Shown here: one piece after another, positions 1-64,000 of the stretch
Numbering within the stretch: position 1 is the stretch's first letter
How the letters are laid out: each line of letters opens with the position of its first letter
Source: Rhizobium albus
GTDB taxonomy: Bacteria > Pseudomonadota > Alphaproteobacteria > Rhizobiales > Rhizobiaceae
NCBI GenBank assembly: GCA_030160035.1
Contig: BSNO01000003.1
Span: forward strand, 620,001-684,000
DNA length: 64,000 nt
Reading direction: 5' to 3'
The notes under the pieces: generated by a model
The model's database searches: none
What the model saw: only the letters and a program-made list of their open reading frames with translations
Told to the model about the DNA's origin: nothing
Translations under genes and position numbers: made by a program

Positions 1-1
1 C

Positions 2-886
2 GACCTCAAACTTCTCGTCATTCTCGACGTGCTGCTGGACGAAGCGCATGTCAGTCGCGCTGCGCGGAGGCTGAACCTGTCGCAGCCGGCGGTTTCGTCT
101 GCGTTGCAGCGTTGCCGGCACCTTCTGGAGGACAAACTCCTAGACCGCGGACGCGGCACCATGCATCGCACTCCGCGTGTCGATGCCCTGCGTAGTCCAC
201 TAAAATCGCTGCTTGCGGGGGTGCAGGATCTGATCGATCCGGCGGAGGTTCCACTTGCTGAACTGCAGCGTGTCCTCAGAGTCACCGCGGCAGACCTGCC
301 GATCGCTGTTATCGCAGAACCGCTTCTGGAGAATCTTGAGCGGATGGCGCCGCACGTCTCTGTCGTTTTCCAGCCCTGGCACGGCGCGGATGCAGCAGCT
401 TCGGCGTTGCGAAACGGCGATTCGGACATTGCGATTTCGGTTTTCGATCGGGTCGAGGAGGAAATCGAACGACGCACACTGCTGGAAGAAACCTATGTCG
501 TTGCGATGCGACGAGATCATCCTGCAGCCAGAGGCTTCGACCTCGATGCTTGGCTCGCCTGGCCGCATGTGGTCGTTTCCGGCCGAGGCGAGATGCGCAC
601 ACCGCTCGATGCGCAACTGGCTGCCATAGGTCGTCAACGTCAGGTCGGGTTAGTGGTGCCAGCGTTCCAACTTGTTCCCGGCTTACTTGCTCGCACCTCT
701 CTTCTTGGGCTCCTGCCGGCGCACAGCCTCCGCTGGCATCAACACGATGCTCTTATTGCGGTGACGCCGCCAATTCCCATTACGGGATTTCCTCTGCAGA
801 TCGCTTGGCATAGCCGGCAATCTGCCGACCGTGGATTGCGACACGTGATCTCGATGATTGAGACGTTGTTCGTGGAGATGGTTTGA
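2..886 (+). CDS. LysR-family transcriptional regulator (5' end outside window)
   Basis: Reading frame 1 is open from the first bases, so the gene begins before the window; about 294 residues are present and only the first ten or so are missing. The visible N-terminus carries a LysR winged helix-turn-helix (VSRAARRLNLSQPAVSSAL), followed by a substrate-binding domain with the usual alternation, including a typical LLEETYVVAMRRDHP stretch. It would bind DNA as a tetramer and respond to a small ligand. No target gene is visible: the next gene downstream runs the other way after a gap of about 370 bp, so its target may lie to the left of the window. Confidence 0.9.
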   Translation, partial: DLKLLVILDVLLDEAHVSRAARRLNLSQPAVSSALQRCRHLLEDKLLDRGRGTMHRTPRVDALRSPLKSLLAGVQDLIDPAEVPLAELQRVLRVTAADLPIAVIAEPLLENLERMAPHVSVVFQPWHGADAAASALRNGDSDIAISVFDRVEEEIERRTLLEETYVVAMRRDHPAARGFDLDAWLAWPHVVVSGRGEMRTPLDAQLAAIGRQRQVGLVVPAFQLVPGLLARTSLLGLLPAHSLRWHQHDALIAVTPPIPITGFPLQIAWHSRQSADRGLRHVISMIETLFVEMV

Positions 887-1257
887 GGCTGCTGTCGACA
901 GCCAGGTTGCCGCAGCTGTAGCGCCAGACGCACAGCATACCTCGCCACAACGAACGTGGTCGCCACGCAAGCGCTTCTTGGTTGCCCGCGCCTCACCACC
1001 TTCAACTACGGCCGGTCACTTGAAGATCGGAGTAGGGCAGGGCAGACCATCCATTCCCGATCGAAATCCGCCGCTGGCAATTGGGGTGAGAGGGCCCACG
1101 GCCCAATTCCAATCGGCGAATTCAAACCAGCGCCGATTCATCTGGCCGATGCATCCAATGGGCTCCCTTTGCAGTGCTGGACAAATATCCGCGATTTCCG
1201 AGAGCCGCGATTGGATATGGATAGGTCCGCCGCACTCGTGAGAGACTGCTGCTGCGA
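887..1257. other. Intergenic gap, no gene recognised
   Basis: This 371-bp stretch separates the convergent LysR gene and hydrolase gene. Open frames crossing it have no family resemblance and are mostly the reverse of the hydrolase. A short AATTGGG/CCCAATT inverted pair occurs near 1080-1110, but no T-run follows it, so I do not call a terminator. Confidence 0.5.
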
Positions 1258-2202
1258 CTATTTTCCTTTCTCAATAAGGAATGCCAGTCTCGAAGCATCA
1301 CCATCCAGAGCCGCGCGCCCCCGTTCCCAAAGCTCCGTGTCGATGCCCATGCGCTTGGACAACCAAGCGAGTGTCAGGCGTCGCACTGTTTCGAGCGCGT
1401 CGGGTATTTCAGCCTCGGTCTCCTTGGCATCAAGGCCCGCAATGCCTCCGAGGCCGTGGCCTACCCCAGCGATGGTCAAAAGGGCCTCAGCCCCGGGGGC
1501 GTCGCTGAAAGCGTCGGCATGCCATTCGGGTCCACGCAGCGTGAAGTGCGGGTTGTCGTCTGCCCCGCAGACCACCATGAGCGGCTTTCGGATCGTGCCG
1601 AAATCCACGTCGAAGAAGGGAAAACGAGCGGCGCTCTCAACCGTGAGATCGTCTCCACCCCGGCCCGGTGCGGCCAGCAGGACGCCTGCGCCGATGCGCG
1701 GGTCCGAGAAATCCTCATCCTGGAGCCGCGCGCCAAGCAAAAGAGCCGAGGTATGGCCTCCAAAGGAGTGCCCGGCCACGGCGATCCGGCTGCGGTCCAA
1801 GCGTCCCGCCACGGCCGGTGCCTGTCGCTCCACCTCGTCAAGGCGGTCAAGGACCGCTTGCATTTCGGCTACCCGTTCGCGCCAGTAGAATGGCGCTTCT
1901 GGCTGCCCGGGGCCGAGCCCGCCCAGACGAGAGCTCGCATGGGTCGGCTGGATGATTGCAAGTCCGCGTTCTGCCCAGAACTGGACCAACGGTGCGTAAC
2001 CGTCCTTGGAGGGGATGTACTTCGACGGTCCGTATCCATGCGAAAACAGCAAGATGGGGAGGTCTCTTCCCGAGGCCGGCGCGGTCAGCCGGAGTTCCAA
2101 AACCGGACGGTTTGGCAGGCTCAACCGGATCGGCGTATAAGCTACGGTCAGTAGTGGTTCGGGTGTTGGCAGATGCAAAGCGAGGTTGATCAGTCGGTTC
2201 AT
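1258..2202 (-). CDS. Alpha/beta hydrolase (PAF-acetylhydrolase/chlorophyllase-like)
   Basis: A 314-residue serine hydrolase. The nucleophile elbow GHSFGG lies at residues 144-149 (Ser146); the acid is likely in CGADDN (Asp215 or Asp216) and the histidine is in GVGHG (His249). A preceding FSHGYG supplies the oxyanion hole. I chose the ATG at 2202 because AAGGAG sits six bases upstream; a GTG at 2223 would add seven residues. The gene is 65 bp downstream of the short-chain dehydrogenase on the same strand, so the two probably form an operon opposite the AraC regulator. The substrate is unknown; a soluble esterase or lactonase role is inferred. No signal peptide is seen. Confidence 0.85.
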   Translation of the reverse strand: MNRLINLALHLPTPEPLLTVAYTPIRLSLPNRPVLELRLTAPASGRDLPILLFSHGYGPSKYIPSKDGYAPLVQFWAERGLAIIQPTHASSRLGGLGPGQPEAPFYWRERVAEMQAVLDRLDEVERQAPAVAGRLDRSRIAVAGHSFGGHTSALLLGARLQDEDFSDPRIGAGVLLAAPGRGGDDLTVESAARFPFFDVDFGTIRKPLMVVCGADDNPHFTLRGPEWHADAFSDAPGAEALLTIAGVGHGLGGIAGLDAKETEAEIPDALETVRRLTLAWLSKRMGIDTELWERGRAALDGDASRLAFLIEKGK

Positions 2203-2267
2203 TCCGTCTCCTTGAGCAGCCACGGCAGGCGACAGTGGCCGCCGCGGCCACCTTTGGGCAGCAGGCG

Positions 2268-3026
2268 TTAAGCTGCTGCGCTACCCGCATTCTGGAACAA
2301 TGCATGCGCGTCGGGACCGGCAGGCAGCATCATCGGGGAGTCGACATCGGTAACCGCGCGCCAGACAGCATTCGACACGTCCAGAGCCGACGTCTTGTCC
2401 GTCGCATCCCGCAGCGACTGCAAATAGTCTTGCACGAATGCTCTGTAAGCCTCGGGCACATCCATACCCATCCGCGCCACAGCGTTCCGACCGAACGAAG
2501 TCTCCGGCGCGCTGCCAGGCAGCACGAGGCGGGCGCGCACGCCGAACTCGGCGGCTTCGATGGCGAAGCTTTCTGTGAAGGCGTTAATGGCAGCCTTGCT
2601 CGCCGAGTAGATCGACAGGGCAGGCAGCGGGCGCAACGTCACGCTGGAGCTGATGTTCACGATGACACCGCTTCGGCGCTGGCGCATTCCCGGCATGACT
2701 GCCCGTGACATAGCCATGGTGCCGAGCACGTTGATCTGGAAAAGCTCGCGTGCCTTGTCGATGTCCGCGCCTTCCAGCACGTTTAGCATACCGACGCCGG
2801 CATTGTTGACCAGCGCATCGATTCGACCCGTTTCGGAAAGCGCTGCCTCAATGCTCTCCGGCTTGGTTACGTCGAGCGAGACGATGCGGAGGTTGTCAGT
2901 GACTGGCAACCCCTCTGCTGAGGGCGATCGCATCGTCGCTATGACCTCCCAGCCTTCGTCCAGGAAACGTGCGGCGATGGCCTGTCCGAAGCCTGAAGAA
3001 CAGCCTGTGATGAGGATACGGGGCAT
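2268..3026 (-). CDS. SDR family NAD(P)-dependent oxidoreductase
   Basis: A 252-residue classical short-chain dehydrogenase. The Rossmann motif TGCSSGFG is at residues 7-14, NNAG at 74-77, the catalytic Ser around 126-128 (NISSS), and Tyr140/Lys144 in YSASK. The absence of an acidic residue after beta2 (ATMRSPS) fits NADP preference, though this is only suggestive. The length is normal for the family. It is the first gene of a likely two-gene operon with the hydrolase at 1258-2202 and is transcribed divergently from the AraC regulator across about 95 bp. A ketone or alcohol substrate cannot be named. Confidence 0.92.
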   Translation of the reverse strand: MPRILITGCSSGFGQAIAARFLDEGWEVIATMRSPSAEGLPVTDNLRIVSLDVTKPESIEAALSETGRIDALVNNAGVGMLNVLEGADIDKARELFQINVLGTMAMSRAVMPGMRQRRSGVIVNISSSVTLRPLPALSIYSASKAAINAFTESFAIEAAEFGVRARLVLPGSAPETSFGRNAVARMGMDVPEAYRAFVQDYLQSLRDATDKTSALDVSNAVWRAVTDVDSPMMLPAGPDAHALFQNAGSAAA

Positions 3027-3070
3027 GGCTCTTTCCTTTTCTGTGAGACCGTGAGATAGACCCAGAGGTT

Positions 3071-3095
3071 CGGACTAGCCATGATGTAAAGTCCG
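3071..3095. promoter_or_regulatory. Inverted repeat between divergent SDR and AraC genes
   Basis: CGGAC at 3071-3075 and GTCCG at 3091-3095 form an inverted pair around a 15-base centre in the short divergent promoter region. Its position fits an operator shared by both genes and possibly bound by the AraC protein. This is inferred from position and symmetry only. Confidence 0.35.
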
Positions 3096-3121
3096 TCATG
3101 ATTCATCGAGAGTCCGAATGC

Positions 3122-4036
3122 ATGCCCGAAGTCGCATCAGACCCGCTGGCTAGCGTCGTCGCTCTTCTCAAACCTCGACCGGACATCTCCAAGATGGTCG
3201 TGGCCGGAGGGCGCTGGCAGGTCGAACGCACCGACATGGCGAGCCCGTTCTATGCCGCCAATGTCGAGGGGTGCGCACACCTGGTCGTGGAGCGGCAAAA
3301 GCCGATCCTGCTGAGGGCAGGGGACTTCGTGATTGTACCGGAGCTCAACAGCTTCACGCTGACCAGCGAACTCCCGCCGCCACCTGGCGTTGTCAAGCGT
3401 CCGCTCGAGACTGGGCCGGGCATATTCCGCCTTGGGCCGGTCGACAGCCCCGTCGAGATGCGAGCCCTTGTAGGCCACTGCCGGTTCGACGCGCCCGACA
3501 AGGCACTTCTTCTCTCCGTGCTCCCGCAGATGATCCACGTCCGGGGGCAAGACCGGCTCACGGCACTTGTGATGATGATTTACGATGAGACAAGCGCCGA
3601 ACGGCCCGCCCGTGCCATGGTTCTTGATCGACTGCTGGAGGTCCTGATGATCGAGGCATTACGGTCGGGTGCAAGCCCTGATCTTCCGCCTGGTCTTGTG
3701 CGTGGCCTGTCAGACCCCAGGCTTGGCGTCGCGCTGCATCGGATCCACAACGCAGGAGACAGCTCCATCACCGTGAAGGGTTTGGCACAGGAGGCCGGAA
3801 TGTCCCGTTCGGCCTTCTTCGAACGGTTCAAGGCCACGCTTGGCTGCGCGCCCATGGAGTATGCAATACGTTGGCGAATGGCGGTTGCGCGCGACCTCCT
3901 GCTGCGCGGTGAACTGACCAACGCTGAAATTGCGCATCGGGTCGGCTATGGATCGGCCAGCGCGTTCGGCATGGCGTTCGTTCGCCATTGGGGCATGTCG
4001 CCCAGAGCGTTCATCGAAGGTCGCGCCAAGGATTAA
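3122..4036 (+). CDS. AraC-family transcriptional regulator with N-terminal cupin
   Basis: About 304 residues from the ATG at 3122; an in-frame ATG at 3098 would add eight. The N-terminal half is a cupin-like ligand-binding domain of the AraC_binding_like type. The C-terminal 100 residues hold the double helix-turn-helix (ITVKGLAQEAGMSRSAFFERF, then TNAEIAHRVGYGSASAFGMAF) and the typical ending GMSPRAF. It is divergent from the SDR/hydrolase pair, the usual layout for a local activator of those genes. The start is uncertain because neither ATG has a strong Shine-Dalgarno sequence. Confidence 0.9.
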   Translation: MPEVASDPLASVVALLKPRPDISKMVVAGGRWQVERTDMASPFYAANVEGCAHLVVERQKPILLRAGDFVIVPELNSFTLTSELPPPPGVVKRPLETGPGIFRLGPVDSPVEMRALVGHCRFDAPDKALLLSVLPQMIHVRGQDRLTALVMMIYDETSAERPARAMVLDRLLEVLMIEALRSGASPDLPPGLVRGLSDPRLGVALHRIHNAGDSSITVKGLAQEAGMSRSAFFERFKATLGCAPMEYAIRWRMAVARDLLLRGELTNAEIAHRVGYGSASAFGMAFVRHWGMSPRAFIEGRAKD

Positions 4037-4154
4037 GGCGTTCGAAAAATCTCTGCTGCCGCCCACCGGGTCGCACGGCTTCGACGGTTCAATTGCAGCC
4101 CGTCGGCCCCTGGAGGCAAATGCTCTCGCAGCGATGACGCGCAAACGAGTTTGG

Positions 4155-4778
4155 TCAACGCCGGCGAGCGGAACCCTTCAGTGCAGCAATAATTGCGACG
4201 GCTTCGCTGGCGAGTTGATCGCGCGTGGGGGTTACCCCCAGGACCACCATGCGCCAGTACAACGGGGCCGGAAGCAAGTCGAGCGCTAGGTCCCGATCGA
4301 CGCCAGCATCCAACTCGCCCCGCCTGATCGCGCGGTCCAGAATGACCTGAGCTTGCTCTCGGCGGGCATGCGCTACCTGAGTGTTCAATTCCCGCATCGG
4401 AGCAGACCGCGCAGCTTCGGCATGAAGATCCGGCAGGATGCGACGGATTGTTGGGTGGCGAAAGACCACTCGCAGGCGGATTAGGAAAGTCAAAACGTCA
4501 GCTTCGAGACTTCCGTGGTCTTCTGGCATGGCTAGCTTCAGCCCGAGTGATGACACGGCTGCCGCTGCGAATTCATGGTGCGACGAGAAACGGCGATAGA
4601 TTGCCGCTTTGCCTGCCCCGGCTCTGGCAGCCACGCGTTCAAGACTTATGGCAGCAAAGCCACGTTGCGCCCATTCTTCGAAGAATGCGCGGTAAAGAGT
4701 ATCGGTCAATGCAGCGCTCTTCACAGCCGCTCCAGACGGCTTTCTTCTGGTTTTTAGGACGGAACGGTTGCGTTCCAA
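4155..4778 (-). CDS. TetR-family transcriptional regulator
   Basis: Up to 207 residues. The N-terminal helix-turn-helix (ISLERVAARAGAGKAAIYRRF) is followed by a helical ligand-binding domain of the TetR_C type. The longest start is a TTG at 4778; a GTG at 4724 with GGAG upstream would give 189 residues. The longer form keeps a basic TRRKPSG segment that many TetR proteins have before helix 1, so I keep it. The gene is divergent from the SnoaL/NmrA pair, and a paired inverted repeat at 4757-4819 overlaps the promoter region and its 5' end, which suggests autorepression and repression of the neighbours. Confidence 0.88.
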   Translation of the reverse strand: MERNRSVLKTRRKPSGAAVKSAALTDTLYRAFFEEWAQRGFAAISLERVAARAGAGKAAIYRRFSSHHEFAAAAVSSLGLKLAMPEDHGSLEADVLTFLIRLRVVFRHPTIRRILPDLHAEAARSAPMRELNTQVAHARREQAQVILDRAIRRGELDAGVDRDLALDLLPAPLYWRMVVLGVTPTRDQLASEAVAIIAALKGSARRR

Positions 4779-4819
4779 CGAAGCGCCTCCTATATCGTCG
4801 ATACGTTACCGTTCCGTCC
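4757..4819. promoter_or_regulatory. Paired TetR-type operator
   Basis: GGACGGAACGGTTGCG at 4757-4772 is repeated on the other strand at 4819-4804 as GGACGGAACGGTAACG, with 14 of 16 bases identical, pointing inward across the divergent promoters. The left arm also contains its own dyad, GGAACG-N4-CGTTCC (4761-4776). Two matching sites in the TetR/SnoaL intergenic region are what a local TetR repressor would bind. The symmetry is seen directly; the binding protein is inferred. Confidence 0.65.
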
Positions 4820-4831
4820 ATATGAGGTTTC

Positions 4832-5275
4832 ATGATGTCTGACAAGTTCGATAGCTTCTCCGACCTGCTTCGCGGAGCATTGGGTGAACGGCTCGCCCCT
4901 GCGGACATCTTGCTCGACATGTTCACCGATGATGTTCTCTTCGAGTTTCCCTATGCGCCCGATGGGCTGCCCGGCCGACTGGAAGGGACACCGGCCCTTG
5001 CGGCTCATCTCGAGAAACTCGGTCCATTACTCACCTTTGGGCCGATGCACCTGGGCAATGTTCATGCCGTCGGCGAAACAGTGATCTTCGAGTTTTCTTG
5101 CACCGGTCAGGGTGTGAAAACGGGCGCTCCATACGATCAAGTCTATATTTCGGTCGTCACTCTGCGCGAAGGGCGCATCGCGCACTATCGTGACTATTGG
5201 AACCCGCTCGTCGTGCTGACGGCGTTGGGGGGTACGAACGCCGCCGCCGCCGCATATGCCGGTGCAGCCCAATGA
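4832..5275 (+). CDS. Nuclear transport factor 2/SnoaL-like protein
   Basis: A 147-residue protein of the NTF2-like alpha+beta barrel type (SnoaL-like). It opens with a helical segment and continues with the pattern DVLFEFPYAPDG ... VIFEFSCTG ... REGRIAHYRDYWNP, typical of SnoaL/ketosteroid-isomerase-like proteins. Such proteins act as isomerases, hydratases or cyclases, or simply bind ligands; no reaction can be assigned. ATG codons occur at 4832 and 4835, preceded by TGAGG. Its stop overlaps the next gene's start in an ATGA arrangement, so the two are translationally coupled. Confidence 0.85.
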   Translation: MMSDKFDSFSDLLRGALGERLAPADILLDMFTDDVLFEFPYAPDGLPGRLEGTPALAAHLEKLGPLLTFGPMHLGNVHAVGETVIFEFSCTGQGVKTGAPYDQVYISVVTLREGRIAHYRDYWNPLVVLTALGGTNAAAAAYAGAAQ

Positions 5276-6105
5276 TGGTCGAGCGGGTCCTCATTACCGG
5301 TGGCAAAGGCAAGACTGGACGTCGCGTGGCGTCTCGCTTGAGTGCCGCTGGCATCAACGTCGACATCGGCACACGCACGCCAGACGGTCGCCAAGACAGG
5401 CGTTTCGATTGGTCAGATCCAACTTCTGCATCCGCCTTCGAGGGATGCGATGCGGTCTACCTTGTAGCGCCGACCGATCGCACGGACCACTTGGCAGTCA
5501 TGCAACCTTTACTGGAGGCGGCGATGGCACGCGGCGTCCGGCGCTTCGTTCTGCTCAGCTCGTCGCTTCTGGAACCCGGCGGTCCCATGATGGGTGAGGT
5601 TCATGAATGGTTGGCAAAGAGCGCGCCGGATTGGGCCGTCCTGCGCCCGTCTTGGTTCATGCAGAATTTCTCTGAAGGGCCACACGCCGGGACGATTTGG
5701 GAAGAGGGGGCTATTTACACAGCCACCGGCGCCGGACGTGTTGGCTTCATCGACGCCGAAGACATCGCCGCCACGGCCGCAGCGTGCCTGACTGCCGCAA
5801 CGCCACTCAACTCCGACGTTGTGCTGACGGGACCGGAGGCATTGAGTTACGACGATGCCGCAGCGATCATCGCTGCGGCTCTTGGTCGTCCAGTTCACCA
5901 TGTATCGCTTGACCCGGCCTCTCTGACAGCGCGTCTGGTGTTGCAGGGATTACCGGCCAACTATGCCGAGACGCTCACGGCTTTGGACGCACACATCGCA
6001 GCAGGCGCTGAAGATTGCACGACTTCGGGCGTTGAACAGGTGACAGGGCGACGGCCCACGCCATTTCGCGCATTTGTGCAGCGCGTCCTCGAACGGTGGA
6101 AGTGA
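5272..6105 (+). CDS. NmrA/NAD(P)H-binding atypical SDR
   Basis: A 277-residue Rossmann protein with the GxxGxTG motif near the start (ITGGKGKTGR), a GCDAVYLVAP strand, and the conserved VLRPSWFMQNF block of NmrA-like quinone reductases and ergot-type dehydrogenases. I chose the ATG at 5272 because it overlaps the SnoaL stop by one codon (ATGA) and places the Rossmann motif at residue 9; a longer in-frame start at 5197 would lie inside the upstream gene. Catalytic Tyr/Lys cannot be fixed with certainty. The pair is probably repressed by the divergent TetR protein. Confidence 0.88.
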   Translation: MMVERVLITGGKGKTGRRVASRLSAAGINVDIGTRTPDGRQDRRFDWSDPTSASAFEGCDAVYLVAPTDRTDHLAVMQPLLEAAMARGVRRFVLLSSSLLEPGGPMMGEVHEWLAKSAPDWAVLRPSWFMQNFSEGPHAGTIWEEGAIYTATGAGRVGFIDAEDIAATAAACLTAATPLNSDVVLTGPEALSYDDAAAIIAAALGRPVHHVSLDPASLTARLVLQGLPANYAETLTALDAHIAAGAEDCTTSGVEQVTGRRPTPFRAFVQRVLERWK

Positions 6106-6593
6106 CGCGCGAGGCCCCGGATCAAACCTTTGAGGGGATCTGGTCTTAGCCCTTCGACGCAGGCCGCAGCAGCCCGCCTCAATCATCTGTCTGTTGCGGG
6201 TGGCACGTCGCGAGCACCAGGCAAACGAGTTTCAATGACCGAAAAAGGATCGCAAGCGGTCGTTAAGAACAGCCTCAGCTTAATGGCAGCTTCTCGTGCG
6301 TCTTCACCCAAAATCGGACTGTCCGGAAACGGCCCCCAAATCGCCTTGGGAAATTATTTCCTCAATTTGATCCGCTGACCGTACGTCGACTACGGAAATG
6401 GGTTAGGTGACGGACTGCCCGCTTCTGTTGACGAGCATCGGTAAGCACACTGTGGCTCCGCACTACCCCACGATCTGCTTCGTTCACGATACCTCACTGT
6501 TCCTTTTGGCATATCACTATCAGATGTTGGCATCTGATCGATCGCCGCAGGACAGGAACAAGCGCCGGCAGAACCGCCTTTTGGAGCAATCCC
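6106..6593. other. Intergenic gap with one degenerate dispersed repeat
   Basis: This 488-bp stretch lies between the convergent NmrA-like gene and the sensor kinase gene. Short open frames here match nothing I recognise. It contains a copy of a repeat that recurs near 17.0 kb (listed separately). No terminator with a clear T-run is visible. Confidence 0.6.
6248..6370 (+). repeat. Dispersed intergenic repeat, copy A
   Basis: A segment with the core AATGGCAGCTTCTCGTGCG and an adjoining TCTTCACCCAAAATCGG, then CGGCCCC and GGGAAAT-ATTTCC. It matches copy B at 16967-17087 over roughly 110-120 bp, with an uninterrupted identical core of about 45 bases. It has no coding capacity I recognise. Confidence 0.75.
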
Positions 6594-7955
6594 TCAGATG
6601 AACGCTGCATTAGGGGAAGCCTCGGGGTCGTCGGTGGGCAACCTAATGGATGCCTCGAAACCGGACGATCCTCTGGACCTCGGCGATTTCAGGCTGAGCG
6701 AGGTGCCGATCCGATTCGCGATGGCTGCGACGATGGCAAGGCCTAGCCCGCTGCCATCGCTATTCGCGTTCGCTCGTTCGAAGCGTGCCGTCAGGCGGTC
6801 GAGCATTTCGCGCGGCACCACGGGACCATCGTTCGCGACAACGAGGTGGCCGTCCGCCGTCAGCGTCACCTCGACTGCCAAATTTTCCGCTCCGTGACGG
6901 AGAGCGTTTTCCACAAGGTTTCGGCACAAGATGGCGAAGGCGTCGGGGTCAAGGTCCGACATGACGGCTGCGTCGGGAAGGTTCAGGACGATGCGGCCAG
7001 GAGCGCCCGCGCGTCCTATATCGTCTACCACGACGCGTGCGACCGCCTTCAGGTCTGCGCTCCGGTCCATCCGCAGCCTCCCGCCTTCCGCCCGCGCGAG
7101 CTGCATGAGGCGTTCGGAGAGTCGGGTCAGACGTTTGAGTGTCGCCTCGATCTCAGTGGCACGAGCTTCGGTCGCCGGCTCGTGCGTCTCCGTTTTCAGC
7201 CGCTGCGCCTGGGCGATTGCGCCGGCCAACGGCGTTCTCAACTCGTGTGCCGCGTTCGCGGCAAAGCTGCGCTCGGCCTCGAACGCATCGCGCAGCCGGG
7301 CCAGAAGACCGTTGAGTGTCGCGGCCAGCGGACCAATCTCCGTCGGCAGATCGCTCGCGGGAACCTCCGACAAGTCACGGGCACTGCGCGCCTCCAGCCG
7401 AGCGCGGAACCGGCGCAGGGGATCCAGGCTGAAGCGGACCGCCAGGATGATGGCCGCAAGCGCGACCGGCAGGACGATCAGGAGCGGCAGGCCGAGCCCC
7501 ATCTGGATCTCCCGCGCGACCGACGCGCGATGGGCCAGCGGCTCGGCCACGGTAATCCGGATCGTGTCCTGAAGCGCCGCGTCGCTGTAGAGCCGGTGGG
7601 TTGCGGTCTGCCGAAATCCCTGACCGTCCCAGGGTGGGAACACGGCAGGGTCGGCCGCGTGCGATTGCAGCAGGATGCGCCCCTCGACATCGCGCACGAG
7701 GTAGGTGAAGAATTCGTCGTGCTCCCGGATGGGCGCGAGCCGCTGCGTCACGCCCTGATCTTCCCGCCCGACGATATCGGTCACCGCAAGCGGCAGGATC
7801 CGTTCCGCAGTCTCCCGCAGGGCGCTGTCGAAGACCTCGTCCAGCTCGCCCCGGACGATCACGGCCGTTACCGTCGCCGCGAGCAGCCACAGCACCGTAA
7901 GCGCCAGGCCGAGCGACAGGCCGAGCCGGCCCTGAAGGCTCGCAGGCCATTTCAT
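6594..7955 (-). CDS. Two-component sensor histidine kinase (EnvZ/QseC-like layout)
   Basis: 453 residues from the ATG at 7955, which overlaps the response regulator stop (ATGA). A transmembrane helix at about 13-34 and a second at about 152-174 frame a periplasmic sensor of about 115 residues. HAMP-like sequence follows, then HisKA with AAHELRTPL (His237), the N box RNLVENALRHG (Asn350) and the G box DGSGLGLAI (400-408). A longer frame upstream would lie inside the regulator gene. It presumably phosphorylates the adjacent regulator in response to a periplasmic or envelope signal; the PepSY and redox genes across the divergent promoter are the likely targets. Confidence 0.93.
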   Translation of the reverse strand: MKWPASLQGRLGLSLGLALTVLWLLAATVTAVIVRGELDEVFDSALRETAERILPLAVTDIVGREDQGVTQRLAPIREHDEFFTYLVRDVEGRILLQSHAADPAVFPPWDGQGFRQTATHRLYSDAALQDTIRITVAEPLAHRASVAREIQMGLGLPLLIVLPVALAAIILAVRFSLDPLRRFRARLEARSARDLSEVPASDLPTEIGPLAATLNGLLARLRDAFEAERSFAANAAHELRTPLAGAIAQAQRLKTETHEPATEARATEIEATLKRLTRLSERLMQLARAEGGRLRMDRSADLKAVARVVVDDIGRAGAPGRIVLNLPDAAVMSDLDPDAFAILCRNLVENALRHGAENLAVEVTLTADGHLVVANDGPVVPREMLDRLTARFERANANSDGSGLGLAIVAAIANRIGTSLSLKSPRSRGSSGFEASIRLPTDDPEASPNAAFI

Positions 7956-8611
7956 GATTTGCCGAGCCTGTAGCCCATGCCGCGCTCGGTCTCGATGACC
8001 GAAGCCCCGAGCTTCTTGCGCAGGCGGCTGACATGGACCTCGATGGTGTTGCTCTCCACCTCGGCATCGAAGGCGTAGAGCTTCTCCTCCAGCTGTGCCT
8101 TGGACAGCAGTTGACCGGGGCGTGCGAGGAAGGCGTCGAACAGCGCCCATTCCCGTGCCGTCAGTTGCACTGGTTTGCCGTCCCGGTGAACGCTGCGCGC
8201 CGCGAGGTCGATTTCAAGCGGCCCGTGGCTAACGATGGGGTTCGGGTTGCCGCTGTAGCGCCGGGCGACTGATCCGATCCGGGCGGAGAGCTCGGCCAGA
8301 TCGAAAGGCTTCACGAGATAGTCGTCGGCGCCCGCGTTCAGCCCCTCGATCCGATCCGAAACTTGGTCGAGCGCGGTCAGGATGATGACCGGGGTCACGT
8401 CTCCGCGCGCGCGCAGGCTCTTCAGGAAGCCGATCCCGCGACCGTCCGGCAGCATCAGGTCGAGCAGGATCAGGTCATAGGACGCGGATTTCACAGCGTC
8501 GCCGGCCGCATCGAGGCGCATCACCCAATCGACCGACTGCCCATCGGCCGCGATCTGGTCGCGCACCGCCGCGCCAAGCACCGTGTCGTCCTCGATCAGC
8601 AGGATGCGCAT
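7952..8611 (-). CDS. OmpR/PhoB-family response regulator
   Basis: 219 residues. The receiver has acidic residues Glu7/Asp8/Asp9, the phospho-acceptor Asp51 (LLDLMLPDG) and a KPF lysine near 101; a winged-helix DNA-binding domain fills the last 90 residues (EVHVSRLRKKLG). The start at 8611 gives the canonical MRILLIEDD opening; an upstream in-frame ATG at 8662 is less likely. The gene is divergent from the PepSY gene at 8756. The 11-bp-spaced CTGA direct repeats at 8656-8672 and 9830-9846 are candidate binding sites, since OmpR-type dimers bind repeats with this spacing. Confidence 0.94.
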   Translation of the reverse strand: MRILLIEDDTVLGAAVRDQIAADGQSVDWVMRLDAAGDAVKSASYDLILLDLMLPDGRGIGFLKSLRARGDVTPVIILTALDQVSDRIEGLNAGADDYLVKPFDLAELSARIGSVARRYSGNPNPIVSHGPLEIDLAARSVHRDGKPVQLTAREWALFDAFLARPGQLLSKAQLEEKLYAFDAEVESNTIEVHVSRLRKKLGASVIETERGMGYRLGKS

Positions 8612-8655
8612 GCTCGTTCCCGTCCTCTTCCGATGACCCTCCATGATCCGCCTGG

Positions 8656-8672
8656 CTGACACGAAGCTGAAG
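8656..8672 (+). promoter_or_regulatory. Candidate response-regulator box 1
   Basis: CTGACACGAAGCTGAAG contains two CTGA half-sites 11 bp apart in the divergent region between the response regulator and the PepSY gene. A second copy with 15 of 17 matching bases lies at 9830-9846 before the next transcript of the same locus. The spacing is typical of OmpR/PhoB-type sites. A related inverted CTGTCAGCTTCG occurs near 8699. Confidence 0.6.
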
Positions 8673-8755
8673 ATGCGGGGTACGTCCCTTCAGGCTGCTG
8701 TCAGCTTCGCCGCGCATGAATTTCGTCAAGATGGCCGCATCGAGGAGTTTGGCCC

Positions 8756-9076
8756 ATGAAGAAGACATTGACCATTTTCGGCTTTCTCGCGGTCTTCCCG
8801 GCTGGAGTCGCGCTGGCGGACGACGACTGCTTCGTGCCGATGGCCGACTGGCAGCCGCGCGACGCCGTCGCCCAGCTGGCCGAGGAGAACGGCTGGACGG
8901 TGCGCCGGATCAAGATCGACGACGGCTGCTACGAAATCGACGGCCGCGACGCCGAGGGGCGCCGGATCGAGGTGACCGTTCATCCGGCGACGCTCCAGGT
9001 GATCGAGTTCGAATACGAGGACGAGGACGACGACGATCGCCCCCGCCGGGATCGCGAGGGAGCCGACGATGACTGA
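8756..9076 (+). CDS. Small periplasmic PepSY-domain protein
   Basis: A 106-residue secreted protein with a clear Sec signal peptide (MKKTLTIFGFLAVFPAGVALA). The mature part has a PepSY-like fold pattern: a helix (AVAQLAEENGWTVRRIKI), then strands with GCYEIDGRDAEGRRIEVTVHPATLQVIE, ending in an Asp/Glu/Arg-rich tail. Proteins of this type often sit beside QseBC-like two-component systems and membrane cytochromes and are proposed to modulate them or bind metals. Its stop overlaps the next gene by eight bases, so it is co-translated with the cytochrome. Confidence 0.85.
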   Translation: MKKTLTIFGFLAVFPAGVALADDDCFVPMADWQPRDAVAQLAEENGWTVRRIKIDDGCYEIDGRDAEGRRIEVTVHPATLQVIEFEYEDEDDDDRPRRDREGADDD

Positions 9077-9740
9077 CGCAATCCCACACCAAGGGCCAGA
9101 GATGAGCACGGGGCCGAGCAGCAAGGTCCGTGTCTGGGATCCGCTGGTCCGCGTGTTCCATTGGGGCCTGGTCGCAGCCTTCGCGACCGCATGGCTGACT
9201 GCGGACGAGCTGCAACCTGTCCATGAGTTCGCAGGCTACACCGTCGCCGCACTTGTGGCCTTCCGGCTGGTCTGGGGCCTCGTCGGCAGTCGCTACGCGC
9301 GCTTCGCCCAATTCCTGAAAGGCCCCGGCGAGACGCTGGCCTATCTCGGAGACATGACCCGCGGACGCGAGCGGCGCTACCTCGGCCACAACCCGGCGGG
9401 CGCGGCGATGGTCGTGGCGCTGCTGGTTGCGCTGTCAGGGACGGCTTTCACCGGCTGGCTCATGGAGGACGAGGCCCGTCTGGCGATGCTTCCGTCCATG
9501 CCCGCCATCGTGGCGCCCGCCTGGGCCGACGACGACGGTGGCGAGCGCGAATATGGCGAGCGCGGTGAAGTCGAGGGCCCGCTGAAGGAGGTCCACGAGA
9601 CGCTCGCCAACCTGATGCTGCTGCTTGCCGCGCTGCATGTGGGCGGCGTCGTGCTGGCCTCCTTCCGTCACCACGAAAATCTGGCGCGCGCCATGGTGAC
9701 CGGCGACAAGCGCGGACCCGGTCCCGGCGACATCGCCTGA
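9069..9740 (+). CDS. Cytochrome b561/Ni-Fe-hydrogenase-type b subunit
   Basis: A 223-residue membrane protein with four predicted helices. Histidines placed for bis-His haem ligation are His31 (VFHWG), His52 (VHEFAGY), His176 (VHETLANL) and His190 (ALHVGG), matching the cytochrome b/b6 N-terminal-like family. Between helices 3 and 4 is an unusual acidic loop rich in Asp and Glu (around 153-170). A start at 9102 is also possible; 9069 overlaps the PepSY gene. It probably moves electrons across or within the inner membrane to or from a periplasmic partner. A strong terminator follows it. Confidence 0.9.
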   Translation: MTDAIPHQGPEMSTGPSSKVRVWDPLVRVFHWGLVAAFATAWLTADELQPVHEFAGYTVAALVAFRLVWGLVGSRYARFAQFLKGPGETLAYLGDMTRGRERRYLGHNPAGAAMVVALLVALSGTAFTGWLMEDEARLAMLPSMPAIVAPAWADDDGGEREYGERGEVEGPLKEVHETLANLMLLLAALHVGGVVLASFRHHENLARAMVTGDKRGPGPGDIA

Positions 9741-9772
9741 CAGCACCCAACCCCACGGCCGACCGTCCCTTC

Positions 9773-9812
9773 GGCCCCGCCTGGCCTCGCCCTCACGGGC
9801 GGGGCCTTTTTT
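9773..9812 (+). terminator. Rho-independent terminator after the cytochrome b gene
   Basis: GGCCCCGCC (9773-9781) pairs with GGCGGGGCC (9798-9806), followed by TTTTTT. It separates the PepSY/cytochrome transcript from the downstream Asp-rich/DUF2271/flavoreductase/apbE transcript. Confidence 0.85.
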
Positions 9813-9829
9813 CGTCCGACGCTCTCTTC

Positions 9830-9846
9830 CTGACAGCAAGCTGAAG
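9830..9846 (+). promoter_or_regulatory. Candidate response-regulator box 2
   Basis: CTGACAGCAAGCTGAAG differs from the box at 8656-8672 only at two central bases and keeps the 11-bp spacing of its CTGA halves. It lies about 80 bp upstream of the Asp-rich gene and just after a terminator, where the promoter of the second transcript should be. Confidence 0.6.
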
Positions 9847-9924
9847 CGGGAATCGCGGACGCGTCAGGAAGCCCTCAGGTCGGATCTCCAGATTGTCCTC
9901 AGCAGATGACAAGGAGACCCTGCC

Positions 9925-10287
9925 ATGAAGAAGACCCTGACACTTCTGGTCGCATCCACGGCACTGACCGCTGCGATCGGCGTCCCCGCCTGGAGTGCCA
10001 TGCAAGCCCCAGCCGATGGCGTCCTTCGGCCCATTGCCGCGCTCTTCGATGATGCCTCGCAAGCCATGCCGCTCGTTCTCGCAAGCGACGATGACGACGA
10101 CGACCGATGGCGGGACGGTTCGCGTCGCGGTCACGACGATGACGACGATGACGATGACTGCGACGACGATGATGACGACGACGATTGCCGCGGTGGCGCT
10201 CGCAATCCCGCGCCCGCCGGCACAACCGCCCCTCCGCAGAACGGTCTCTTCGGGAACGGCGCACCTCCGCAGGTTCAGGTGAACTGA
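9925..10287 (+). CDS. Secreted Asp-rich low-complexity protein
   Basis: A 120-residue protein with a Sec signal peptide (MKKTLTLLVASTALTAAIGVPAWSA) and a good Shine-Dalgarno AAGGAG. Residues of about 54-87 are almost all aspartate, with a DRWRDGSRRGHD interruption and two cysteines eight Asp residues apart. The C-terminus is Pro/Gln/Asn-rich. I recognise no family. The run of acidic side chains suggests divalent-cation binding or a charged mobile tether in the periplasm; this is inference. It is first in a transcript with the DUF2271, flavoreductase and ApbE genes. Confidence 0.7.
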   Translation: MKKTLTLLVASTALTAAIGVPAWSAMQAPADGVLRPIAALFDDASQAMPLVLASDDDDDDRWRDGSRRGHDDDDDDDDCDDDDDDDDCRGGARNPAPAGTTAPPQNGLFGNGAPPQVQVN

Positions 10288-10326
10288 ACCGCTCTCGAGC
10301 CCCATCTCCGAACAAGGACCATCCCG

Positions 10327-10797
10327 ATGAAATCGATTCTCGCAACGCTCGCGCTGACCACGGCGTTGACGATTCCCGGCCTCGCCATGGCAAGGCCGGT
10401 GACGCTCACCACGACCCTCAACAATTACGGCGGCGACGGGGCGTATCTCGCGCTCTACGTCACCGACGCCTCGGGCGCCTATGTCGGCAGTCTCTGGATG
10501 GCTGGAGGCAAGTCCAAGTACTACGAGCATCTGAGCGACTGGTACCGCGCCACCGGCGGCGACACCGCGCAGGTCAACGGCATCACCGGCGCCAGCGTCG
10601 ACGCGGGCCGCACGCTCGAGATCACGCTCGACCTCGCCGACGCGCTCTTCGACGCGGGCTACACTCTCCACATCGACGCGGCCGTCGAGGACATGCGCGA
10701 CAGCCCGAACGAGGTGGCCGTACCGCTCACGACCGATGGCGCGGGCACGCCGGTGACCGGGCGCCGGTACGTCGCCAGCTTCGCCTACGACATGTGA
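10327..10797 (+). CDS. DUF2271 periplasmic protein, predicted flavinylated electron carrier
   Basis: A 156-residue secreted protein with a signal peptide ending near AMA (residue 22). The mature part reads as a DUF2271 domain (TLNNYGGDGAYLALYVTD ... GGKSKYYEHLSDWYRAT). Residues 86-90 are ITGAS, a Thr-Gly-Ala-Ser motif like the one to which ApbE attaches FMN in FMN-binding domains and in known flavinylated DUF2271 proteins; Ser90 would be the acceptor. An ApbE gene lies 2.2 kb downstream in the same transcript. I infer a covalent-FMN periplasmic carrier that accepts electrons from the following membrane flavoreductase. The physiological acceptor is unknown. Confidence 0.85.
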   Translation: MKSILATLALTTALTIPGLAMARPVTLTTTLNNYGGDGAYLALYVTDASGAYVGSLWMAGGKSKYYEHLSDWYRATGGDTAQVNGITGASVDAGRTLEITLDLADALFDAGYTLHIDAAVEDMRDSPNEVAVPLTTDGAGTPVTGRRYVASFAYDM

Positions 10798-10808
10798 GGA
10801 GCGGGGCC

Positions 10809-13016
10809 ATGATCCGCGCACTCCATCGCTGGCCGGGTCTTCTGGCCCTCGCGCTCGTCACCATCCTGAGCCTGAGCGGCGCGGCTCTGTCGGTCTTCCC
10901 TGCGGCCGAGCGCATCACCGCGCCGCAGGCGGAAGCCGGACTGACTGTCGCCGCTCTCGCGGACCGCATCCAAGCCGTCTATCCGGGCGTCGAGCAGATC
11001 CGCCGGTCGCCCTCAGGTCGGATCACCGCCTACTGGTTCGATCAGGGCGCGCCGGGCGCCGCCGTGATCGACCCGGCGACGGGCGAGGGCGTGGCCTCGG
11101 CCGACCCGAACCAGGCCGAACGCTGGCTGACCAACCTGCACCGGTCGCTGTTCCTCGGTGATGGCGGCCGCTTCGCCATGGCTGCAGGGGCCGCCGCCAT
11201 GCTGATCCTCTCGCTCTCCGGGGCCGCCCTTGTCGTGCGGCGGGCTGGCGGTTGGCGGCACTGGTTCGCGCCCCTGCGCGGACCGCTCGCCGGGCGGCTG
11301 CACGCCGAGATCGCCCGGATTGCTGTCGTCGGCCTCGTCCTGTCCTCCACGACCGCCCTCTGGATGACGGCGTCTACCTTCGATCTTCTACCAGACGGAG
11401 GCTCCATGCCGGCCGTCCCCGCCGAGGTAAGCGGGGAGACGGGGTTCGCGCTCGATCAGATGATTACGTTGCGGCAGACGCCCGTCGCCGAGCTGCGCGA
11501 GCTGAGCTTTCCCTATCCCGGCGACGCGACGGACGTCTTCACGGTCAAGACGGACCGGGGCACGGGATATCTCGATCAGGGCGACGGCGCTCTCCTGGCC
11601 TGGGCCGACCTGACAGGATGGGAGCGCGTCTCGGAGACCATCTACATGCTGCACACCGGACAGGGGGCGGCGACGCTGGGGCTCGTGCTCGGGCTCATGG
11701 CGCTCGGCGTGCCCGCGATGGGCGCGACGGGTGTGGTGATCTGGCTCGCCGGGCGGCGCGGTCGACCGCGCATCCGGGGAAATCAGCCCGCCGGTCGCGC
11801 CAAGACGATTCTGCTCGTCGGCAGCGAGGGCGGCAGCACCTGGGGCTTCGCCGCGACCTTGCAGGCCGCACTTACAGAAGCCGGGCAGAGCGTCCATGTC
11901 GGCCCGATGTCGGGCTTCGCGCCGGAGCGATATGCGCGGGCGGAGCGGATCATCCTGCTCGCCGCGACCTATGGCGACGGGGCGGCGCCGGCCTCAGCGA
12001 AAGGCTTTCTCGACCGGCTGAACGCTTCCGACCGCGCGCCGAACATCCCTCTCGCGGTACTCGGCTTCGGCGACCGGAGCTTTCCGGCCTATTGTGCCTT
12101 CGCCAAGTCCGTCGCGGCAGCGGCGGAGGCGAAGGGCTGGCCCGAACTGCTGGCTCTCGACACCATCGACCGCCAGTCTCCGCAGGATTTCGCGCGTTGG
12201 GGCCGGGCGCTCGGAGACGTGCTCGGGATAAGACTCGAACTGTCGCACCGGCCTGTCCAGACGCAGACGACCACGCTGACCCTCGTCTCACGGCGCGACT
12301 ACGGCGCCGAGGTGCAGGCGCCGACCACGATCCTGCGCTTCGCGCTTCCGCATGCCTCGCTCTGGCAACGTCTGCGCGGCGCCGGGTTCGCCCGGTTCCA
12401 CGCGGGCGACCTGATCGGCATTCTGCCCGAAGGAGGCGCCGTCCCGCGGCTCTACTCTCTCGCCTCCGGACGCCGCGACAGCTTCATCGAGATCGTGGTC
12501 AAGAAACATCCCGGCGGCCTCTGCTCGGGTCAGCTCACGGCGTTGGAGCCGGGCGACACGGTGGCCGCCTTCCTCCGCCGCAATCCGGGTTTCCGTCCGG
12601 GCCGGAGCCGCGCGCCGCTGATCCTGATCGGGGCGGGCACGGGGATCGGACCGCTTGCGGGCTTCGTGCGCGGCAACGCCCGCCACAGGCCGATCCACCT
12701 CTTCTTCGGGATGCGCCATCCCGACAGCGACTTCTTCTACGGCGAGGAGCTGGTGACTTGGCAGGACGAGGGGCGTCTGACGCGGCTGGTCACGGCCGTC
12801 TCACGCGGGGCGCGTCCCCACTATGTCCAGGACGCGCTGCGCGGCGAGGCCACTCAGGTCGCGGAGCTCATCCGCAATGGGGCGCGCGTGATGGTCTGCG
12901 GCGGACGAGACATGGCAACTGGCGTGGCGGATGCGCTGGCCGAGATCCTCGCACCGGCCGGGCTGACGCCGGCGGTCCTGAAGGCGGAGGGGCGGTATGT
13001 CGAAGATGTCTACTGA
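10809..13016 (+). CDS. PepSY-TM / flavodoxin / FNR fusion flavoreductase
   Basis: 735 residues. The N-terminal third is a PepSY-associated membrane region with helices near 9-31, 119-136, 160-180 and 281-303, with PepSY-like segments between. A flavodoxin-like domain starts near 332 (TILLVGSEGGSTWGF), and a CPR/sulfite-reductase-type FNR module fills about 490-735, with the FAD motif RLYSLAS (547-553), the nucleotide motif GAGTGIGPL (about 608-616) and the terminal RYVEDVY. It should take electrons from cytoplasmic NADPH or NADH through FAD and FMN to the membrane part. The ATG at 10809 follows GAGGAG. It overlaps apbE by 20 bp. Confidence 0.92.
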   Translation: MIRALHRWPGLLALALVTILSLSGAALSVFPAAERITAPQAEAGLTVAALADRIQAVYPGVEQIRRSPSGRITAYWFDQGAPGAAVIDPATGEGVASADPNQAERWLTNLHRSLFLGDGGRFAMAAGAAAMLILSLSGAALVVRRAGGWRHWFAPLRGPLAGRLHAEIARIAVVGLVLSSTTALWMTASTFDLLPDGGSMPAVPAEVSGETGFALDQMITLRQTPVAELRELSFPYPGDATDVFTVKTDRGTGYLDQGDGALLAWADLTGWERVSETIYMLHTGQGAATLGLVLGLMALGVPAMGATGVVIWLAGRRGRPRIRGNQPAGRAKTILLVGSEGGSTWGFAATLQAALTEAGQSVHVGPMSGFAPERYARAERIILLAATYGDGAAPASAKGFLDRLNASDRAPNIPLAVLGFGDRSFPAYCAFAKSVAAAAEAKGWPELLALDTIDRQSPQDFARWGRALGDVLGIRLELSHRPVQTQTTTLTLVSRRDYGAEVQAPTTILRFALPHASLWQRLRGAGFARFHAGDLIGILPEGGAVPRLYSLASGRRDSFIEIVVKKHPGGLCSGQLTALEPGDTVAAFLRRNPGFRPGRSRAPLILIGAGTGIGPLAGFVRGNARHRPIHLFFGMRHPDSDFFYGEELVTWQDEGRLTRLVTAVSRGARPHYVQDALRGEATQVAELIRNGARVMVCGGRDMATGVADALAEILAPAGLTPAVLKAEGRYVEDVY

Positions 13017-13977
13017 GCGCGTTCGCATCGCCCTGAACGGACCGACCATGGGTACGCGCTGGTCGGCACTGTTCTTCGCGGAGCCGGACTTCGACCCGGC
13101 CCCGATCCGCGCGGCGCTGCAGGCGGCCGTGGAAGAGGTGGACGGACAGATGTCGACCTGGAACGCGGGCAGCGACCTGATGCGGCTCAACGCGGCGCCG
13201 GTGGGAGAATGGGTGGCGGTGCCCGCGCAACTGGCCGCGGTCCTGCGCCTCGGCCTCGAGATCGGGCGCGCCTCGGGCGGGGCGTTCGACATTGGCATGG
13301 GCGACGCGGTGACGGCCTGCGGCTTCGGGCCCGGGGACGCCGCGCCGGATGGCATCCGCGCCGCGATGACCGCCTCACGCCGCCCGGCACATGAGGCGCT
13401 GGAGATGGACGATGCCCGCGTGCGCAAGGCCGCATCCCTGAAACTCGACCTCAACGGTATCGCCAAAGGCTATGGCGTCGACCGGCTCGCCGAGACCCTG
13501 CGCGATCATGGGATTTCGGATGGACTCGTCGGGATCGATGGCGAAATGCGTGCAATGGGGCTCCGGCCGGACGGCGAGGCCTGGACCATCGCGGTCGAGG
13601 CGCCTGACGCCGAGCGCCGCACACCGCATTCGATCCTCGCGCTGCAGGATGCCGCCGTCGCCACCTCGGGCGACTACCGTCACTGGGTCGAGGTGCAGGG
13701 ACGCCGCCTGTCGCACACGATGGACCCGCTGCGCGGCGCGCCGCTGATCGCGTCGCCGGCCTCGGTAACCGTCGTGGCTCGAACCTGTGCCGAAGCCGAT
13801 GCGTGGGCGACGGCCCTCATGGTGCTTGGGCCGGACAAAGGCGCGGCGCTCGCAAGACGAAGCGGGCTCGACGCCCTGTTCCTCTTGCGCGATGATGATG
13901 CCAGCGCACGGGGCGTGGGAGTCGGACGACTATTTTCCGAAGAGCCAGCGGCAATCGCCTCAGCCGAGGGGAGATAG
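12997..13977 (+). CDS. apbE: FAD:protein FMN transferase (ApbE)
   Basis: A 326-residue ApbE-family enzyme, which uses FAD to attach FMN covalently to Thr or Ser of target proteins. Visible motifs are PTMGTRW (16-22), MSTW (52-55), LDLNGIAKGYGVD (150-162), ATSGDYR (222-228), HTMDP (240-244) and the metal-binding CAEADAWATALMVLG (264-278). Unlike most ApbE proteins it has no signal peptide or lipobox: the start overlaps the upstream gene and no upstream extension is open in this frame. It therefore looks cytoplasmic, or is exported by an unrecognised route. The likely substrate is the DUF2271 protein of the same transcript. Confidence 0.92.
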   Translation: MSKMSTERVRIALNGPTMGTRWSALFFAEPDFDPAPIRAALQAAVEEVDGQMSTWNAGSDLMRLNAAPVGEWVAVPAQLAAVLRLGLEIGRASGGAFDIGMGDAVTACGFGPGDAAPDGIRAAMTASRRPAHEALEMDDARVRKAASLKLDLNGIAKGYGVDRLAETLRDHGISDGLVGIDGEMRAMGLRPDGEAWTIAVEAPDAERRTPHSILALQDAAVATSGDYRHWVEVQGRRLSHTMDPLRGAPLIASPASVTVVARTCAEADAWATALMVLGPDKGAALARRSGLDALFLLRDDDASARGVGVGRLFSEEPAAIASAEGR

Positions 13978-13982
13978 GCCGC

Positions 13983-14273
13983 ATGGAGACGACACGGACC
14001 GACCGCTTCAAGACCGCTATCCTGCTCATTGCCGCGACCGGCCTAATTGCGGGACTTGCCTTTCACCTTTCTGGCAGAACCGAGACAGCGAGCCTGGTCT
14101 GGATCGCCGGCTCTTTCCCACGATGGAGGTCGATTGGGGCATTTCAGCAGGAGCTCCTCGAAGACGCCGTGATCCCAGACGAGTTGCGCTTTGCGCCCCA
14201 CGAGCCCGCCACTCTGAAATTGAAGGCTGTCTCTGATGGGCAGATCGATTTCGTGCAAGGAAATACAACATGA
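13983..14273 (+). pseudogene. N-terminal stub resembling a heavy-metal P-type ATPase
   Basis: A 96-residue frame. The first 45 or so residues (RFKTAILLIAATGLIAGLAF ... ASLVWIAGSFP) look like the N-terminal membrane start of a subgroup of P1B metal ATPases. After residue 46 the resemblance ends and the rest is charged, unrelated sequence (RWRSIGAFQQELLEDAV and onward). None of the ATPase hallmarks (CPC, DKTGT, GDGxND) follow. I read it as a remnant left by a deletion or rearrangement just before the VIT gene, whose start it overlaps. It could instead be a genuine small membrane protein. Confidence 0.5.
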
Positions 14274-14971
14274 GCCGCCTTTCGCATTTAGAAATCCACA
14301 TGGTGCATCGCATCGGTTGGCTACGGGCGGCGGTGCTCGGAGCCAACGACGGACTGGTGTCGACTGCGAGTCTTGTGGTCGGCGTCGCCGCAGCGGGATC
14401 CGGAAAGTCGGAGGTCCTGATCGCCGGGATGGCTGGCCTCGTCGCCGGTGCGATGTCCATGGCGGCTGGCGAGTATGTCTCCGTAAGTTCCCAGACTGAT
14501 GCTGAAAGGGCCGACTTGGCCCGCGAAACCCGCGAACTTTCAGAGACGCCCGAAGCCGAGCTAGAGGAGCTGACAAATATCTATGTGGACCGAGGGCTCG
14601 ACCGTGATCTGGCCGAGAAAGTCGCTGTTCAGTTAACCGAGCGCGACGCCTTAGGAGCGCATGCACGCGACGAACTCGGGATCTCAGAGACCGTCACGGC
14701 TCGCCCGATTCAGGCGGCTTTGGTTTCCGCGCTGACGTTCGCCGTCGGGGCCGTGGTGCCCCTGATCGTCGCGTTGCTGGCGCCCGAGGCGCAGATCGCA
14801 GTTCTTGTGGCGGCATCAACGGTTGCTGGTCTGGCCGTCCTCGGCGGCCTCGGAGCATCCGCTGGCGGTGCGGCGCTTGTTCGCGGGGCTGCGAGGGTCA
14901 CGTTATGGGGGGTGCTCGCGATGGCCGCGACAGCAATGGTAGGAACTCTGTTCGGTGTTACGGTAGGTTAG
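14270..14971 (+). CDS. VIT1/CCC1 family iron/manganese transporter
   Basis: A 233-residue membrane protein of the VIT family. It has the hallmark opening HMVHRIGWLRAAVLGANDGLVSTASLVVGV, then MAAGEYVSVSSQTDAERADL at the end of helix 2. A cytoplasmic helical segment with acidic residues (ETPEAELEELTNIYVDRGL) binds metal in this family, and a three-helix C-terminal half follows. These carriers move Fe2+ or Mn2+ out of the cytoplasm, usually by proton antiport. The ATG at 14270 overlaps the upstream stub's stop. It may relate to the adjacent redox locus, but it is a separate function. Confidence 0.92.
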   Translation: MSRLSHLEIHMVHRIGWLRAAVLGANDGLVSTASLVVGVAAAGSGKSEVLIAGMAGLVAGAMSMAAGEYVSVSSQTDAERADLARETRELSETPEAELEELTNIYVDRGLDRDLAEKVAVQLTERDALGAHARDELGISETVTARPIQAALVSALTFAVGAVVPLIVALLAPEAQIAVLVAASTVAGLAVLGGLGASAGGAALVRGAARVTLWGVLAMAATAMVGTLFGVTVG

Positions 14972-15230
14972 GAAATCCGCTGATCTCGAAAACTGGCTGC
15001 TTTTCCTCGCGCAGACTTACTCCTTGGCATTCTGCTGTGGATCATTTCGAAACGTCACCTTTTTTCGTTCAAAAGCCGACAAATCAGCAGTCTGCACCGA
15101 AAGCGTCGATGAATAAACATCTCCTAACCTCTAGAGAACCGTGTGACGCCTGTGGCTGGACTGGGATATTTTTTGCCTGACGGCTTGCCGACATAAAAGT
15201 CCCGAAGCTGCCTTTCGATCCACCGCAACG

Positions 15231-16799
15231 TCAGAGTTCGTAGACGCGATCGAAGCCAACCCGCTCCACAAAGGACTGATCGTGGCTTACGACGAGAAGC
15301 GCACCATCGAAGTCCCGCAAAGCGTTCTCCAGGAGCTCGACCGATTCGATGTCGAGGTGATTGGTCGGTTCATCCAGGATGACGAGCCATGGCGGCGGCG
15401 ACCCCGATAGCGTCGCGGCAAGGCCCGCCTTCAAACGTTCGCCGCCGGACAGCGTCCTGACGACCTGGTTCGCATCCTGGTTGCGAAATGCGAAGCGGGC
15501 ACAGATCGCGTAGGCTTCCTCGTCGCTGGCATCCGGATGCAGCCGGCGGATGTTGTCCAGAATGCTTTTGTCGGGATGGAGCAGGCTGACATGCTGGTCG
15601 AGTATGACGATGCGGCCCGCGGCGCGGTGAACCGTTCCCGCCATGGGCGTGAGCAACCCTGCGGCGACGCGCAGAAGCGTCGTCTTACCGCTGCCGTTTG
15701 GCCCCTTCAAGGCGACGCGTTCTGGCCCGTTGATGCGCAAGTTCCATGGGCCAAGGAGACGATCCCCGGCTTTGGCCACCACGCCATCCATGGAGAGAAC
15801 GTTGGCCCCAGAGGGTAGCCCGGTCGGTGGAAGAGCGATCGTCAGCGGTGTCATGACCTCCACCCTCGCACGAGCCTCTTCCGCCTCTGTCAGGGCTTCG
15901 CCCAAGCGTCGATCGTTGATCGCCTGCGCCCGCCCGCCGCTGTTCTCCGCGCGCTCGGCCCGCGCATCCAGCAACAGCTTCGGCTCAGACCCCTTGGACG
16001 CGAACGAACGTCCCGCTCTGTCGCGTCGCTCCTTTGCTTCGCGCTGTGCTTGGGCGGCTTGGCGTGCCTTGCGTACGCTGGCATCGGCGCGCTCCAGCTC
16101 GGCGCTGGCGCGGCGCCGATCCTTATCTCGAGCAGCGACGAAAGCAGACCAACCTCCGCCGAAACTGCGTGCTCCGATCGTCGTCAACTCCAGAATGCGG
16201 TCCACGTCTTCCAGAAGCTCTCGATCATGGCTGGCGACAACGACACCTCCGGACCAATCCCGCATCAGGCCACGGATCGCAGCACGACCGGCGACGTCGA
16301 GATTGTTGGTTGGCTCGTCCAGAAGCAGGAGGTCCGGTGCCTCGATGACGAGACGGGCAATGCCGACGCGCATCCGCTCGCCACCCGACAGCGTTCGGAG
16401 ACGACGGTCTAGCGGCAAGTCGGGGAGCCCGACTTGTAGAAGGGCTGCACCGATGCGGCTCTCCAATGTCCAGTCCGCGGTATCCAAATCGATGGCGGTG
16501 CCGTTCCCCGCCAGGATGCGCACCAGCGTCTCCAGACGGTTCGCGACGCCAAGCGCTTCGGCCAAGCTCCAGTCCCCGGGCATGTCCTGCTGGAGAATGC
16601 CGACCGTTCCAGCACGACGCACAGTGCCGGACGATGGCTCAGCGAGGCCAGCGGCGATGCGAAGGAGAGTGGATTTGCCGGAGCCGTTGCGGCCAACAAT
16701 CCCAACTCGTTCTGAACCGATCGCGACCGTTAGATTATGAAAGAGCGGGTGATCAGACGTTCGAGCGGAGACAGTATCGAGCGTGAGGAAGGCAGACAT
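15231..16799 (-). CDS. ABC-F family ATP-binding protein
   Basis: 522 residues with two complete ATP-binding cassettes and no membrane segment. Cassette 1 has VGRNGSGKSTLL, LSGGERMRVGIARL and LLLLDEPTNNLD; cassette 2 has LKGPNGSGKTTLLR, LSGGERLKAGLAATL and LVILDEPTNHLD. A basic, Ala/Arg-rich linker joins them. ABC-F proteins act on ribosomes, either as translation factors or in antibiotic resistance. Nothing here distinguishes the two. I prefer the ATG at 16799 (MSAFLTLDTVSAR); an in-frame ATG at 16826 would add nine residues. The gene stands alone. Confidence 0.93.
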   Translation of the reverse strand: MSAFLTLDTVSARTSDHPLFHNLTVAIGSERVGIVGRNGSGKSTLLRIAAGLAEPSSGTVRRAGTVGILQQDMPGDWSLAEALGVANRLETLVRILAGNGTAIDLDTADWTLESRIGAALLQVGLPDLPLDRRLRTLSGGERMRVGIARLVIEAPDLLLLDEPTNNLDVAGRAAIRGLMRDWSGGVVVASHDRELLEDVDRILELTTIGARSFGGGWSAFVAARDKDRRRASAELERADASVRKARQAAQAQREAKERRDRAGRSFASKGSEPKLLLDARAERAENSGGRAQAINDRRLGEALTEAEEARARVEVMTPLTIALPPTGLPSGANVLSMDGVVAKAGDRLLGPWNLRINGPERVALKGPNGSGKTTLLRVAAGLLTPMAGTVHRAAGRIVILDQHVSLLHPDKSILDNIRRLHPDASDEEAYAICARFAFRNQDANQVVRTLSGGERLKAGLAATLSGSPPPWLVILDEPTNHLDIESVELLENALRDFDGALLVVSHDQSFVERVGFDRVYEL

Positions 16800-17212
16800 G
16801 GGCAACCGTGACAGGTCTTGAAACAAGGCGAATTGCGTCGTTCATCCAGTTATTCACGGCTGCACTCCTTCTATGGTCCACCTTCGACATATTACCTGAG
16901 TGCCTTCCATTCAACCGAACGGCCGGCTTTAGGCATCCGAAGACAGAACCTGGACTCTCGAAATGGGGTCGGAAGCCGTCTTTGAAACAGCTTACGTTTA
17001 ATGGCAGCTTCTCGTGCGTCTTCACCCAAAATCGGACTGTCCGCTTTCGGCCCCGTTCCTGCTGCGGGAAATCATTTCCCAACTTTGATTAGTTGAGCGA
17101 GCGACAAAGACCGTGGTGGGCTTAGTTGCGAGGGGCAGCTTTTGAGCGAGCGTGGCACTGAAGCAGTCATACCTCTACTTGCACGAGCACATTCGATGGT
17201 CGATGATCCGGC
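16800..17212. other. Intergenic gap with dispersed repeat copy B
   Basis: This 413-bp divergent region lies between the ABC-F gene and the DUF1801 gene. Besides the repeat copy (listed separately) I see no gene, terminator or clear promoter. Confidence 0.6.
16967..17087 (+). repeat. Dispersed intergenic repeat, copy B
   Basis: It shares with copy A (6248-6370) the core AATGGCAGCTTCTCGTGCG plus TCTTCACCCAAAATCGG, then TCCGCTTTCGGCCCC and GGGAAATCATTTCC. The flanks GGTCGGAAGCCGTC and CAGCTTACG are also related to copy A. Shorter relatives occur at 17651 and 17781. Confidence 0.75.
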
Positions 17213-17569
17213 ATGACAGAGTTGTTTGACCATGATGCATACATAGCTGCGGCGCCGGAAGCTCTTCGGCCGCAACTTACCGTCGTTCGTGCTCGCTTCA
17301 AGCAGGCTCTTCCTGATGCGAAAGAGGTGATGCGATACGGCATGCCAGGCTTCACTGCTGGAGGCGTGATGATCGTTGGCTACGGAGCGTTCAGCAAACA
17401 GTGCGGCCTCTATGTCAGCAAAGGCGCGATCAACGCACACGCTGACGATATCGCCGCAGCTGGGCTAAAAGCGTCCAAGACCGGTGTTACATTCTCACCA
17501 ACAAAGCCGATACCTGACGAGCTCATTACGGCGCTAGCCGTGGCATCCCGCAAAGATGCGGCGGTCTGA
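17213..17569 (+). CDS. DUF1801 (YdhG-like) protein
   Basis: A 118-residue cytoplasmic protein of the DUF1801/YdhG-like fold. The typical sequence is PQLTVVRARFKQALPDAKEVMRYGMPGF, followed by a strand-rich half that includes KQCGLYVSKGAI and SKTGVTFSPTKPIPDELI. The family is common and structurally known but has no defined biochemical role. The ATG at 17213 lacks a strong Shine-Dalgarno sequence. It stands alone between repeat-bearing gaps. Confidence 0.8.
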   Translation: MTELFDHDAYIAAAPEALRPQLTVVRARFKQALPDAKEVMRYGMPGFTAGGVMIVGYGAFSKQCGLYVSKGAINAHADDIAAAGLKASKTGVTFSPTKPIPDELITALAVASRKDAAV

Positions 17570-17650
17570 CCGCCAATGTCCAAATGAGGTCCAAGCCGCT
17601 TTAAGGACTGGTCGAGGCTCACGGCTGCTATCAGGCTCTCGGCATCTAAA

Positions 17651-17704
17651 AGCGGACAGACCGCTACCGGCCCCTAAGGCGTCCGAGGGAAGACTTTTCC
17701 TAGC
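17651..17704 (+). repeat. Short relative of the dispersed repeat, copy C
   Basis: AGCGGACAGACCGCTACCGG then CCCC and GGGAAGACTTTTCC follow the same order as the 3' half of copy B (GGACTGTCCGCTTTCGGCCCC, GGGAAATCATTTCC). Identity is partial. Confidence 0.5.
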
Positions 17705-17780
17705 TTGCCCACTCCGGCGCCGCCCCCGACTAGACCGATGCCGGAGGCCGAATGTCGGCTTTCTCCGCTTCTTCGCTAGA

Positions 17781-17833
17781 ACCGGAGAGACCGCTCACGG
17801 CCCCGCAGGCGGCGGGAGAAAATGCTTCTCGAC
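17781..17833 (+). repeat. Short relative of the dispersed repeat, copy D
   Basis: ACCGGAGAGACCGCTCACGG followed by CCCC, GCGGCGGGAGAAAATGCTTCTC. It has the same layout as copies B and C but is more diverged. Confidence 0.45.
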
Positions 17834-18084
17834 TAGGCTTGGATGAGTGAACACTTATAGCGAAGGGATGATGAGCTACATTGTTGGGATAGTGCGCTTC
17901 TGCTGAAGGAAAGTCCCGCTAACTCTTCTTTGCACGCACATCATACGAGTCATTAAGCGCTTCAATGGAATTGTGCGCACCTTGCGTCTCGGCGGCGATA
18001 TGTGCGTTGTGGTCGAGTTTGAACCAATAGGCCGAGTCCCGCGCGTTACGCTAAGCGCATTGCAGCTGGTGATCCGAGGGAGCA

Positions 18085-19029
18085 ATGATCAATTTAACTG
18101 CATGTCGATACTTTCTCGAAGTGTTGCATCTAGGATCTATTCGCCTTGCTGCGGATCGCTTGCATGTCTCTCCGTCTGCCATCAGCAGACAAATCGCCAA
18201 ACTTGAGAGAGAGTTTGGCGAGACACTTCTTGATCGACGCGCAAACGGCGTCCAATTGACCGAAGCCGGAAGGCTTGCGGCTGAGCATTTCGCATCCATT
18301 CTTGATCAGATTGATCTGATCAGAGGCGAGATGTCGGATCTTCGAAAGCTGAAATCCGGCAACGTCTCCGTGGCGACCGTCGATGGGATCACCGATCCCT
18401 ACCTGTCGGAGCAGATCCTCGCCTTCCGCAAGAAATTCCCGGCCGTGGATTTCCGCATGCGCATTCGCGGGCGCGAGCGCGTTCTCGAAGCTCTGGAAAA
18501 ACGCATGTGCCAGGTCGGCTTCGTCTACGATCACTTCTCACATCCGATGATGGAGATCGTCGGGCAGTGGCGCCAGCCGCTTTTGGCGCTCGTGCCGCCA
18601 TCCCATCCCTTCGCGGATGGCAGACGCGTTCAGCTTTTTGATCTTGCGGCATGCGACTGCGTCCTGCCCGACGACAGCTACGGCATCCATCATCTGGTCA
18701 ACAGGGCATTCCGGAAATTCGGCGGCCGGCCGAAGCCGATCATGGTCGCGGATCAACTCCATTTCCTGATCCGTCACGCGATCCGATCCAACGCGATCGT
18801 CTATGTGCCGCTCCAGGCAGCCTTGCGCGAGGTGGAAGCCGGCGAACTCGTTCCGCTCAACCTCGATTGCGCGGATTTCGAGCATCGATTCATCTACGCG
18901 ATCGTGCGTCGGGATCAGCGACGGTCACCGGCCTGCGATGCCTTCATCACCATGCTGACCTCCAATTTCCCGAAACACGAGAAATCGGATGCTAGCATGC
19001 TAAAGCGGATCAGAGCCGGTCAGGCGTGA
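18085..19029 (+). CDS. LysR-family transcriptional regulator
   Basis: 314 residues. The N-terminal LysR helix-turn-helix (GSIRLAADRLHVSPSAISRQIAKLEREFGETLLDRR) starts near residue 17; the substrate-binding domain follows (GNVSVATVDGITDPYLSEQI and onward). It is convergent with the RidA gene, their 3' ends overlapping by 10 bp. It lies beside the amidase/TRAP module, which it probably regulates. The inducer is unknown and would be expected to relate to the compound that module imports. Confidence 0.92.
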   Translation: MINLTACRYFLEVLHLGSIRLAADRLHVSPSAISRQIAKLEREFGETLLDRRANGVQLTEAGRLAAEHFASILDQIDLIRGEMSDLRKLKSGNVSVATVDGITDPYLSEQILAFRKKFPAVDFRMRIRGRERVLEALEKRMCQVGFVYDHFSHPMMEIVGQWRQPLLALVPPSHPFADGRRVQLFDLAACDCVLPDDSYGIHHLVNRAFRKFGGRPKPIMVADQLHFLIRHAIRSNAIVYVPLQAALREVEAGELVPLNLDCADFEHRFIYAIVRRDQRRSPACDAFITMLTSNFPKHEKSDASMLKRIRAGQA

Positions 19030-19505
19030 AGCTCGATCGTGATGTCGGCTTCGACCGGGGCGTTTAGGCCGAGCTCATGCTGGGTGAGAGCCGCGCGGGC
19101 ATGCTTGCCGTTTTCTTCGCCCCAGAGTTCCACAAACAGGTCGGAAGCGCCGTTCAGCACAAGGTGCGGTTCGGTGAAGCCTGGCGCGCATGAGACGTAG
19201 CCGATCATTTTGATGATCCGCTTGACGCGATCGAGATCACCGAGCACCGCCTTCATCATCGCCAGATGATTGATCGCCATCAGACGGGCAGAGGCATAGC
19301 CCTGGTCGATGGTCAGGTCCGATCCGACCTTGCCGACATAGGGCAGCACATCGTTGTCGTTCTCGTCCGGCTGCGTGCCGAGCGTGCCGGATGTGTAGAG
19401 AATGTTCCCGACGACGACGCCAGGCAGGTAGTTGCCGATCGGCTTAGGCCGGCGCGGGAGAATGATCCCCAGACCCTTCAGGCGTGCTTCTGTTGAATGC
19501 GGCAT
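19020..19505 (-). CDS. RidA/YjgF-family protein
   Basis: A 161-residue member of the RidA superfamily, probably of the longer YjgF-like subgroup rather than the classic enamine deaminase. Seen are GNYLPGVVVGNILYTSGTLGTQP at the start, VLGDLDRVKRIIKMIGYV in the middle and HARAALTQHELGLNAPVEADITIE at the end; the Arg after HA is where RidA proteins bind the substrate carboxylate. RidA proteins hydrolyse reactive imines or enamines. Its divergent position beside the amidase suggests work in the same catabolic route. Confidence 0.88.
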   Translation of the reverse strand: MPHSTEARLKGLGIILPRRPKPIGNYLPGVVVGNILYTSGTLGTQPDENDNDVLPYVGKVGSDLTIDQGYASARLMAINHLAMMKAVLGDLDRVKRIIKMIGYVSCAPGFTEPHLVLNGASDLFVELWGEENGKHARAALTQHELGLNAPVEADITIELHA

Positions 19506-19787
19506 CGGACATACTCCCGTTGAGTTGTTTTAGGTGACCGCAAACTAAGTAATCCGACGGCGTCCGGGAGTGCGTAGTCGGCAACGAAGCGTTGTCCTTT
19601 CGGCAACGCCTCATTATTCTGATCGATAGCGTAGGGATGGAAATAGTAGAAAATTCAATGACTAAATGAATCGGTTCTGACGGTGGAGGATCGGTCGGGT
19701 GCTGCAGCGCAGCGAATGCGCTGCTAGTCCAGCAGGGAATTTCTCGTATGGTCCGGACACTGTGTCACACCAGCAGGGGCCAACGGG

Positions 19788-21167
19788 GTGCATTCAAGAC
19801 CACTGTCGAAAATCGCAGCGGACCTCCGCAACGGCGACACCAGGCCGTCGGACCTGATCCGCGAAGCGTCGGAACGCTACGAGGCGACAGAGGGCAAACT
19901 CCACGCTTACCGCACCTGGGCAGGCGATCGGGCGACCGAACAGGCGGCGGCGCTGGACAAGCTGGTCGCAACGGGCATCGATCTCGGTCCGCTGATGGGC
20001 ATCCCTATCTCCGTCAAGGACCTGTTCGGGGTTCCGGGGCTTCCGACATACGCGGGCACGAACGCAACCTTTCCGCGCGAATGGGAAGCGGCCGGCCCGG
20101 TGGTCGGCGCAGTCCTGTCGCAACTGGGGATCGTGACGGGCAAAACGCACACGGTCGAATTCGCCTTTGGCGGGCTCGGCACGAACCCGCATTGGGGAAC
20201 GCCCATCAATCCCTGGTCATCTCCCGACGAACCAAAGGCGCCCGGCGGATCGAGCGCCGGTGCCGGCGTGTCTCTGGCGCAAGGCTCCGCGCTGCTTGCG
20301 CTCGGCACCGATACGGCTGGATCGGTGCGCATTCCGGCATCCTTCACGGGCCAGACCGCGCTGAAGACCACCCATGGGCGCTGGTCGCTCGAAGGCATCG
20401 TTCCCCTGTCGCCGTCGCTCGATACGCCGGGCATTTTGGCGCGCACCGCCGCCGATCTGGCCTATGCCTTTGCCGCGATCGATCCAGAGTTCGGATCGGA
20501 GATCCTTCCAGCCGAACTGGCCGGACTTCGCATCGGCATCATCCGAAACACTGTTTGGGAAGGCATAGACCCCTCCATCGCCGAAAACACCCTCCGGGTG
20601 CTACGACAGATCGAACAGGCCGGCACGCGAACGAACGACGTCACGCTCGCTCGCGTCGACGAGGCGCTGGCGATCTTCCGCGCAGGGGGGCTCGCTGCCG
20701 CAGAGCTTCGCGCATTCCTCGATCGGAATTTTCCGGAGCGGATCGCAGCGCTCGATCCGACTGTCATGGCGCGGGTTGAAGCGGCGGACCAGATCACGGC
20801 GTCCGATTATCTGCAGCGTGCGGCCAATCTCGCGCAGTACGGGCGAGAGGCCGTTCGCGTATTCGATACCGTCGACCTTCTCGTGTCGCCGACCATCCCG
20901 ATCGCGGCTCCAGCTCTTGCCGATCTCGCCGACGCCGAGACCTATCGGCAGGCCAATATGTTGGCGCTGCGCAACACCGCGCTCGTGAACCTGTTCGGCT
21001 GGTGCGCCGTCACGCTTCCCACCGGACTGGACGCCCATGGCATTCCGTCGGGTCTGCAGATCATCGCACCGCCAATGCAGGAACGCCGCCTCCTCGCGGC
21101 AGCATTGGCATTAGAGACTGTCATCGGATCCGGACCCGAATTGCTCGGGAAGGCGCCGTTGGCTTGA
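19788..21167 (+). CDS. Amidase-signature-family amidohydrolase
   Basis: 459 residues from a GTG at 19788. The Ser-cisSer-Lys triad is in place: Lys77 (ISVKDLFGVPG), Ser155 (GGSSAG) and the nucleophile Ser179 (LALGTDTAGSVRIPA). The length is normal. The substrate is a carboxamide that cannot be named; the amidase signature family includes Glu-tRNA amidotransferase GatA, but no GatB or GatC partner is present and the divergence fits a catabolic enzyme. It is 37 bp upstream of the TRAP binding protein, so uptake and hydrolysis are likely co-expressed. Confidence 0.92.
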   Translation: MHSRPLSKIAADLRNGDTRPSDLIREASERYEATEGKLHAYRTWAGDRATEQAAALDKLVATGIDLGPLMGIPISVKDLFGVPGLPTYAGTNATFPREWEAAGPVVGAVLSQLGIVTGKTHTVEFAFGGLGTNPHWGTPINPWSSPDEPKAPGGSSAGAGVSLAQGSALLALGTDTAGSVRIPASFTGQTALKTTHGRWSLEGIVPLSPSLDTPGILARTAADLAYAFAAIDPEFGSEILPAELAGLRIGIIRNTVWEGIDPSIAENTLRVLRQIEQAGTRTNDVTLARVDEALAIFRAGGLAAAELRAFLDRNFPERIAALDPTVMARVEAADQITASDYLQRAANLAQYGREAVRVFDTVDLLVSPTIPIAAPALADLADAETYRQANMLALRNTALVNLFGWCAVTLPTGLDAHGIPSGLQIIAPPMQERRLLAAALALETVIGSGPELLGKAPLA

Positions 21168-21204
21168 CCCACCCCTTGAGAAGCCCAACCGAATAGGAGA
21201 GACC

Positions 21205-22191
21205 ATGAAACTCTGGAGTAAAGCCATTATTCTGGCCGTCGGTGTGACGTTCAGTGGCGTGAGCCATGCGGCGGATTTCAACTTCACCTTCGCGCATGTG
21301 CTGACCGAAGACACGCCGAATGCCCGCGCCGCCGTGGTCTTTAAGGAAGAAGTCGAGAAGAACTCGGACGGCCGTATCGAGATCAACATCCGCCCGGCTG
21401 CGCAATTGGGCGGCGATGTCGAGATTATCGAACAAACCCAGATGGGTCTCGTGCATCTTGCGATCCCGCCGACAGGCAACCTCGCTAATTTCAACGAGCA
21501 GATGTACCTGTTCGACCTGCCGTTCCTGCTCGGCGACAACGACGCGATGATGCGTGTCCTCGACGGCGAGGTCGGCACCGAGCTGCTGGGCACGCTCGAC
21601 GGCAACAACCTTCACGGCATCGCCATGTGGGGCGCCGGGTTCCGCCACATGACCAACAACATCCGCCCGATCAACGGCCCTGACGATCTGGCCGGCATCA
21701 AGATGCGCACGCTCCAGGCGCCGACCATCCTGTCGACCTACCGCGCCTATGGCGCAAACCCGACCGCGATGGCCTATGTCGAGGTCTATAACGGCCTCCA
21801 GCAGGGCGTCATCGAAGGCCAGGAAAATCCGCTCGCCAACATCGCCTCGATGAAGTTCCACGAGGTGCAGGACTACATGACCCTGACCGGCCACGCCTAC
21901 CACACCTATGCCGCCGTCATGAACAAGCAGGCCTGGGAAAGCCTGCCGGAGGATCTGCAGACTGTCGTCGAGGATGCGATGATCGTGGGCCGCGACGCCG
22001 CGCGCCAGTTCACGGAAGAAGACGAGTCCCAGATTCTCGAGGACATCAAAGATCAGATCGAGATTCAGGAACTCTCCGAAGAGGGTCGCGCGGCCTTCGT
22101 CGAAGCGTCCCAGCCGATCTATGACGAGTTCCGCGAAAAGGTGACGCCTGCTTTGATGGACAAGGCGATCGCCCTGGCGAACGGCGAATAA
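21205..22191 (+). CDS. TRAP transporter solute-binding protein (DctP family)
   Basis: 328 residues with a Sec signal peptide ending SHA (21-22), mature from ADFNFTFAH. The fold marks of the DctP family are present: KEEVEKNSDGRIEINI, MGLVHLAIPPTGNLA and DDLAGIKMRTLQAP, in which Arg168 is the conserved residue that salt-bridges the ligand carboxylate, then NGLQQGVIEGQENP. It binds a carboxylate-bearing solute in the periplasm and hands it to the DctQ/DctM membrane pair. The AGGAG Shine-Dalgarno sequence supports this start. Confidence 0.94.
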   Translation: MKLWSKAIILAVGVTFSGVSHAADFNFTFAHVLTEDTPNARAAVVFKEEVEKNSDGRIEINIRPAAQLGGDVEIIEQTQMGLVHLAIPPTGNLANFNEQMYLFDLPFLLGDNDAMMRVLDGEVGTELLGTLDGNNLHGIAMWGAGFRHMTNNIRPINGPDDLAGIKMRTLQAPTILSTYRAYGANPTAMAYVEVYNGLQQGVIEGQENPLANIASMKFHEVQDYMTLTGHAYHTYAAVMNKQAWESLPEDLQTVVEDAMIVGRDAARQFTEEDESQILEDIKDQIEIQELSEEGRAAFVEASQPIYDEFREKVTPALMDKAIALANGE

Positions 22192-22212
22192 CCGAAACAG
22201 AGGGCCGCGGGC

Positions 22213-22722
22213 ATGATCACCTGGCTGAACAGAATAGTGGACGTGATCGAAAACACGCTGGTCACCGGGTTGATCCTGACCGCGACCCTCGTTGCCGTCG
22301 CGCAGGTCATCGCGCGCTATGTCTTCAACAACTCGCTCTACTGGTCGGAAGAGGTCATCCTCTATTCCTTCATCACGATGAGCTTCCTCACCATGGGCAT
22401 GGGCGTGCGCTACGCATCCCATATCAGCGTCGAGGCGGTGTACGCCTTCGTTCCGCCGAAAGCCGTGCGTCCGCTTCAGATCGGTTCGGCCTGTCTCGGG
22501 CTGATCTTCGCCGGTGTGGTTATCTGGTACGGCAGCAAGCTCGTCGTGAACACGTCCCGCATGGGACAGCTCTCGCCGGCCCTGCGCATCCCCGTCGGCT
22601 ACATCTACGCCGTGATCCCGATCGCCGCTGGCCTGATGGCCACGCGCTACCTCCTGGTCATCCAGGACCTCATCTTCGGGCGCAGCTACACGCCGCCTGA
22701 AGTCGATATCAAGACGAGCTGA
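22213..22722 (+). CDS. TRAP transporter small permease (DctQ)
   Basis: A 169-residue membrane protein with four predicted helices and the family's VIARYVFNNSLYWSEEVILYSFITMSFL pattern near residues 32-59. It pairs with the large permease 12 bp downstream to form the Na+-driven transporter. It starts 21 bp after the binding-protein gene, so translation is likely coupled. Confidence 0.93.
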   Translation: MITWLNRIVDVIENTLVTGLILTATLVAVAQVIARYVFNNSLYWSEEVILYSFITMSFLTMGMGVRYASHISVEAVYAFVPPKAVRPLQIGSACLGLIFAGVVIWYGSKLVVNTSRMGQLSPALRIPVGYIYAVIPIAAGLMATRYLLVIQDLIFGRSYTPPEVDIKTS

Positions 22723-22734
22723 GGATACTCATCC

Positions 22735-24009
22735 ATGGTCGGCGCCCTCGTACCTGTCTTCTTCGGCCTGCTGGTTTTCGGCCTTCCGATTTTCGCAGCC
22801 CTTGCGCTCTCGGTAGCAGCGGCCCTCTATTTCTGGGGCGGCGTCGACCCCGTGCTCGTGCCGATGCGCATGTTTTCCGGCATGAACAATTTCTCCTTGA
22901 TGTCGATCCCGTTCTTCATCCTGGCGGCCGAACTAATGCGGATCGGCGGTCTCTCGGAACGCCTCATCAACCTCGCGCGCGCCATTGTCGGGTGGCTGCC
23001 GGGCGGGTTGGCGGCAGCAGCCGTCGTCGCCTGCCTGATGTTCGGGTCCATCTCCGGTTCGAGCCCCGCGACGGTAATCGCCATCGGGTCGATCCTCTAC
23101 CCGGCCATGGTGAAGGCCGGATACGACAAATATTTTTCGATCGGTCTGATTACGACTGCGGGGACACTTGGACCCATCGTCCCGCCGTCCATCGCCCTCA
23201 TTATCTACGGTTCCGTCACCGGCACTTCTGTAGGCAAGCTCTTCGCGGCGGGCCTCTTACCAGCCTTGCTCATCGGGGGGATTCTGATCGCCTATGCAAG
23301 CTGGTACTCCGCCCGTAAAGGCTACCCGCGCGATGCCATGCCGAGCGCATCTAGCATCTGGGCAGCACTGAAACAGTCGGCTTGGGGTCTCGGTCTACCG
23401 GTGATCCTGCTGGGCGGCATCTATTCCGGCGTGTTCACACCGACCGAAGCTGCCGCGGCTGCATGTCTTTATGGCTGGATGGTCGGCGCAATCGTCTATC
23501 GCACGATCTCCGCCAAGGGCACGCTGATCGTTCTTCGCAATACTGGATTGATCTCAGGCCCGTTGCTTCTCATCACCGCCGGAGCATCGGCCTTCTCGTG
23601 GTTACTTGCCAGTTCCGGAACGCCATCGCAACTGGCGAATTTTATCCTCAGTGACACCAGCAACGCGATTGTGGTCATGCTGCTGTTCAACCTAATCCTG
23701 CTGATTGCTGGCTGCTTCCTAGACAGCGCTTCGGCGATCATCATCCTCGGGCCGCTGATGATGCCAATCGCCGCGCAGGTCGGCGTGGACCCGATTCATT
23801 TTGGTATCATCATGCTGGTCAACCTCTCAGTCGGCATGTTGACGCCGCCCGTGGGTCTCAACCTCTTCGTCGCGATGGGGGTGGCGAATATGAAGCTGGG
23901 TGAGGTTTTCCGCGCTACGCTACCGACCATCGGGCTGATGCTGATCGCATTGGTGATCCTGACCTACATCCCCGCTATCAGCATGCTGCTGCCGAACAAC
24001 TTTTTTTAA
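22735..24009 (+). CDS. TRAP transporter large permease (DctM)
   Basis: 424 residues with about 12 membrane helices. Recognisable DctM features are FFILAAELMRIGGLSERLINLARAIVGWLPGG, the re-entrant FGSISGSSPATVIAIGSILYP and the second repeat FLDSASAIIILGPLMMPIA. It forms the transport channel with DctQ. Its stop codon overlaps the stop of the integrase fragment on the other strand by three bases, suggesting that a rearrangement joined the two. Confidence 0.94.
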   Translation: MVGALVPVFFGLLVFGLPIFAALALSVAAALYFWGGVDPVLVPMRMFSGMNNFSLMSIPFFILAAELMRIGGLSERLINLARAIVGWLPGGLAAAAVVACLMFGSISGSSPATVIAIGSILYPAMVKAGYDKYFSIGLITTAGTLGPIVPPSIALIIYGSVTGTSVGKLFAAGLLPALLIGGILIAYASWYSARKGYPRDAMPSASSIWAALKQSAWGLGLPVILLGGIYSGVFTPTEAAAAACLYGWMVGAIVYRTISAKGTLIVLRNTGLISGPLLLITAGASAFSWLLASSGTPSQLANFILSDTSNAIVVMLLFNLILLIAGCFLDSASAIIILGPLMMPIAAQVGVDPIHFGIIMLVNLSVGMLTPPVGLNLFVAMGVANMKLGEVFRATLPTIGLMLIALVILTYIPAISMLLPNNFF

Positions 24010-24629
24010 GTCGAAGTAGCGGCGTCCCGGTTGAGCAGCGTGTCCTCAAGTTCAACCTGCCCCATGCGGAAGAGCACGTCGCGCAGGAAGGAGTTGCGCG
24101 TCCTGCCTTCGCGGTCGGAGAGGATCGCTTTGCGCTCGGCGCGGTAGGTGGCTTCGATGAAGGGAATGTCCTCAGGCTCTGCGCCTGCGCCGTACAGCGC
24201 CTCACGGACGTCGCCTGCCTCCTCGAATGAAAGCGTCTCGCCTGTCCCATAGGCATGGAGCAGTCGGTAGGCGAGGCCGACCTGACGGTCCGCTGCCCGC
24301 TGCTCGGGATCACGGATCGTCCCGGTCCGCTTGGCGGCGCGGTCGAGCGCCTCGAGCTCGGCCCGCATGGCGTCCGCCTCGAGGGCGAAGATTTTCGCCA
24401 GCTGTTCTCGTGTCGCCATCCGCGTCTTCGGTACCAGTTCCATTTCGAGCAGGAGTGCGTTTAGCCGCCGTGCGACGGCCGACGCCTTCTTACGGTCCGA
24501 GAGCCTAAGGCTCAATGAAAGCCGGGCATATCTTCCTGAGACCCGAAAGCCGACGGGAATGCGTGCCCGCCAATAAAAAACCGGTCCTCTGAGAACGAGG
24601 TTCTCGACTTGGTGTCTGCGCAGTCCCAT
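24006..24629 (-). pseudogene. Truncated tyrosine integrase (N-terminal part only)
   Basis: A 207-residue remnant of a phage/island integrase of the kind with an N-terminal SAM-like, DUF6538-type region: YWRARIPVGFRVSGRYARLSLSLRLSDRKKASAVARRLN then helical sequence. The catalytic domain with its Arg-His-Arg-Tyr residues is absent; the frame ends exactly where dctM ends on the other strand. It reads away from the 3' end of tRNA-Gln, the usual place and direction for an island integrase. I prefer the ATG at 24629; an upstream frame reaches 24668. It is non-functional for recombination as it stands. Confidence 0.75.
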
Positions 24630-24777
24630 CCGCCCGTGCTCCGCCGGCCCAGGGCGGATGGACACCACCTGTGGGCATCAGTTGTGGGCACCAGTCGTGG
24701 CGGGCCGTTTGGACGCAAAAGCGCGTCAGGCCGAAAGGCCGAAATTCCGCGATTTCAAAGGGTCTGGGAGGCGAATT

Positions 24778-24851
24778 TGGCTGGGGAACCTGGATTCGAA
24801 CCAGGACTAACGGAGTCAGAGTCCGTGGGTCTACCGTTAACCTATTCCCCA
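24778..24851 (-). tRNA. tRNA-Gln (CTG anticodon)
   Basis: On the minus strand a full cloverleaf can be drawn. The acceptor TGGGGAA pairs with TTCCCCA, the D arm has GGTTAACGGTAGACC, the anticodon stem ACGGA/TCCGT holds loop CTCTGAC with anticodon CTG, and the T arm has CTGG-TTCGAATC-CAGG. The discriminator is G, as expected for Gln, and CCA is encoded. An integrase remnant lies 148 bp past its 3' end, which marks it as a past integration target. Confidence 0.95.
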
Positions 24852-25219
24852 AAGCCGAGGAAGCGCAAGCGCCTTCGAAACGGCGGGTGCATGCTTGCGA
24901 AGATCGGTCCGGTAAGGCCGCCCGCCGCTGTTTCGAGGCCGCCTTGTAGCATATTCGACCCGTCGATCAAGACCCCGTTGCATGCCTGCGGGCATAATTT
25001 GGCGGGCCGCGCGGTGGAGCGGTGCCGCTTTGCGATGGGCTGTGAAGGTGTGTCGAAACGAGAGAGTTCGCGTCTACGGGAGAGCTGGGCGCCGGCGGGT
25101 CCCAAAAAGCATTTTGTCAAATGCGTTCCGGCTGATAGGCTTTGCCCAACGATGATAGACGAGCGCTTTTCGCGGTGCGCATTTTTGCTGCCGCCCGCGA
25201 CGCGCCGACAGGAACTGAC
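24852..25219. other. Intergenic gap between tRNA-Gln and the Ppx gene
   Basis: This 368-bp region must hold the tRNA promoter (minus strand) and the Ppx/GppA promoter. A small AAGCGC-AA-GCGCCTT hairpin lies at about 24862-24876. I recognise no gene in it; short open frames through it have no family resemblance. Confidence 0.5.
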
Positions 25220-27199
25220 GTGAAGAACCCCGAAAGCGGCACGGACGTGCCGACAAGAGGGGCGCCAGATGAGGATCACGGACAACGTCATGCGCCAACC
25301 GGCCAACCCTCCAGCCGCAACGGAAAGAACCGCTCAAGAAGCGCGGGCTCCAATCGCGGCAGGACAGGTTCGGCATCGGCCGGCCCGGCGTCGACAGGTG
25401 ATGCTCTAGCGTCCGGCCAGGCCCCGCGCCTGGACGGCGAAGCGCGCCCGCATACGATGGCTGCCGACCCACTCGGCGACGCCGCTCGCGCCAAGGATGG
25501 AAAGAGGCGGCGCAGACGGCGCCGCAGGGGCGGAAACACCGCAACGTCTCAGGCGGCGCATGTCGGAGCAGGCGGCGGCGGCGACGCCGCGTCGATTGCG
25601 GCTGAGCGGTCGAAGGGCGACGCTGGACATCGCGCGGCGGGCCGACATCCGGTCACAGATGCGCTGACCAACAACGACACCCATGGCGCCGCCGCCGGCA
25701 AAGCGGGCGCTGCATTGCGCGACACCGAAGGTCTTGCGGACGGTGGCCGTGACCAGGGGCGCCAGCATTCCGAGGACCAGAAGTCGGGAAGCCTGCGTGC
25801 AGGTAACCAGCGTGCGGGCGAAGAGCGCCGGGGAGACCATCGGCCGGGAGACCATCACCCCGGTGCGACACGCTCGAAATCGCGCAAGCGCCGTCAACGC
25901 GCAAAGCGCGCCAAGACGATGCGCCCGGGAGGCATGATCGGCGGGCCTGCCGGTGCTGTTGTGGCCGAGGGCAACGCCCCGGCCGGTGCCGCCGGCAACA
26001 CCGCCACGGCTTCCGCCCGCGCAGAGGCAGCCCAGCCTTCCTCTGCGTCGGCGCAGGCTGGTGGAAACGGCGCCAGCGCAGCCTCTGCGAAAGCTGATGC
26101 CGACGATCGGCGCAACAGTGCCGCCGCGCCGCTTTATGCTGCGCTCGATCTCGGCACGAACAATTGCCGGCTTCTGGTCGCTTCGCCGACCCGGCCGGGC
26201 CAGTTCCGCGTCGTCGATGCCTTCTCGCGTATCGTGCGGCTCGGCGAAGGTCTTGCCGCGTCGGGCCGCCTGTCGGACCGGGCGATGGACCGGGCGGTGG
26301 ATGCCCTGAAAGTCTGCGCATCGAAACTGGCGGACAAGCCCATCCGCAAGGCGCGCCTGATCGCAACGGAAGCCTGTCGGGCTGCCGAGAACGGCGCCGA
26401 GTTTCTCGAGCGGGTCCAGCGCGAGACGGGCCTCGAACTGGAAATCGTCGACCGCGAGACCGAAGCGCGGCTTGCCGTCTCCGGCTGTTCGTCGCTGGTC
26501 GAGCAGGGCACGGACTCCGTCGTGCTGTTCGATATCGGCGGCGGGTCGTCCGAGATCGCGGTGATCGATCTGCCGCGTGAGAGGTCCGGCCGGCTGGCCA
26601 ACCACATTCGCGCATGGACATCGTTGCCGGTGGGCGTCGTCACCTTGTCGGAACGCTTCGGCGGCCGCGACGTAACGCCGGACACATTCCAGGCGATGGT
26701 TGCCGATGTGGAGGTGATGCTGTCGTCGTTCCTGGCCCCGGATCTGCCCGGCATGGGCGGCGACACGGGCGGAAATTTCCATCTAATCGGCACTTCAGGA
26801 ACCGTAACGACGCTGGCCGGTGTCCATCTTGGCCTGCCGCGTTATGATCGGCGGCGCGTCGACGGGCTCTGGCTGACGAGCGACGAGGTCGATCGCATGC
26901 TCGACCGGATTCTGTCCTGGGATTTCGACCAGCGCTCGGCAAATCCGTGCATCGGGGCCGACCGTGCCGATCTGGTGTTGGCGGGTTGCGCGATCCTTCA
27001 AGGCATTCGCCGTCGCTGGCCGGCTGAGCGCCTGCGCGTGGCCGATCGCGGCCTGCGGGAAGGGCTTTTGACCGACATGATGGCGGCCGATGGCGTCTGG
27101 CGACGGCGCCGGTCGCGCTTTCCGGCCACCGATCGCAACCGATCGCGCTTCGATGGGCGCAACGAACAAGGCCGCAAGGGCGGGGAGGGCACGAGTTGA
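25220..27199 (+). CDS. Ppx/GppA family exopolyphosphatase with long disordered N-terminus
   Basis: 659 residues from a GTG at 25220 with AGGAA eight bases upstream; a TTG at 25142 is less likely. The first 300 residues are low-complexity (Gly, Arg, Asn, Ala, with clusters such as [10 protein letters not shown] and [13 protein letters not shown]). The phosphatase starts near 305 with [16 protein letters not shown] and has [23 protein letters not shown] and [12 protein letters not shown], the family's actin-like phosphate motifs. It hydrolyses polyphosphate or pppGpp; which one is not decidable here. It overlaps rlmE by 4 bp (TTGA). Confidence 0.92.
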
Positions 27200-27912
27200 C
27201 GGGGCCGATCAAGAGCGGGCGCAAGCTCGGTCAGAAAGTCAAGAAGGGCAAGCTCAAGGCATCGTCCAGGCGATGGATCGAGCGACACATCAACGATCCA
27301 TATGTGCAGCGGGCGCAGCTCGAAGGCTATCGCTCGCGCGCGGCCTACAAGCTTCTGGAGATCGACGAGAAGCACAAGATCCTGAAGGGCGCCCATCGCA
27401 TCATCGATCTCGGCGCGGCGCCGGGTGGCTGGTCGCAGATCGCGGCCAAGGTCACCGGTTCGGCAGATGAGGCGCCCCGCGTCGCTGCCATCGACTTCCT
27501 AGAAATGGACACGATCCCCGGCGTTCACATCCTGCTGATGGATTTTCTGGATGACGACGCACCTGCCAAACTGGTCGAGGCCTGCGGCGGCCAGCCGGAT
27601 GTCGTTATTTCCGACATGGCGGCGCCGACAACCGGCCACAAGCGGACGGACCATCTGCGCACCATGCATCTGAGTGAGGCTGCCGCCCATTTCGCGGTGG
27701 ATGTCCTGCGCCCCGGCGGGCATTTCCTGGCGAAGACCTTCCAGGGCGGCACCGGCCACGATCTGCTGACTATGCTGAAGAAGAATTTTCGCAGCGTCAT
27801 CCACATCAAGCCGCCATCGTCCAGGCAGGAATCGGTCGAGATGTTCGTGCTGGCCAAGGGCTTCAAGGGCCGCGCGGAGGAAGCGACGGACGACGCCCCG
27901 GCTGAAGACTGA
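27196..27912 (+). CDS. rlmE: 23S rRNA (uridine2552-2'-O)-methyltransferase RlmE
   Basis: A 238-residue FtsJ/RrmJ family enzyme that methylates the ribose of U2552 in the 23S A-loop of the large subunit. The start is a TTG overlapping the Ppx stop. Key features are the K-D-K-E tetrad members Lys52 (RAAYKLLEI), the Asp in [15 protein letters not shown] and the Lys in FLAKTFQGG, and the SAM motif [11 protein letters not shown] (71-81). A basic N-terminal tail of about 30 residues, typical in rhizobia, precedes the domain. Confidence 0.95.
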
Positions 27913-28013
27913 TCTTCACGATCCTGTGAAACCGGGGGCTTCGCCACAATTCATGATTGCCTTCACGGCGTTCGGTCCCACTTCAGGCGCTGTCGACACT
28001 TGCCATGAAACGT

Positions 28014-28034
28014 GCCGGGCGGTTGAAGCCCGGC
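28014..28034 (+). other. Stem-loop upstream of the metallo-beta-lactamase gene
   Basis: GCCGGGC-GGTTGAA-GCCCGGC is a perfect 7-bp stem with a 7-base loop 24 bp before the start of the next gene and about 100 bp after rlmE. There is no T-run, so I do not call it a terminator on this strand. Confidence 0.45.
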
Positions 28035-28058
28035 CCCCAAAATCCCGGGAGATTTTGC

Positions 28059-29066
28059 ATGACACTTCGCCAGAAATCGGTGATCGGTGCTTCGCGCCGC
28101 GATATGTTCAAAGCTGCAGGACTGGTTGCGGCCGGCCTCGCAGCGCCTCAGATCATCACGCGCGCAGCGTTCGCGCAAGATGCATCGACACCGGAGGCAC
28201 CCATGGGGCAGTTCAACCGTTTCCAACTCGGCAGCTTCGAGATCACGACGCTGAGCGATGGCGGCCGGATCACGGACGATCCGCATACGATCTTCGGCGC
28301 AAATCAGCCGCAGGAAGACGTTGCAGCACTTCTGGAGGAAAATTTCCTGCCGACTGCGCGGATGCGCAACAGCTTCACGCCCACCCTGATCAAGGCCGGG
28401 TCCGACCTTGTGCTTTTCGATACCGGCAATGGCGAGGCAGCGCGCGAAGCGGGCGCCGGCCAGATGCTCGCCTCATTGCGCGCATCGGGCTACCAGCCGG
28501 AAGACGTGACGGTCGTCGTCCTGACCCATCTCCACGGCGATCACATCAACGGCCTGATGGAAGGCGGAGCGCCGACCTTCGCCAATGCCCGCTACGTGAC
28601 CGGCCAGCAGGAATTTGATTTCTGGACCGATGATGCCCGCGTCGGAACCCCGGCCGAGGGCAACCATGGCGCCGTGATGAGCCGCGTCGCACCGCTGGCC
28701 GAGCAGATGACGTTCATCGGCGATGGTGACGAGGTGGTTTCCGGCGTGACCGGCATGGCTGCCTTCGGCCATACCCCCGGCCACATGATCTACATGGTCG
28801 AATCGGACGACCAGCGCGTCGTGCTCACCGCCGACACGGCCAATCATTTCGTCCTGTCGCTGCAGCGCCCGGATTGGGAGGTCGTCTACGACATGGATAA
28901 GGCGGCCGCCGCCGAAACGCGCAAGCGTGTGTTCGACATGCTGGCAACCGATCGCACGGCCTTCATCGGCTATCACATGCCGTTCCCGGGCGTAGGGTTC
29001 GTCGAGAAGCTCGATACCGGCTATCGCTTCGTGCCGAAGAGCTACCAGTTCGACGTCGACGCCTGA
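28059..29066 (+). CDS. Tat-exported MBL-fold metallohydrolase
   Basis: 335 residues. A twin-arginine signal (SRRDMFKAAG, 12-21) and a cleavage region AFA-QD near 39 put it in the periplasm already folded. The metallo-beta-lactamase motif HLHGDH is at 157-162 with DTGNG upstream, AFGHTPGHMIY and LTADTANH further on, and a final FIGYHMPFPG, so a two-metal site is complete. The overall pattern resembles quorum-quenching lactonases and related hydrolases; no substrate is assigned. A GGGAG precedes the ATG at 28059; an upstream frame to 27957 lacks a Shine-Dalgarno sequence. Confidence 0.9.
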   Translation: MTLRQKSVIGASRRDMFKAAGLVAAGLAAPQIITRAAFAQDASTPEAPMGQFNRFQLGSFEITTLSDGGRITDDPHTIFGANQPQEDVAALLEENFLPTARMRNSFTPTLIKAGSDLVLFDTGNGEAAREAGAGQMLASLRASGYQPEDVTVVVLTHLHGDHINGLMEGGAPTFANARYVTGQQEFDFWTDDARVGTPAEGNHGAVMSRVAPLAEQMTFIGDGDEVVSGVTGMAAFGHTPGHMIYMVESDDQRVVLTADTANHFVLSLQRPDWEVVYDMDKAAAAETRKRVFDMLATDRTAFIGYHMPFPGVGFVEKLDTGYRFVPKSYQFDVDA

Positions 29067-29134
29067 TCGTCGCACAGGGGCGGTCCATGGCTTTTCATTG
29101 GCGGCGGGCCATGGTACCAGCCCTCGCCAATCAT

Positions 29135-29236
29135 AAAGCGTTTCCCGGTGAAGTGGATGCCGGTTTGCCGTCCGGAAACGCGACACAGCAAATTTCAGGG
29201 TGATTGGGCGTTCACGCGAAAAGCGAAATCATCCTG
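29135..29236 (+). repeat. Palindromic intergenic mosaic repeat, copy 1 (RIME1-like)
   Basis: The first 47 bases (AGCGTTTCCCGGTGAAGTGG and onward, to CGGAAACGCG) match the copy at 38277-38381 at about 80 percent, and a second half with CGCGAAAAGCGAAATC corresponds to its AAACGCGAAACTGC. Arms GCGTTTCC and GGAAACGC make a stem. Rhizobial genomes carry many such elements of about 105 bp. Confidence 0.7.
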
Positions 29237-29252
29237 AGGATTGAACGATCAC

Positions 29253-29279
29253 ATCCCGCTTCGCCCGGCGAAGCGGGAT
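29253..29279 (+). promoter_or_regulatory. Perfect 12-bp stem-loop in the guaB leader
   Basis: ATCCCGCTTCGC (29253-29264) and GCGAAGCGGGAT (29268-29279) form an uninterrupted stem with a CCG loop, ending 27 bp before the guaB start. There is no T-run. It may be an mRNA structure affecting guaB translation or stability, or a terminator for anything reading in from upstream. Confidence 0.55.
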
Positions 29280-29306
29280 GGTTCATATCAGAGACGAAGG
29301 TTGGCC

Positions 29307-30812
<1,506 letters not shown>

Positions 30813-30815
30813 GCG

Positions 30816-31232
30816 ATGAATTCCATCTCCATCTTCTGGCCAGTCATCGTTCAGGTAGCGCTGATTTACGTGATCTACCTCATCGCATCGAACCGCCGCG
30901 TCGGCGCGGTGAAGCGAGGCGAAGTGAAATCGCGCGAGTTCCTGGTTCCGATCAACGAGCCGGCACAGAGCGCAACGGCAATCCGCAGCCTTGTGAACCA
31001 GTTCGAACTGCCGATGCTGTTCATCTTCGTCTGCATCGCGTTCTACCTCATCTCCGCGGTCAACATCGTGGTGCTGGTGCTCGCATGGGCCTTCGTCATC
31101 AGCCGTATCGTGCATGCGGCGATCCATGTGACGACGAATGCCCTAATGCAGCGCCGCGCGGCCTTCATCGTCGGCTTCTTCATCAACGGTCTGCTCTGGC
31201 TCTATTTCGCCTATCGGCTGGCGATCGCCTGA
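30816..31232 (+). CDS. MAPEG family membrane protein
   Basis: 138 residues with four predicted helices. The family feature NEPAQSATAIRSLVNQFELPMLFIFVCIAFYL (about 47-80) is present, as is the pattern ISRIVHAAIHVTTNALMQRRAAFIVG in helix 3. Bacterial MAPEG proteins are small inner-membrane proteins, some with glutathione-linked activity; function here is unknown. It follows guaB by 3 bp and probably shares its transcript. Confidence 0.85.
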   Translation: MNSISIFWPVIVQVALIYVIYLIASNRRVGAVKRGEVKSREFLVPINEPAQSATAIRSLVNQFELPMLFIFVCIAFYLISAVNIVVLVLAWAFVISRIVHAAIHVTTNALMQRRAAFIVGFFINGLLWLYFAYRLAIA

Positions 31233-31283
31233 CGGTCGTCTTGAAGCTCGCTCAATTTCGTCGTTCCCGCGAAGGACCCCGCC

Positions 31284-32567
31284 ATGCGACTTGGTGGAAG
31301 GCTCTCGGCAGCCATCGACATTCTCTCAGACATCGAAACGCGCCATCGCCCCGTTGCCGAGGCGCTGAAGGATTGGGGTCTGTCCCACCGGTTTGCGGGC
31401 TCGGGCGATCGCGCTGCGATCGGCAACATCGTCTATGACGCGCTCAGGCTGAAGCTCAGCCATCGATGGCTGATGCAAAGCGACGAGCCGGCGGCGCTCG
31501 GCTTCGCCGTGCTTCTGCGCCAATGGGGCTACACGGCAGAAAGCCTCGCGGCCGAGCTCGATGGCGACTCTTTCGCGCCCGCCGCGCCGTCGGAGATGTT
31601 CGAGACGTTTGCTTCACGCGACTTGAACGAGGCGCCGCCGCATGTGCAGGCCGATTTGCCGGAATGGCTGCAGGGCGAATTCGAAACGGCCTTCGGCGAG
31701 CACTGGATTACCGAGGCGCAAGGGCTGAATGGCCGGCCGCCGCTCGATCTGCGCGTCAACCGGTTGAAGGCGAACCGCGAAAAGGTGTTGAAGGCACTCG
31801 CGCGTACCGGCGCCGTACCAACCGAGATCGCGCCTGATGGCATCCGCGTCGCGCCTGTCGAGGGATCTGGGCGCCACCCGAACGTCACCGCAGAGCTTTC
31901 CTTCGCGAAAGGCTGGTTCGAGGTGCAGGACGAAGGCAGCCAGATCGCCGCGTTGCTGACCGGAGCATCCGGTGGTCAGGTTCTCGATTATTGCGCGGGC
32001 GGCGGTGGCAAGACCTTGGCGCTCGCCGCGAGCATGGGCAACAAGGGCCAGATCCACGCCTATGATGCCGATCGCCACCGGCTTGCACCTATCGTGGAGC
32101 GCTTGAAGCGCGCGGGCACGCGCAACGTCCAGGTGCACGACCAGGCAGCCCAATTGGAGCCGCTCCAGGGACGGTGCGACCACGTTCTGATCGATGCGCC
32201 CTGCACGGGCACGGGGACATGGCGCCGCCGGCCCGATGCCAAATGGCGCCTCACGCCCGAAACGCTGGCGCAGCGTATGGCTGAGCAGGAAACCGTGCTC
32301 GAAGCGGCCTATCGCTTCGTGAAACCTGGCGGCGAACTCGTCTACGTAACCTGTTCACTGCTGCCGTCGGAGAATGCAGGGCAAATTGCCCGTTTCCGTG
32401 AGCGCCACCCGGAATTTCAGCCGGTCGAGATTGCGGCGCGTTGGGAAAGCACCTTCGAAAAAGCACTGCCTGCCCATGCGGATCCTGAGAATGGAATGGT
32501 GACACTCACCCCGGCGACCACGGCAACGGATGGCTTTTTCGTCTCCGTCATGCGCCGATTGTCCTGA
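31284..32567 (+). CDS. RsmB/NOP2-type rRNA (cytosine-C5)-methyltransferase
   Basis: 427 residues. SAM-binding motif LDYCAGGGGKTLALAASMGNKG at about 233-254, then DAPCTGTGTWRRRPDAKWRLTPE (motif IV with the first Cys) and YVTCSLLPSENAGQI (motif VI with the nucleophilic Cys), the pair of cysteines that defines RNA m5C methyltransferases. A ferredoxin-like RNA-binding segment precedes them. It may correspond to RsmB or a paralogue; the rRNA position cannot be fixed. The first 150 residues are a helical N-terminal domain. Confidence 0.92.
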   Translation: MRLGGRLSAAIDILSDIETRHRPVAEALKDWGLSHRFAGSGDRAAIGNIVYDALRLKLSHRWLMQSDEPAALGFAVLLRQWGYTAESLAAELDGDSFAPAAPSEMFETFASRDLNEAPPHVQADLPEWLQGEFETAFGEHWITEAQGLNGRPPLDLRVNRLKANREKVLKALARTGAVPTEIAPDGIRVAPVEGSGRHPNVTAELSFAKGWFEVQDEGSQIAALLTGASGGQVLDYCAGGGGKTLALAASMGNKGQIHAYDADRHRLAPIVERLKRAGTRNVQVHDQAAQLEPLQGRCDHVLIDAPCTGTGTWRRRPDAKWRLTPETLAQRMAEQETVLEAAYRFVKPGGELVYVTCSLLPSENAGQIARFRERHPEFQPVEIAARWESTFEKALPAHADPENGMVTLTPATTATDGFFVSVMRRLS

Positions 32568-32636
32568 GCGGTTCGCAACCCTGGAAAGCCTGGCGCGTTG
32601 CGCCATGTCTGATCCCGATCCACGACAAGGCTTCCC

Positions 32637-33092
32637 ATGCGCAACCTTCGCCTGCTCATTCTGTTCGTCGCGCTTTCGCTTGGGGGCGGAATTCTCATCG
32701 GCCTCTCCAACGCGCCAGGGCCGTGGTACGAGAGCCTGGCAAAGCCGCCGTTCAATCCACCAAACTGGGTCTTCGGGCCCGTCTGGAGCGTGCTTTACGT
32801 GATGATCGGCATCGCCGGCGCGCGCACTTTCGCGCGCGGTGCGCGATCGGCTGCAATGATCGTCTGGTTCGTTCAAATGGCGCTCAACTTCGCCTGGACG
32901 CCGGCGTTTTTCACGGCGCAGCGGCCTGAGCTTGCGCTGGTGGTGATCATCCCCCTGCTGCTTTCGATCCTTGCGTTCATCGCGCTCACCTTCCGGCGGG
33001 ATCGACTGTCGAGCCTCCTCTTCGTTCCCTACGCTGCATGGGTCGGTTTCGCGACTGCGCTGAATTTCGAGATCTGGCGGCTGAACGCCTGA
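32637..33092 (+). CDS. tspO: TspO/MBR family protein
   Basis: A 151-residue five-helix membrane protein. The signature PWYESLAKPPFNPPNWVFGPVWSVLYVMIGIAGAR lies at about 30-64, and the helix-4 region WTPAFFTAQRPELALV is also conserved. TspO proteins bind tetrapyrroles and, in alphaproteobacteria, modulate pigment or stress responses; the ligand here is inferred. It stands alone between the methyltransferase and a thioesterase. Confidence 0.93.
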   Translation: MRNLRLLILFVALSLGGGILIGLSNAPGPWYESLAKPPFNPPNWVFGPVWSVLYVMIGIAGARTFARGARSAAMIVWFVQMALNFAWTPAFFTAQRPELALVVIIPLLLSILAFIALTFRRDRLSSLLFVPYAAWVGFATALNFEIWRLNA

Positions 33093-33178
33093 GCCTGATA
33101 ACCACGTTGCGGCGCGGCCTCTTGCCGCGGCCATGACCGCGTGCTTATTTCGCAGATGCGAAAAGAAAGGTTTCGGCC

Positions 33179-33634
33179 ATGAACGCCGAACAGATCAATC
33201 CTGATTTCAAGACGCGCGTGCGCCAAAGCTTCGCCCGGCAGAAAGCGATGACGACGATCGGCGCCGAGCTTATCACCGTCGAGCACGGCACGATCGAGAT
33301 CGAAGTGCCGTTTGACGAGAAGCTGACGCAGCAGCACGGCTTTCTGCATGCCGGCATCATATCGACAGCGCTGGATTCTGCGTGTGGCTATGCTGCCTAT
33401 TCGATCATGCCGGCCGATGCCGCCGTGCTGACCATCGAGTTCAAGATCAATCTCCTGTCGCCCGGCCGTGGCGAGCGCTTCATTTTTCGTGGCGAAGTCA
33501 CCAAGCCCGGTTCGACCATCATCGTCTCCGACGGCCGCGCCTATGCCATCGGCGGCGCAGAGCCACCGAAGCTGATTGCCTCCATGACCGGCACGATGAT
33601 GGTGGTGCAGGGCAGGGACGGTTTGACCGGATGA
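33179..33634 (+). CDS. PaaI-family hotdog-fold thioesterase
   Basis: A 151-residue single hotdog domain. It has QQHGFLHAGIISTALDSACGYAAY, the PaaI-type catalytic region with the HGG-like HGFLHAG and the Asp later in the same helix, and EFKINLLSPGRGERFIFRGEV. It hydrolyses acyl-CoA thioesters; the acyl group is unknown. The ATG follows AAAGG. The stop overlaps the next gene's start (ATGA), coupling it to the nucleosidase. Confidence 0.88.
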   Translation: MNAEQINPDFKTRVRQSFARQKAMTTIGAELITVEHGTIEIEVPFDEKLTQQHGFLHAGIISTALDSACGYAAYSIMPADAAVLTIEFKINLLSPGRGERFIFRGEVTKPGSTIIVSDGRAYAIGGAEPPKLIASMTGTMMVVQGRDGLTG

Positions 33635-34332
33635 AGAGCAGCGGGCACCCGGACAGGCATTTGCGTGATCCCGCGCCGCTGACTGACGTCGCCGGTCATT
33701 CTGTGCTGTTCGTGATGGCCGCGTCTGCGGAATACGGTCGCCATCTGCAACTGCGCTTCGAACCTCTGATGACAGGCGTCGGGCCGGTCGAAGCCGGCGT
33801 GGTGATGGGTGCCACACTCGCGATCTGCGCAGCTGCCGGAAGTCTGCCTGATCTCGTTGTTTCTTTGGGCTCCGCAGGCTCCCGCACGTTGGAGCAGACC
33901 GGCATCTACCAGGCGACGACCGTTTCCTATCGCGACATGGATGCGTCGCCGCTCGGTTTCGCCAAAGGCGTCACGCCTTTTCTCGGTGAGCCAGCGGATA
34001 TCGCATTGCCGCACCTCATCCCGGGTATTCAGACTGCGCGCCTGTCCACCGGCGCGAACATCGTTTCGGGCGCGGCCTATGACGCGATCGACGCCGACAT
34101 GGTGGATATGGAAAGTTATGCCATTGCGCGTGCCTGCCGTTTGTTTGCTATCCCGCTGATCGTGTTGCGCGGAATTTCCGATGGCGCGGCCGAATTGACC
34201 CATGTCGACAACTGGACCGAGTATCTGCACGTCATCGATGAAAAGATGGCTGCCTCGGTCGACATGCTCGCGGAGGCGCTCGAGGCGCAGGCGCTGACCG
34301 GCATCCGTTCAAAAGCAACGGCAAACCTCTGA
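33631..34332 (+). CDS. mtnN: 5'-methylthioadenosine/S-adenosylhomocysteine nucleosidase
   Basis: A 233-residue PNP/UDP-family nucleosidase. It has GVGPVEAGVVMGATLAI (substrate loop and start of the fold), VVSLGSAGSRTLEQTGIYQATTVSY, ADMVDMESYAIARAC (the ribose-binding Met-Glu) and LRGISDGAAE with the catalytic Asp. It cleaves adenine from MTA and SAH, recycling SAM by-products. The ATG at 33631 overlaps the thioesterase stop; a frame extending upstream to 33382 lies inside that gene and is rejected. Confidence 0.88.
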   Translation: MKSSGHPDRHLRDPAPLTDVAGHSVLFVMAASAEYGRHLQLRFEPLMTGVGPVEAGVVMGATLAICAAAGSLPDLVVSLGSAGSRTLEQTGIYQATTVSYRDMDASPLGFAKGVTPFLGEPADIALPHLIPGIQTARLSTGANIVSGAAYDAIDADMVDMESYAIARACRLFAIPLIVLRGISDGAAELTHVDNWTEYLHVIDEKMAASVDMLAEALEAQALTGIRSKATANL

Positions 34333-34373
34333 ACGCCGTTGCAACGCCGTCGCGTTTTGACTAGAGCCTCGCC

Positions 34374-35942
34374 ATGACACAATCCATCGCCGCTCACCCC
34401 GATACCGTCCTCATTGTCGATTTCGGCAGTCAGGTCACGCAGCTCATCGCAAGGCGCGTCCGCGAGGCCGGCGTCTACTCGGAAATCGTGCCGTTTCAGC
34501 TCGCCGAAGATGCGTTTCACAGGCTTTCGCCGAAGGCAGTCATCCTGTCCGGCGGCCCCGCATCGACCACCGATATCGGCAGCCCGCGCGCGCCTCAGGT
34601 GATCTTCGAAAGCGGGCTGCCCGTGCTCGGCATCTGCTATGGCGAGCAACTGATGTGCGCCCAGCTTGGCGGCGCCGTCGAAGGTGGCCATCACCGGGAA
34701 TTCGGACGGGCCTTCCTGGATATCCGCAAGGACAGCGCCCTGTTCGACGGGATCTGGGAAGTCGGTAGCCGCCATCAGGTCTGGATGAGCCACGGCGACC
34801 GCGTGACGGCGCTGCCCGAAGGCTTCGAGGTGATCGGCACATCAACTGGCGCGCCCTTTGCGGCGATTGCCGACGAGAAGCGCCGCTTCTATGCCGTGCA
34901 GTTTCACCCGGAAGTGATCCACACGCCGGATGGCGCGAAGCTTCTCTCCAACTTTGTGCACAAGATTGCCGGTCTCGCCGGCGATTGGACCATGGCGGCC
35001 TATCACGAGCAGGCCGTGCAGGCGATCCGCGATCAGGTCGGCGACGGTAGGGTGATCTGCGCGCTTTCGGGCGGCGTCGACAGCTCCGTTGCCGCATTGC
35101 TCATCCACGAAGCGGTCGGTGATCAGCTCACCTGCATCCTCGTCGATCATGGCCTGATGCGGAAGAACGAAGCGGCGGAAGTGGTGGCGATGTTCCGCGA
35201 GCACTACAACCTGTCGCTGATCCTCGTCGACGCATCGGACCGGTTCATCGGCGCGCTGGAAGGCGAGAGCGACCCTGAGAAGAAGCGCAAGACCATCGGG
35301 CGCCTCTTCATCGAGATCTTCGAGGAAGAAGCCGGCAAGCTCGGCGGCGCCGATTTCCTCGCGCAGGGAACGCTCTATCCGGACGTCATCGAAAGCGTCT
35401 CCTTCACGGGCGGGCCGTCGGTCACCATCAAGTCGCACCACAATGTGGGCGGATTGCCTGAACGCATGAACATGAAGCTCGTCGAGCCGCTGCGCGAGCT
35501 CTTCAAGGACGAGGTCCGCGTTCTCGGCAAGGAACTGGGCCTGCCGGACAGCTTCATCGGCCGCCATCCTTTCCCCGGTCCAGGCCTTGCGATCCGCTGC
35601 CCGGGTGGCATCACGCGCGAAAAGCTGGAGATCCTGCGCGAAGCCGACGCGATCTATCTCGACGAAATCCGCAAGGCAGGGCTCTACGACGCCATCTGGC
35701 AGGCCTTCGCCGTGCTCCTTCCAGTCCAGACGGTCGGCGTCATGGGCGATGGTCGCACCTACGAATTCGTCTGCGCACTGCGCGCCGTCACCTCGGTCGA
35801 CGGCATGACCGCCGATTTCTACCCCTACGACATGGACTTCCTCGGCCGCGCCGCGACCCGCATTATCAATGAGGTCAAAGGCATCAACCGCGTCGTCTAC
35901 GACATCACCTCGAAGCCCCCGGGCACGATCGAGTGGGAATGA
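34374..35942 (+). CDS. guaA: GMP synthase (glutamine-hydrolysing)
   Basis: 522 residues. The class I glutamine amidotransferase domain carries [10 protein letters not shown] with nucleophile Cys88 and FHPEVIHT with His/Glu. The synthetase has the PP-loop [12 protein letters not shown] and the dimerisation domain ends [11 protein letters not shown]. It converts XMP to GMP with ATP and glutamine. The length is normal. guaB is upstream on the same strand but separated by five genes, so they are probably not one transcript. Confidence 0.97.
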
Positions 35943-36064
35943 TTGGTAGGTTGCGCGCCTAAGAGAGGGCGCGGGCGCTCCAGGGTTGCATTGAACGGCG
36001 TTTACGCGCTTCCTCATAACGCGCTATTGCTTCCTTTGACGACGGAGACGGAGCAAGAGAGGCG

Positions 36065-37243
36065 TTGAAGGAGTTTGAGCAGAAGGCCGGCCACTTGGCG
36101 CAGCCATCGCCGGGCTTCGGATCCGTATCCGAAGCGCGGCTGGCCAGCATGCTCGATACCGCGGTCGATGGCATCGTCGTCATCGACGAGCGCGGGACCA
36201 TTCTTGCCTTCAACAAGGCCTGCGAAAAACTTTTCGGCTATTCGGCTGCCGAGATGGTAGGCCGCAACGTCAAATCCCTGATGCCGCGCCGCTACGCCGA
36301 CGAGCATGACGGCTATCTGACCCATTATCGCGACACAGGCGAGCGGCGCATCATCGGCATCGGCCGCGAGGTCGAAGGCATGCACAGCGATGGCACCATC
36401 ATGCCGGTCGAGCTGTCGGTTGGAGAAGCGAAGACCCCGGACGGGCGGCAGTTCATCGGCATCCTTCGCGATCTGCGCGCTCGGCGCGAGACGGAGGACC
36501 GCATGCGCGATCTCCAAAGCCAGTTGATCCACATGGCGCGCGCCTCCGCGATCGACGAGATGGGCTCGGCGCTTGCCCACGAACTGAACCAGCCTCTGAC
36601 GGCGCTGATGCTCTATCTCGATGCTGTCCAGCGCGCCGCAGCGAAAGAGTGGAAGGTTGGCGACATGCGCGCGCAGGCCCTGTCGAATGCCGTGCGCGAG
36701 GCGCAGCGTGCAGCCGGTATCGTCCAGCGTATGCGTGGCTTTCTCGACCGAGGGGATCAGCGCCGTCGCCTCGTCGACCTGCGCAAACTTCTGGACGAGG
36801 CGCTGGATTTGACCCGGATGGGACGCCGGTCGGCCCGCGTCGCGATCAAACGCCATGACGATCCCGACCTGCCACAGGTCGAGGCCGATCCGATCCAGAT
36901 GCAGCAGATTTTTGTCAACCTGCTGCGCAACGCGTTCGAAGCGGTCCAGGGTGTCGACAAGGCAACGATCGACATTGAAACTCGCCGTGACGGGTCCTGG
37001 GTCCAGGTGGTTATCGGCGACAATGGCAAGGGCATCCCGGCTGCCGCCATGGATGATTTGTTCAAGGTGTTCTCCTCGAGCAAGCGCAAGGGCATGGGGC
37101 TCGGCCTCGCCATCTCTCGATCGATTGCCCAGAGCCACGGCGGGGATTTGAGCGTCGACCCGGGAGGCCAGGGGCGGGGCGCGCGCTTCCAGCTGACATT
37201 GCCGCTTGGCGAAGGCATTGCGGGAGATGGCGCCGATGACTGA
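36065..37243 (+). CDS. fixL: FixL-like oxygen-sensing histidine kinase with haem-PAS domain
   Basis: 392 residues from a TTG with AGAGAGG upstream; no membrane segment. A single PAS domain at about 22-140 keeps the FixL haem pocket. His81 in EHDGYL matches the proximal haem ligand His200 of Bradyrhizobium FixL, Tyr84 matches Tyr203, and Arg101 in IIGIGR matches the ligand-contacting Arg220; but Arg206 and His214 are replaced by His and Arg. A HisKA follows (ALAHELNQPL, phospho-acceptor His172), then the N box LLRNAFEAV and G boxes. Oxygen release from the haem should activate the kinase. It overlaps fixJ. Confidence 0.93.
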   Translation: MKEFEQKAGHLAQPSPGFGSVSEARLASMLDTAVDGIVVIDERGTILAFNKACEKLFGYSAAEMVGRNVKSLMPRRYADEHDGYLTHYRDTGERRIIGIGREVEGMHSDGTIMPVELSVGEAKTPDGRQFIGILRDLRARRETEDRMRDLQSQLIHMARASAIDEMGSALAHELNQPLTALMLYLDAVQRAAAKEWKVGDMRAQALSNAVREAQRAAGIVQRMRGFLDRGDQRRRLVDLRKLLDEALDLTRMGRRSARVAIKRHDDPDLPQVEADPIQMQQIFVNLLRNAFEAVQGVDKATIDIETRRDGSWVQVVIGDNGKGIPAAAMDDLFKVFSSSKRKGMGLGLAISRSIAQSHGGDLSVDPGGQGRGARFQLTLPLGEGIAGDGADD

Positions 37244-37847
37244 TGGCAAGGGCGCCAAGCGCATTCACGTGGTGGATGACGACGCAGCCGTTCTCGATGC
37301 GCTCGGCGTCATTCTGCGCATGGAAGGCTACGAGGTCGAAGGCTTTGCCTCCGGCGACGCCTTCGTACGCTCGATCGCATCGCGTGCACCCGATTGCGTG
37401 ATTCTTGACGTGCACATGCCCGGCCGATCGGGCCTCGATATTCTCCGCATCCTCGACAAGAGCCGCTATCCGGCACCGGTCATCGTCATCACCGGCCAGG
37501 GTGATATCCCAATGGCGGTCCAGGCGGTCAAATCGGGCGCGGTCGACTTTCTCGAGAAACCCTTCGATGTCGATGTTCTGCTGGAGCGGGTGAAGCAGGC
37601 GATGGAAACTCCGGCTCCGCCGGCGAGGGGCGGCGAGGGGTTCAATGGCCGTGACAAACTGACCGGTAGGGAAATCGAAGTTCTTGACCAGGTCGTCGCG
37701 GGCGCCCGCGACAAGGAGGCGGCGCTGGCACTGGGGATCAGCCCCCGCACGGTGGAGGCGCACCGCAAAGCGATCATGGCCAAACTTGGTGCCAGAACGC
37801 TTGCCGATCTGTTGCGGATCGTGTTGTCAGACCGCAGTGAGCGCTGA
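37236..37847 (+). CDS. fixJ: FixJ-like response regulator
   Basis: 203 residues. The receiver has VVDDDAAV, phospho-acceptor Asp58 (VILDVHMPG) and Lys108 (LEKPF); the LuxR-type helix-turn-helix (LTGREIEVLDQVVAGARDKEAALALGISPRTVEAHRKAIM) is in the last 60 residues. GGGAG at 37222-37226 selects the ATG at 37236; an ATG at 37227 is close. The 8-bp overlap with fixL indicates coupling. Phosphorylated FixJ would activate fixK-like genes under low oxygen; a palindrome upstream of the FNR/CRP gene is a candidate target. Confidence 0.93.
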   Translation: MTDGKGAKRIHVVDDDAAVLDALGVILRMEGYEVEGFASGDAFVRSIASRAPDCVILDVHMPGRSGLDILRILDKSRYPAPVIVITGQGDIPMAVQAVKSGAVDFLEKPFDVDVLLERVKQAMETPAPPARGGEGFNGRDKLTGREIEVLDQVVAGARDKEAALALGISPRTVEAHRKAIMAKLGARTLADLLRIVLSDRSER

Positions 37848-37925
37848 TCGTTTGAGCCACCTCAATATTTGGCGCGCGGGATGTGGGACGATCAACGTCA
37901 GCATCACCGCGAAAGATCTCGCTTC

Positions 37926-38279
37926 ATGAGCCTGCATGTCGTCGTTCGGGATACCGGGCTGGGAGATTCTCTCATGCTCGTGTTGAAGCAGCAGGGCTTT
38001 GCTGCCCGCCTTCACGTCGAAACGGCCAGTCTTTGTCGGCAGGAGGCATTGTCGCCCGAGGATACGGTCATCCTCGACCTCGATCTTCCGAACGGGCAGG
38101 CCGCGGGATTGGTCGACAGGATGGAGCGCGAGCAGACGCCCTGTCGTTTGATCGTGCTGGCTGGCGTGACGAGCCGTGCGGCACGGGCGCGGCTGGGAAC
38201 CGCAGGTCCCATGGCTGTGCTGACGAAGCCCTTCGCCGCATCCGACCTTCTCGCCCTGCTCGGGACGCCGCTGCATTAG
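37926..38279 (+). CDS. Degenerate single-domain receiver protein (FixT-like position)
   Basis: 117 residues, a stand-alone receiver-like domain. The phospho-acceptor region is present (ILDLDLPNG, Asp51) as is a KPF lysine (Lys101), but the acidic pair after beta1 is replaced by Arg-Asp (VVVRDTG) and the Thr/Ser after beta4 by Ala (IVLAG). Normal phosphorylation is therefore doubtful. It has two cysteines, Cys37 and Cys73. Its place between fixJ and a fixK-like gene recalls FixT, an antikinase that inhibits FixL, but homology is not shown. The ATG at 37926 is preferred; TTG at 37869 is an alternative. Confidence 0.75.
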   Translation: MSLHVVVRDTGLGDSLMLVLKQQGFAARLHVETASLCRQEALSPEDTVILDLDLPNGQAAGLVDRMEREQTPCRLIVLAGVTSRAARARLGTAGPMAVLTKPFAASDLLALLGTPLH

Positions 38280-38381
38280 AGCGTTTCCAGGTGAAGTGGA
38301 CACAGGTTTACCGTTCGGAAACGCGTTAAATCAGAAACTTATAGCCGTTGAGCGGTTCGAAGAAACGCGAAACTGCTCTAG
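38277..38381 (+). repeat. Palindromic intergenic mosaic repeat, copy 2 (RIME1-like)
   Basis: It begins TAGAGCGTTTCCAGGTGAAG and ends AAACGCGAAACTGCTCTAG, so the ends TAGAGC and GCTCTA are inverted. Inner arms GCGTTTCC and GGAAACGC form a hairpin. It shares the first half with 29135-29236. The stop codon of the receiver gene is the first three bases of the element. Size and structure fit the rhizobial intergenic mosaic family RIME1, which I name by resemblance only. Confidence 0.75.
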
Positions 38382-38390
38382 CGCGCTTGC

Positions 38391-38409
38391 CTTAGGGGAT
38401 TTCCCTGAG
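38391..38409. promoter_or_regulatory. Palindrome upstream of the fixK-like gene
   Basis: CTTAGGGGATTTCCCTGAG is an imperfect palindrome about 70 bp before the start of the Crp/Fnr gene. It is a candidate site for FixJ or another activator; the binding protein is not known from sequence. Confidence 0.45.
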
Positions 38410-38479
38410 CGATGGGCCGAATTTTTCTGATGAGCAGGGTCGATTAAACTGCTTTGGATCAAAATTCCGGAGCAGGACC

Positions 38480-39142
38480 ATGACCATTGCGGAACGCAGT
38501 TTCACCACGACCGAAAGACCGCAGGCACGGGGCAAATGGCGCAGCTTCATGTCGCGCGAGATCGTCTGCCATCAGGATGATCCCGTCACCGATATCTACC
38601 GGGTCGAGACAGGCGCGGTGATGCTCTACCAGATCCTGCGCGATGGGCGCCGACAGATCGTCGACGTGCTCTATCCCGGCGACTATTTCGGCTTCGGCGA
38701 CGGCACCATCCAGGATTGCTTTGCCGAAACCTTGATGGCCTGTGACGTGATCGCCTGGCGCCGCGACGATGCGTTTTCCACGGTGGAATGGTGTCATGCC
38801 TTTACCGCCGCGATGCAACGAAAGCTCGGCGCCATGCATGATCACGTGACGCTGCTTGGCAAGAAAACCGCGCTTGAACGCGTTGCGAGCTTTCTGATGC
38901 GCTTCGTGCCGGAGTGCAGCGGACGCCTTTGCAACGGGGCGCCGCCTGCGGACTATGGAAGGGTCACGCACGACGTTTACATGTCGCGCCGGGAGATCGC
39001 CGATTACCTCGGTCTGACGCTTGAAACCGTCAGCCGAGCCATTTCGCAATTGAAGCGGGAGGGCATGATCGAGGCGCCGCGGCCAACGCAGATCGCCATC
39101 AAGGAGATCTGCCGCATGTGCAAGGTTGCCGCGCTGCACTGA
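38480..39142 (+). CDS. fixK: Crp/Fnr-family regulator (FixK-like)
   Basis: 220 residues. A cyclic-nucleotide-binding-like domain (YPGDYFGFGDG at 65-75) is followed by the HTH with MSRREIADYLGLTLETVSRAISQLKREG (168-195), in which the E-SR contacts of FNR proteins occur. The N-terminal cysteine cluster that holds the iron-sulfur centre in FNR/FnrN is absent, so this is FixK-like, with oxygen information coming through FixL/FixJ. GGAGCAGG precedes the ATG. It would activate microaerobic respiration genes at TTGAT-N4-ATCAA boxes, none of which I find in this window. Confidence 0.88.
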   Translation: MTIAERSFTTTERPQARGKWRSFMSREIVCHQDDPVTDIYRVETGAVMLYQILRDGRRQIVDVLYPGDYFGFGDGTIQDCFAETLMACDVIAWRRDDAFSTVEWCHAFTAAMQRKLGAMHDHVTLLGKKTALERVASFLMRFVPECSGRLCNGAPPADYGRVTHDVYMSRREIADYLGLTLETVSRAISQLKREGMIEAPRPTQIAIKEICRMCKVAALH

Positions 39143-39169
39143 TCCCGCGCGGCCGCCGATCCCGCCAGT

Positions 39170-39568
39170 TCAATGACTGGCGGGTTTGCCGGACAAGCCC
39201 TCGATGATCGGGCATTCGGGACGGCTGTCGCCGTGGCACGTCTCCACGAGGTGGCCGAGCGTTTGCCGTAGTGCAGTCAGCTCAGCGATCTTGCGGTCGA
39301 TTTCGCCGAGCTTCTCCAGCGCGATGGCCTTGACGTCGGCGCTGGCCCGCTCTCGATCGGAATAGAGCGACAGCAACTGGCGGCATTCGTCGACGGAAAA
39401 GCCGAGGCTGCGCGCGCGCTGGACGAAGCGCAGCCGGTGGATGTCATCCTCGGAATAGTCCCGGTAGCCGTTTGCGGCGCGGTCGGCCTTGAGAAGACCG
39501 ATCTCTTCATAGTAGCGGATCGTCTTCGTTGGCAGTTTGGATTGCCTGGCAGCGGCACCGATGTTCAT
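39170..39568 (-). CDS. cueR: CueR-type MerR-family copper regulator
   Basis: 132 residues. The MerR N-terminal HTH (KLPTKTIRYYEEIGLL) and a long dimerisation helix are followed by the metal loop, with Cys111 and Cys119 spaced as in CueR (CHGDSRPECPI). It senses Cu+, Ag+ or Au+ and twists a promoter with an overlong spacer. It stands at the end of a copper cluster; operator sequences with TTCCAT-N3-TGGAA dyads precede both copZ and copA. Confidence 0.93.
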   Translation of the reverse strand: MNIGAAARQSKLPTKTIRYYEEIGLLKADRAANGYRDYSEDDIHRLRFVQRARSLGFSVDECRQLLSLYSDRERASADVKAIALEKLGEIDRKIAELTALRQTLGHLVETCHGDSRPECPIIEGLSGKPASH

Positions 39569-39592
39569 GGATGTGTCTCCCGCAGATTGCGT

Positions 39593-40069
39593 TCAATCGG
39601 CGTTTTCGGCCAGCCACGCGGTCATCTCGGCGATCTCGGCTTCCTGCGCGGCGATGATGGTTTCGGCAAGCGCGCGCATCTCGGCGTCTTCGCCGTTATC
39701 GAGCAGCACCTCGGCCATGTCGATCGCGCCCTGGTGATGGGCGATCATCCCGCAGGCAAAGGCAACATCCGCGTCCTCGTTCATCATGCCCTGGTGCATG
39801 GCCGGCATCGTGATCGCCATGCGCCGCATGTTTTCCTGCACATGGTCCGGCATGCCTTCGAGTGACTGGGCGTCCATGCCGCTCATGTCCATTGCGCCCA
39901 TGTCCATGTCATGGCCCGCGCCGTGGTTCCCGCCGTGGCCCATCTGGGAATGATCCTGCGCGGCCACGCACTGTGATGGCAGCTGGAACTCGCTGTCCTG
40001 CGCCAGCGCAGGCACGGATCCGGCAAGCGTCAGTAACAGGGTCGCGGTAAATGTGGATGTGAAACGCAT
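39593..40069 (-). CDS. DUF305 (CopM-like) periplasmic copper-associated protein
   Basis: 158 residues with a signal peptide ending ALA. The mature N-terminus is rich in His and Met (HSQMGHGGNHGAGHDMDMGA), and the DUF305 core has CGMIAHHQGAIDMAEVLL and a Met-rich MRRMAITMPAMHQGMM. Such proteins bind copper ions in the periplasm. It lies between copZ and cueR on one strand, probably one copper-induced transcript. Confidence 0.88.
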   Translation of the reverse strand: MRFTSTFTATLLLTLAGSVPALAQDSEFQLPSQCVAAQDHSQMGHGGNHGAGHDMDMGAMDMSGMDAQSLEGMPDHVQENMRRMAITMPAMHQGMMNEDADVAFACGMIAHHQGAIDMAEVLLDNGEDAEMRALAETIIAAQEAEIAEMTAWLAENAD

Positions 40070-40078
40070 GTCGTGTCC

Positions 40079-40276
40079 TCAGTCCAGGTGTTTCGGCGGA
40101 AAGCCGGCCGCTTCGAGCTTGGCGATCAGAGCGGCAGGGGAAGCATTGGAGCCGACGGTAACCAGACGCTTGTCGAGGTCCACATTGACGGAGGCTGCCG
40201 GGTCGACCGACTGGATCGCCTTGGTCACGCCCCTGGCGCAACCGCCGCAATGCATGGCCTCGATTTCGAACTTCAT
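40079..40276 (-). CDS. copZ: Copper chaperone with heavy-metal-associated domain (CopZ-like)
   Basis: A 65-residue single HMA domain. The metal site is MHCGGC with Cys10 and Cys13. The usual MxCxxC order is kept with His in the variable place. It carries Cu+ in the cytoplasm to CopA or CueR. It is the first gene of the minus-strand group and is preceded by a CueR-type promoter at 40310-40340. Only 9 bp separate its stop from the DUF305 start. Confidence 0.92.
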   Translation of the reverse strand: MKFEIEAMHCGGCARGVTKAIQSVDPAASVNVDLDKRLVTVGSNASPAALIAKLEAAGFPPKHLD

Positions 40277-40309
40277 GATCTTTCTCCGTCATCGACCGGT
40301 TCATTGTGC

Positions 40310-40340
40310 ACGATGCAGCTTCCAGCCGATGGAAGGTCAA
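40310..40340 (-). promoter_or_regulatory. CueR-type promoter of copZ
   Basis: On the minus strand TTGACC (-35, 40340-40335) is followed directly by the dyad TTCCATCGGCTGGAA (40334-40320) and a stretch ending near CATCGT, giving the 19-bp spacer typical of MerR-regulated promoters. The dyad matches the one before copA at 13 of 15 positions. Confidence 0.75.
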
Positions 40341-40376
40341 GCACCTTAGTCGGCCGGAAATTTTACCGATCGCTCC

Positions 40377-40407
40377 TTGACGTTCCATCGACTGGAAACC
40401 CCACATA
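40377..40407 (+). promoter_or_regulatory. CueR-type promoter of copA
   Basis: TTGACG (40377-40382), the dyad TTCCATCGACTGGAA (40383-40397) and a -10-like CACATA at 40402-40407 make a promoter with a 19-bp spacer. This is the layout that CueR remodels. copA starts 35 bp further on. Confidence 0.75.
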
Positions 40408-40441
40408 GGAAGCAATCGAGTTTCTGAAAGGAGCAGGCATC

Positions 40442-42937
40442 ATGTCCGCGCTGCAGGAATTGCGCGACGCAACCGCAGCGAACGGAGCGTCGGCGCGGAA
40501 ATTGACGATCCCCGTTGTCGGCATGACCTGTGCCTCCTGTGTGGGCCGCGTCGAAAAGGCGCTGACGCGGGTCGAAGGCGTGGCCGCTGCCCATGTGAAC
40601 TTGGCGACCGAACGGGCCGATGTATCGCTCAAGGGCGTCGTGGATCACAAGGCGCTGATCGCAGCCATCGAGGATGCAGGCTACGAGGTGCCGGCCGCAC
40701 GGCACGAACTCGCAGTCGACGGCATGACCTGCGCCTCCTGCGTGGGGCGGGTCGAACGGGCTCTTGCCGCCGTGCCCGGCGTACGAACTGCGTCCGTCAA
40801 CCTCGCCAGCGAACGGGCGGCGGTGACGGCCGATCCGACCATAAGCACCGCGGATTTGATCGCCGCCATTAACGGCGCCGGTTACGAGGCGCACATGTTG
40901 CAGGGCGATCGGAACGCGGAAGACCACGCGGCACGGCGCGATGCCGAGCGGCTCCTTCTGAGGCGCGACTTGATGATCGCAGGAGGGCTGACACTTCCCG
41001 TCTTCGCTCTTGAGATGGGGTCCCACACGGTGCCTGCGATCCATGATTGGGTCATGGGGACGATCGGCATGCAGACCAGCTGGCTGATCCAGCTTGTTCT
41101 GACCGCCATCGTGCTCTTCTGGCCCGGCCTGCGCTTCTATCGCATCGGCCTGCCTGCGCTTCTTAAGGGAGCGCCGGACATGAACTCGCTGGTCGCCGTC
41201 GGCACGCTTGCCGCCTTCTCCTATTCACTGGTGGCGACGCTCGCGCCGCAGCTCTTACCGGCCGGCACCGTCAACGTTTATTTCGAGGCTGCTGCCGTCA
41301 TCGTCTCGCTGGTCCTTGCAGGCCGCTATCTGGAAGCGCGGGCAAAGGGCCGGACGTCGGATGCCATCAAGCGGCTCGTCGGCCTCCAGCCAAAGACAGC
41401 GCGGATCCATCGCGACGGCAAGACGCTCGAATTGGATGCCTCCGAAATTCGCCTGGGTGACCTCGTGGATGTGCGGCCCGGCGAAAGGCTCGCAGCCGAT
41501 GGCGAGGTGGTCGAAGGCAGCTCCTTCGTCGACGAAGCGATGCTGACCGGCGAGCCCGTGCCGGTCGAGAAGCGACCGGGAAGCGCCGTGGTTGGCGGGA
41601 CCATCAACCAGACAGGCGCTCTCACGGTGCGCGCCACGGCGATCGGTCGCGACACGATGCTGGCGCAGATCATCCGCATGGTGGAGGAGGCGCAAGGCTC
41701 CAAGCTGCCGATCCAGGCTCTCGTCGATCGCGTCACGCTCTGGTTCGTGCCGGCGGTGATGCTGGCTGCCGCGCTGACCTTCCTCATTTGGCTGATCTTC
41801 GGGCCGCAGCCGGCCATGAGCTTCGCGCTGGTCAATGCGGTCGCGGTGCTCATCATCGCGTGTCCCTGTGCCATGGGCCTGGCGACGCCGACATCGATCA
41901 TGGTCGGCACGGGCAGGGGAGCGGAACTCGGTGTGCTGTTCAAGCAGGGCGAGGCACTGCAGAGCCTGAAGGATGCCCGAGTGGTCGCGCTCGACAAGAC
42001 CGGCACGCTGACCGAGGGCAAGCCTGCACTCACCGATCTTCACGCTGCCGATGGCTTCGCGCGCAGCGAAATCCTGTCCCTCATCGCCGCCGTCGAGGAG
42101 CGGTCGGAGCACCCGATCGGGCGTGCCATCGTCGAGGCCGCCGAAGAAGACGGGCTCCAGCTGCCGGCGGTCACGTCATTCGAAAGCGTTACCGGTTTCG
42201 GCATTCGCGGCGTAGCAGAAGGGCGCCGAGTCGAGATCGGCGCCGATCGGTTCATGGCGAGCCTTGGGCTCGAAACGGGCCGGTTTGCCGAGATCGCAAC
42301 GCGGCTTGCCGGCGAAGGAAAGAGCCCTCTTTATGCCGCGGTTGATGGGCGGCTTGCGGCCATCGTGGCGGTGGCCGATCCGATCAAGCCGTCCACGTCC
42401 GGTGCGATCCACGCCATGCACGCTCTGGGGCTCAAGGTCGTCATGATCACCGGCGACAACCGCCAAACCGCCGAGGCGATCGCGCGTCAGCTTGGCATCG
42501 ACGAGGTGGTTGCCGAAGTCCTGCCGGATGGCAAGGTGGAAACGATCCGCAGGCTAAAAGCCGATGGCTCAGGGGTCGCCTATGTCGGCGACGGCATCAA
42601 CGACGCGCCGGCGCTTGCCGAGGCGGATGTGGGCATCGCGATCGGCACGGGCACGGACATCGCGATCGAGGCAGCTGATGTCGTTCTGGTCTCGGGGAAG
42701 CTGACCGGTGTTCCGACCGCGATCGCCCTGTCGCGGGCGACGATGCACAACATCCGCGAGAACCTGTTCTGGGCGTTTGCCTACAATGCAGCGCTGATCC
42801 CCGTTGCCGCGGGCGTGCTCTACCCGGCCTTCGGGATATTGCTTTCGCCGATCCTGGCAGCCGGCGCCATGGCGCTTTCGAGCGTCTTCGTGCTTGCCAA
42901 CGCGCTTCGGCTTCGTCGCTTCAGCATCAGCGCCTGA
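40442..42937 (+). CDS. copA: Cu+-exporting P-type ATPase CopA
   Basis: 831 residues. Two N-terminal HMA domains each carry GMTCASC (Cys30/Cys33 and Cys97/Cys100). Six to eight helices follow, with the ion-pathway motif ACPCAMG (Cys474 and Cys476); the phosphorylation motif DKTGT (Asp518), the SEHPIG histidine and [10 protein letters not shown] are all present. It pumps Cu+ from the cytoplasm to the periplasm. It is divergent from copZ, with a CueR-type promoter on each side. A bidirectional terminator follows. Confidence 0.97.
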
Positions 42938-42950
42938 CCGGCAACGAAAA

Positions 42951-42980
42951 AAAGGGCGCAGCCGCAAGGCCGCGCCCTTT
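42951..42980. terminator. Bidirectional terminator between copA and terC
   Basis: AAAGGGCGCAGCC-GCAA-GGCCGCGCCCTTT: 12 base pairs with one A-C mismatch and a GCAA tetraloop, with A-runs on the left and T-run on the right. It can stop transcription from both convergent genes. Confidence 0.85.
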
Positions 42981-43003
42981 CTGTTCAATGATCGCGTATC
43001 CGT

Positions 43004-44032
43004 TTAGCGGCCGAAATTTTCGGCCGGGTTGGCTTCCGGCGAATCGGCTGCAGGTGCCGCTTCGCGCTCTTCCTTGCGGGTCACCCAGAGCGAGGCGAAG
43101 ATACCCGTCAGCAGAATGCCAAGCGTGATCGAGAGCGATACGGCCGGCGGGATCTTTGCGAGACCCAGCATGTCGGCCAGGAAGACCTTCGAGCCGATGA
43201 AGATCAGCACGATCGACAGAGCGTATTTCAGGTACACGAAGCGGTGGATCATCGCCGAGAGTGCGAAGTAGAGCGCACGCAGGCCGAGGATCGCGAAGAT
43301 GTTCGACGTGTAGACGATGTACGGATCGGTCGTGATCGCGAAGATCGCGGGGATCGAGTCGACGGCGAAGATGACGTCGGCGATTTCGACCAGAACCAGC
43401 GCCAGAAGCAGTGGCGTGGCAAAGGTCTTCAGCTTGCCGGTCTTCGGGTCTTCCTGCTTCACGACGAAGTTGTGGCCGTGCAGCTGATCCGTGACGCGGA
43501 ACCGCTTGCGCATGAACTTGAGCACGGGATTATTCGCGACGTCATAGCCGTGATCGGACGCAAAGAGCATCTTCACGCCCGTGAAGACCAGGAACGCGGC
43601 GAAGAGGTAAAGCACCCACTCGAAGTTTTCGACGATAGCGGCACCCGCAGCAATCATGATGCCGCGCAGGATGATGACGCCGAGAATACCGTAGAGCAGG
43701 ACGCGGTGCTGATATTCACGCGGGATCGCGAAGTAGGAGAAGATCATCGCGATGACGAAGATGTTGTCCATCGCAAGGCTCTTCTCGACCACGAAGCCCG
43801 TGAGGTACTCCATGCCCGACTGTGGCCCAAGCTGGTACCAGACGAAACCGCCGAAAAGCAGGCCGAGGGTGATGTAAAAGCCCGAAAGAAGCAGGCTTTC
43901 CTTCATTTCGATCTCACGCGTGTCCTTGTGAAGAACGCCGAGGTCGAAAACGAGAAGGACGATAACGAGCGAGATGAAGCCAAGCCACATCCAGAGTGGC
44001 TGGCCGAGAAAGCCGTAAAAGAGAAAGTCCAT
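43004..44032 (-). CDS. TerC/Alx family integral membrane protein
   Basis: 342 residues with about nine helices. Family marks are LVIVLLVFDLGVLHKDTREIE near the start, EKSLAMDNIFVIAMIFSYFAIP, and FAVDSIPAIFAITTDPYIVYTSNIFAILGLRALYF. Membrane aspartates in these segments are conserved. TerC proteins are linked to tellurite resistance and, in Alx/MntP-like members, to manganese export. The mRNA leader has competing hairpins (see findings). The gene stands alone. Confidence 0.92.
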   Translation of the reverse strand: MDFLFYGFLGQPLWMWLGFISLVIVLLVFDLGVLHKDTREIEMKESLLLSGFYITLGLLFGGFVWYQLGPQSGMEYLTGFVVEKSLAMDNIFVIAMIFSYFAIPREYQHRVLLYGILGVIILRGIMIAAGAAIVENFEWVLYLFAAFLVFTGVKMLFASDHGYDVANNPVLKFMRKRFRVTDQLHGHNFVVKQEDPKTGKLKTFATPLLLALVLVEIADVIFAVDSIPAIFAITTDPYIVYTSNIFAILGLRALYFALSAMIHRFVYLKYALSIVLIFIGSKVFLADMLGLAKIPPAVSLSITLGILLTGIFASLWVTRKEEREAAPAADSPEANPAENFGR

Positions 44033-44036
44033 GAAT

Positions 44037-44093
44037 ATAACGCCGCCGACCCAAAGGTTGGTGTTTGCAGCCCGACATCACGAAGTGGGTCGG
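44037..44093 (-). promoter_or_regulatory. terC leader with alternative hairpins
   Basis: On the mRNA strand CCGACCC (complement of 44087-44093) can pair with GGGTCGG (complement of 44046-44052), just before the start codon, or a shorter CCGAC/GTCGG pair can form nearer by (complement of 44072-44076). The two are exclusive. No known riboswitch was recognised with certainty. Confidence 0.35.
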
Positions 44094-44300
44094 AAGCTTT
44101 CGCCAGAGGGGCCCGGAGCTGCGTTACGGGGCGGCAGATAAAGGCAGGCCCTTTAACGATCAAGAGGCCGGGGTCAAATTTTTCGTGAATGGTTGCGCAA
44201 GCATCGCGCGACAAGTGGTGGTGACGACAGGGAGCGATTTCACCATCGCCTTGACGCCTTCGATCCGATAGAAGAGCGCCGCTGCGATCGGAGAGGCCAG

Positions 44301-45431
44301 GTGCCGGAATTGGATGTCGACAAAGGGCTGGATGCCCCTTCAAAGCAGGATATCCTGGAGATCGGCGAGACCGGCCTTTTTCATTGGGCCATGCCGGAAA
44401 GGACGGAGGCGCTTTACGCGAGCTACCGCGCCGATCTGCGCCAGGGTCGCCCTTATCTCGGCCTGCGCGATTTTCTGGCGATCCGCCGGGCGATGCGGAG
44501 CGGCCGGTATCGTCTAGTGGTCGTCCATCCGCCCTTTTATGCCGGCTGGCAGCCGCGATCGTATTTAGCGGCGCTGAAATTCTCGCTATTTCGGGGCGAT
44601 ATCCGCGAGACTTGGGGGGCGCTCACCAGCCCGCTCTTCTTCGAACTCCTGCGCTTCGTTGCGCTAAAACCGCTGATTGCCATTGAGCGATCCGACAGTT
44701 TCGGCATTCCGAGCCACCACTTCGCCTGGATCGACAAGGCAGATGCCTATTGCAAGCGCGAACTGCCGGTGGATCATTGGCAGGTGTTCTACGGCTCCGG
44801 CCATCGGCGACTTCCCGGCGCGAGCTTCCGCCGAAAGCCGCGCTGGCTGAAGCGCCTTGCAAAGCTGAAACCGATCGGCCTCGGCCTCAACAGGCAGCAG
44901 ACCGAAGCGGCGGATAAGGCATTCGGCGCTGACAAGACGGCGGATGTGTTCTTCGCCGGCGGGATCGACGGCAACAGCCATGTCCGGTCGCGCATGCCTG
45001 CCTTGATCGCGGCGCTGCGCGCCGCCGGTGTGACGGTCGATGTTCCTGAAGGTCGCTTGCCGCTCGATGCTTTCATGGCGCGTTGCGCCAAGGCCTGGAT
45101 CACGCTGTCGCCGGAAGGGCTCGGCTGGGATTGCTACCGCCACATGGAGGCGGCGATCGCGGGCTCCGTTCCGCTCGTCAATGCGCCGACCATTGATCGA
45201 TACCGCCCACTCAAGGTCGATCGCCACTGCCTCGTGTATTACCCGGACGAGGAAGCGCGCGCGGTCGAGAGCGTCGTGGCTGCGCTTGCGGACAAACCGC
45301 GGCTGCGGGACATGGCGCATGCCGCCCGCGCGCATGCCTTGTCGAACCTGACGGAACGAGCGATCACCGAAGCATTGCTTGCCGAATGGGCGGGCGGGCC
45401 ACCGGATGAATTGAAGAAGAAAGATCAATGA
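44301..45431 (+). CDS. Glycosyltransferase (exostosin-like/GT family 1-type)
   Basis: 376 residues from a GTG at 44301 with GAGAGG upstream; the frame stays open to 44193. The C-terminal half has a GT-B-like donor site: [21 protein letters not shown], then [25 protein letters not shown], the E/G-rich acceptor loop of exostosin-like proteins. The N-terminal half is not clearly assigned. It probably transfers a sugar in surface polysaccharide synthesis. The next gene, making UDP-xylose, starts one base after its stop, so they are likely one transcript. Confidence 0.75.
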
Positions 45432-45432
45432 C

Positions 45433-46392
45433 ATGCCGAGACTGATGGACAGCCGCAAGCGTATCCTCATCACCGGTGGCGCCGGCTTCCTCGGCTCGCA
45501 CCTGACGGACCGGCTGCTTGCCGAGGGTCATGAAGTCCTGTGCCTAGACAATCTCTTCACCGGCTCGAAGCGCAACATCGACCATCTGCACGCCAATCCG
45601 CGGTTTGAATTCCTGCGCCACGACGTGACGTTCCCGCTCTATGTCGAGGTCGACGAGATTTACAATCTCGCCTGTCCCGCGTCGCCGATCCACTACCAGT
45701 ACGATCCCGTCCAGACGACGAAGACCTCGGTGCACGGCGCGATCAACATGCTCGGGCTTGCCAAGCGGCTGAAGTGCAAGATCCTCCAGGCATCGACCAG
45801 CGAGGTCTATGGCGATCCGAGCGTTCATCCGCAGACGGAGGATTACTGGGGCAACGTGAACCCGATCGGCCCGCGCTCCTGCTATGACGAGGGCAAGCGC
45901 TGCGCCGAAACGCTGTTCTTCGACTATCACCGCCAGATGGGCCTCGCCATCAAGGTCGCGCGCATCTTCAACACCTATGGTCCGCGCATGCATCCCGCCG
46001 ACGGCCGCGTCGTGTCCAATTTCATCATCCAGGCGCTGCGGGGCGAGCCGATCACGCTCTATGGCGATGGCTCGCAGACCCGCTCGTTCTGTTATGTCGA
46101 CGACCTCATCGACGGTCTCGTCCGCCTGATGAACACCGACGAGACCGTGACGGGCCCCATCAATATCGGCAACCCGCGCGAAATGACGATCCGCGAACTT
46201 GCCGAGCGGGCGGTCGCCATGTCGGGCTCGACCTCCAGCATCGTTTACAAGCCGCTTCCGACCGACGATCCGAAGCAGCGCCAGCCGGACATCACCCGCG
46301 CGCGCACGACGCTCGGCTGGGAACCGAAGGTGACGCTGGAGGAGGGCATGCAGCGCACGATCGATTATTTCCGGCAGTTGGAAACGGCATAG
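45433..46392 (+). CDS. UDP-glucuronate decarboxylase (UDP-xylose synthase)
   Basis: A 319-residue extended [16 protein letters not shown] is at 14-26. [21 protein letters not shown] (80-100) is the UXS signature, and the catalytic set is the STSEVYGDP Thr/Ser and Glu124, with Tyr151/Lys155 in YDEGKR. It oxidises UDP-glucuronate at C4, decarboxylates it and reduces it to UDP-xylose. It is likely to feed the preceding glycosyltransferase. Confidence 0.92.
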
Positions 46393-46404
46393 ACGGGCAC
46401 CGCG

Positions 46405-47565
46405 ATGACAAGCGCCACCGCAAAGCCACTCTGGACGGTTGCGCTTGCCGGCATGGTGACGATGGCCGTCGGCATGGGGATCGGCCGCTTTGCCTTCACG
46501 CCGATCCTGCCGCAAATGATGGCCGAACGGGGCATCGATGCAGCCCAGGCCGGTCTCATCGCATCCGCCAATTACGCCGGCTATCTGGTCGGCGCGGTCC
46601 TCGCCGCCTTTGGCTGGGCCGCGGGGCACGAACGCCGCATCGCGCTCGGTGCGATTGCCGCAAACACGGTGCTGCTCGCTGCGATGGCTGTCGCAGAAGA
46701 TGTTGCGGCCTTTGCGCTGTTGCGTTTTTCAGCCGGCGTGGCCAGCGCGTTTCTGATGATCTTTTCCGCCGGCATCGTGCTCGGCCATGGCGCACGCGCC
46801 GGGAAACCCATCGTGCAATCGGTGCATTTCGGCGGAGTCGGCATCGGCATGGCGCTGTCGGCGGTGCTTGTTGGCGCTCTTGGTTTTGCGGGGCAGGGCT
46901 CCGTGCAGTCATGGCTCGCGATGGCAGCGTTATCAGCCGGCGGCCTGCTGTTCGCCGTCGCCTTCCTGCCTGCGCCTGTTGCGCCCGCAAGCGGCGCGAC
47001 CGGGCGGGAACAGCCCCTGACGTGGTCGCCGCGTCTTGTCGCGCTGACAGCAGGCTACGGCATCTTCGGCTTCGGCTATATCGTCACTGCGACGTTCCTG
47101 ATCGCGATCATCCGTTCGGATGGCGGCAGCGTCGGCTTTGAAGCGCTGGTGTGGCTTTTAACAGGGCTTGCGGCGGCCGTGTCGGTGGCGGCCGCTCAGC
47201 CCCTGGTCAAAAGGTTCGGCGTAGCGAAGGTGATGGCGGCGGGTTGCCTTGTCGAGGCACTCGGCGTGGCAGCGAGCGTCCTCTTGCCATCCCCCTTTGG
47301 ACCCCTCGTTGGCGGCGTTCTTCTGGGCGCGACATTCGTGGTCATCACCGCCTACGGGCTGCAGTTTGCGCGATCGCTTGCGCCCGACAGTCAGCGGCGT
47401 AGCCTCTCCTTCATGACCGCGGCCTTCGGCATCGGTCAGATCGTCGGGCCGGTGGTCGCAGGCTATCTCGCGGAACGGTCGGGCAGTTATCTCATTGCCA
47501 GCCTGCTCGCCGCCTTCGCTCTCATCCTGTCGGCTGCCCTGGTCGTTCGCTCCGCTCGCGCGTAA
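46405..47565 (+). CDS. YbfB/YjiJ-family MFS transporter
   Basis: 386 residues with about 12 helices. The start VTMAVGMGIGRFAFTPILPQMMAERGIDAAQAGLIASANYAGYLVGA is the YbfB/YjiJ signature. The family has no well-defined substrate. It follows the UXS gene by 12 bp, perhaps in the same transcript, and precedes bacA by about 150 bp. Confidence 0.9.
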   Translation: MTSATAKPLWTVALAGMVTMAVGMGIGRFAFTPILPQMMAERGIDAAQAGLIASANYAGYLVGAVLAAFGWAAGHERRIALGAIAANTVLLAAMAVAEDVAAFALLRFSAGVASAFLMIFSAGIVLGHGARAGKPIVQSVHFGGVGIGMALSAVLVGALGFAGQGSVQSWLAMAALSAGGLLFAVAFLPAPVAPASGATGREQPLTWSPRLVALTAGYGIFGFGYIVTATFLIAIIRSDGGSVGFEALVWLLTGLAAAVSVAAAQPLVKRFGVAKVMAAGCLVEALGVAASVLLPSPFGPLVGGVLLGATFVVITAYGLQFARSLAPDSQRRSLSFMTAAFGIGQIVGPVVAGYLAERSGSYLIASLLAAFALILSAALVVRSARA

Positions 47566-47719
47566 CGGACGTCTCCCGTTTTCCCGCCATTTGCGCAGGG
47601 GAAGACAAGATTAAACCTTTGTCATGGTTGGGGTTGTCCGTTGCGGTGCGCAGGCAAGTGTCCTAGCGTCGCGACCGGCCACTGAAGCCCCCGTACAATT
47701 TGAGACAGTTTGAGGTCAC

Positions 47720-49009
47720 GTGTTCGAATCCTTCTTTCCGAAGCCGAAACCCTTCTTTCTGTCAGCGCTTCTCTGGACCGCCTGCGTCGTCGCTTTCTGG
47801 TACACGATCGGCGATAGCGTCGCTGAGGCAATTGGCTTCCAGTTCGCTGCACCGGACAGCGCTCCGATCATCGGGCTCGGATATTTCGTCACGCCCCAGT
47901 TCATGTGGTTCTATCTGGTCTTTGCGGTGGCGACCGCCATGTTCGCCGGCTTCTGGGCCTGGTACGCGCCGCATCCGTGGCAGACATGGTCGGTGCTGGG
48001 TTCTGCCCTCATCATATTCACCACGTATTTCTCGGTGCAGATCAGCGTGGCGCTCAACAATTGGCGCCGGCCATTCTTCGATCTGTTTCAGGCGGCGCTG
48101 AGTGGTGAAGGCGAGGTTCAGGAAGCGGATTTCTATATCCTGATCATCCAGTTCGCGGAGATCGCCTTCGTCTCCATGGCCATCTTCGTAGGCGTGCGCT
48201 TCTTCGTCAGCCATTACATCTTCCGCTGGCGCCAGGCGATGAACGATTTTTACATGTCGTTCTGGACTCGCGTGCGCCACATCGAAGGTGCCTCGCAGCG
48301 TGTTCAGGAAGACACGATGCGCTTCGCCGCGATCATGGAAGGCTTGGGCGTCGCCTTGATCGACGCCATCATGACCCTGTTTGCGTTTCTGCCGGTGCTT
48401 TGGGTGCTGTCCGACTATATCACCGAAGTGCCGCTGCTCGGGCAGATCCCGAAGCCGCTGTTCACCGCCCTTCTGTTCTGGTCGGTCTTCGGAACCGTGC
48501 TTCTTGCAGCCGTCGGGATCAAGCTTCCTGGTCTGGAGTTTCGGAACCAGCGCGTCGAAGCTGCCTACCGCAAGGAACTCGTCTACGGGGAAGACGATGG
48601 CGACCGCGCTCAGCCCCCGACCGTTCGCGAGCTTTTCGGCAATGTGCGCCGCAACTATTTTCGGCTCTATTTTCACTATATGTATTTCAACATCGCGCGT
48701 GGATTCTACATCCAGGCGGATGCGATCTACCTCAACATCATTCTTGTTCCGACGGTCGTCGCGGGCGCCATTACGCTAGGCATCTGGCAACAGATCCTGA
48801 CGGCGTTCGGCCAGGTCTCGTCCTCGTTCCAGTTCCTCATCAATTCCTGGACCACGATCGTTGAACTGTTGTCGATCCACAAGCGTCTGGCTGCATTCGA
48901 AGCTGCGATCTTCGGTGGTAAACTGCCCTCGATCGACGAGAAATATCTCGCCGAGCATGGCCCGAACCCAGCAGCCGATGTTCCCGAACCTTTGACGCCG
49001 TCGGCTTGA
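47720..49009 (+). CDS. bacA: BacA/SbmA-family peptide transporter
   Basis: 429 residues with about seven helices. It matches the SbmA/BacA family along its whole length: MFESFFPKPKPFFLSALLW, FYMSFWTRVRHIEGASQRVQEDTMRF, and LGIWQQILTAFGQVSSSFQFLINSWTTIVELLSIHKRLAAFEA. These proton-driven homodimers import peptides such as bleomycin, microcins and plant NCR peptides, and BacA is required for symbiosis or persistence in rhizobia and Brucella. The C-terminus lacks an ATPase domain, as expected. Confidence 0.95.
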   Translation: MFESFFPKPKPFFLSALLWTACVVAFWYTIGDSVAEAIGFQFAAPDSAPIIGLGYFVTPQFMWFYLVFAVATAMFAGFWAWYAPHPWQTWSVLGSALIIFTTYFSVQISVALNNWRRPFFDLFQAALSGEGEVQEADFYILIIQFAEIAFVSMAIFVGVRFFVSHYIFRWRQAMNDFYMSFWTRVRHIEGASQRVQEDTMRFAAIMEGLGVALIDAIMTLFAFLPVLWVLSDYITEVPLLGQIPKPLFTALLFWSVFGTVLLAAVGIKLPGLEFRNQRVEAAYRKELVYGEDDGDRAQPPTVRELFGNVRRNYFRLYFHYMYFNIARGFYIQADAIYLNIILVPTVVAGAITLGIWQQILTAFGQVSSSFQFLINSWTTIVELLSIHKRLAAFEAAIFGGKLPSIDEKYLAEHGPNPAADVPEPLTPSA

Positions 49010-49028
49010 CCAAGAGGATAAGTGAACC

Positions 49029-49610
49029 GTGTTCCTGTTGATCGCCGGCATCGTCATCTTCCTCGGCATTCACTCTACGCGTATCGTCGCGCCGAATTTC
49101 CGGCGCGATTTCATTGCGCGGCGCGGCGAGCGTGCCTGGAAGGGCCTCTATACGATTGTAGCCCTCCTCGGTTTTGTGATCCTCGTCTGGGGTTATGGCC
49201 AGGCCCGGATGACCGCGCCAATCCTTTATGATCCGCCCGTCTGGACGCGGCATATCGCGCTGCTCTTGATGCTGCCGGCGATGATCCTGCTTGTCGCGTC
49301 ACAGGGTCCGACAGGTCGCATCAAGGCGGCGGTGAAGCATCCCATGTTGCTTGCGGTGAAAATCTGGGCGCTCGCGCATCTGCTTGCCAATGGCGATCTC
49401 GCCTCTTTCATCCTGTTGGCGAGCTTCCTGGCATGGGCCGTGGCCGATCGCATCTCGGAGAAGCGACGGTTGCGTGCCGGTGAGACCCGGCTGCCGGTTG
49501 CCGTTTCCGCGCGTGGCGACATCATCGCGCTGGTCGCGGGGATCGTGCTTTATCTCCTGTTCGTGTGGCGCTTGCACCTCTGGCTGATCGGCGTCGCACC
49601 GATAGGCTGA
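49029..49610 (+). CDS. NnrU-family membrane protein
   Basis: A 193-residue, six-helix membrane protein. The start GIVIFLGIHSTRIVAPNFRRDFIARRGERAWKGLYTIVALLGFVILVWGYGQAR and then HIALLLMLPAMILLVASQGPTGRIKAAVKHPML are the NnrU signature. NnrU is linked to nitric-oxide or nitrite metabolism in rhizobia; a role here is not shown. It starts 20 bp after bacA. Confidence 0.9.
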   Translation: MFLLIAGIVIFLGIHSTRIVAPNFRRDFIARRGERAWKGLYTIVALLGFVILVWGYGQARMTAPILYDPPVWTRHIALLLMLPAMILLVASQGPTGRIKAAVKHPMLLAVKIWALAHLLANGDLASFILLASFLAWAVADRISEKRRLRAGETRLPVAVSARGDIIALVAGIVLYLLFVWRLHLWLIGVAPIG

Positions 49611-49801
49611 GAAGCCAGTCGATCTCTTCCGGCGCTAAAACAGGCACCGCCCCCTTACACGGCGCGCAAAATCGTCTAGAAGGCCGGCTTGTGCGAATTT
49701 GAGTGCTTTCGAACGAAGCTTGCAGATCGGCAGGCGCGCGAAAGTGGATGCCAAGGGCAGTTGCCGGTTGAGCGCTGCGCGGCTGCATGACGGGATTTGG
49801 A

Positions 49802-50683
49802 ATGACTGACGACAGTTTCTTCCGTGAAGTGAACGAGGATGTGCGCTCCGAGCGGCTGCGCTCCTTCTGGAGCCGTTTCGGCTGGATGATCATCACGGCC
49901 GTCATCGTCATCATCGCGGCGACCGCTGCCTGGGGTGGTTACACCTATTGGCGCACGCAGCAGGCCTCGCAGGCCGGCGATGCTTTTCTCGAAGCGCTGA
50001 CGCATGCTCGCGAAGGCCGCACCGAGGAAGCACTGGCCGCGTTGGACGCGCTGGAAGCGGACGGGTTCGGCTCCTATCCCGTGCTGGCGCGGATGCGTGC
50101 CGCGACGCTGAAGGCCGAAGCCGGCGACGTCGACGCGGCCGTAGCCGATTTCCGGGCGATCGGTGATGACACCTCGGTTCCCATCGCCATCCGGGAAGCT
50201 GCTCGCATCAGGGCGGCCTATCTCCTCGTCGACCATGGCTCCTACGATGACGTCGTGGCTGTCGTGAATGATCTCGCCGAAAACGATGATCACGCCATGC
50301 GCCATTCGGCGCGCGAAGCGCTTGGTCTTGCGGCCTGGCGCGCCGAAGACATCGAAACTGCGCAAGGCTGGTTCGACCGGATCGCGTCCGATGGTCAGGC
50401 GACGCCGGCCTCGGCCGAGCGCGCGGAGATCATGCTCGAAGTGATCGCCGCCTATGATCCCGACGCTTCGACGGCGCCGCCGAGCCAGCCGCCTGCTGCA
50501 CCTCCCGCTGCACCGCTGTCGCTCGAGGACCTGGCGCCCGGCCTCATGCCAGGCAACGCACCAGATGCCGCTTCCGATGAGCCTGCAAACGATGCTAATG
50601 CTCCGGCCGAAGGCAATGGCGAATTGAATACGGCACCGGAAACGGTTCCTCTGGAATCGTTGGAAGCCGAAGACCCGTCCTGA
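49802..50683 (+). CDS. YfgM-like tetratricopeptide inner-membrane protein
   Basis: 293 residues from the ATG at 49802; an ATG at 49787 would add five. A cytoplasmic N-terminus (MTDDSFFREVNEDVRSERLRSFWSRFG) leads into one helix at about 27-47, then a periplasmic TPR-like domain of helical repeats. The C-terminus is Pro/Ala/Asn-rich. YfgM-type proteins act at the Sec translocon or in envelope quality control. The next gene is der, a common neighbour in alphaproteobacteria. Confidence 0.85.
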   Translation: MTDDSFFREVNEDVRSERLRSFWSRFGWMIITAVIVIIAATAAWGGYTYWRTQQASQAGDAFLEALTHAREGRTEEALAALDALEADGFGSYPVLARMRAATLKAEAGDVDAAVADFRAIGDDTSVPIAIREAARIRAAYLLVDHGSYDDVVAVVNDLAENDDHAMRHSAREALGLAAWRAEDIETAQGWFDRIASDGQATPASAERAEIMLEVIAAYDPDASTAPPSQPPAAPPAAPLSLEDLAPGLMPGNAPDAASDEPANDANAPAEGNGELNTAPETVPLESLEAEDPS

Positions 50684-50789
50684 CGCCCGCCAAGGGCGGC
50701 GATGACGGCAACACCTCTTTCTCGGGCCCGCTACGGGCCCGAAGCGCGTCTTGAACGGGTCATGGGCGCGCCCACGGCAGGATAACAAT

Positions 50790-52229
50790 ATGAGTTTCAC
50801 CGTCGCCATCGTTGGACGGCCGAATGTCGGCAAATCGACGCTCTTCAATCGCCTTGTGGGCAAGAAGCTGGCGCTCGTCGACGATACGCCCGGCGTCACG
50901 CGCGACCGCCGGCCGGGCGATGCGCGGCTGATCGACCTCGAATTCACCATCATCGACACGGCTGGTCTGGAAGAAAGCGGCGCCGAAACGCTCGAAGGGC
51001 GCATGCGCGGCATGACCGAGGCCGCCATCGACGAGGCCGACCTGACGCTGTTCCTGATCGACGCCAAGGTCGGCGTCACCCCGGTCGATGCTGCCTTCGG
51101 CGAAATTCTGCGCCGCAAGGCCAAGCCTGTCGTTCTGGTCGCCAACAAGTCCGAAGCACGCGGTTCGGACGCCGGTTTCCTCGATGCCTACAATCTCGGC
51201 CTCGGCGATCCGTGCCCCATTTCGGCCGAGCACGGCGAGGGCATGCTCGATCTGCGCGACGCGATCGTCGAGAAGATCGGCGAAGACCGCGCTTTTCCGG
51301 AGGACGTCGAGGACGAGGACGACCAGGCGATCGCCAATGTCGACGTGCCGCTCGACACGGACGACGACGAGGACGCGCCTGAGCCCGCCTATGACGAGAC
51401 GAAGTCGCTGCGCGTCGCCGTTGTCGGCCGTCCTAACGCCGGCAAGTCGACCATGATCAACCGCTTCGTGGGCTATGAGCGGCTGCTCACCGGCCCAGAG
51501 GCCGGCATCACGCGTGATTCGATTTCCGTCGAATGGGATTGGCGCGGTCGTCGCATCAAGATGTTCGATACGGCGGGCATGCGCCGAAAGGCCCGCGTTC
51601 AGGAAAAGCTGGAAAAGCTCTCCGTGGCCGATGCGCTGCGTGCCATTCGATTCGCCGAAGTCGTCATCGTCGTACTCGATGCGGCGATCCCCTTCGAAAA
51701 GCAGGATCTGCAGATCGCCGATCTCGTGCTTCGTGAAGGCCGGGCGCTGGTGCTTGCCTTCAACAAGTGGGATGCGATCGAAGATCGTCAGGAGACCTTG
51801 GCGAAGCTGCGCGAAATGACCGAGCGGCTCCTGCCGCAGGCACGTGGCATCCGTGCCGTGCCCGTTGCCGGCAAGACCGGCGAAGGCCTCGACAAGCTCA
51901 TGCAGGCCGTAGTCGACACCCACAAGGTCTGGAACGTCCGCATCTCGACCGCCAGGCTGAACCGCTGGCTGGAACAGGTAACGGCGCAGCATCCGCCACC
52001 GGCAGTGGCCGGCCGGCGCCTCAAGCTCAAATACATGACGCAGATCAAGGCGCGTCCGCCGGGCTTCATCGTGTCCTGCACGCGGCCCGATGCGCTGCCG
52101 GCGTCCTACACGCGCTATCTGACGAACCAGTTGCGGGTCGACTTCAACCTGCCTGGCGTTCCGATTCGCTTGAGCTACCGGAAGTCCGACAACCCGTTCG
52201 CACCGAAGAAGACGCGCAAGATCTACTAG
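50790..52229 (+). CDS. der: Ribosome biogenesis GTPase Der (EngA)
   Basis: 479 residues with two GTPase domains. The first has [20 protein letters not shown] and NKSE (variant of NKxD); the second has [12 protein letters not shown] and NKWD. A C-terminal KH-like domain with [15 protein letters not shown] and NPFAPKK follows. The linker (about residues 170-205) is very acidic. It assembles the 50S subunit. The ATG at 50790 follows AGGA; a longer frame to 50751 is not needed. Confidence 0.97.
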
Positions 52230-52250
52230 AGCGATTGATCGCCTCGGCGA

Positions 52251-52280
52251 ATCGCCGCGTTGCGTGCGGCGATCTTTCTT
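52251..52280 (+). terminator. Terminator after der
   Basis: ATCGCCGC (52251-52258) and GCGGCGAT (52266-52273) form an 8-bp stem with loop GTTGCGT, then CTTTCTT. It ends the der transcript. Confidence 0.7.
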
Positions 52281-52432
52281 GCCGCGTTCTGGACGACGGA
52301 TCGTCCCAATCTGACCTCGAATCGCCCCTACGTGCCGCATCCGCACGCCTGTCCCGCCGCGGTTAACCTCCCATCAAGGTTAATCAATCATTCTCAGCGC
52401 ATAGGGATCAGGACGAGTTCGGGTGTTGGAGT

Positions 52433-53620
52433 GTGCAAGTGGCGGGGCGTAATCGTGGATCGAAGCGACAGACACGCAAACTGAAGACCGGACGCGCTGC
52501 ATGGGCAGCGCCGCTTCTGTTTGCCTGGGTAGGCCTCCTTGCGAGCCCATCCATGACGGCGTTTTCCGACATGGCGAGCATGGTCGGCCAGACGGACACA
52601 TCGGCCCGGTGGCGGGCTCACATGATCGCCGCACCGGCGGGCTCGCTTCACACAGCCGAATTCCGGTTTGCCGACGCGATGACGACCGGCACGGTCGGTG
52701 CCGGCGTCGAGCTTCAGGACGGCGAGCGCATCGCCTTTCGCGGCGCCGACGACAAGAACAGCGTGACGGCGGACGAGGATCGCGTGAACCGCTCGTCCAA
52801 GCGCGGGCGCATCCTGTCCATTGCGCCGATCCAGCCGCCCAAGGCCTTTTCGGCGGGCTCCATTCTGGAGCGCACATCCAGTCTCTTTCGTCCCGAAGCG
52901 CTGGACGACAGCAGCCTGATGGCCTTCGTTGCCCCGGAATTCGACGGCAAGGAAATCCAGATCGCGCAAACCTTCTACCCGCATGAGCAGCCATCGGTGA
53001 ATGGCGTATCCTCGATGCTTGCCGATCTGGTGACGAACGACCGGCCGGATGTGCTCGCCACGGCCTATGCGCCGACCGGTCCGAATTATGCGACAGAATC
53101 ACCCTTTGCGTCCGTCCTTCGAGAGAAGGAAGAAACCGGCCGTTTCATTCCGCCGGTTCTCGACAACGACCATTACTGGGCATCCACGCCGCTGCCGCCG
53201 CGCGTTTTTACCGCAGTTGAGCAGAAGTGCCTCGCGGAAGGCATCTATTTCGAAGCGCGTGGCGAAAGCGTGAAGGGGCAGGCGGCAGTCGCCCAGGTGA
53301 TTCTCAATCGGGTGCGCAATCCCGCCTATCCGAACACGATCTGCGGCGTCGTCTACCAGAACAAGAATTGGCGCAATCGCTGCCAGTTCTCGTTCGCCTG
53401 CGACCGTATACCCGATGTCGTGCGCTCGCCGCGTCACTGGGACATTGCGGAAGAGATCGCCATGGCGACGACGGCCGGCAAGATCTGGCTGTCGGAAGTC
53501 GGTTCTTCGACGCATTACCACGCGACCTACGTCAATCCGCGCTGGGCCCGTTCCATGTCCAGGATGGGTAAGATCGGCCTTCATATCTTCTACCGCACCC
53601 ACGGCGGCGGCTGGAGCTGA
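52433..53620 (+). CDS. SleB-type cell wall hydrolase
   Basis: 395 residues from a GTG. A membrane anchor at about 24-44 follows a basic N-terminus. The hydrolase_2 (SleB) domain starts near residue 262: [57 protein letters not shown], with the catalytic Glu in EARGE, then [26 protein letters not shown]. It would cut peptidoglycan cross-links or glycan strands in the periplasm. The linker of about 200 residues is not of a known family. Confidence 0.92.
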
Positions 53621-53779
53621 CCGCCCAGGCCTGTCGGGCATGAAGGCGCCTATGATCAGCTGATGCCAGTCTTGCGCCGACCCGGACATATTGGCGCATG
53701 CCGGGATGTGGCGCCGGAATCAAGCTAAGTCATTGATTCGGAAGGGCAAACGGCGGAGCCGAATAGGCTTGTCGTCACC

Positions 53780-53808
53780 TTGACTATAAAACACCCTAAA
53801 ACTATGGT
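53780..53808 (+). promoter_or_regulatory. Sigma-70-like promoter before the F0 operon
   Basis: TTGACT (53780-53785) is followed by a 17-bp spacer and TATGGT (53803-53808). It is about 75 bp upstream of atpI and is the only good promoter in this gap, so it probably drives atpI-B-E-F'-F. Confidence 0.55.
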
Positions 53809-53882
53809 GCGCCCGACTTCAGGGCAGCTTTTCGGCCGCTCGGCAAGGCCTTATGGGTCGAACATTCTCGAAAGAGTTCGGT

Positions 53883-54248
53883 ATGCGCGAGACATTGCCA
53901 GAAAACGGCAAGGACGACGCGAACAACCGGTCGCAGCCGTTCGACGATGCCGAGTTGGCCAGACGCCGCGATGCCTTGGCCGCATCGATCGGCAAGCAGC
54001 GCGAGAAGTCCGCGCTCCAGGCGGAGAAGGACCGGGATGGTTCGGATACGGGCTGGGGTGTCGCCGTCAAGGTGTCGAGCGAGTTCATCGCCGGCATCGC
54101 GGTCGGCGCCATCCTTGGGTACGGTTTCGACAGTTATTTCGAAACGTCGCCTTGGGGATTGATCGTTTTATTGATGCTTGGCTTCGCCGCCGGCGTTTTG
54201 AATGTGCTTAGGTCCGTCGGTAAGGTTGCCGACCGGCCAAAACTATGA
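53883..54248 (+). CDS. atpI: ATP synthase protein I (AtpI)
   Basis: A 121-residue membrane protein from an ATG at 53883 (ATG 53853 is possible). Two helices, FIAGIAVGAILGYGFDSYF and GLIVLLMLGFAAGVLNVL, follow a charged N-terminus. AtpI helps to assemble the c-ring in the membrane. It is the first gene of the F0 operon. Confidence 0.9.
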   Translation: MRETLPENGKDDANNRSQPFDDAELARRRDALAASIGKQREKSALQAEKDRDGSDTGWGVAVKVSSEFIAGIAVGAILGYGFDSYFETSPWGLIVLLMLGFAAGVLNVLRSVGKVADRPKL

Positions 54249-54316
54249 CAATCGGTCGTCGCGTCGACGGCAAGTAGAAATTCCGCTCACACTCGAGCGA
54301 TGGACGGGGCAGGAAA

Positions 54317-55066
54317 TTGGCAGACGATCCAATCTCACAGTTTCAGATTTCACGACTGGTCCCAATCGAGATCGGGAATCTGGACTTCTCCTTCACCAAC
54401 TCCTCGCTGTTCATGGTTGCGACGGTTGCCGCTGCCGGCGGGTTCCTGTTCCTGACGACGGCCAATCGCGGTCTGGTCCCGGGCCGGATGCAGTCGATCT
54501 CCGAAATGTCCTACGAGTTCATCGCGAATATGTTGCGCGAAGGGGCGGGGACGCAAGGGATGCGGTTCTTCCCGCTCGTCTTCTCGCTCTTTATGTTCGT
54601 TCTCGTGGCGAACCTGATGGGCATGGTGCCGTATTTCTTCACGGTGACCAGCCACATCATCGTGACATTCGCGCTTGCCATGCTCGTGATCGGAACCGTC
54701 ATCGTTTACGGTTTCATGAAGCACGGTATCGGCTTCCTCAAATTGTTCGTGCCCCATGGGGTGCCGCCTTTGATCGTGCCGCTCGTTTCGGCCATCGAAG
54801 TCATTTCGTTCCTGTCGCGTCCGATCAGCCTTTCCGTTCGTCTTTTCGCGAACATGCTGGCCGGTCACATCACGCTCAAGGTCTTCGCCGGCTTCGTCAC
54901 CTCCATGAGCGCGCTCGGTGCGCTCGGTGTCGTCGGCTCGATCCTGCCGCTCCTGATGACGATCGCGCTGACGGGTCTCGAATTTCTTGTGTCCTTCCTG
55001 CAGGCCTACGTCTTTGCCGTTCTGACCTGCATGTACCTCAACGACGCCCTGCATCCTGGACACTAG
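54317..55066 (+). CDS. atpB: F0 subunit a (AtpB)
   Basis: 249 residues from a TTG with AGGAA upstream. The essential arginine is in [14 protein letters not shown] (Arg175). Other signatures are [21 protein letters not shown] and the final [23 protein letters not shown]. It forms the proton half-channels next to the c-ring. Confidence 0.96.
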
Positions 55067-55145
55067 ACGCAGGGCTCGCACGACATCGCCGGCATCCGTC
55101 CGCCGGTATCCTTAAACCGCACCAATCTTGATGAAGGAGTTCACT

Positions 55146-55373
55146 ATGGAAGCGGAAGCAGCACGTTACATCGGCGCCGGTCTGGCTTGTCTCGGCATGG
55201 CGGGCACCGCCCTCGGCCTCGGCAACATCTTCGGCAGCTACCTCTCGGGCGCTCTGCGCAACCCGTCGGCTGCAGACGGCCAGTTCGGCCGCCTCGTATT
55301 CGGCTTCGCCGTTACGGAAGCTCTCGGCATCTTCTCGCTGCTCGTCGCTCTGCTGCTCCTCTTCGCAGTCTGA
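55146..55373 (+). CDS. atpE: F0 subunit c (AtpE)
   Basis: 75 residues, two helices. The proton-carrying carboxylate is Glu58 in GFAVTEALGIFSLLVALLLLFAV, and the polar loop has RNPSAADG. GAAGGAG precedes the ATG. Many copies form the rotor ring. Confidence 0.96.
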   Translation: MEAEAARYIGAGLACLGMAGTALGLGNIFGSYLSGALRNPSAADGQFGRLVFGFAVTEALGIFSLLVALLLLFAV

Positions 55374-55455
55374 TACGAACGCAGTGCATGCCTTTCGGCC
55401 ACGCCCTTCCGCCTGAAGCGGCAGGCGTGGCCGATCCCCATATGCGGAGAGGATA

Positions 55456-56049
55456 ATGCTCGTTACCCCGTCATTCGCCCAGGATGCGGAACCGGTCCCA
55501 ACCGAGAACCTCAACACCGAGACCGGTGTGGAAGATCATGGTGCCGAAGGGTCTGGCCTGTTCCCGCCTTTCGACTCCTCGACCTTTGCGTCGCAGCTTC
55601 TTTGGCTCGCGATCACTTTCGGGCTGTTCTATCTCTTCATGCAGCGGGTCATCGTCCCGCGCATCGGCGGCATTCTCGAAAACCGCCGCGACCGCATTGC
55701 GTCGGACTTCGATGAGGCCGAGCGGCTGAAAAGCGAAGCCGACGAGGCCATCGCTGCCTATGAGCAGGAATTGGCCGAAGCGAAGTCCAAGGCCAGCTTG
55801 ATTGGTCAGCGGGCACGCGACGATGCTAAGGCTGAGGCCGACATCGAGCGCACGCAGATCGAATCGGATCTCGCCGCCAAGATGGCCGAAGCCGAAAAGC
55901 GCATCACCGAAATCAAGGCGCGCGCACTCGGCGAAGTCGATGTCATCGCAGAAGATACGACCGTCGCCATCGTCGAACAATTGACCGGCTCAACGGTCAC
56001 TCCGGCAACTGCAAGCGCAGCCGTCAAGGCTGTTGCCAACGACGAGTAG
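55456..56049 (+). CDS. atpF': F0 subunit b' (AtpF')
   Basis: 197 residues. About 40 polar residues come first (PVPTENLNTETGVED), then a helix at about 46-66 and a long coiled-coil stator arm of alternating Ala/Glu/Lys residues. It pairs with subunit b to form the peripheral stalk, as in alphaproteobacteria that carry two b-type subunits. Confidence 0.93.
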   Translation: MLVTPSFAQDAEPVPTENLNTETGVEDHGAEGSGLFPPFDSSTFASQLLWLAITFGLFYLFMQRVIVPRIGGILENRRDRIASDFDEAERLKSEADEAIAAYEQELAEAKSKASLIGQRARDDAKAEADIERTQIESDLAAKMAEAEKRITEIKARALGEVDVIAEDTTVAIVEQLTGSTVTPATASAAVKAVANDE

Positions 56050-56059
56050 GGAGAGCCAG

Positions 56060-56539
56060 ATGGACGCTACATTTTGGGCCTTTGCCTCCCTTCTCATTTT
56101 CCTCGCCCTCATCGCCTATCTGAAGGTTCCGGGCATGATGGCAAAGGCGCTCGACAAGCGCGCCGATGCCATCCGCAACGAGCTCGATGAAGCGCGGCGC
56201 ATGCGTGAAGAGGCCCAGCAGCTGCTGGCCGAGTATCAGCGCCGCCGTAAGGACGCTGAGCAGGAAGCCTCCGAGATCGTCCAGTCTGCAGAGCGCGAGG
56301 CTCAGGCCATCGTGCGTGAAGCCAAGGCGAAGACCGAGGAATATGTGACGCGTCGCACGGCCATGGCCGAAGAGAAGATTGCCCAGGCAGAAGCCGATGC
56401 AGTGAGCGAAGTGAAGGCTTCGGCCGTCAACCTCGCGATCGCGGCAGCAGAGCGCATCATCGTCGAGCGCAGCGATGCCAGCGTGCAGAAGGCGCTGTTC
56501 GACAAGTCGATCGGCGAAGTGAAGCAGCGTCTGAACTGA
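56060..56539 (+). CDS. atpF: F0 subunit b (AtpF)
   Basis: 159 residues. One helix at 4-22 (TFWAFASLLIFLALIAYLK), then a coiled coil (LDKRADAIRNELDEARRMREEAQQLLAEYQRRRKDAEQEA). The ATG at 56060 follows GGGAGAG. It completes the peripheral stalk. A terminator follows; the F1 genes are not in this window. Confidence 0.95.
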   Translation: MDATFWAFASLLIFLALIAYLKVPGMMAKALDKRADAIRNELDEARRMREEAQQLLAEYQRRRKDAEQEASEIVQSAEREAQAIVREAKAKTEEYVTRRTAMAEEKIAQAEADAVSEVKASAVNLAIAAAERIIVERSDASVQKALFDKSIGEVKQRLN

Positions 56540-56567
56540 GCTTCGATTGATATCGGGCTGAATTTGA

Positions 56568-56594
56568 GGCCGGGCGGAAACGTCCGGCCTTTTT
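56568..56594 (+). terminator. Terminator of the F0 operon
   Basis: GGCCGGGCG-GAAA-CGTCCGGCC is a nine-pair stem (one G-T) with a GAAA loop, followed by TTTTT. It ends transcription 30 bp after atpF. Confidence 0.88.
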
Positions 56595-56604
56595 CCGTTT
56601 CAGA

Positions 56605-57270
56605 TCAACCGATCTGCCCGTCAACCTTGATCGGCCGGAAGCTCAGGCGGTGCAGCGGGCAGGGTCCGACGAGCGCCAAGGCCTTGCGGTGCATCTCTGT
56701 CGGATAGCCCGCATGGAGCTGGAAGCCGTAATCGGGATAGCTGTGATGGAGCCTGGCCATCATGCGATCGCGCACCACCTTGGCGACGATCGAGGCGGCT
56801 GCGATGGAGAGCGAGCGCGCGTCACCCTTGACGATGGCATCACCCCCGCAGGCAAGACCTGGCGGAACGTCGCGGCCGTCGATCAGCGCATGGCAGGGCA
56901 TCTCCGGCAGGCCGGCAAGCGCGCGGCGCATGGCGTCGAGGCTCGCCTTGCGAATGTCGATCGCGTCGATGCGCCTTGGGCATGACGAGGCGATCGACAC
57001 ATCACCGCTGGCAAGGATCTGATCGAAGAGCTCTTCGCGGCGTTTCGCCGTCAGCTTCTTGGAATCATCGAGCCCGTCCGGCACGGCCCCTGCGCGGAAC
57101 ACCACCGCTGCTGCGACGACCGGCCCGGCCAACGGCCCGCGCCCGGCCTCGTCGAGCCCGGCGATCAGGCGGAGCCCCCGGCTGATGGCAGCCAGCTCCA
57201 GCGAAAAATCTGGACCTTGCGGAAACTCGAACAGAAGCTCGGGTTCGGGCTTTTTCTTGGTGCGACTCAT
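56605..57270 (-). CDS. rnhB: Ribonuclease HII
   Basis: 221 residues. [21 protein letters not shown] has the DEG-type catalytic Asp40 and Glu41; other acids are in [12 protein letters not shown] and in the later helix. It removes ribonucleotides from DNA-RNA hybrids. I prefer the ATG at 57270 ([16 protein letters not shown]); a frame extending to 57399 has no family match. Confidence 0.94.
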
Positions 57271-57537
57271 GCCACCGCTTTTCGCACCGTGCCGCGGCAC
57301 CGGCAAGACTGGCTCAAGGCCAAAGCTGTGACTTGAGCTTGAACAAGTCGCATGGAAGCGGGCGGCGTGCTCAACAAAAGCGAGGGCGGGCCGCCACATC
57401 CATTGGATGCGACGGCCCGTCCATCGGGGTCTCGAAACGGGCGACGGATGGGGCAGGGCCGGCCGTTTTGCTCGAGACCATGACAGGCGCCGCGTTTGCG
57501 GCGGACGGCGTCTGTCAAAGCGAAATGCGCGCTAAGC

Positions 57538-58695
57538 TCAAAGCAGCGCCAATTGAACCCCATTGCCGAGCGGCGGGACGAAGAGGTCGGTGCGCAGCTG
57601 CCGCCGGCTCGTGTTCAAGCCAAGCCGCTTGGCTGCGAGCGTGAAGCGGCGCCCAAGCTGCCAGGCATAGGGACCGGCCCCACGCATCCGCTTGCCGAAC
57701 TCCGCATCGTAATCCTTCCCATCCCGCATCGACCGGATGAGCGACATCACATGCCGATAGCGGTCAGGATAATTGCGCAGCAGCCAGTCGCGAAAGAGCG
57801 GGCTCACCTCATGCGGCAACCGCAACAGCACGTAGCCTGCCTCCTTGGCGCCTGCGGCCGCCGCAGAGTCGAGAAGCCGCTCGATCTCGTGATCGTTGAG
57901 CCCCGGAATGATCGGCGCCGTCATTACCGACACCGGTATGCCCGCTTCGCTCAGTGTGCGCACGGCTTCCAGGCGTTTCGCCGGTGTCGATGCGCGCGGC
58001 TCCATGCTGCGGGCGAGCTTGCGGTCGAGCGTGGTGATCGACAGCGCCACCTTGGCAAGACCCTTCTCGGCCATCGGGCCGAGGATATCGATGTCGCGTG
58101 TCACCAACGCTGACTTGGTAACGATGCCGACAGGATGGTTGGCGGCAGACAGCACTTCCAGGACCTGCCGCATGATGCGCCACTCGCGCTCGATCGGCTG
58201 GTAGGGATCGGTGTTGGTGCCGATCGCGATGGAGCGCGGCACGTAGCCCGGCTTCGCCAGCTCGCGCTCCAGAAGCTTCGCTGCATCGGGCTTGGCGAAG
58301 AGCTGTGATTCGAAATCCAGACCGGCGGAGAGGCCCATATAGCTGTGGGTCGGCCGGGCGAAACAATAGATGCAACCATGCTCGCACCCACGATAGGGAT
58401 TGATCGACCGATCGAAGGAAATGTCGGGCGACTGGTTGCGCGTGATGATCGTCCGCGGCTTCTCGACCTGCACCTTGGTCTGGAACGGCGGCAAGTTTTC
58501 CAGACTTTCCCAGCCATCATCGAACACATGACGGCTTTCGGTTTCAAACCTGCCAGCAGGATTGAGACCCGCACCACGGCCGCGCCGACGCTCGTCGCTG
58601 ACCCGCAGTTCCGATTGCCGGACCAGGAAGTCCGCAATATCCGGCCGATGCAGTTCCGAAAACGCCGTGTTCTTCAGGTTGGTCAGGGCCGTCAT
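57538..58695 (-). CDS. PA0069-family radical SAM protein
   Basis: 385 residues. The CxxxCxxC cluster motif is CEHGCIYC (Cys104, 108 and 111) after NPYRG, and SYMGLSAGLDFES and GTNTDPYQPIEREWRI follow as in the PA0069/SplB-like group. GGAGG lies five bases before the ATG at 58695. The reaction is unknown; a repair- or nucleic-acid-linked role is only suggested by resemblance to spore photoproduct lyase. Confidence 0.9.
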   Translation of the reverse strand: MTALTNLKNTAFSELHRPDIADFLVRQSELRVSDERRRGRGAGLNPAGRFETESRHVFDDGWESLENLPPFQTKVQVEKPRTIITRNQSPDISFDRSINPYRGCEHGCIYCFARPTHSYMGLSAGLDFESQLFAKPDAAKLLERELAKPGYVPRSIAIGTNTDPYQPIEREWRIMRQVLEVLSAANHPVGIVTKSALVTRDIDILGPMAEKGLAKVALSITTLDRKLARSMEPRASTPAKRLEAVRTLSEAGIPVSVMTAPIIPGLNDHEIERLLDSAAAAGAKEAGYVLLRLPHEVSPLFRDWLLRNYPDRYRHVMSLIRSMRDGKDYDAEFGKRMRGAGPYAWQLGRRFTLAAKRLGLNTSRRQLRTDLFVPPLGNGVQLALL

Positions 58696-58812
58696 CTGCG
58701 CCTCCATCGGGAATCGCGTGTTGATGACTTTATTCCTATACGAGCAAATGAAACAAAACAAGAACATTTAGCGGCGTTGGCATTGTGCGCTGCAATAGTC
58801 TAAATCGAGAGG

Positions 58813-59331
58813 ATGATCTCCGTTTTGATAGAAGCAGGCCAGGATGACGAAGCGCTGGCGCTGACGCTCGCCATGCTCGTACCCGGTGCGGTGGAAGGCG
58901 TCATCAGCGATGTCACCATCATCGATCGCGGCATGAACGAAGCGTCGCGCACTGTCGCGGATGCCGCCGGTTGCCGGATCCGCCCGTCTTCGGAGGTCCA
59001 TGAGGCGCTGCTTGGGGCGCGCTCGGACTGGCTGATGATGATCGAGCCGGGGGCCCGGCTGTTGCCCGGCTGGATCGACCGTCTTGCATCGCATCTCGGC
59101 TATGATGGTCGCCCGGCGCGTTTCAAGCGCGCGCAACAGGTGCGGGCGTCGGTACTGGAGCGCTTCCGCCAGCAGCGCTCGGCGCTCGCTTTCGGGCTGG
59201 TCGTCAAGAAAAGCGCCATCGCGCCGAGGCTCGAAGGGGCAGTTGGCCTTCGCGACGTGGCGAAGCTGGTCAAGCCGGTGACGCTGGATTGCGCTATCGT
59301 GCCGGCCGGGCGGTCGCCGCGCCGCGCTTGA
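58813..59331 (+). CDS. Glycosyltransferase-like protein (GT2 type, short)
   Basis: 172 residues. It has the start of a GT-A fold (VLIEAGQDDEALALTLAMLVPGAVEGVISDVTIIDRG), then SDWLMMIEPGARLLPGWIDRLASH, which is like the DxD region of GT2 enzymes but without a DxD. It is shorter than most GT2 proteins. It is common beside moaB in rhizobia. The function is unknown and its 3' end overlaps moaB. Confidence 0.6.
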   Translation: MISVLIEAGQDDEALALTLAMLVPGAVEGVISDVTIIDRGMNEASRTVADAAGCRIRPSSEVHEALLGARSDWLMMIEPGARLLPGWIDRLASHLGYDGRPARFKRAQQVRASVLERFRQQRSALAFGLVVKKSAIAPRLEGAVGLRDVAKLVKPVTLDCAIVPAGRSPRRA

Positions 59332-59860
59332 GGTGCTCGTCGAGCCGCGGCATGATTTCCACGAAATTGCACGGCATGTGCCGGTAGTCGAGCTGTAGCT
59401 TCAGGATGCCGTCCCAGGCATCCTTGCAGGCGCCGGGGGAGCCGGGCAGCACGAAGACGAAGGTCGCGTTCACCACGCCGCCGGTCGCGCGTGACTGAAT
59501 GGTGGATGTGCCGATCTTGTCATAGGAAATTCGGTGAAAGACTTCGGAAAATCCGTCCATCCGCTTCTCGAAGATCGGCTCGAGAGCATCGGGCGTGACG
59601 TCGCGACCCGTAAACCCCGTCCCGCCGGTCGAGATGATCACGTCGATATCCGCACGCTTGCTCCATTTGAGCACCTGCTCGCGAATGGCGGGAATATCGT
59701 CGGTGACGACGGCCCGCTCCTTCAGCACATGCCCGGCCTCCTCGATGCGTGCAACCAGCGTGTCGCCGGAACGGTCCTCTGCGATCGAACGCGTGTCGGA
59801 GACCGTCAGCACCGCGATACCGACGGGCACGAAGGAACGGGTCTCGTCGATACGGCTCAT
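59294..59860 (-). CDS. moaB: Molybdenum cofactor biosynthesis protein MoaB
   Basis: 188 residues from the ATG at 59860. GGTGFTGRDVTPDALEPIFEK is the MoaB/MogA molybdopterin motif and ALTVSDTRS-type GIAVLTVSDTRSIAEDRSGD is at the start. It adenylylates molybdopterin. The ATG overlaps the ispE stop, so the two are coupled; a longer frame to 59977 is inside ispE. Confidence 0.93.
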   Translation of the reverse strand: MSRIDETRSFVPVGIAVLTVSDTRSIAEDRSGDTLVARIEEAGHVLKERAVVTDDIPAIREQVLKWSKRADIDVIISTGGTGFTGRDVTPDALEPIFEKRMDGFSEVFHRISYDKIGTSTIQSRATGGVVNATFVFVLPGSPGACKDAWDGILKLQLDYRHMPCNFVEIMPRLDEHLKRGAATARPAR

Positions 59861-60780
59861 TGGCTGTTCTCCGTGGCGAAGCTGCGGGTTGCTGTCACAT
59901 ACCAGTGCGGCGCGTGTTCTACGATTTGGGCGGCCGCGCGTGCCGCCTGATGTGGATCGGCATAGAGGCCGAAACATGTCGCGCCCGATCCCGACATGCG
60001 AGAGAAGAGGGCATCGCTCGTCTCCAGGGCTTTGAGCGCCTGTTCGATCTCCGGCACCAATCCGATCGCGGCAGGCTGCAGGTCGTTGCGCGTCTCGCGC
60101 AGATAGTCGATCACGCTGCTCGACGTCGAGAGACCTGACACAGAGGGCAGCGGCGGATTGTCTTTGCGGATAAGCGCGGCGAACACCGCCGGCGTCGCCA
60201 CATGCACGCCCGGATTGACGAGCACGAGATCGAGGGCCGGAAACCCTTCGATCGTCCTTGTGTGTTCACCGATGCCGCTAGCCATTTGAGGCTGGCGGGA
60301 CAGGCACATCGGGACATCGGCCCCGAGATCGCGCGCCAACGGCCTCAGATCGATATCTTCTGCATGCCACAGCGCCTGAAGCGAGCGCAGCGCAGCCGCC
60401 GCGTCTGCGGAACCTCCGCCTATGCCGGACGCGATCGGAAGATGCTTGTCGAGTTGAATCGCCACCGGCGGTGCGCTCCGGCTATCTGCCGCGAGCGCCG
60501 ACCGCAGGTGGTCGCGGGCGCGGCTGACGAGATTGTCTTCGTTCTGGGAGAGCTTTTCGCTGAACGGCCCCGACAGCACCAGCTTATCGGATGCCGCCGG
60601 TTCGATCGTCAGAGTGTCGCCGGCTTCGGTGAACACGACCAGCGTTTCGAGCAGATGATAGCCGTCTGAACGCCGGCCGGTCACATGAAGCGCGAGATTG
60701 ATCTTGGCGGCCGCATGCTGCGTGACGAGCGCAGCAGAACCGGCCGAAGGCGTGGCATCCCAATCGATCGTGGCTGCCAT
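59857..60780 (-). CDS. ispE: 4-diphosphocytidyl-2-C-methyl-D-erythritol kinase
   Basis: 307 residues of the GHMP kinase fold. AAAKINLALHVTGRRSDGYHLLE (23-45) has the catalytic Lys; LPIASGIGGGSADAAAALRSL is the ATP loop; MSGSGATCFGLY near the end is the third motif. It makes CDP-ME 2-phosphate in the non-mevalonate isoprenoid pathway. The polyprenyl diphosphate synthase two genes on uses the same pathway's products. Confidence 0.95.
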   Translation of the reverse strand: MAATIDWDATPSAGSAALVTQHAAAKINLALHVTGRRSDGYHLLETLVVFTEAGDTLTIEPAASDKLVLSGPFSEKLSQNEDNLVSRARDHLRSALAADSRSAPPVAIQLDKHLPIASGIGGGSADAAAALRSLQALWHAEDIDLRPLARDLGADVPMCLSRQPQMASGIGEHTRTIEGFPALDLVLVNPGVHVATPAVFAALIRKDNPPLPSVSGLSTSSSVIDYLRETRNDLQPAAIGLVPEIEQALKALETSDALFSRMSGSGATCFGLYADPHQAARAAAQIVEHAPHWYVTATRSFATENSQ

Positions 60781-60783
60781 GGC

Positions 60784-62691
60784 TTAGCGAGCAACGACAT
60801 CCCGCGTGAAGGTGCGGTGCAGCTCAGGCAGATCGGAGCGCTCGTCGGGATCGGCGACAGCCGGCGGCGTCCGGCTCTCTTCAGGTCCACCATTGGCCGT
60901 TGCGGGCGGCGGTGTGTCGTCCAGACCGTCCTCGATCTTCGCCTGGATCAACGGGATCTGATCGTCCTCCGGCTCCAGCGTCAAAGCGCGGTTCCATTGG
61001 AACACAGCTTCGAGCCTGCGGCCCACCCGCCAATAGGCGTCGCCAAGATGATCGTTGATCGTCGGATCTGCCGGGCGCAGTTCCACAGCGCGCTCCAGCT
61101 CCTGAACCGCGGCTTCGTAGTCGCCAAGGCGGTAATGGGCCCAGCCGAGCGAATCGACAATGTAGCCGTCGTTCGGGCGCAGAGCGACCGCCTGCTCGAT
61201 CATCTCCATGCCCTCGTCGAGGTTCATGTTCATGTCGACCCAGGAATAACCGAGATAGTTCAGCACCTGCGGCTGATTGGGGAAGAGCTCCAGCGATTTC
61301 AGGAAGTTCGGTTCGGCCTGCTCCCAGTCTTTCAGGCGCTCGTAAGCGATACCGCGCTGGAAGAAGATGTTCCAATGTCTGCGCTCCGCATCGTCACCGA
61401 TCACCTCGGCTGCGCGGTCGTAATTGGCGGCCATCTCGTCATATTGCTCGGCCGAGGAAAGCACGCTGCCATAGGCGAGGTAGGAGCGCATGTCGTTCGG
61501 ATCGGCTTCGATCAACGATTGCAGATAGGCCTTCGCTTCCTCGGTCCGGCCAAGATCGGCGAGGTTTAGCCCGAGTTGCAATTCTGCGATGCGGCGCATC
61601 GGAGAATCTTCCGGAATACTCTCGTAGATCGCGATCGCCTCTTCGGACCGCTCCATGTTCTCGGCAAGCCCGCCGAGAAGAATGAGTGTTGCGGCATTTT
61701 CCGGATCCAGCACGCGCGCCAGCTGAAGATAGAGCGTCACGATCTCTTCGGCGCCTTCGCGGTTCAACGCTGCGGCAACGGTGTGAAGCACCGAGGCGGC
61801 GCCATCCTGCGCGGTGTCGATGTCCGAAGGAGGGCTCTCGCCGCCTTCGATCGACTGGCGCAATGCGGTCAAGGGCGCGTAGTCGGGCGAGAACGTCTCG
61901 CCCGTGGAAATCACGTCGAGGGCGGCCTGCTGGTTGCCCTCACGGGCTTCCAGCGCCGCAAGCGCCATGACGGCGCGCATATAGGTGTCGGGCGCCGCAC
62001 CGCCGCCAGCCTGGTCGGTGATCGCAGCATTCAGCCGGCTGCGCGCCTCGGCGACGTTGCCGCCGGCAGCCGCGATCGATCCGCCATGGAAGTTGAGGAA
62101 GATGCCGTACCATTCCGGCCCTTGAAGCTCGTCGATCATCGTCAACGCTTCGTCGGTCTCGCCCTGGCCAAGCCGTGCCCAGGAGCGCAGCAAACCGGAA
62201 AGCAGCCGGTCAAGCTCGTTCACACCATCATAGTCGAGCAAGGTCTCGACCGTGTTGAATTCCCGATTGCGGAGTGCTTCGACGGCGCGGATCAGATCCG
62301 TTGCCCGCTCGATCGAGGCATCGTCCTTCAGTTCTTCGGCAAGCATCAGTCCTTCATCGAACTGACCCTCGGCGATGTGGGCAAGCATAAGCCGCTGCTT
62401 GATCTCGTTGTTGCCCGGATCGAAGGCGAGTGCCCGGGCATAGAAACCGATGGCCGATGCCGTATCCCGATCCACATCCGCGGTGCGCGCTGCCAGGAAT
62501 GCGCCGGCGAAGCTACCGATCGATTCGGCATCCAATGGGATGGCGGGGACGTCTTCCGCTGCTTCCGCGGGAGGCGGCGAAGCCTCCTGTGCATTTGCCG
62601 ACATCAGAGCGGAAAAGCCGACAACCGCGGCAATCAAGCCGATCGCCGCTGATCCAGCCAGCCGCTCGATCCATCCCTTCAGCATTCGCAA
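60784..62691 (-). CDS. Secreted TPR-repeat protein
   Basis: 635 residues with a signal peptide ending SANAQ near 34. The mature protein is a run of helical tetratricopeptide-like repeats (for example AVALRPNDGYIVDSLGWAHYRLGDYEAAVQELERAVELRPADPTINDHLGDAYWRVGRRLEAVFQWNRAL at about 505-575), then a Pro/Asp-rich tail. It is a predicted periplasmic or outer-membrane adaptor; the partner is unknown. It ends three bases before ispE starts. Confidence 0.85.
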   Translation of the reverse strand: MRMLKGWIERLAGSAAIGLIAAVVGFSALMSANAQEASPPPAEAAEDVPAIPLDAESIGSFAGAFLAARTADVDRDTASAIGFYARALAFDPGNNEIKQRLMLAHIAEGQFDEGLMLAEELKDDASIERATDLIRAVEALRNREFNTVETLLDYDGVNELDRLLSGLLRSWARLGQGETDEALTMIDELQGPEWYGIFLNFHGGSIAAAGGNVAEARSRLNAAITDQAGGGAAPDTYMRAVMALAALEAREGNQQAALDVISTGETFSPDYAPLTALRQSIEGGESPPSDIDTAQDGAASVLHTVAAALNREGAEEIVTLYLQLARVLDPENAATLILLGGLAENMERSEEAIAIYESIPEDSPMRRIAELQLGLNLADLGRTEEAKAYLQSLIEADPNDMRSYLAYGSVLSSAEQYDEMAANYDRAAEVIGDDAERRHWNIFFQRGIAYERLKDWEQAEPNFLKSLELFPNQPQVLNYLGYSWVDMNMNLDEGMEMIEQAVALRPNDGYIVDSLGWAHYRLGDYEAAVQELERAVELRPADPTINDHLGDAYWRVGRRLEAVFQWNRALTLEPEDDQIPLIQAKIEDGLDDTPPPATANGGPEESRTPPAVADPDERSDLPELHRTFTRDVVAR

Positions 62692-62832
62692 GCCCTTCCA
62701 GTCTTAGGCACGGTCGCGCCCGTTGGGCCACCGTCTGACAGCACAGCATGGCTTTTTTTGGTGGCTTGGCAATAAGCGCCAGGTCACGCCTTTGTGTGCG
62801 CGGCAAAGCGCGCCTTGGCCGATGTTGCGCCC

Positions 62833-63849
62833 TCAGGTCACGCGGCTGATGCAGAAATCGATCACTTCGAGCAACGCCGCCTTGTGTTCTGATTCGGGCA
62901 TCGGGGCGAGCGCGTCGCGCGCCATGTCGCCATAATGGTTGGCGCGCGCGATCGTGTCCGACAAGGCGTTGTATTTGGTCATCAGGCCGAGCGCCTTCTC
63001 GAGCGCCATATCGTCGTTCTCGCCTGTTTCGATTGCCGAGCGCCAGAAGGCGCGCTCGTCTTCCGTGCCGCGACGGTAGGACAGGACGATCGGCAGCGTG
63101 ACCTTGCCTTCGCGGAAATCGTCGCCGACATTCTTGCCGAGATCGGCAGCCTTGCCGCCATAGTCGAGAACGTCGTCGACGAGCTGGAAGGCGAGACCGA
63201 GATTGGTGCCGTAGGACGAAAGCGCCTTGCGGGTCGCCTTGTCGGACCCGGCAACGATCGGCCCCACTTCGGCAGCCGCGGCAAAGAGAGCGGCGGTCTT
63301 GGCGCGGATGACGGCGAGATAGTCGTCTTCCGTCGTTTCCATGTTCTTGGCGACGGACAATTGCAGCACTTCGCCTTCGGCAATGACGGCTGCCGCGCTC
63401 GACAGCACGTCGAGCGCATCCAGCGAACCGACCTCGACCATCATCTTGAACGCTTGACCGAGCAGGAAGTCGCCGACGAGCACGCTCGCCTGATTGCCCC
63501 AGATGATGCGCGCCGTGGAGGAGCCGCGACGCATGTCGCTTTCATCCACCACGTCGTCATGCAGCAGCGTCGCCGTATGCATGAACTCGACCGAGGTCGC
63601 GAGCTTGATGTGATGATCGCCGGAGTAGCCGCACATCTGCGCAGCCGAGAGCGTCAGCATGGGGCGCAACCGCTTGCCGCCGGACGCAATCAGATGCCGC
63701 GCGATTTCCGGAATCATCTCCACATGGGAGCCAGCCTTAGCCAGGATCAGTTGATTGACGCGTTCCATGTCGGCTTTCGTCAAATCCTGCAAAGGTTTGA
63801 CCGACGCTGCCTGATTCTTTTTCTCGTCCAGCGGGATGACGACGCCCAC
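62833..63849 (-). CDS. Polyprenyl diphosphate synthase (octa/decaprenyl type)
   Basis: 338 residues. The first Asp-rich motif is DDVVDESDMRRG at 98-109, the second is QLVDDVLDYGG then GDDFREGKVTLP. The residues before the first motif (EFMHTATLLHDD) are small, which fits a long-chain product such as C40-C50 for the ubiquinone side chain. It condenses IPP onto an allylic starter. Confidence 0.94.
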   Translation of the reverse strand: MGVVIPLDEKKNQAASVKPLQDLTKADMERVNQLILAKAGSHVEMIPEIARHLIASGGKRLRPMLTLSAAQMCGYSGDHHIKLATSVEFMHTATLLHDDVVDESDMRRGSSTARIIWGNQASVLVGDFLLGQAFKMMVEVGSLDALDVLSSAAAVIAEGEVLQLSVAKNMETTEDDYLAVIRAKTAALFAAAAEVGPIVAGSDKATRKALSSYGTNLGLAFQLVDDVLDYGGKAADLGKNVGDDFREGKVTLPIVLSYRRGTEDERAFWRSAIETGENDDMALEKALGLMTKYNALSDTIARANHYGDMARDALAPMPESEHKAALLEVIDFCISRVT

Positions 63850-63959
63850 GCGCTCACACTCCTGTTCAAATCATGGTTGAAAGCATAGAAAGGGGCGGGT
63901 TGCCCGGCAAGTGGCGAATTGGCGCGCTCACAGCGACGCGCAGGATGAAAGGAACGGCC

Positions 63960-64000
63960 ATGGAGGAATTGATCAGGACGAACGATCCGGTGATCATCTC
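63960..64000 (+). CDS. DUF2007-domain protein (3' end outside window)
   Basis: The ATG at 63960 with AAAGGAA upstream begins MEELIRTNDPVIIS, which matches the start of small DUF2007 proteins often found beside the polyprenyl synthase in rhizobia. Only 13 codons are inside the window, so the call rests on these residues. Confidence 0.55.
   Translation, partial: MEELIRTNDPVII

Follow-up and report, generated by a model that had tools for sequence, protein, structure and literature searches.

The 64,000-nucleotide window of Rhizobium albus DNA analyzed here harbors a 10.6-kb insertion bounded by two direct repeats of ≈124 bp, recognized by sequence comparison, with the left copy at 6240–6365 and the right copy at 16959–17083 of the forward strand. 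The same-genus genome G194 has the empty site, in which the position corresponding to 6365 is joined to the right repeat copy; integration at a tRNA site was considered and rejected, as the sole tRNA lies at 24778, away from the insertion. Two reverse-strand genes in the insertion encode, on the basis of domain matches, a 453-residue QseC/PmrB-like sensor histidine kinase (6594–7955) with 2CSK_N sensor, HAMP, HisKA, and HATPase domains, and a PmrA/QseB-like response regulator of the OmpR family (7952–8611). This two-component system (TCS; 6594–8611) is oriented divergently from a forward-strand pair of genes (8756–9740) encoding a secreted PepSY_2 protein (8756–9076; PF13670, E = 5.7e-28) and a cytochrome b561-like membrane protein (9069–9740), the latter identified from a domain match and from the loci of relatives. 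Four further forward-strand genes encode a secreted Asp-rich protein (9925–10287), a 156-residue DUF2271 protein (10327–10797), a 735-residue fusion protein (10809–13016), and ApbE, an FAD:protein FMN transferase (12997–13977). ORFs and Pfam matches bear out the initial annotation of these four genes, including the ITGAS motif at residues 86–90 of the DUF2271 protein. The Asp-rich protein, recognized from its ORF and its relatives, includes a C-D8-C element and a conserved C-terminal tail, GGARNPAPAGTTAPPQNGLFGNGAPPQVQVN (10189–10284, forward strand), and returned no match in a Pfam search.

A terminator-like hairpin of 10 pairs followed by T6 (9783–9812, forward strand) separates the PepSY_2/cytochrome b561 pair from the Asp-rich/DUF2271/fusion/ApbE transcript; in the same scan, shuffled sequence yields about equal numbers of matches, yet this hairpin sits exactly in the intergenic gap. 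The unit does not end with ApbE at 13977. It continues (13983–14971, forward strand) through a P1B heavy-metal ATPase gene remnant (13983–14273), which comparison with the 635-residue protein of relatives reveals to be internally deleted, and an intact gene for a VIT/CCC1-family Fe/Mn transporter (14270–14971). The dedicated TCS and the Asp-rich partner had been recognized from the outset; these metal transporter genes at the 3′ end had been missed. A σ70 promoter scan gave no matches, and an Rfam search of 6000–18000 returned nothing.

An inverted CTGA-N7-CTGA box pair, the predicted operator of the response regulator, occurs just twice in the 3.97-Mb genome, at the two promoters of the cassette (promoter 1, 8656–8704; promoter 2, 9830–9878). 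Operator pairs are seen at both promoters in relatives as well, with both boxes retained at promoter 1 in 69 of 73 relatives and at promoter 2 in 71 of 73. The TCS genes are present in 73 of the 76 relatives with enough flanking sequence; of another 17 diverged loci, 15 have the TCS adjoining the core. The response regulator is 64 to 73% identical in the beta, gamma, and Xanthobacter plasmid loci. As read from its operators, the cassette is a dedicated, predicted TCS regulon that includes the TCS itself and the cytochrome b/PepSY pair; this pair had initially been described as separate.

The combination of genes, at first thought unusual, is instead a conserved and often plasmid-borne cassette that occurs across Proteobacteria, newly recognized here by sequence comparison. 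We find it in 80 loci with gene order kept at 73 to 92% DNA identity, many of which are near-copies, such that these counts are nonindependent. The order is TCS, PepSY_2, a cytochrome b561 or ferric-reductase-like protein, an Asp-rich or PepSY_2 protein, DUF2271, the fusion, and ApbE, often followed by a P1B ATPase and VIT. The cytochrome b561-like gene is replaced in relatives by that of a Ferric_reduct/FAD/NAD protein, and the Asp-rich and PepSY_2 alternatives end in one common, near-invariant tail in 79 of 79 loci. Between 71 and 97 plasmid records carry the cassette, and diverged versions are found in other Rhizobiales, Cupriavidus, Marinobacter, and Klebsiella; a search of a phage collection and of E. 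coli genomes gave no match. The plasmids over which it has spread come from marine Rhodobacterales, Rhizobium, Cupriavidus, and clinical Enterobacteriaceae, and many can conjugate; this distribution suggests that the cassette confers an adaptive trait, related to metals or redox, that passes between bacteria.

The fusion protein joins a PepSY_TM unit (residues 4–313; PF03929, E = 5.8e-30) to a flavodoxin domain (336–449; Flavodoxin_1, E = 1.7e-10) and an FNR/NAD region (506–735; NAD_binding_1, E = 4.4e-11). In fold comparisons, residues 326–735 match the diflavin reductases cytochrome P450 reductase (CPR) and CysJ with Z ≈ 30, and the flavodoxin, FAD, and NADP domains follow the CysJ/CPR order and fold. 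Four His residues of the PepSY_TM part (6, 111, 165, and 282) are invariant across relatives and form two conserved pairs in the membrane helices, where they are predicted to ligate heme as in Pseudomonas aeruginosa FoxB (PDB 7ABW; PMC11334425). FoxB is not among the matches listed for the fusion by Foldseek and VIA-align, which are taken up by the diflavin domain; this is not read as absence of a FoxB-like fold in residues 1–320. The electron path originally proposed, from NAD(P)H through FAD/FMN and the membrane to FMN-DUF2271, is well supported by the CPR/CysJ-type half, the four invariant His residues, and the conserved TGAS motif (see below), with the membrane heme itself being predicted.

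The putative FMN carrier matches DUF2271 (PF10029, E = 4.8e-35) at 120.7 bits, relative to a Pfam gathering cutoff of 27.3, and its N terminus, MKSILATLALTTALTIPGLAMA, resembles a Sec-type signal peptide, with a hydropathy of 1.47 to 1.79 in 81 of 81 relatives. The TGAS motif on whose conservation the initial annotation had staked its proposal is present in all 81 and as [ST]GAS in every distant locus checked; FMN is predicted on Ser90 of the ITGAS sequence (10582–10596, forward strand), and no [ST]GA[ST] motif was found in the rest of the cassette. A PDB profile search with the DUF2271 protein gave a single insignificant match (E = 0.47), and a structure prediction was discarded as too poor for use (pLDDT of 53). 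An apparent DUF2271 fusion in one Methylocella locus was rejected as a frameshift, with DUF2271 spread over two frames. ApbE carries a full domain (PF02424, E = 5.2e-77) with DxxGxxKG and SH..D-type motifs and matches PDB 5mgy (E = 9.5e-60), but lacks the N-terminal signal peptide and lipobox of the exported lipoprotein type; in 72 of 75 close relatives, an in-frame stop lies five codons upstream of the start, and only 16 residues precede the catalytic TMGT.

A simple periplasmic flavinylation can therefore not be assumed. The genome harbors one ApbE and one DUF2271 protein, and a genome search for an FMN_bind protein, a second ApbE, or DUF4198 found none; the pairing of a signal-less ApbE with an exported DUF2271 protein is kept in every close or distant locus inspected that has ApbE. 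Because the sole genomic ApbE is signal-less, the DUF2271 protein carries a signal, and no FMN_bind protein was found, attachment of FMN before export is probable. We tentatively suggest the more specific scheme in which ApbE would flavinylate DUF2271 in the cytosol, with the unfolded, FMN-bearing precursor then exported by Sec. Flavinylation might occur in the periplasm after all, were ApbE exported by a route invisible in the sequence or were another transferase to act: characterized ApbEs are mostly exported lipoproteins, and function required export in one case (PMC12052999), and the Klebsiella and Marinobacter clusters lack an ApbE of their own. The upstream stop, the short segment ahead of TMGT, and the single genomic ApbE make this less likely. 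If correct, cytosolic flavinylation would separate the site where the covalent flavin is installed from the site where it works, and the pairing of an exported substrate with a signal-less ApbE casts doubt on the common assumption that flavinylation of exported proteins takes place in the periplasm.

The intact transporter gene encodes a PF01988 domain (E = 9.6e-67) and is similar to the solved structure of VIT1 (PDB 6iu3, E = 4.9e-19), from which transport is predicted. VIT and/or P1B ATPase genes accompany 49 of the 72 loci with full flanks, and they reappear in altered order both at diverged loci and on plasmids of Xanthobacter, Rhizobium, Klebsiella, and Marinobacter. The ATPase of one relative scores 510 bits against a cutoff of 346 for TIGR01525 and 467 against 314 for TIGR01512, and the NCBIfam model assigns it to the cadmium family. 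Its TPCP/QExxD motifs would presumably place it in P1B-5 (Fe/Ni), an assignment that we do not claim. Two points speak against a role in metal homeostasis. Both transporters are absent nearby in 23 of 72 loci and the ATPase is dead in the window, such that export is dispensable; and the metal movement expected of VIT and P1B proteins is outward, which is hard to square with a module that simply reduces metal for import.

We favor, with moderate confidence, the reading that this is a self-regulated, horizontally acquired transmembrane electron-export cassette for metal homeostasis, which would use NADPH to reduce a periplasmic metal, probably Fe(III). The kinase would sense an envelope signal, probably a metal, and the response regulator, as the conserved boxes suggest, would bind the operators at both promoters and activate the whole cassette. 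The fusion would draw electrons from NADPH via FAD and FMN through its CysJ/CPR-type diflavin unit, as its sequence and fold indicate, and pass them across the membrane via two putative b-type hemes on the four invariant His, in a FoxB-like manner. It would next reduce the Ser90-bound FMN of the secreted DUF2271 protein, as the motif and published DUF2271 biochemistry suggest, this FMN having been attached by ApbE, probably before export. FMN-DUF2271 may then reduce the metal held by the acidic Asp-rich/PepSY_2 partner, and VIT and, in relatives, the P1B ATPase would carry divalent metal across the membrane. The cytochrome b561 or ferric-reductase-like protein would be a second heme protein and an exchangeable, extra point of electron entry.

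The module might instead act in the periplasm as a ferric (siderophore) reductase, supplying ferrous iron for uptake, as proposed for Caulobacter and other PepSY-like clusters and, by Méheust et al. (PMC8238504), for the class; the Caulobacter genes CCNA_03155–03159 are Fur-controlled and required under EDTA, and VIT genes are linked here also. We consider such an iron-acquisition role unlikely: neither a TonB receptor nor Feo recurs beside the 80 loci, DUF4198 was not found in this genome, the cassette is governed by a dedicated TCS through an operator specific to it, as predicted from sequence, and the linked transporters belong to exporter families. Electron delivery to a non-iron acceptor (copper, oxidized protein residues, or an organic compound), with the transporters as passengers, would accommodate their absence from about a third of loci and recalls the Bordetella pertussis PepSY_TM protein CrpH, which is tied to copper and respiratory oxidases, but is improbable, as the re-association of VIT/P1B genes with diverged copies in differing orders is hard to explain by hitch-hiking. 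Finally, that the TCS, Asp-rich, and cytochrome b genes merely adjoin a known DUF2271-PepSY-ApbE cluster by chance has nothing to recommend it except the general patchiness of the locus and is already refuted by the synteny of the 80 loci, the adjoining TCS in diverged loci, and the operator shared by both promoters.

Parts of the favored electron-export cassette have known counterparts. CysJ and CPR share the NADPH-FAD-FMN path of residues 326–735, the C-terminal Tyr, and the SR...YVQ motif, but serve sulfite reductase (SiR) or P450, whereas the diflavin unit of the fusion is tied to a predicted heme domain in the membrane. Ferrisiderophore reductases of the PepSY_TM type, FoxB among them, likewise have a PepSY_TM membrane unit, in which two His pairs ligate heme, as is predicted for the fusion; here, a dedicated NADPH diflavin reductase is fused to this unit, a putative flavoprotein partner is present, and siderophore and TonB receptor genes are absent from those recurring beside the 80 loci. 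The cytosolic Klebsiella pneumoniae ApbE (reviewed in PMC12052999) likewise has no signal peptide, but acts on a fumarate reductase that is soluble, while the only candidate substrate here is Sec-signaled. Caulobacter crescentus CCNA_03155–03159 (PMC3751524, PMC12004947) similarly combines DUF2271, ApbE, a sulfite-reductase-like flavoprotein, and a PepSY membrane protein and is iron-linked, but is Fur-regulated, has DUF4198, and has no TCS described. Alteromonas has fusions that join DUF2271 with either a PepSY_TM-like domain or ApbE (PMC7190382).

The idea of a DUF2271/PepSY/ApbE system is already published, and the cassette core belongs to the known class of PepSY-like flavinylation systems as presented in the main text of Méheust et al. 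(2021, eLife; PMC8238504): a PepSY_TM gene (PF03929/PF16357) lies within five genes of an ApbE, FMN_bind, DUF2271, or DUF3570 gene, at least one target gene (DUF2271) has a predicted signal peptide, and [ST]GA[ST] is conserved in the ApbE-linked DUF2271. That text reports that ApbE flavinylates a DUF2271 homolog at this motif, with covalent FMN demonstrated, and counts 2833 PepSY-like clusters with DUF2271, 1077 PepSY-like genes bearing an NAD-binding domain, and 167 clusters with VIT1. Relative to the systems described there, the present cassette differs in its TCS and operator, in having, in place of DUF4198, an acidic/PepSY partner whose tail is invariant, and in an exchangeable heme protein, signal-less ApbE, and plasmid spread; the passages of the main text considered here do not take up a TCS, the tail, or ApbE location. 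The broad PepSY-like class thereby becomes a defined, testable module, with four hallmarks: a TCS switch whose operator can be recognized, an acidic partner identifiable by its diagnostic tail, a heme protein that can be interchanged, and metal exporters linked to the core.

The genes that the initial annotation had joined into a DUF2271/PepSY-fusion/ApbE electron-transfer module were all recovered at the positions it proposed. A response regulator and kinase (6594–8611, minus strand) diverge from PepSY_2 (8756–9076) and cytochrome b561 (9069–9740) on the opposite strand, with a terminator-like hairpin at 9783–9812 as the predicted 3′ end of the PepSY_2/cytochrome b561 transcript. The second transcript begins with the Asp-rich protein (9925), followed by DUF2271, the 735-residue PepSY_TM/flavodoxin/FNR fusion, ApbE, and further genes; successive gaps of 39 and 11 bp and a 20-bp fusion–ApbE overlap support cotranscription of these four. 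Extra DNA separates fusion and ApbE, which normally overlap, in loci L099 (12992–15251; 2.6 kb) and L105. The cassette is longer than initially reported, as relatives (syntenic loci) reveal a P1B heavy-metal ATPase and a VIT/CCC1 transporter beyond ApbE. The ATPase, intact in relatives (635 residues; TIGR01525, 510 bits), has here suffered an internal deletion of ≈1.6 kb that leaves only both gene ends, joined as one small ORF (13983–14273); the VIT/CCC1 gene (14270–14971) is undamaged, and its product resembles the solved VIT1 structure (6iu3, E 4.9e-19).

Sequence comparisons identify this cassette as mobile. In 80 loci, almost all belonging to genera of the Rhodobacterales and Rhizobiales, DUF2271 is 85 to 97% identical, and the block at 6631–14119 retains its order in relatives at 73 to 92% DNA identity. 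Plasmid records matching cassette DNA number 71 (52 typed conjugative), and those encoding the fusion 97 (70 conjugative). No flanking gene is shared by more than roughly a third of the loci, and those that are shared are mostly plasmid-type. Within the genus, only the window's own genome, one of four, encodes the fusion or DUF2271. In the empty site of a same-genus genome, sequence matching 2000–6365 (93–95%) is joined directly to that matching 16959–17581 (81%), which places ≈10.6 kb of the window between two copies of an ≈124-bp repeat (6240–6365 and 16959–17083) that is dispersed in same-genus genomes. The insertion includes, beside one repeat copy, an ABC-F gene (15231–16826) with a second copy, 93 to 94% identical, elsewhere in the genome (C3:937616–939467). 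Cassette GC content is 65 to 72% versus 57 to 62% in most surrounding sequence. A study of roseobacter plasmids reports heavy metal detoxification genes as common to some of them (PMC5513947). Diverged versions occur on a clinical NDM plasmid of Klebsiella pneumoniae (pNDM1_085031) and a subseafloor Marinobacter plasmid (NP-4); their VIT proteins share one accession (WP_011784790.1), and operator boxes are recognizable in both. A near-identical alphaproteobacterial cassette on a contig labeled Enemella evansiae, an actinobacterium, is probably contamination. The annotated fusion of Methylocella tundrae DUF2271 (L163, 8508–8880) with the reductase that follows it reflects a frameshift; the histidine kinase of this locus also looks broken.

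Fusion residues 326 to 735 resemble P450 reductase and CysJ both in a profile search (E 5e-36) and in a VIA-align comparison (Z about 30 across 390 residues). S665–R666 is invariant and Y672-V-Q674 conserved, together the NADPH-type signature, and a Tyr lies at the C-terminal end. In the PepSY_TM part, His 6, 111, 165, and 282 are invariant; two hemes, as described for FoxB (PMC11334425), would require four such residues. The proposed flavinylation motif proved conserved in ApbE-linked DUF2271 proteins, as TGAS in 81/81 relatives, and every diverged locus has [ST]GAS; no other cassette protein contains the motif. Published work describes a DUF2271 protein that ApbE flavinylates at this motif (PMC8238504), as well as proteins in which DUF2271 is combined with a PepSY_TM-like or an ApbE domain (PMC7190382).

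Cassette ApbE has just 16 residues between its start and the catalytic TMGT motif; in 72 of 75 relatives a stop closes the frame five codons ahead of the start, so a signal peptide cannot fit. By inspection, copies from diverged Rhizobiaceae, other families, and plasmids show the same; in a few the frame stays open further upstream, but the conserved start is the short one. The window's genome yielded no second ApbE, no FMN_bind protein, and one DUF2271, clearly with a signal peptide. Those ApbEs known to be cytosolic act on intracellular proteins (PMC12052999). The simplest reading is that DUF2271 would be flavinylated before export. ApbE is not linked to the Klebsiella and Marinobacter copies, which may rely on a host enzyme.

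Both cassette intergenic regions harbor CTGA-N7-CTGA followed, 34 to 35 bp on, by inverted TCAG-N7-TCAG; PmrA/QseB-type regulators recognize this 11-bp period. Promoter 1 keeps both boxes in 69/73 relatives and promoter 2 in 71/73; these relatives are not independent of one another. The pair essentially never arises in shuffled sequences and occurs in the 3.97-Mb genome only at the two cassette promoters; a reversed control pattern has no match genome-wide. The element is found at 12 of 17 diverged loci of the same order and in Klebsiella, Marinobacter, Xanthobacter, and Paracoccus TOH plasmid copies, some with half only or other spacing; the two Cupriavidus copies lack its strict form. This distribution supports the proposed dedicated two-component system. 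The cytochrome b/PepSY pair, described initially as separate, should also answer to this system.

The fourth slot holds cytochrome b561 in 30 loci and a Ferric_reduct/FAD/NAD protein in 36, and is empty in 10; the gene upstream of DUF2271 encodes an Asp-rich or PepSY_2 protein, each combined with every fourth-slot type. Both versions end in a common C-terminal tail, ...NPAPAGTVAPPQNGLFGNGAPPQVQVN, in 79/79 loci, and a form of it is still recognizable in Rhizobiaceae, other families, and beta/gamma plasmids. Because Asp content varies while the tail stays constant, the tail is likely the functional contact. Asp-rich proteins (9925–10287 and relatives) often place eight Asp between two Cys (C-D8-C), which suggests a disulfide-closed acidic loop.

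VIT and/or the P1B ATPase is linked to the cassette in 49/72 loci, and gene orders differ in diverged copies; this linkage, remade in different orders, points to divalent metal homeostasis. The regulator with its operator, the partner bearing the conserved tail, the exchangeable slot, the ApbE without a signal peptide, and the spread on plasmids do not appear in the consulted passages of papers that mention DUF2271. The cassette core is a member of the published class of "PepSY-like" flavinylation systems, to which published work assigns the reduction of iron for uptake (PMC8238504); here, exporter-type partners, control by a two-component system rather than Fur, and carriage on plasmids would favor tolerance or homeostasis as the likelier role.
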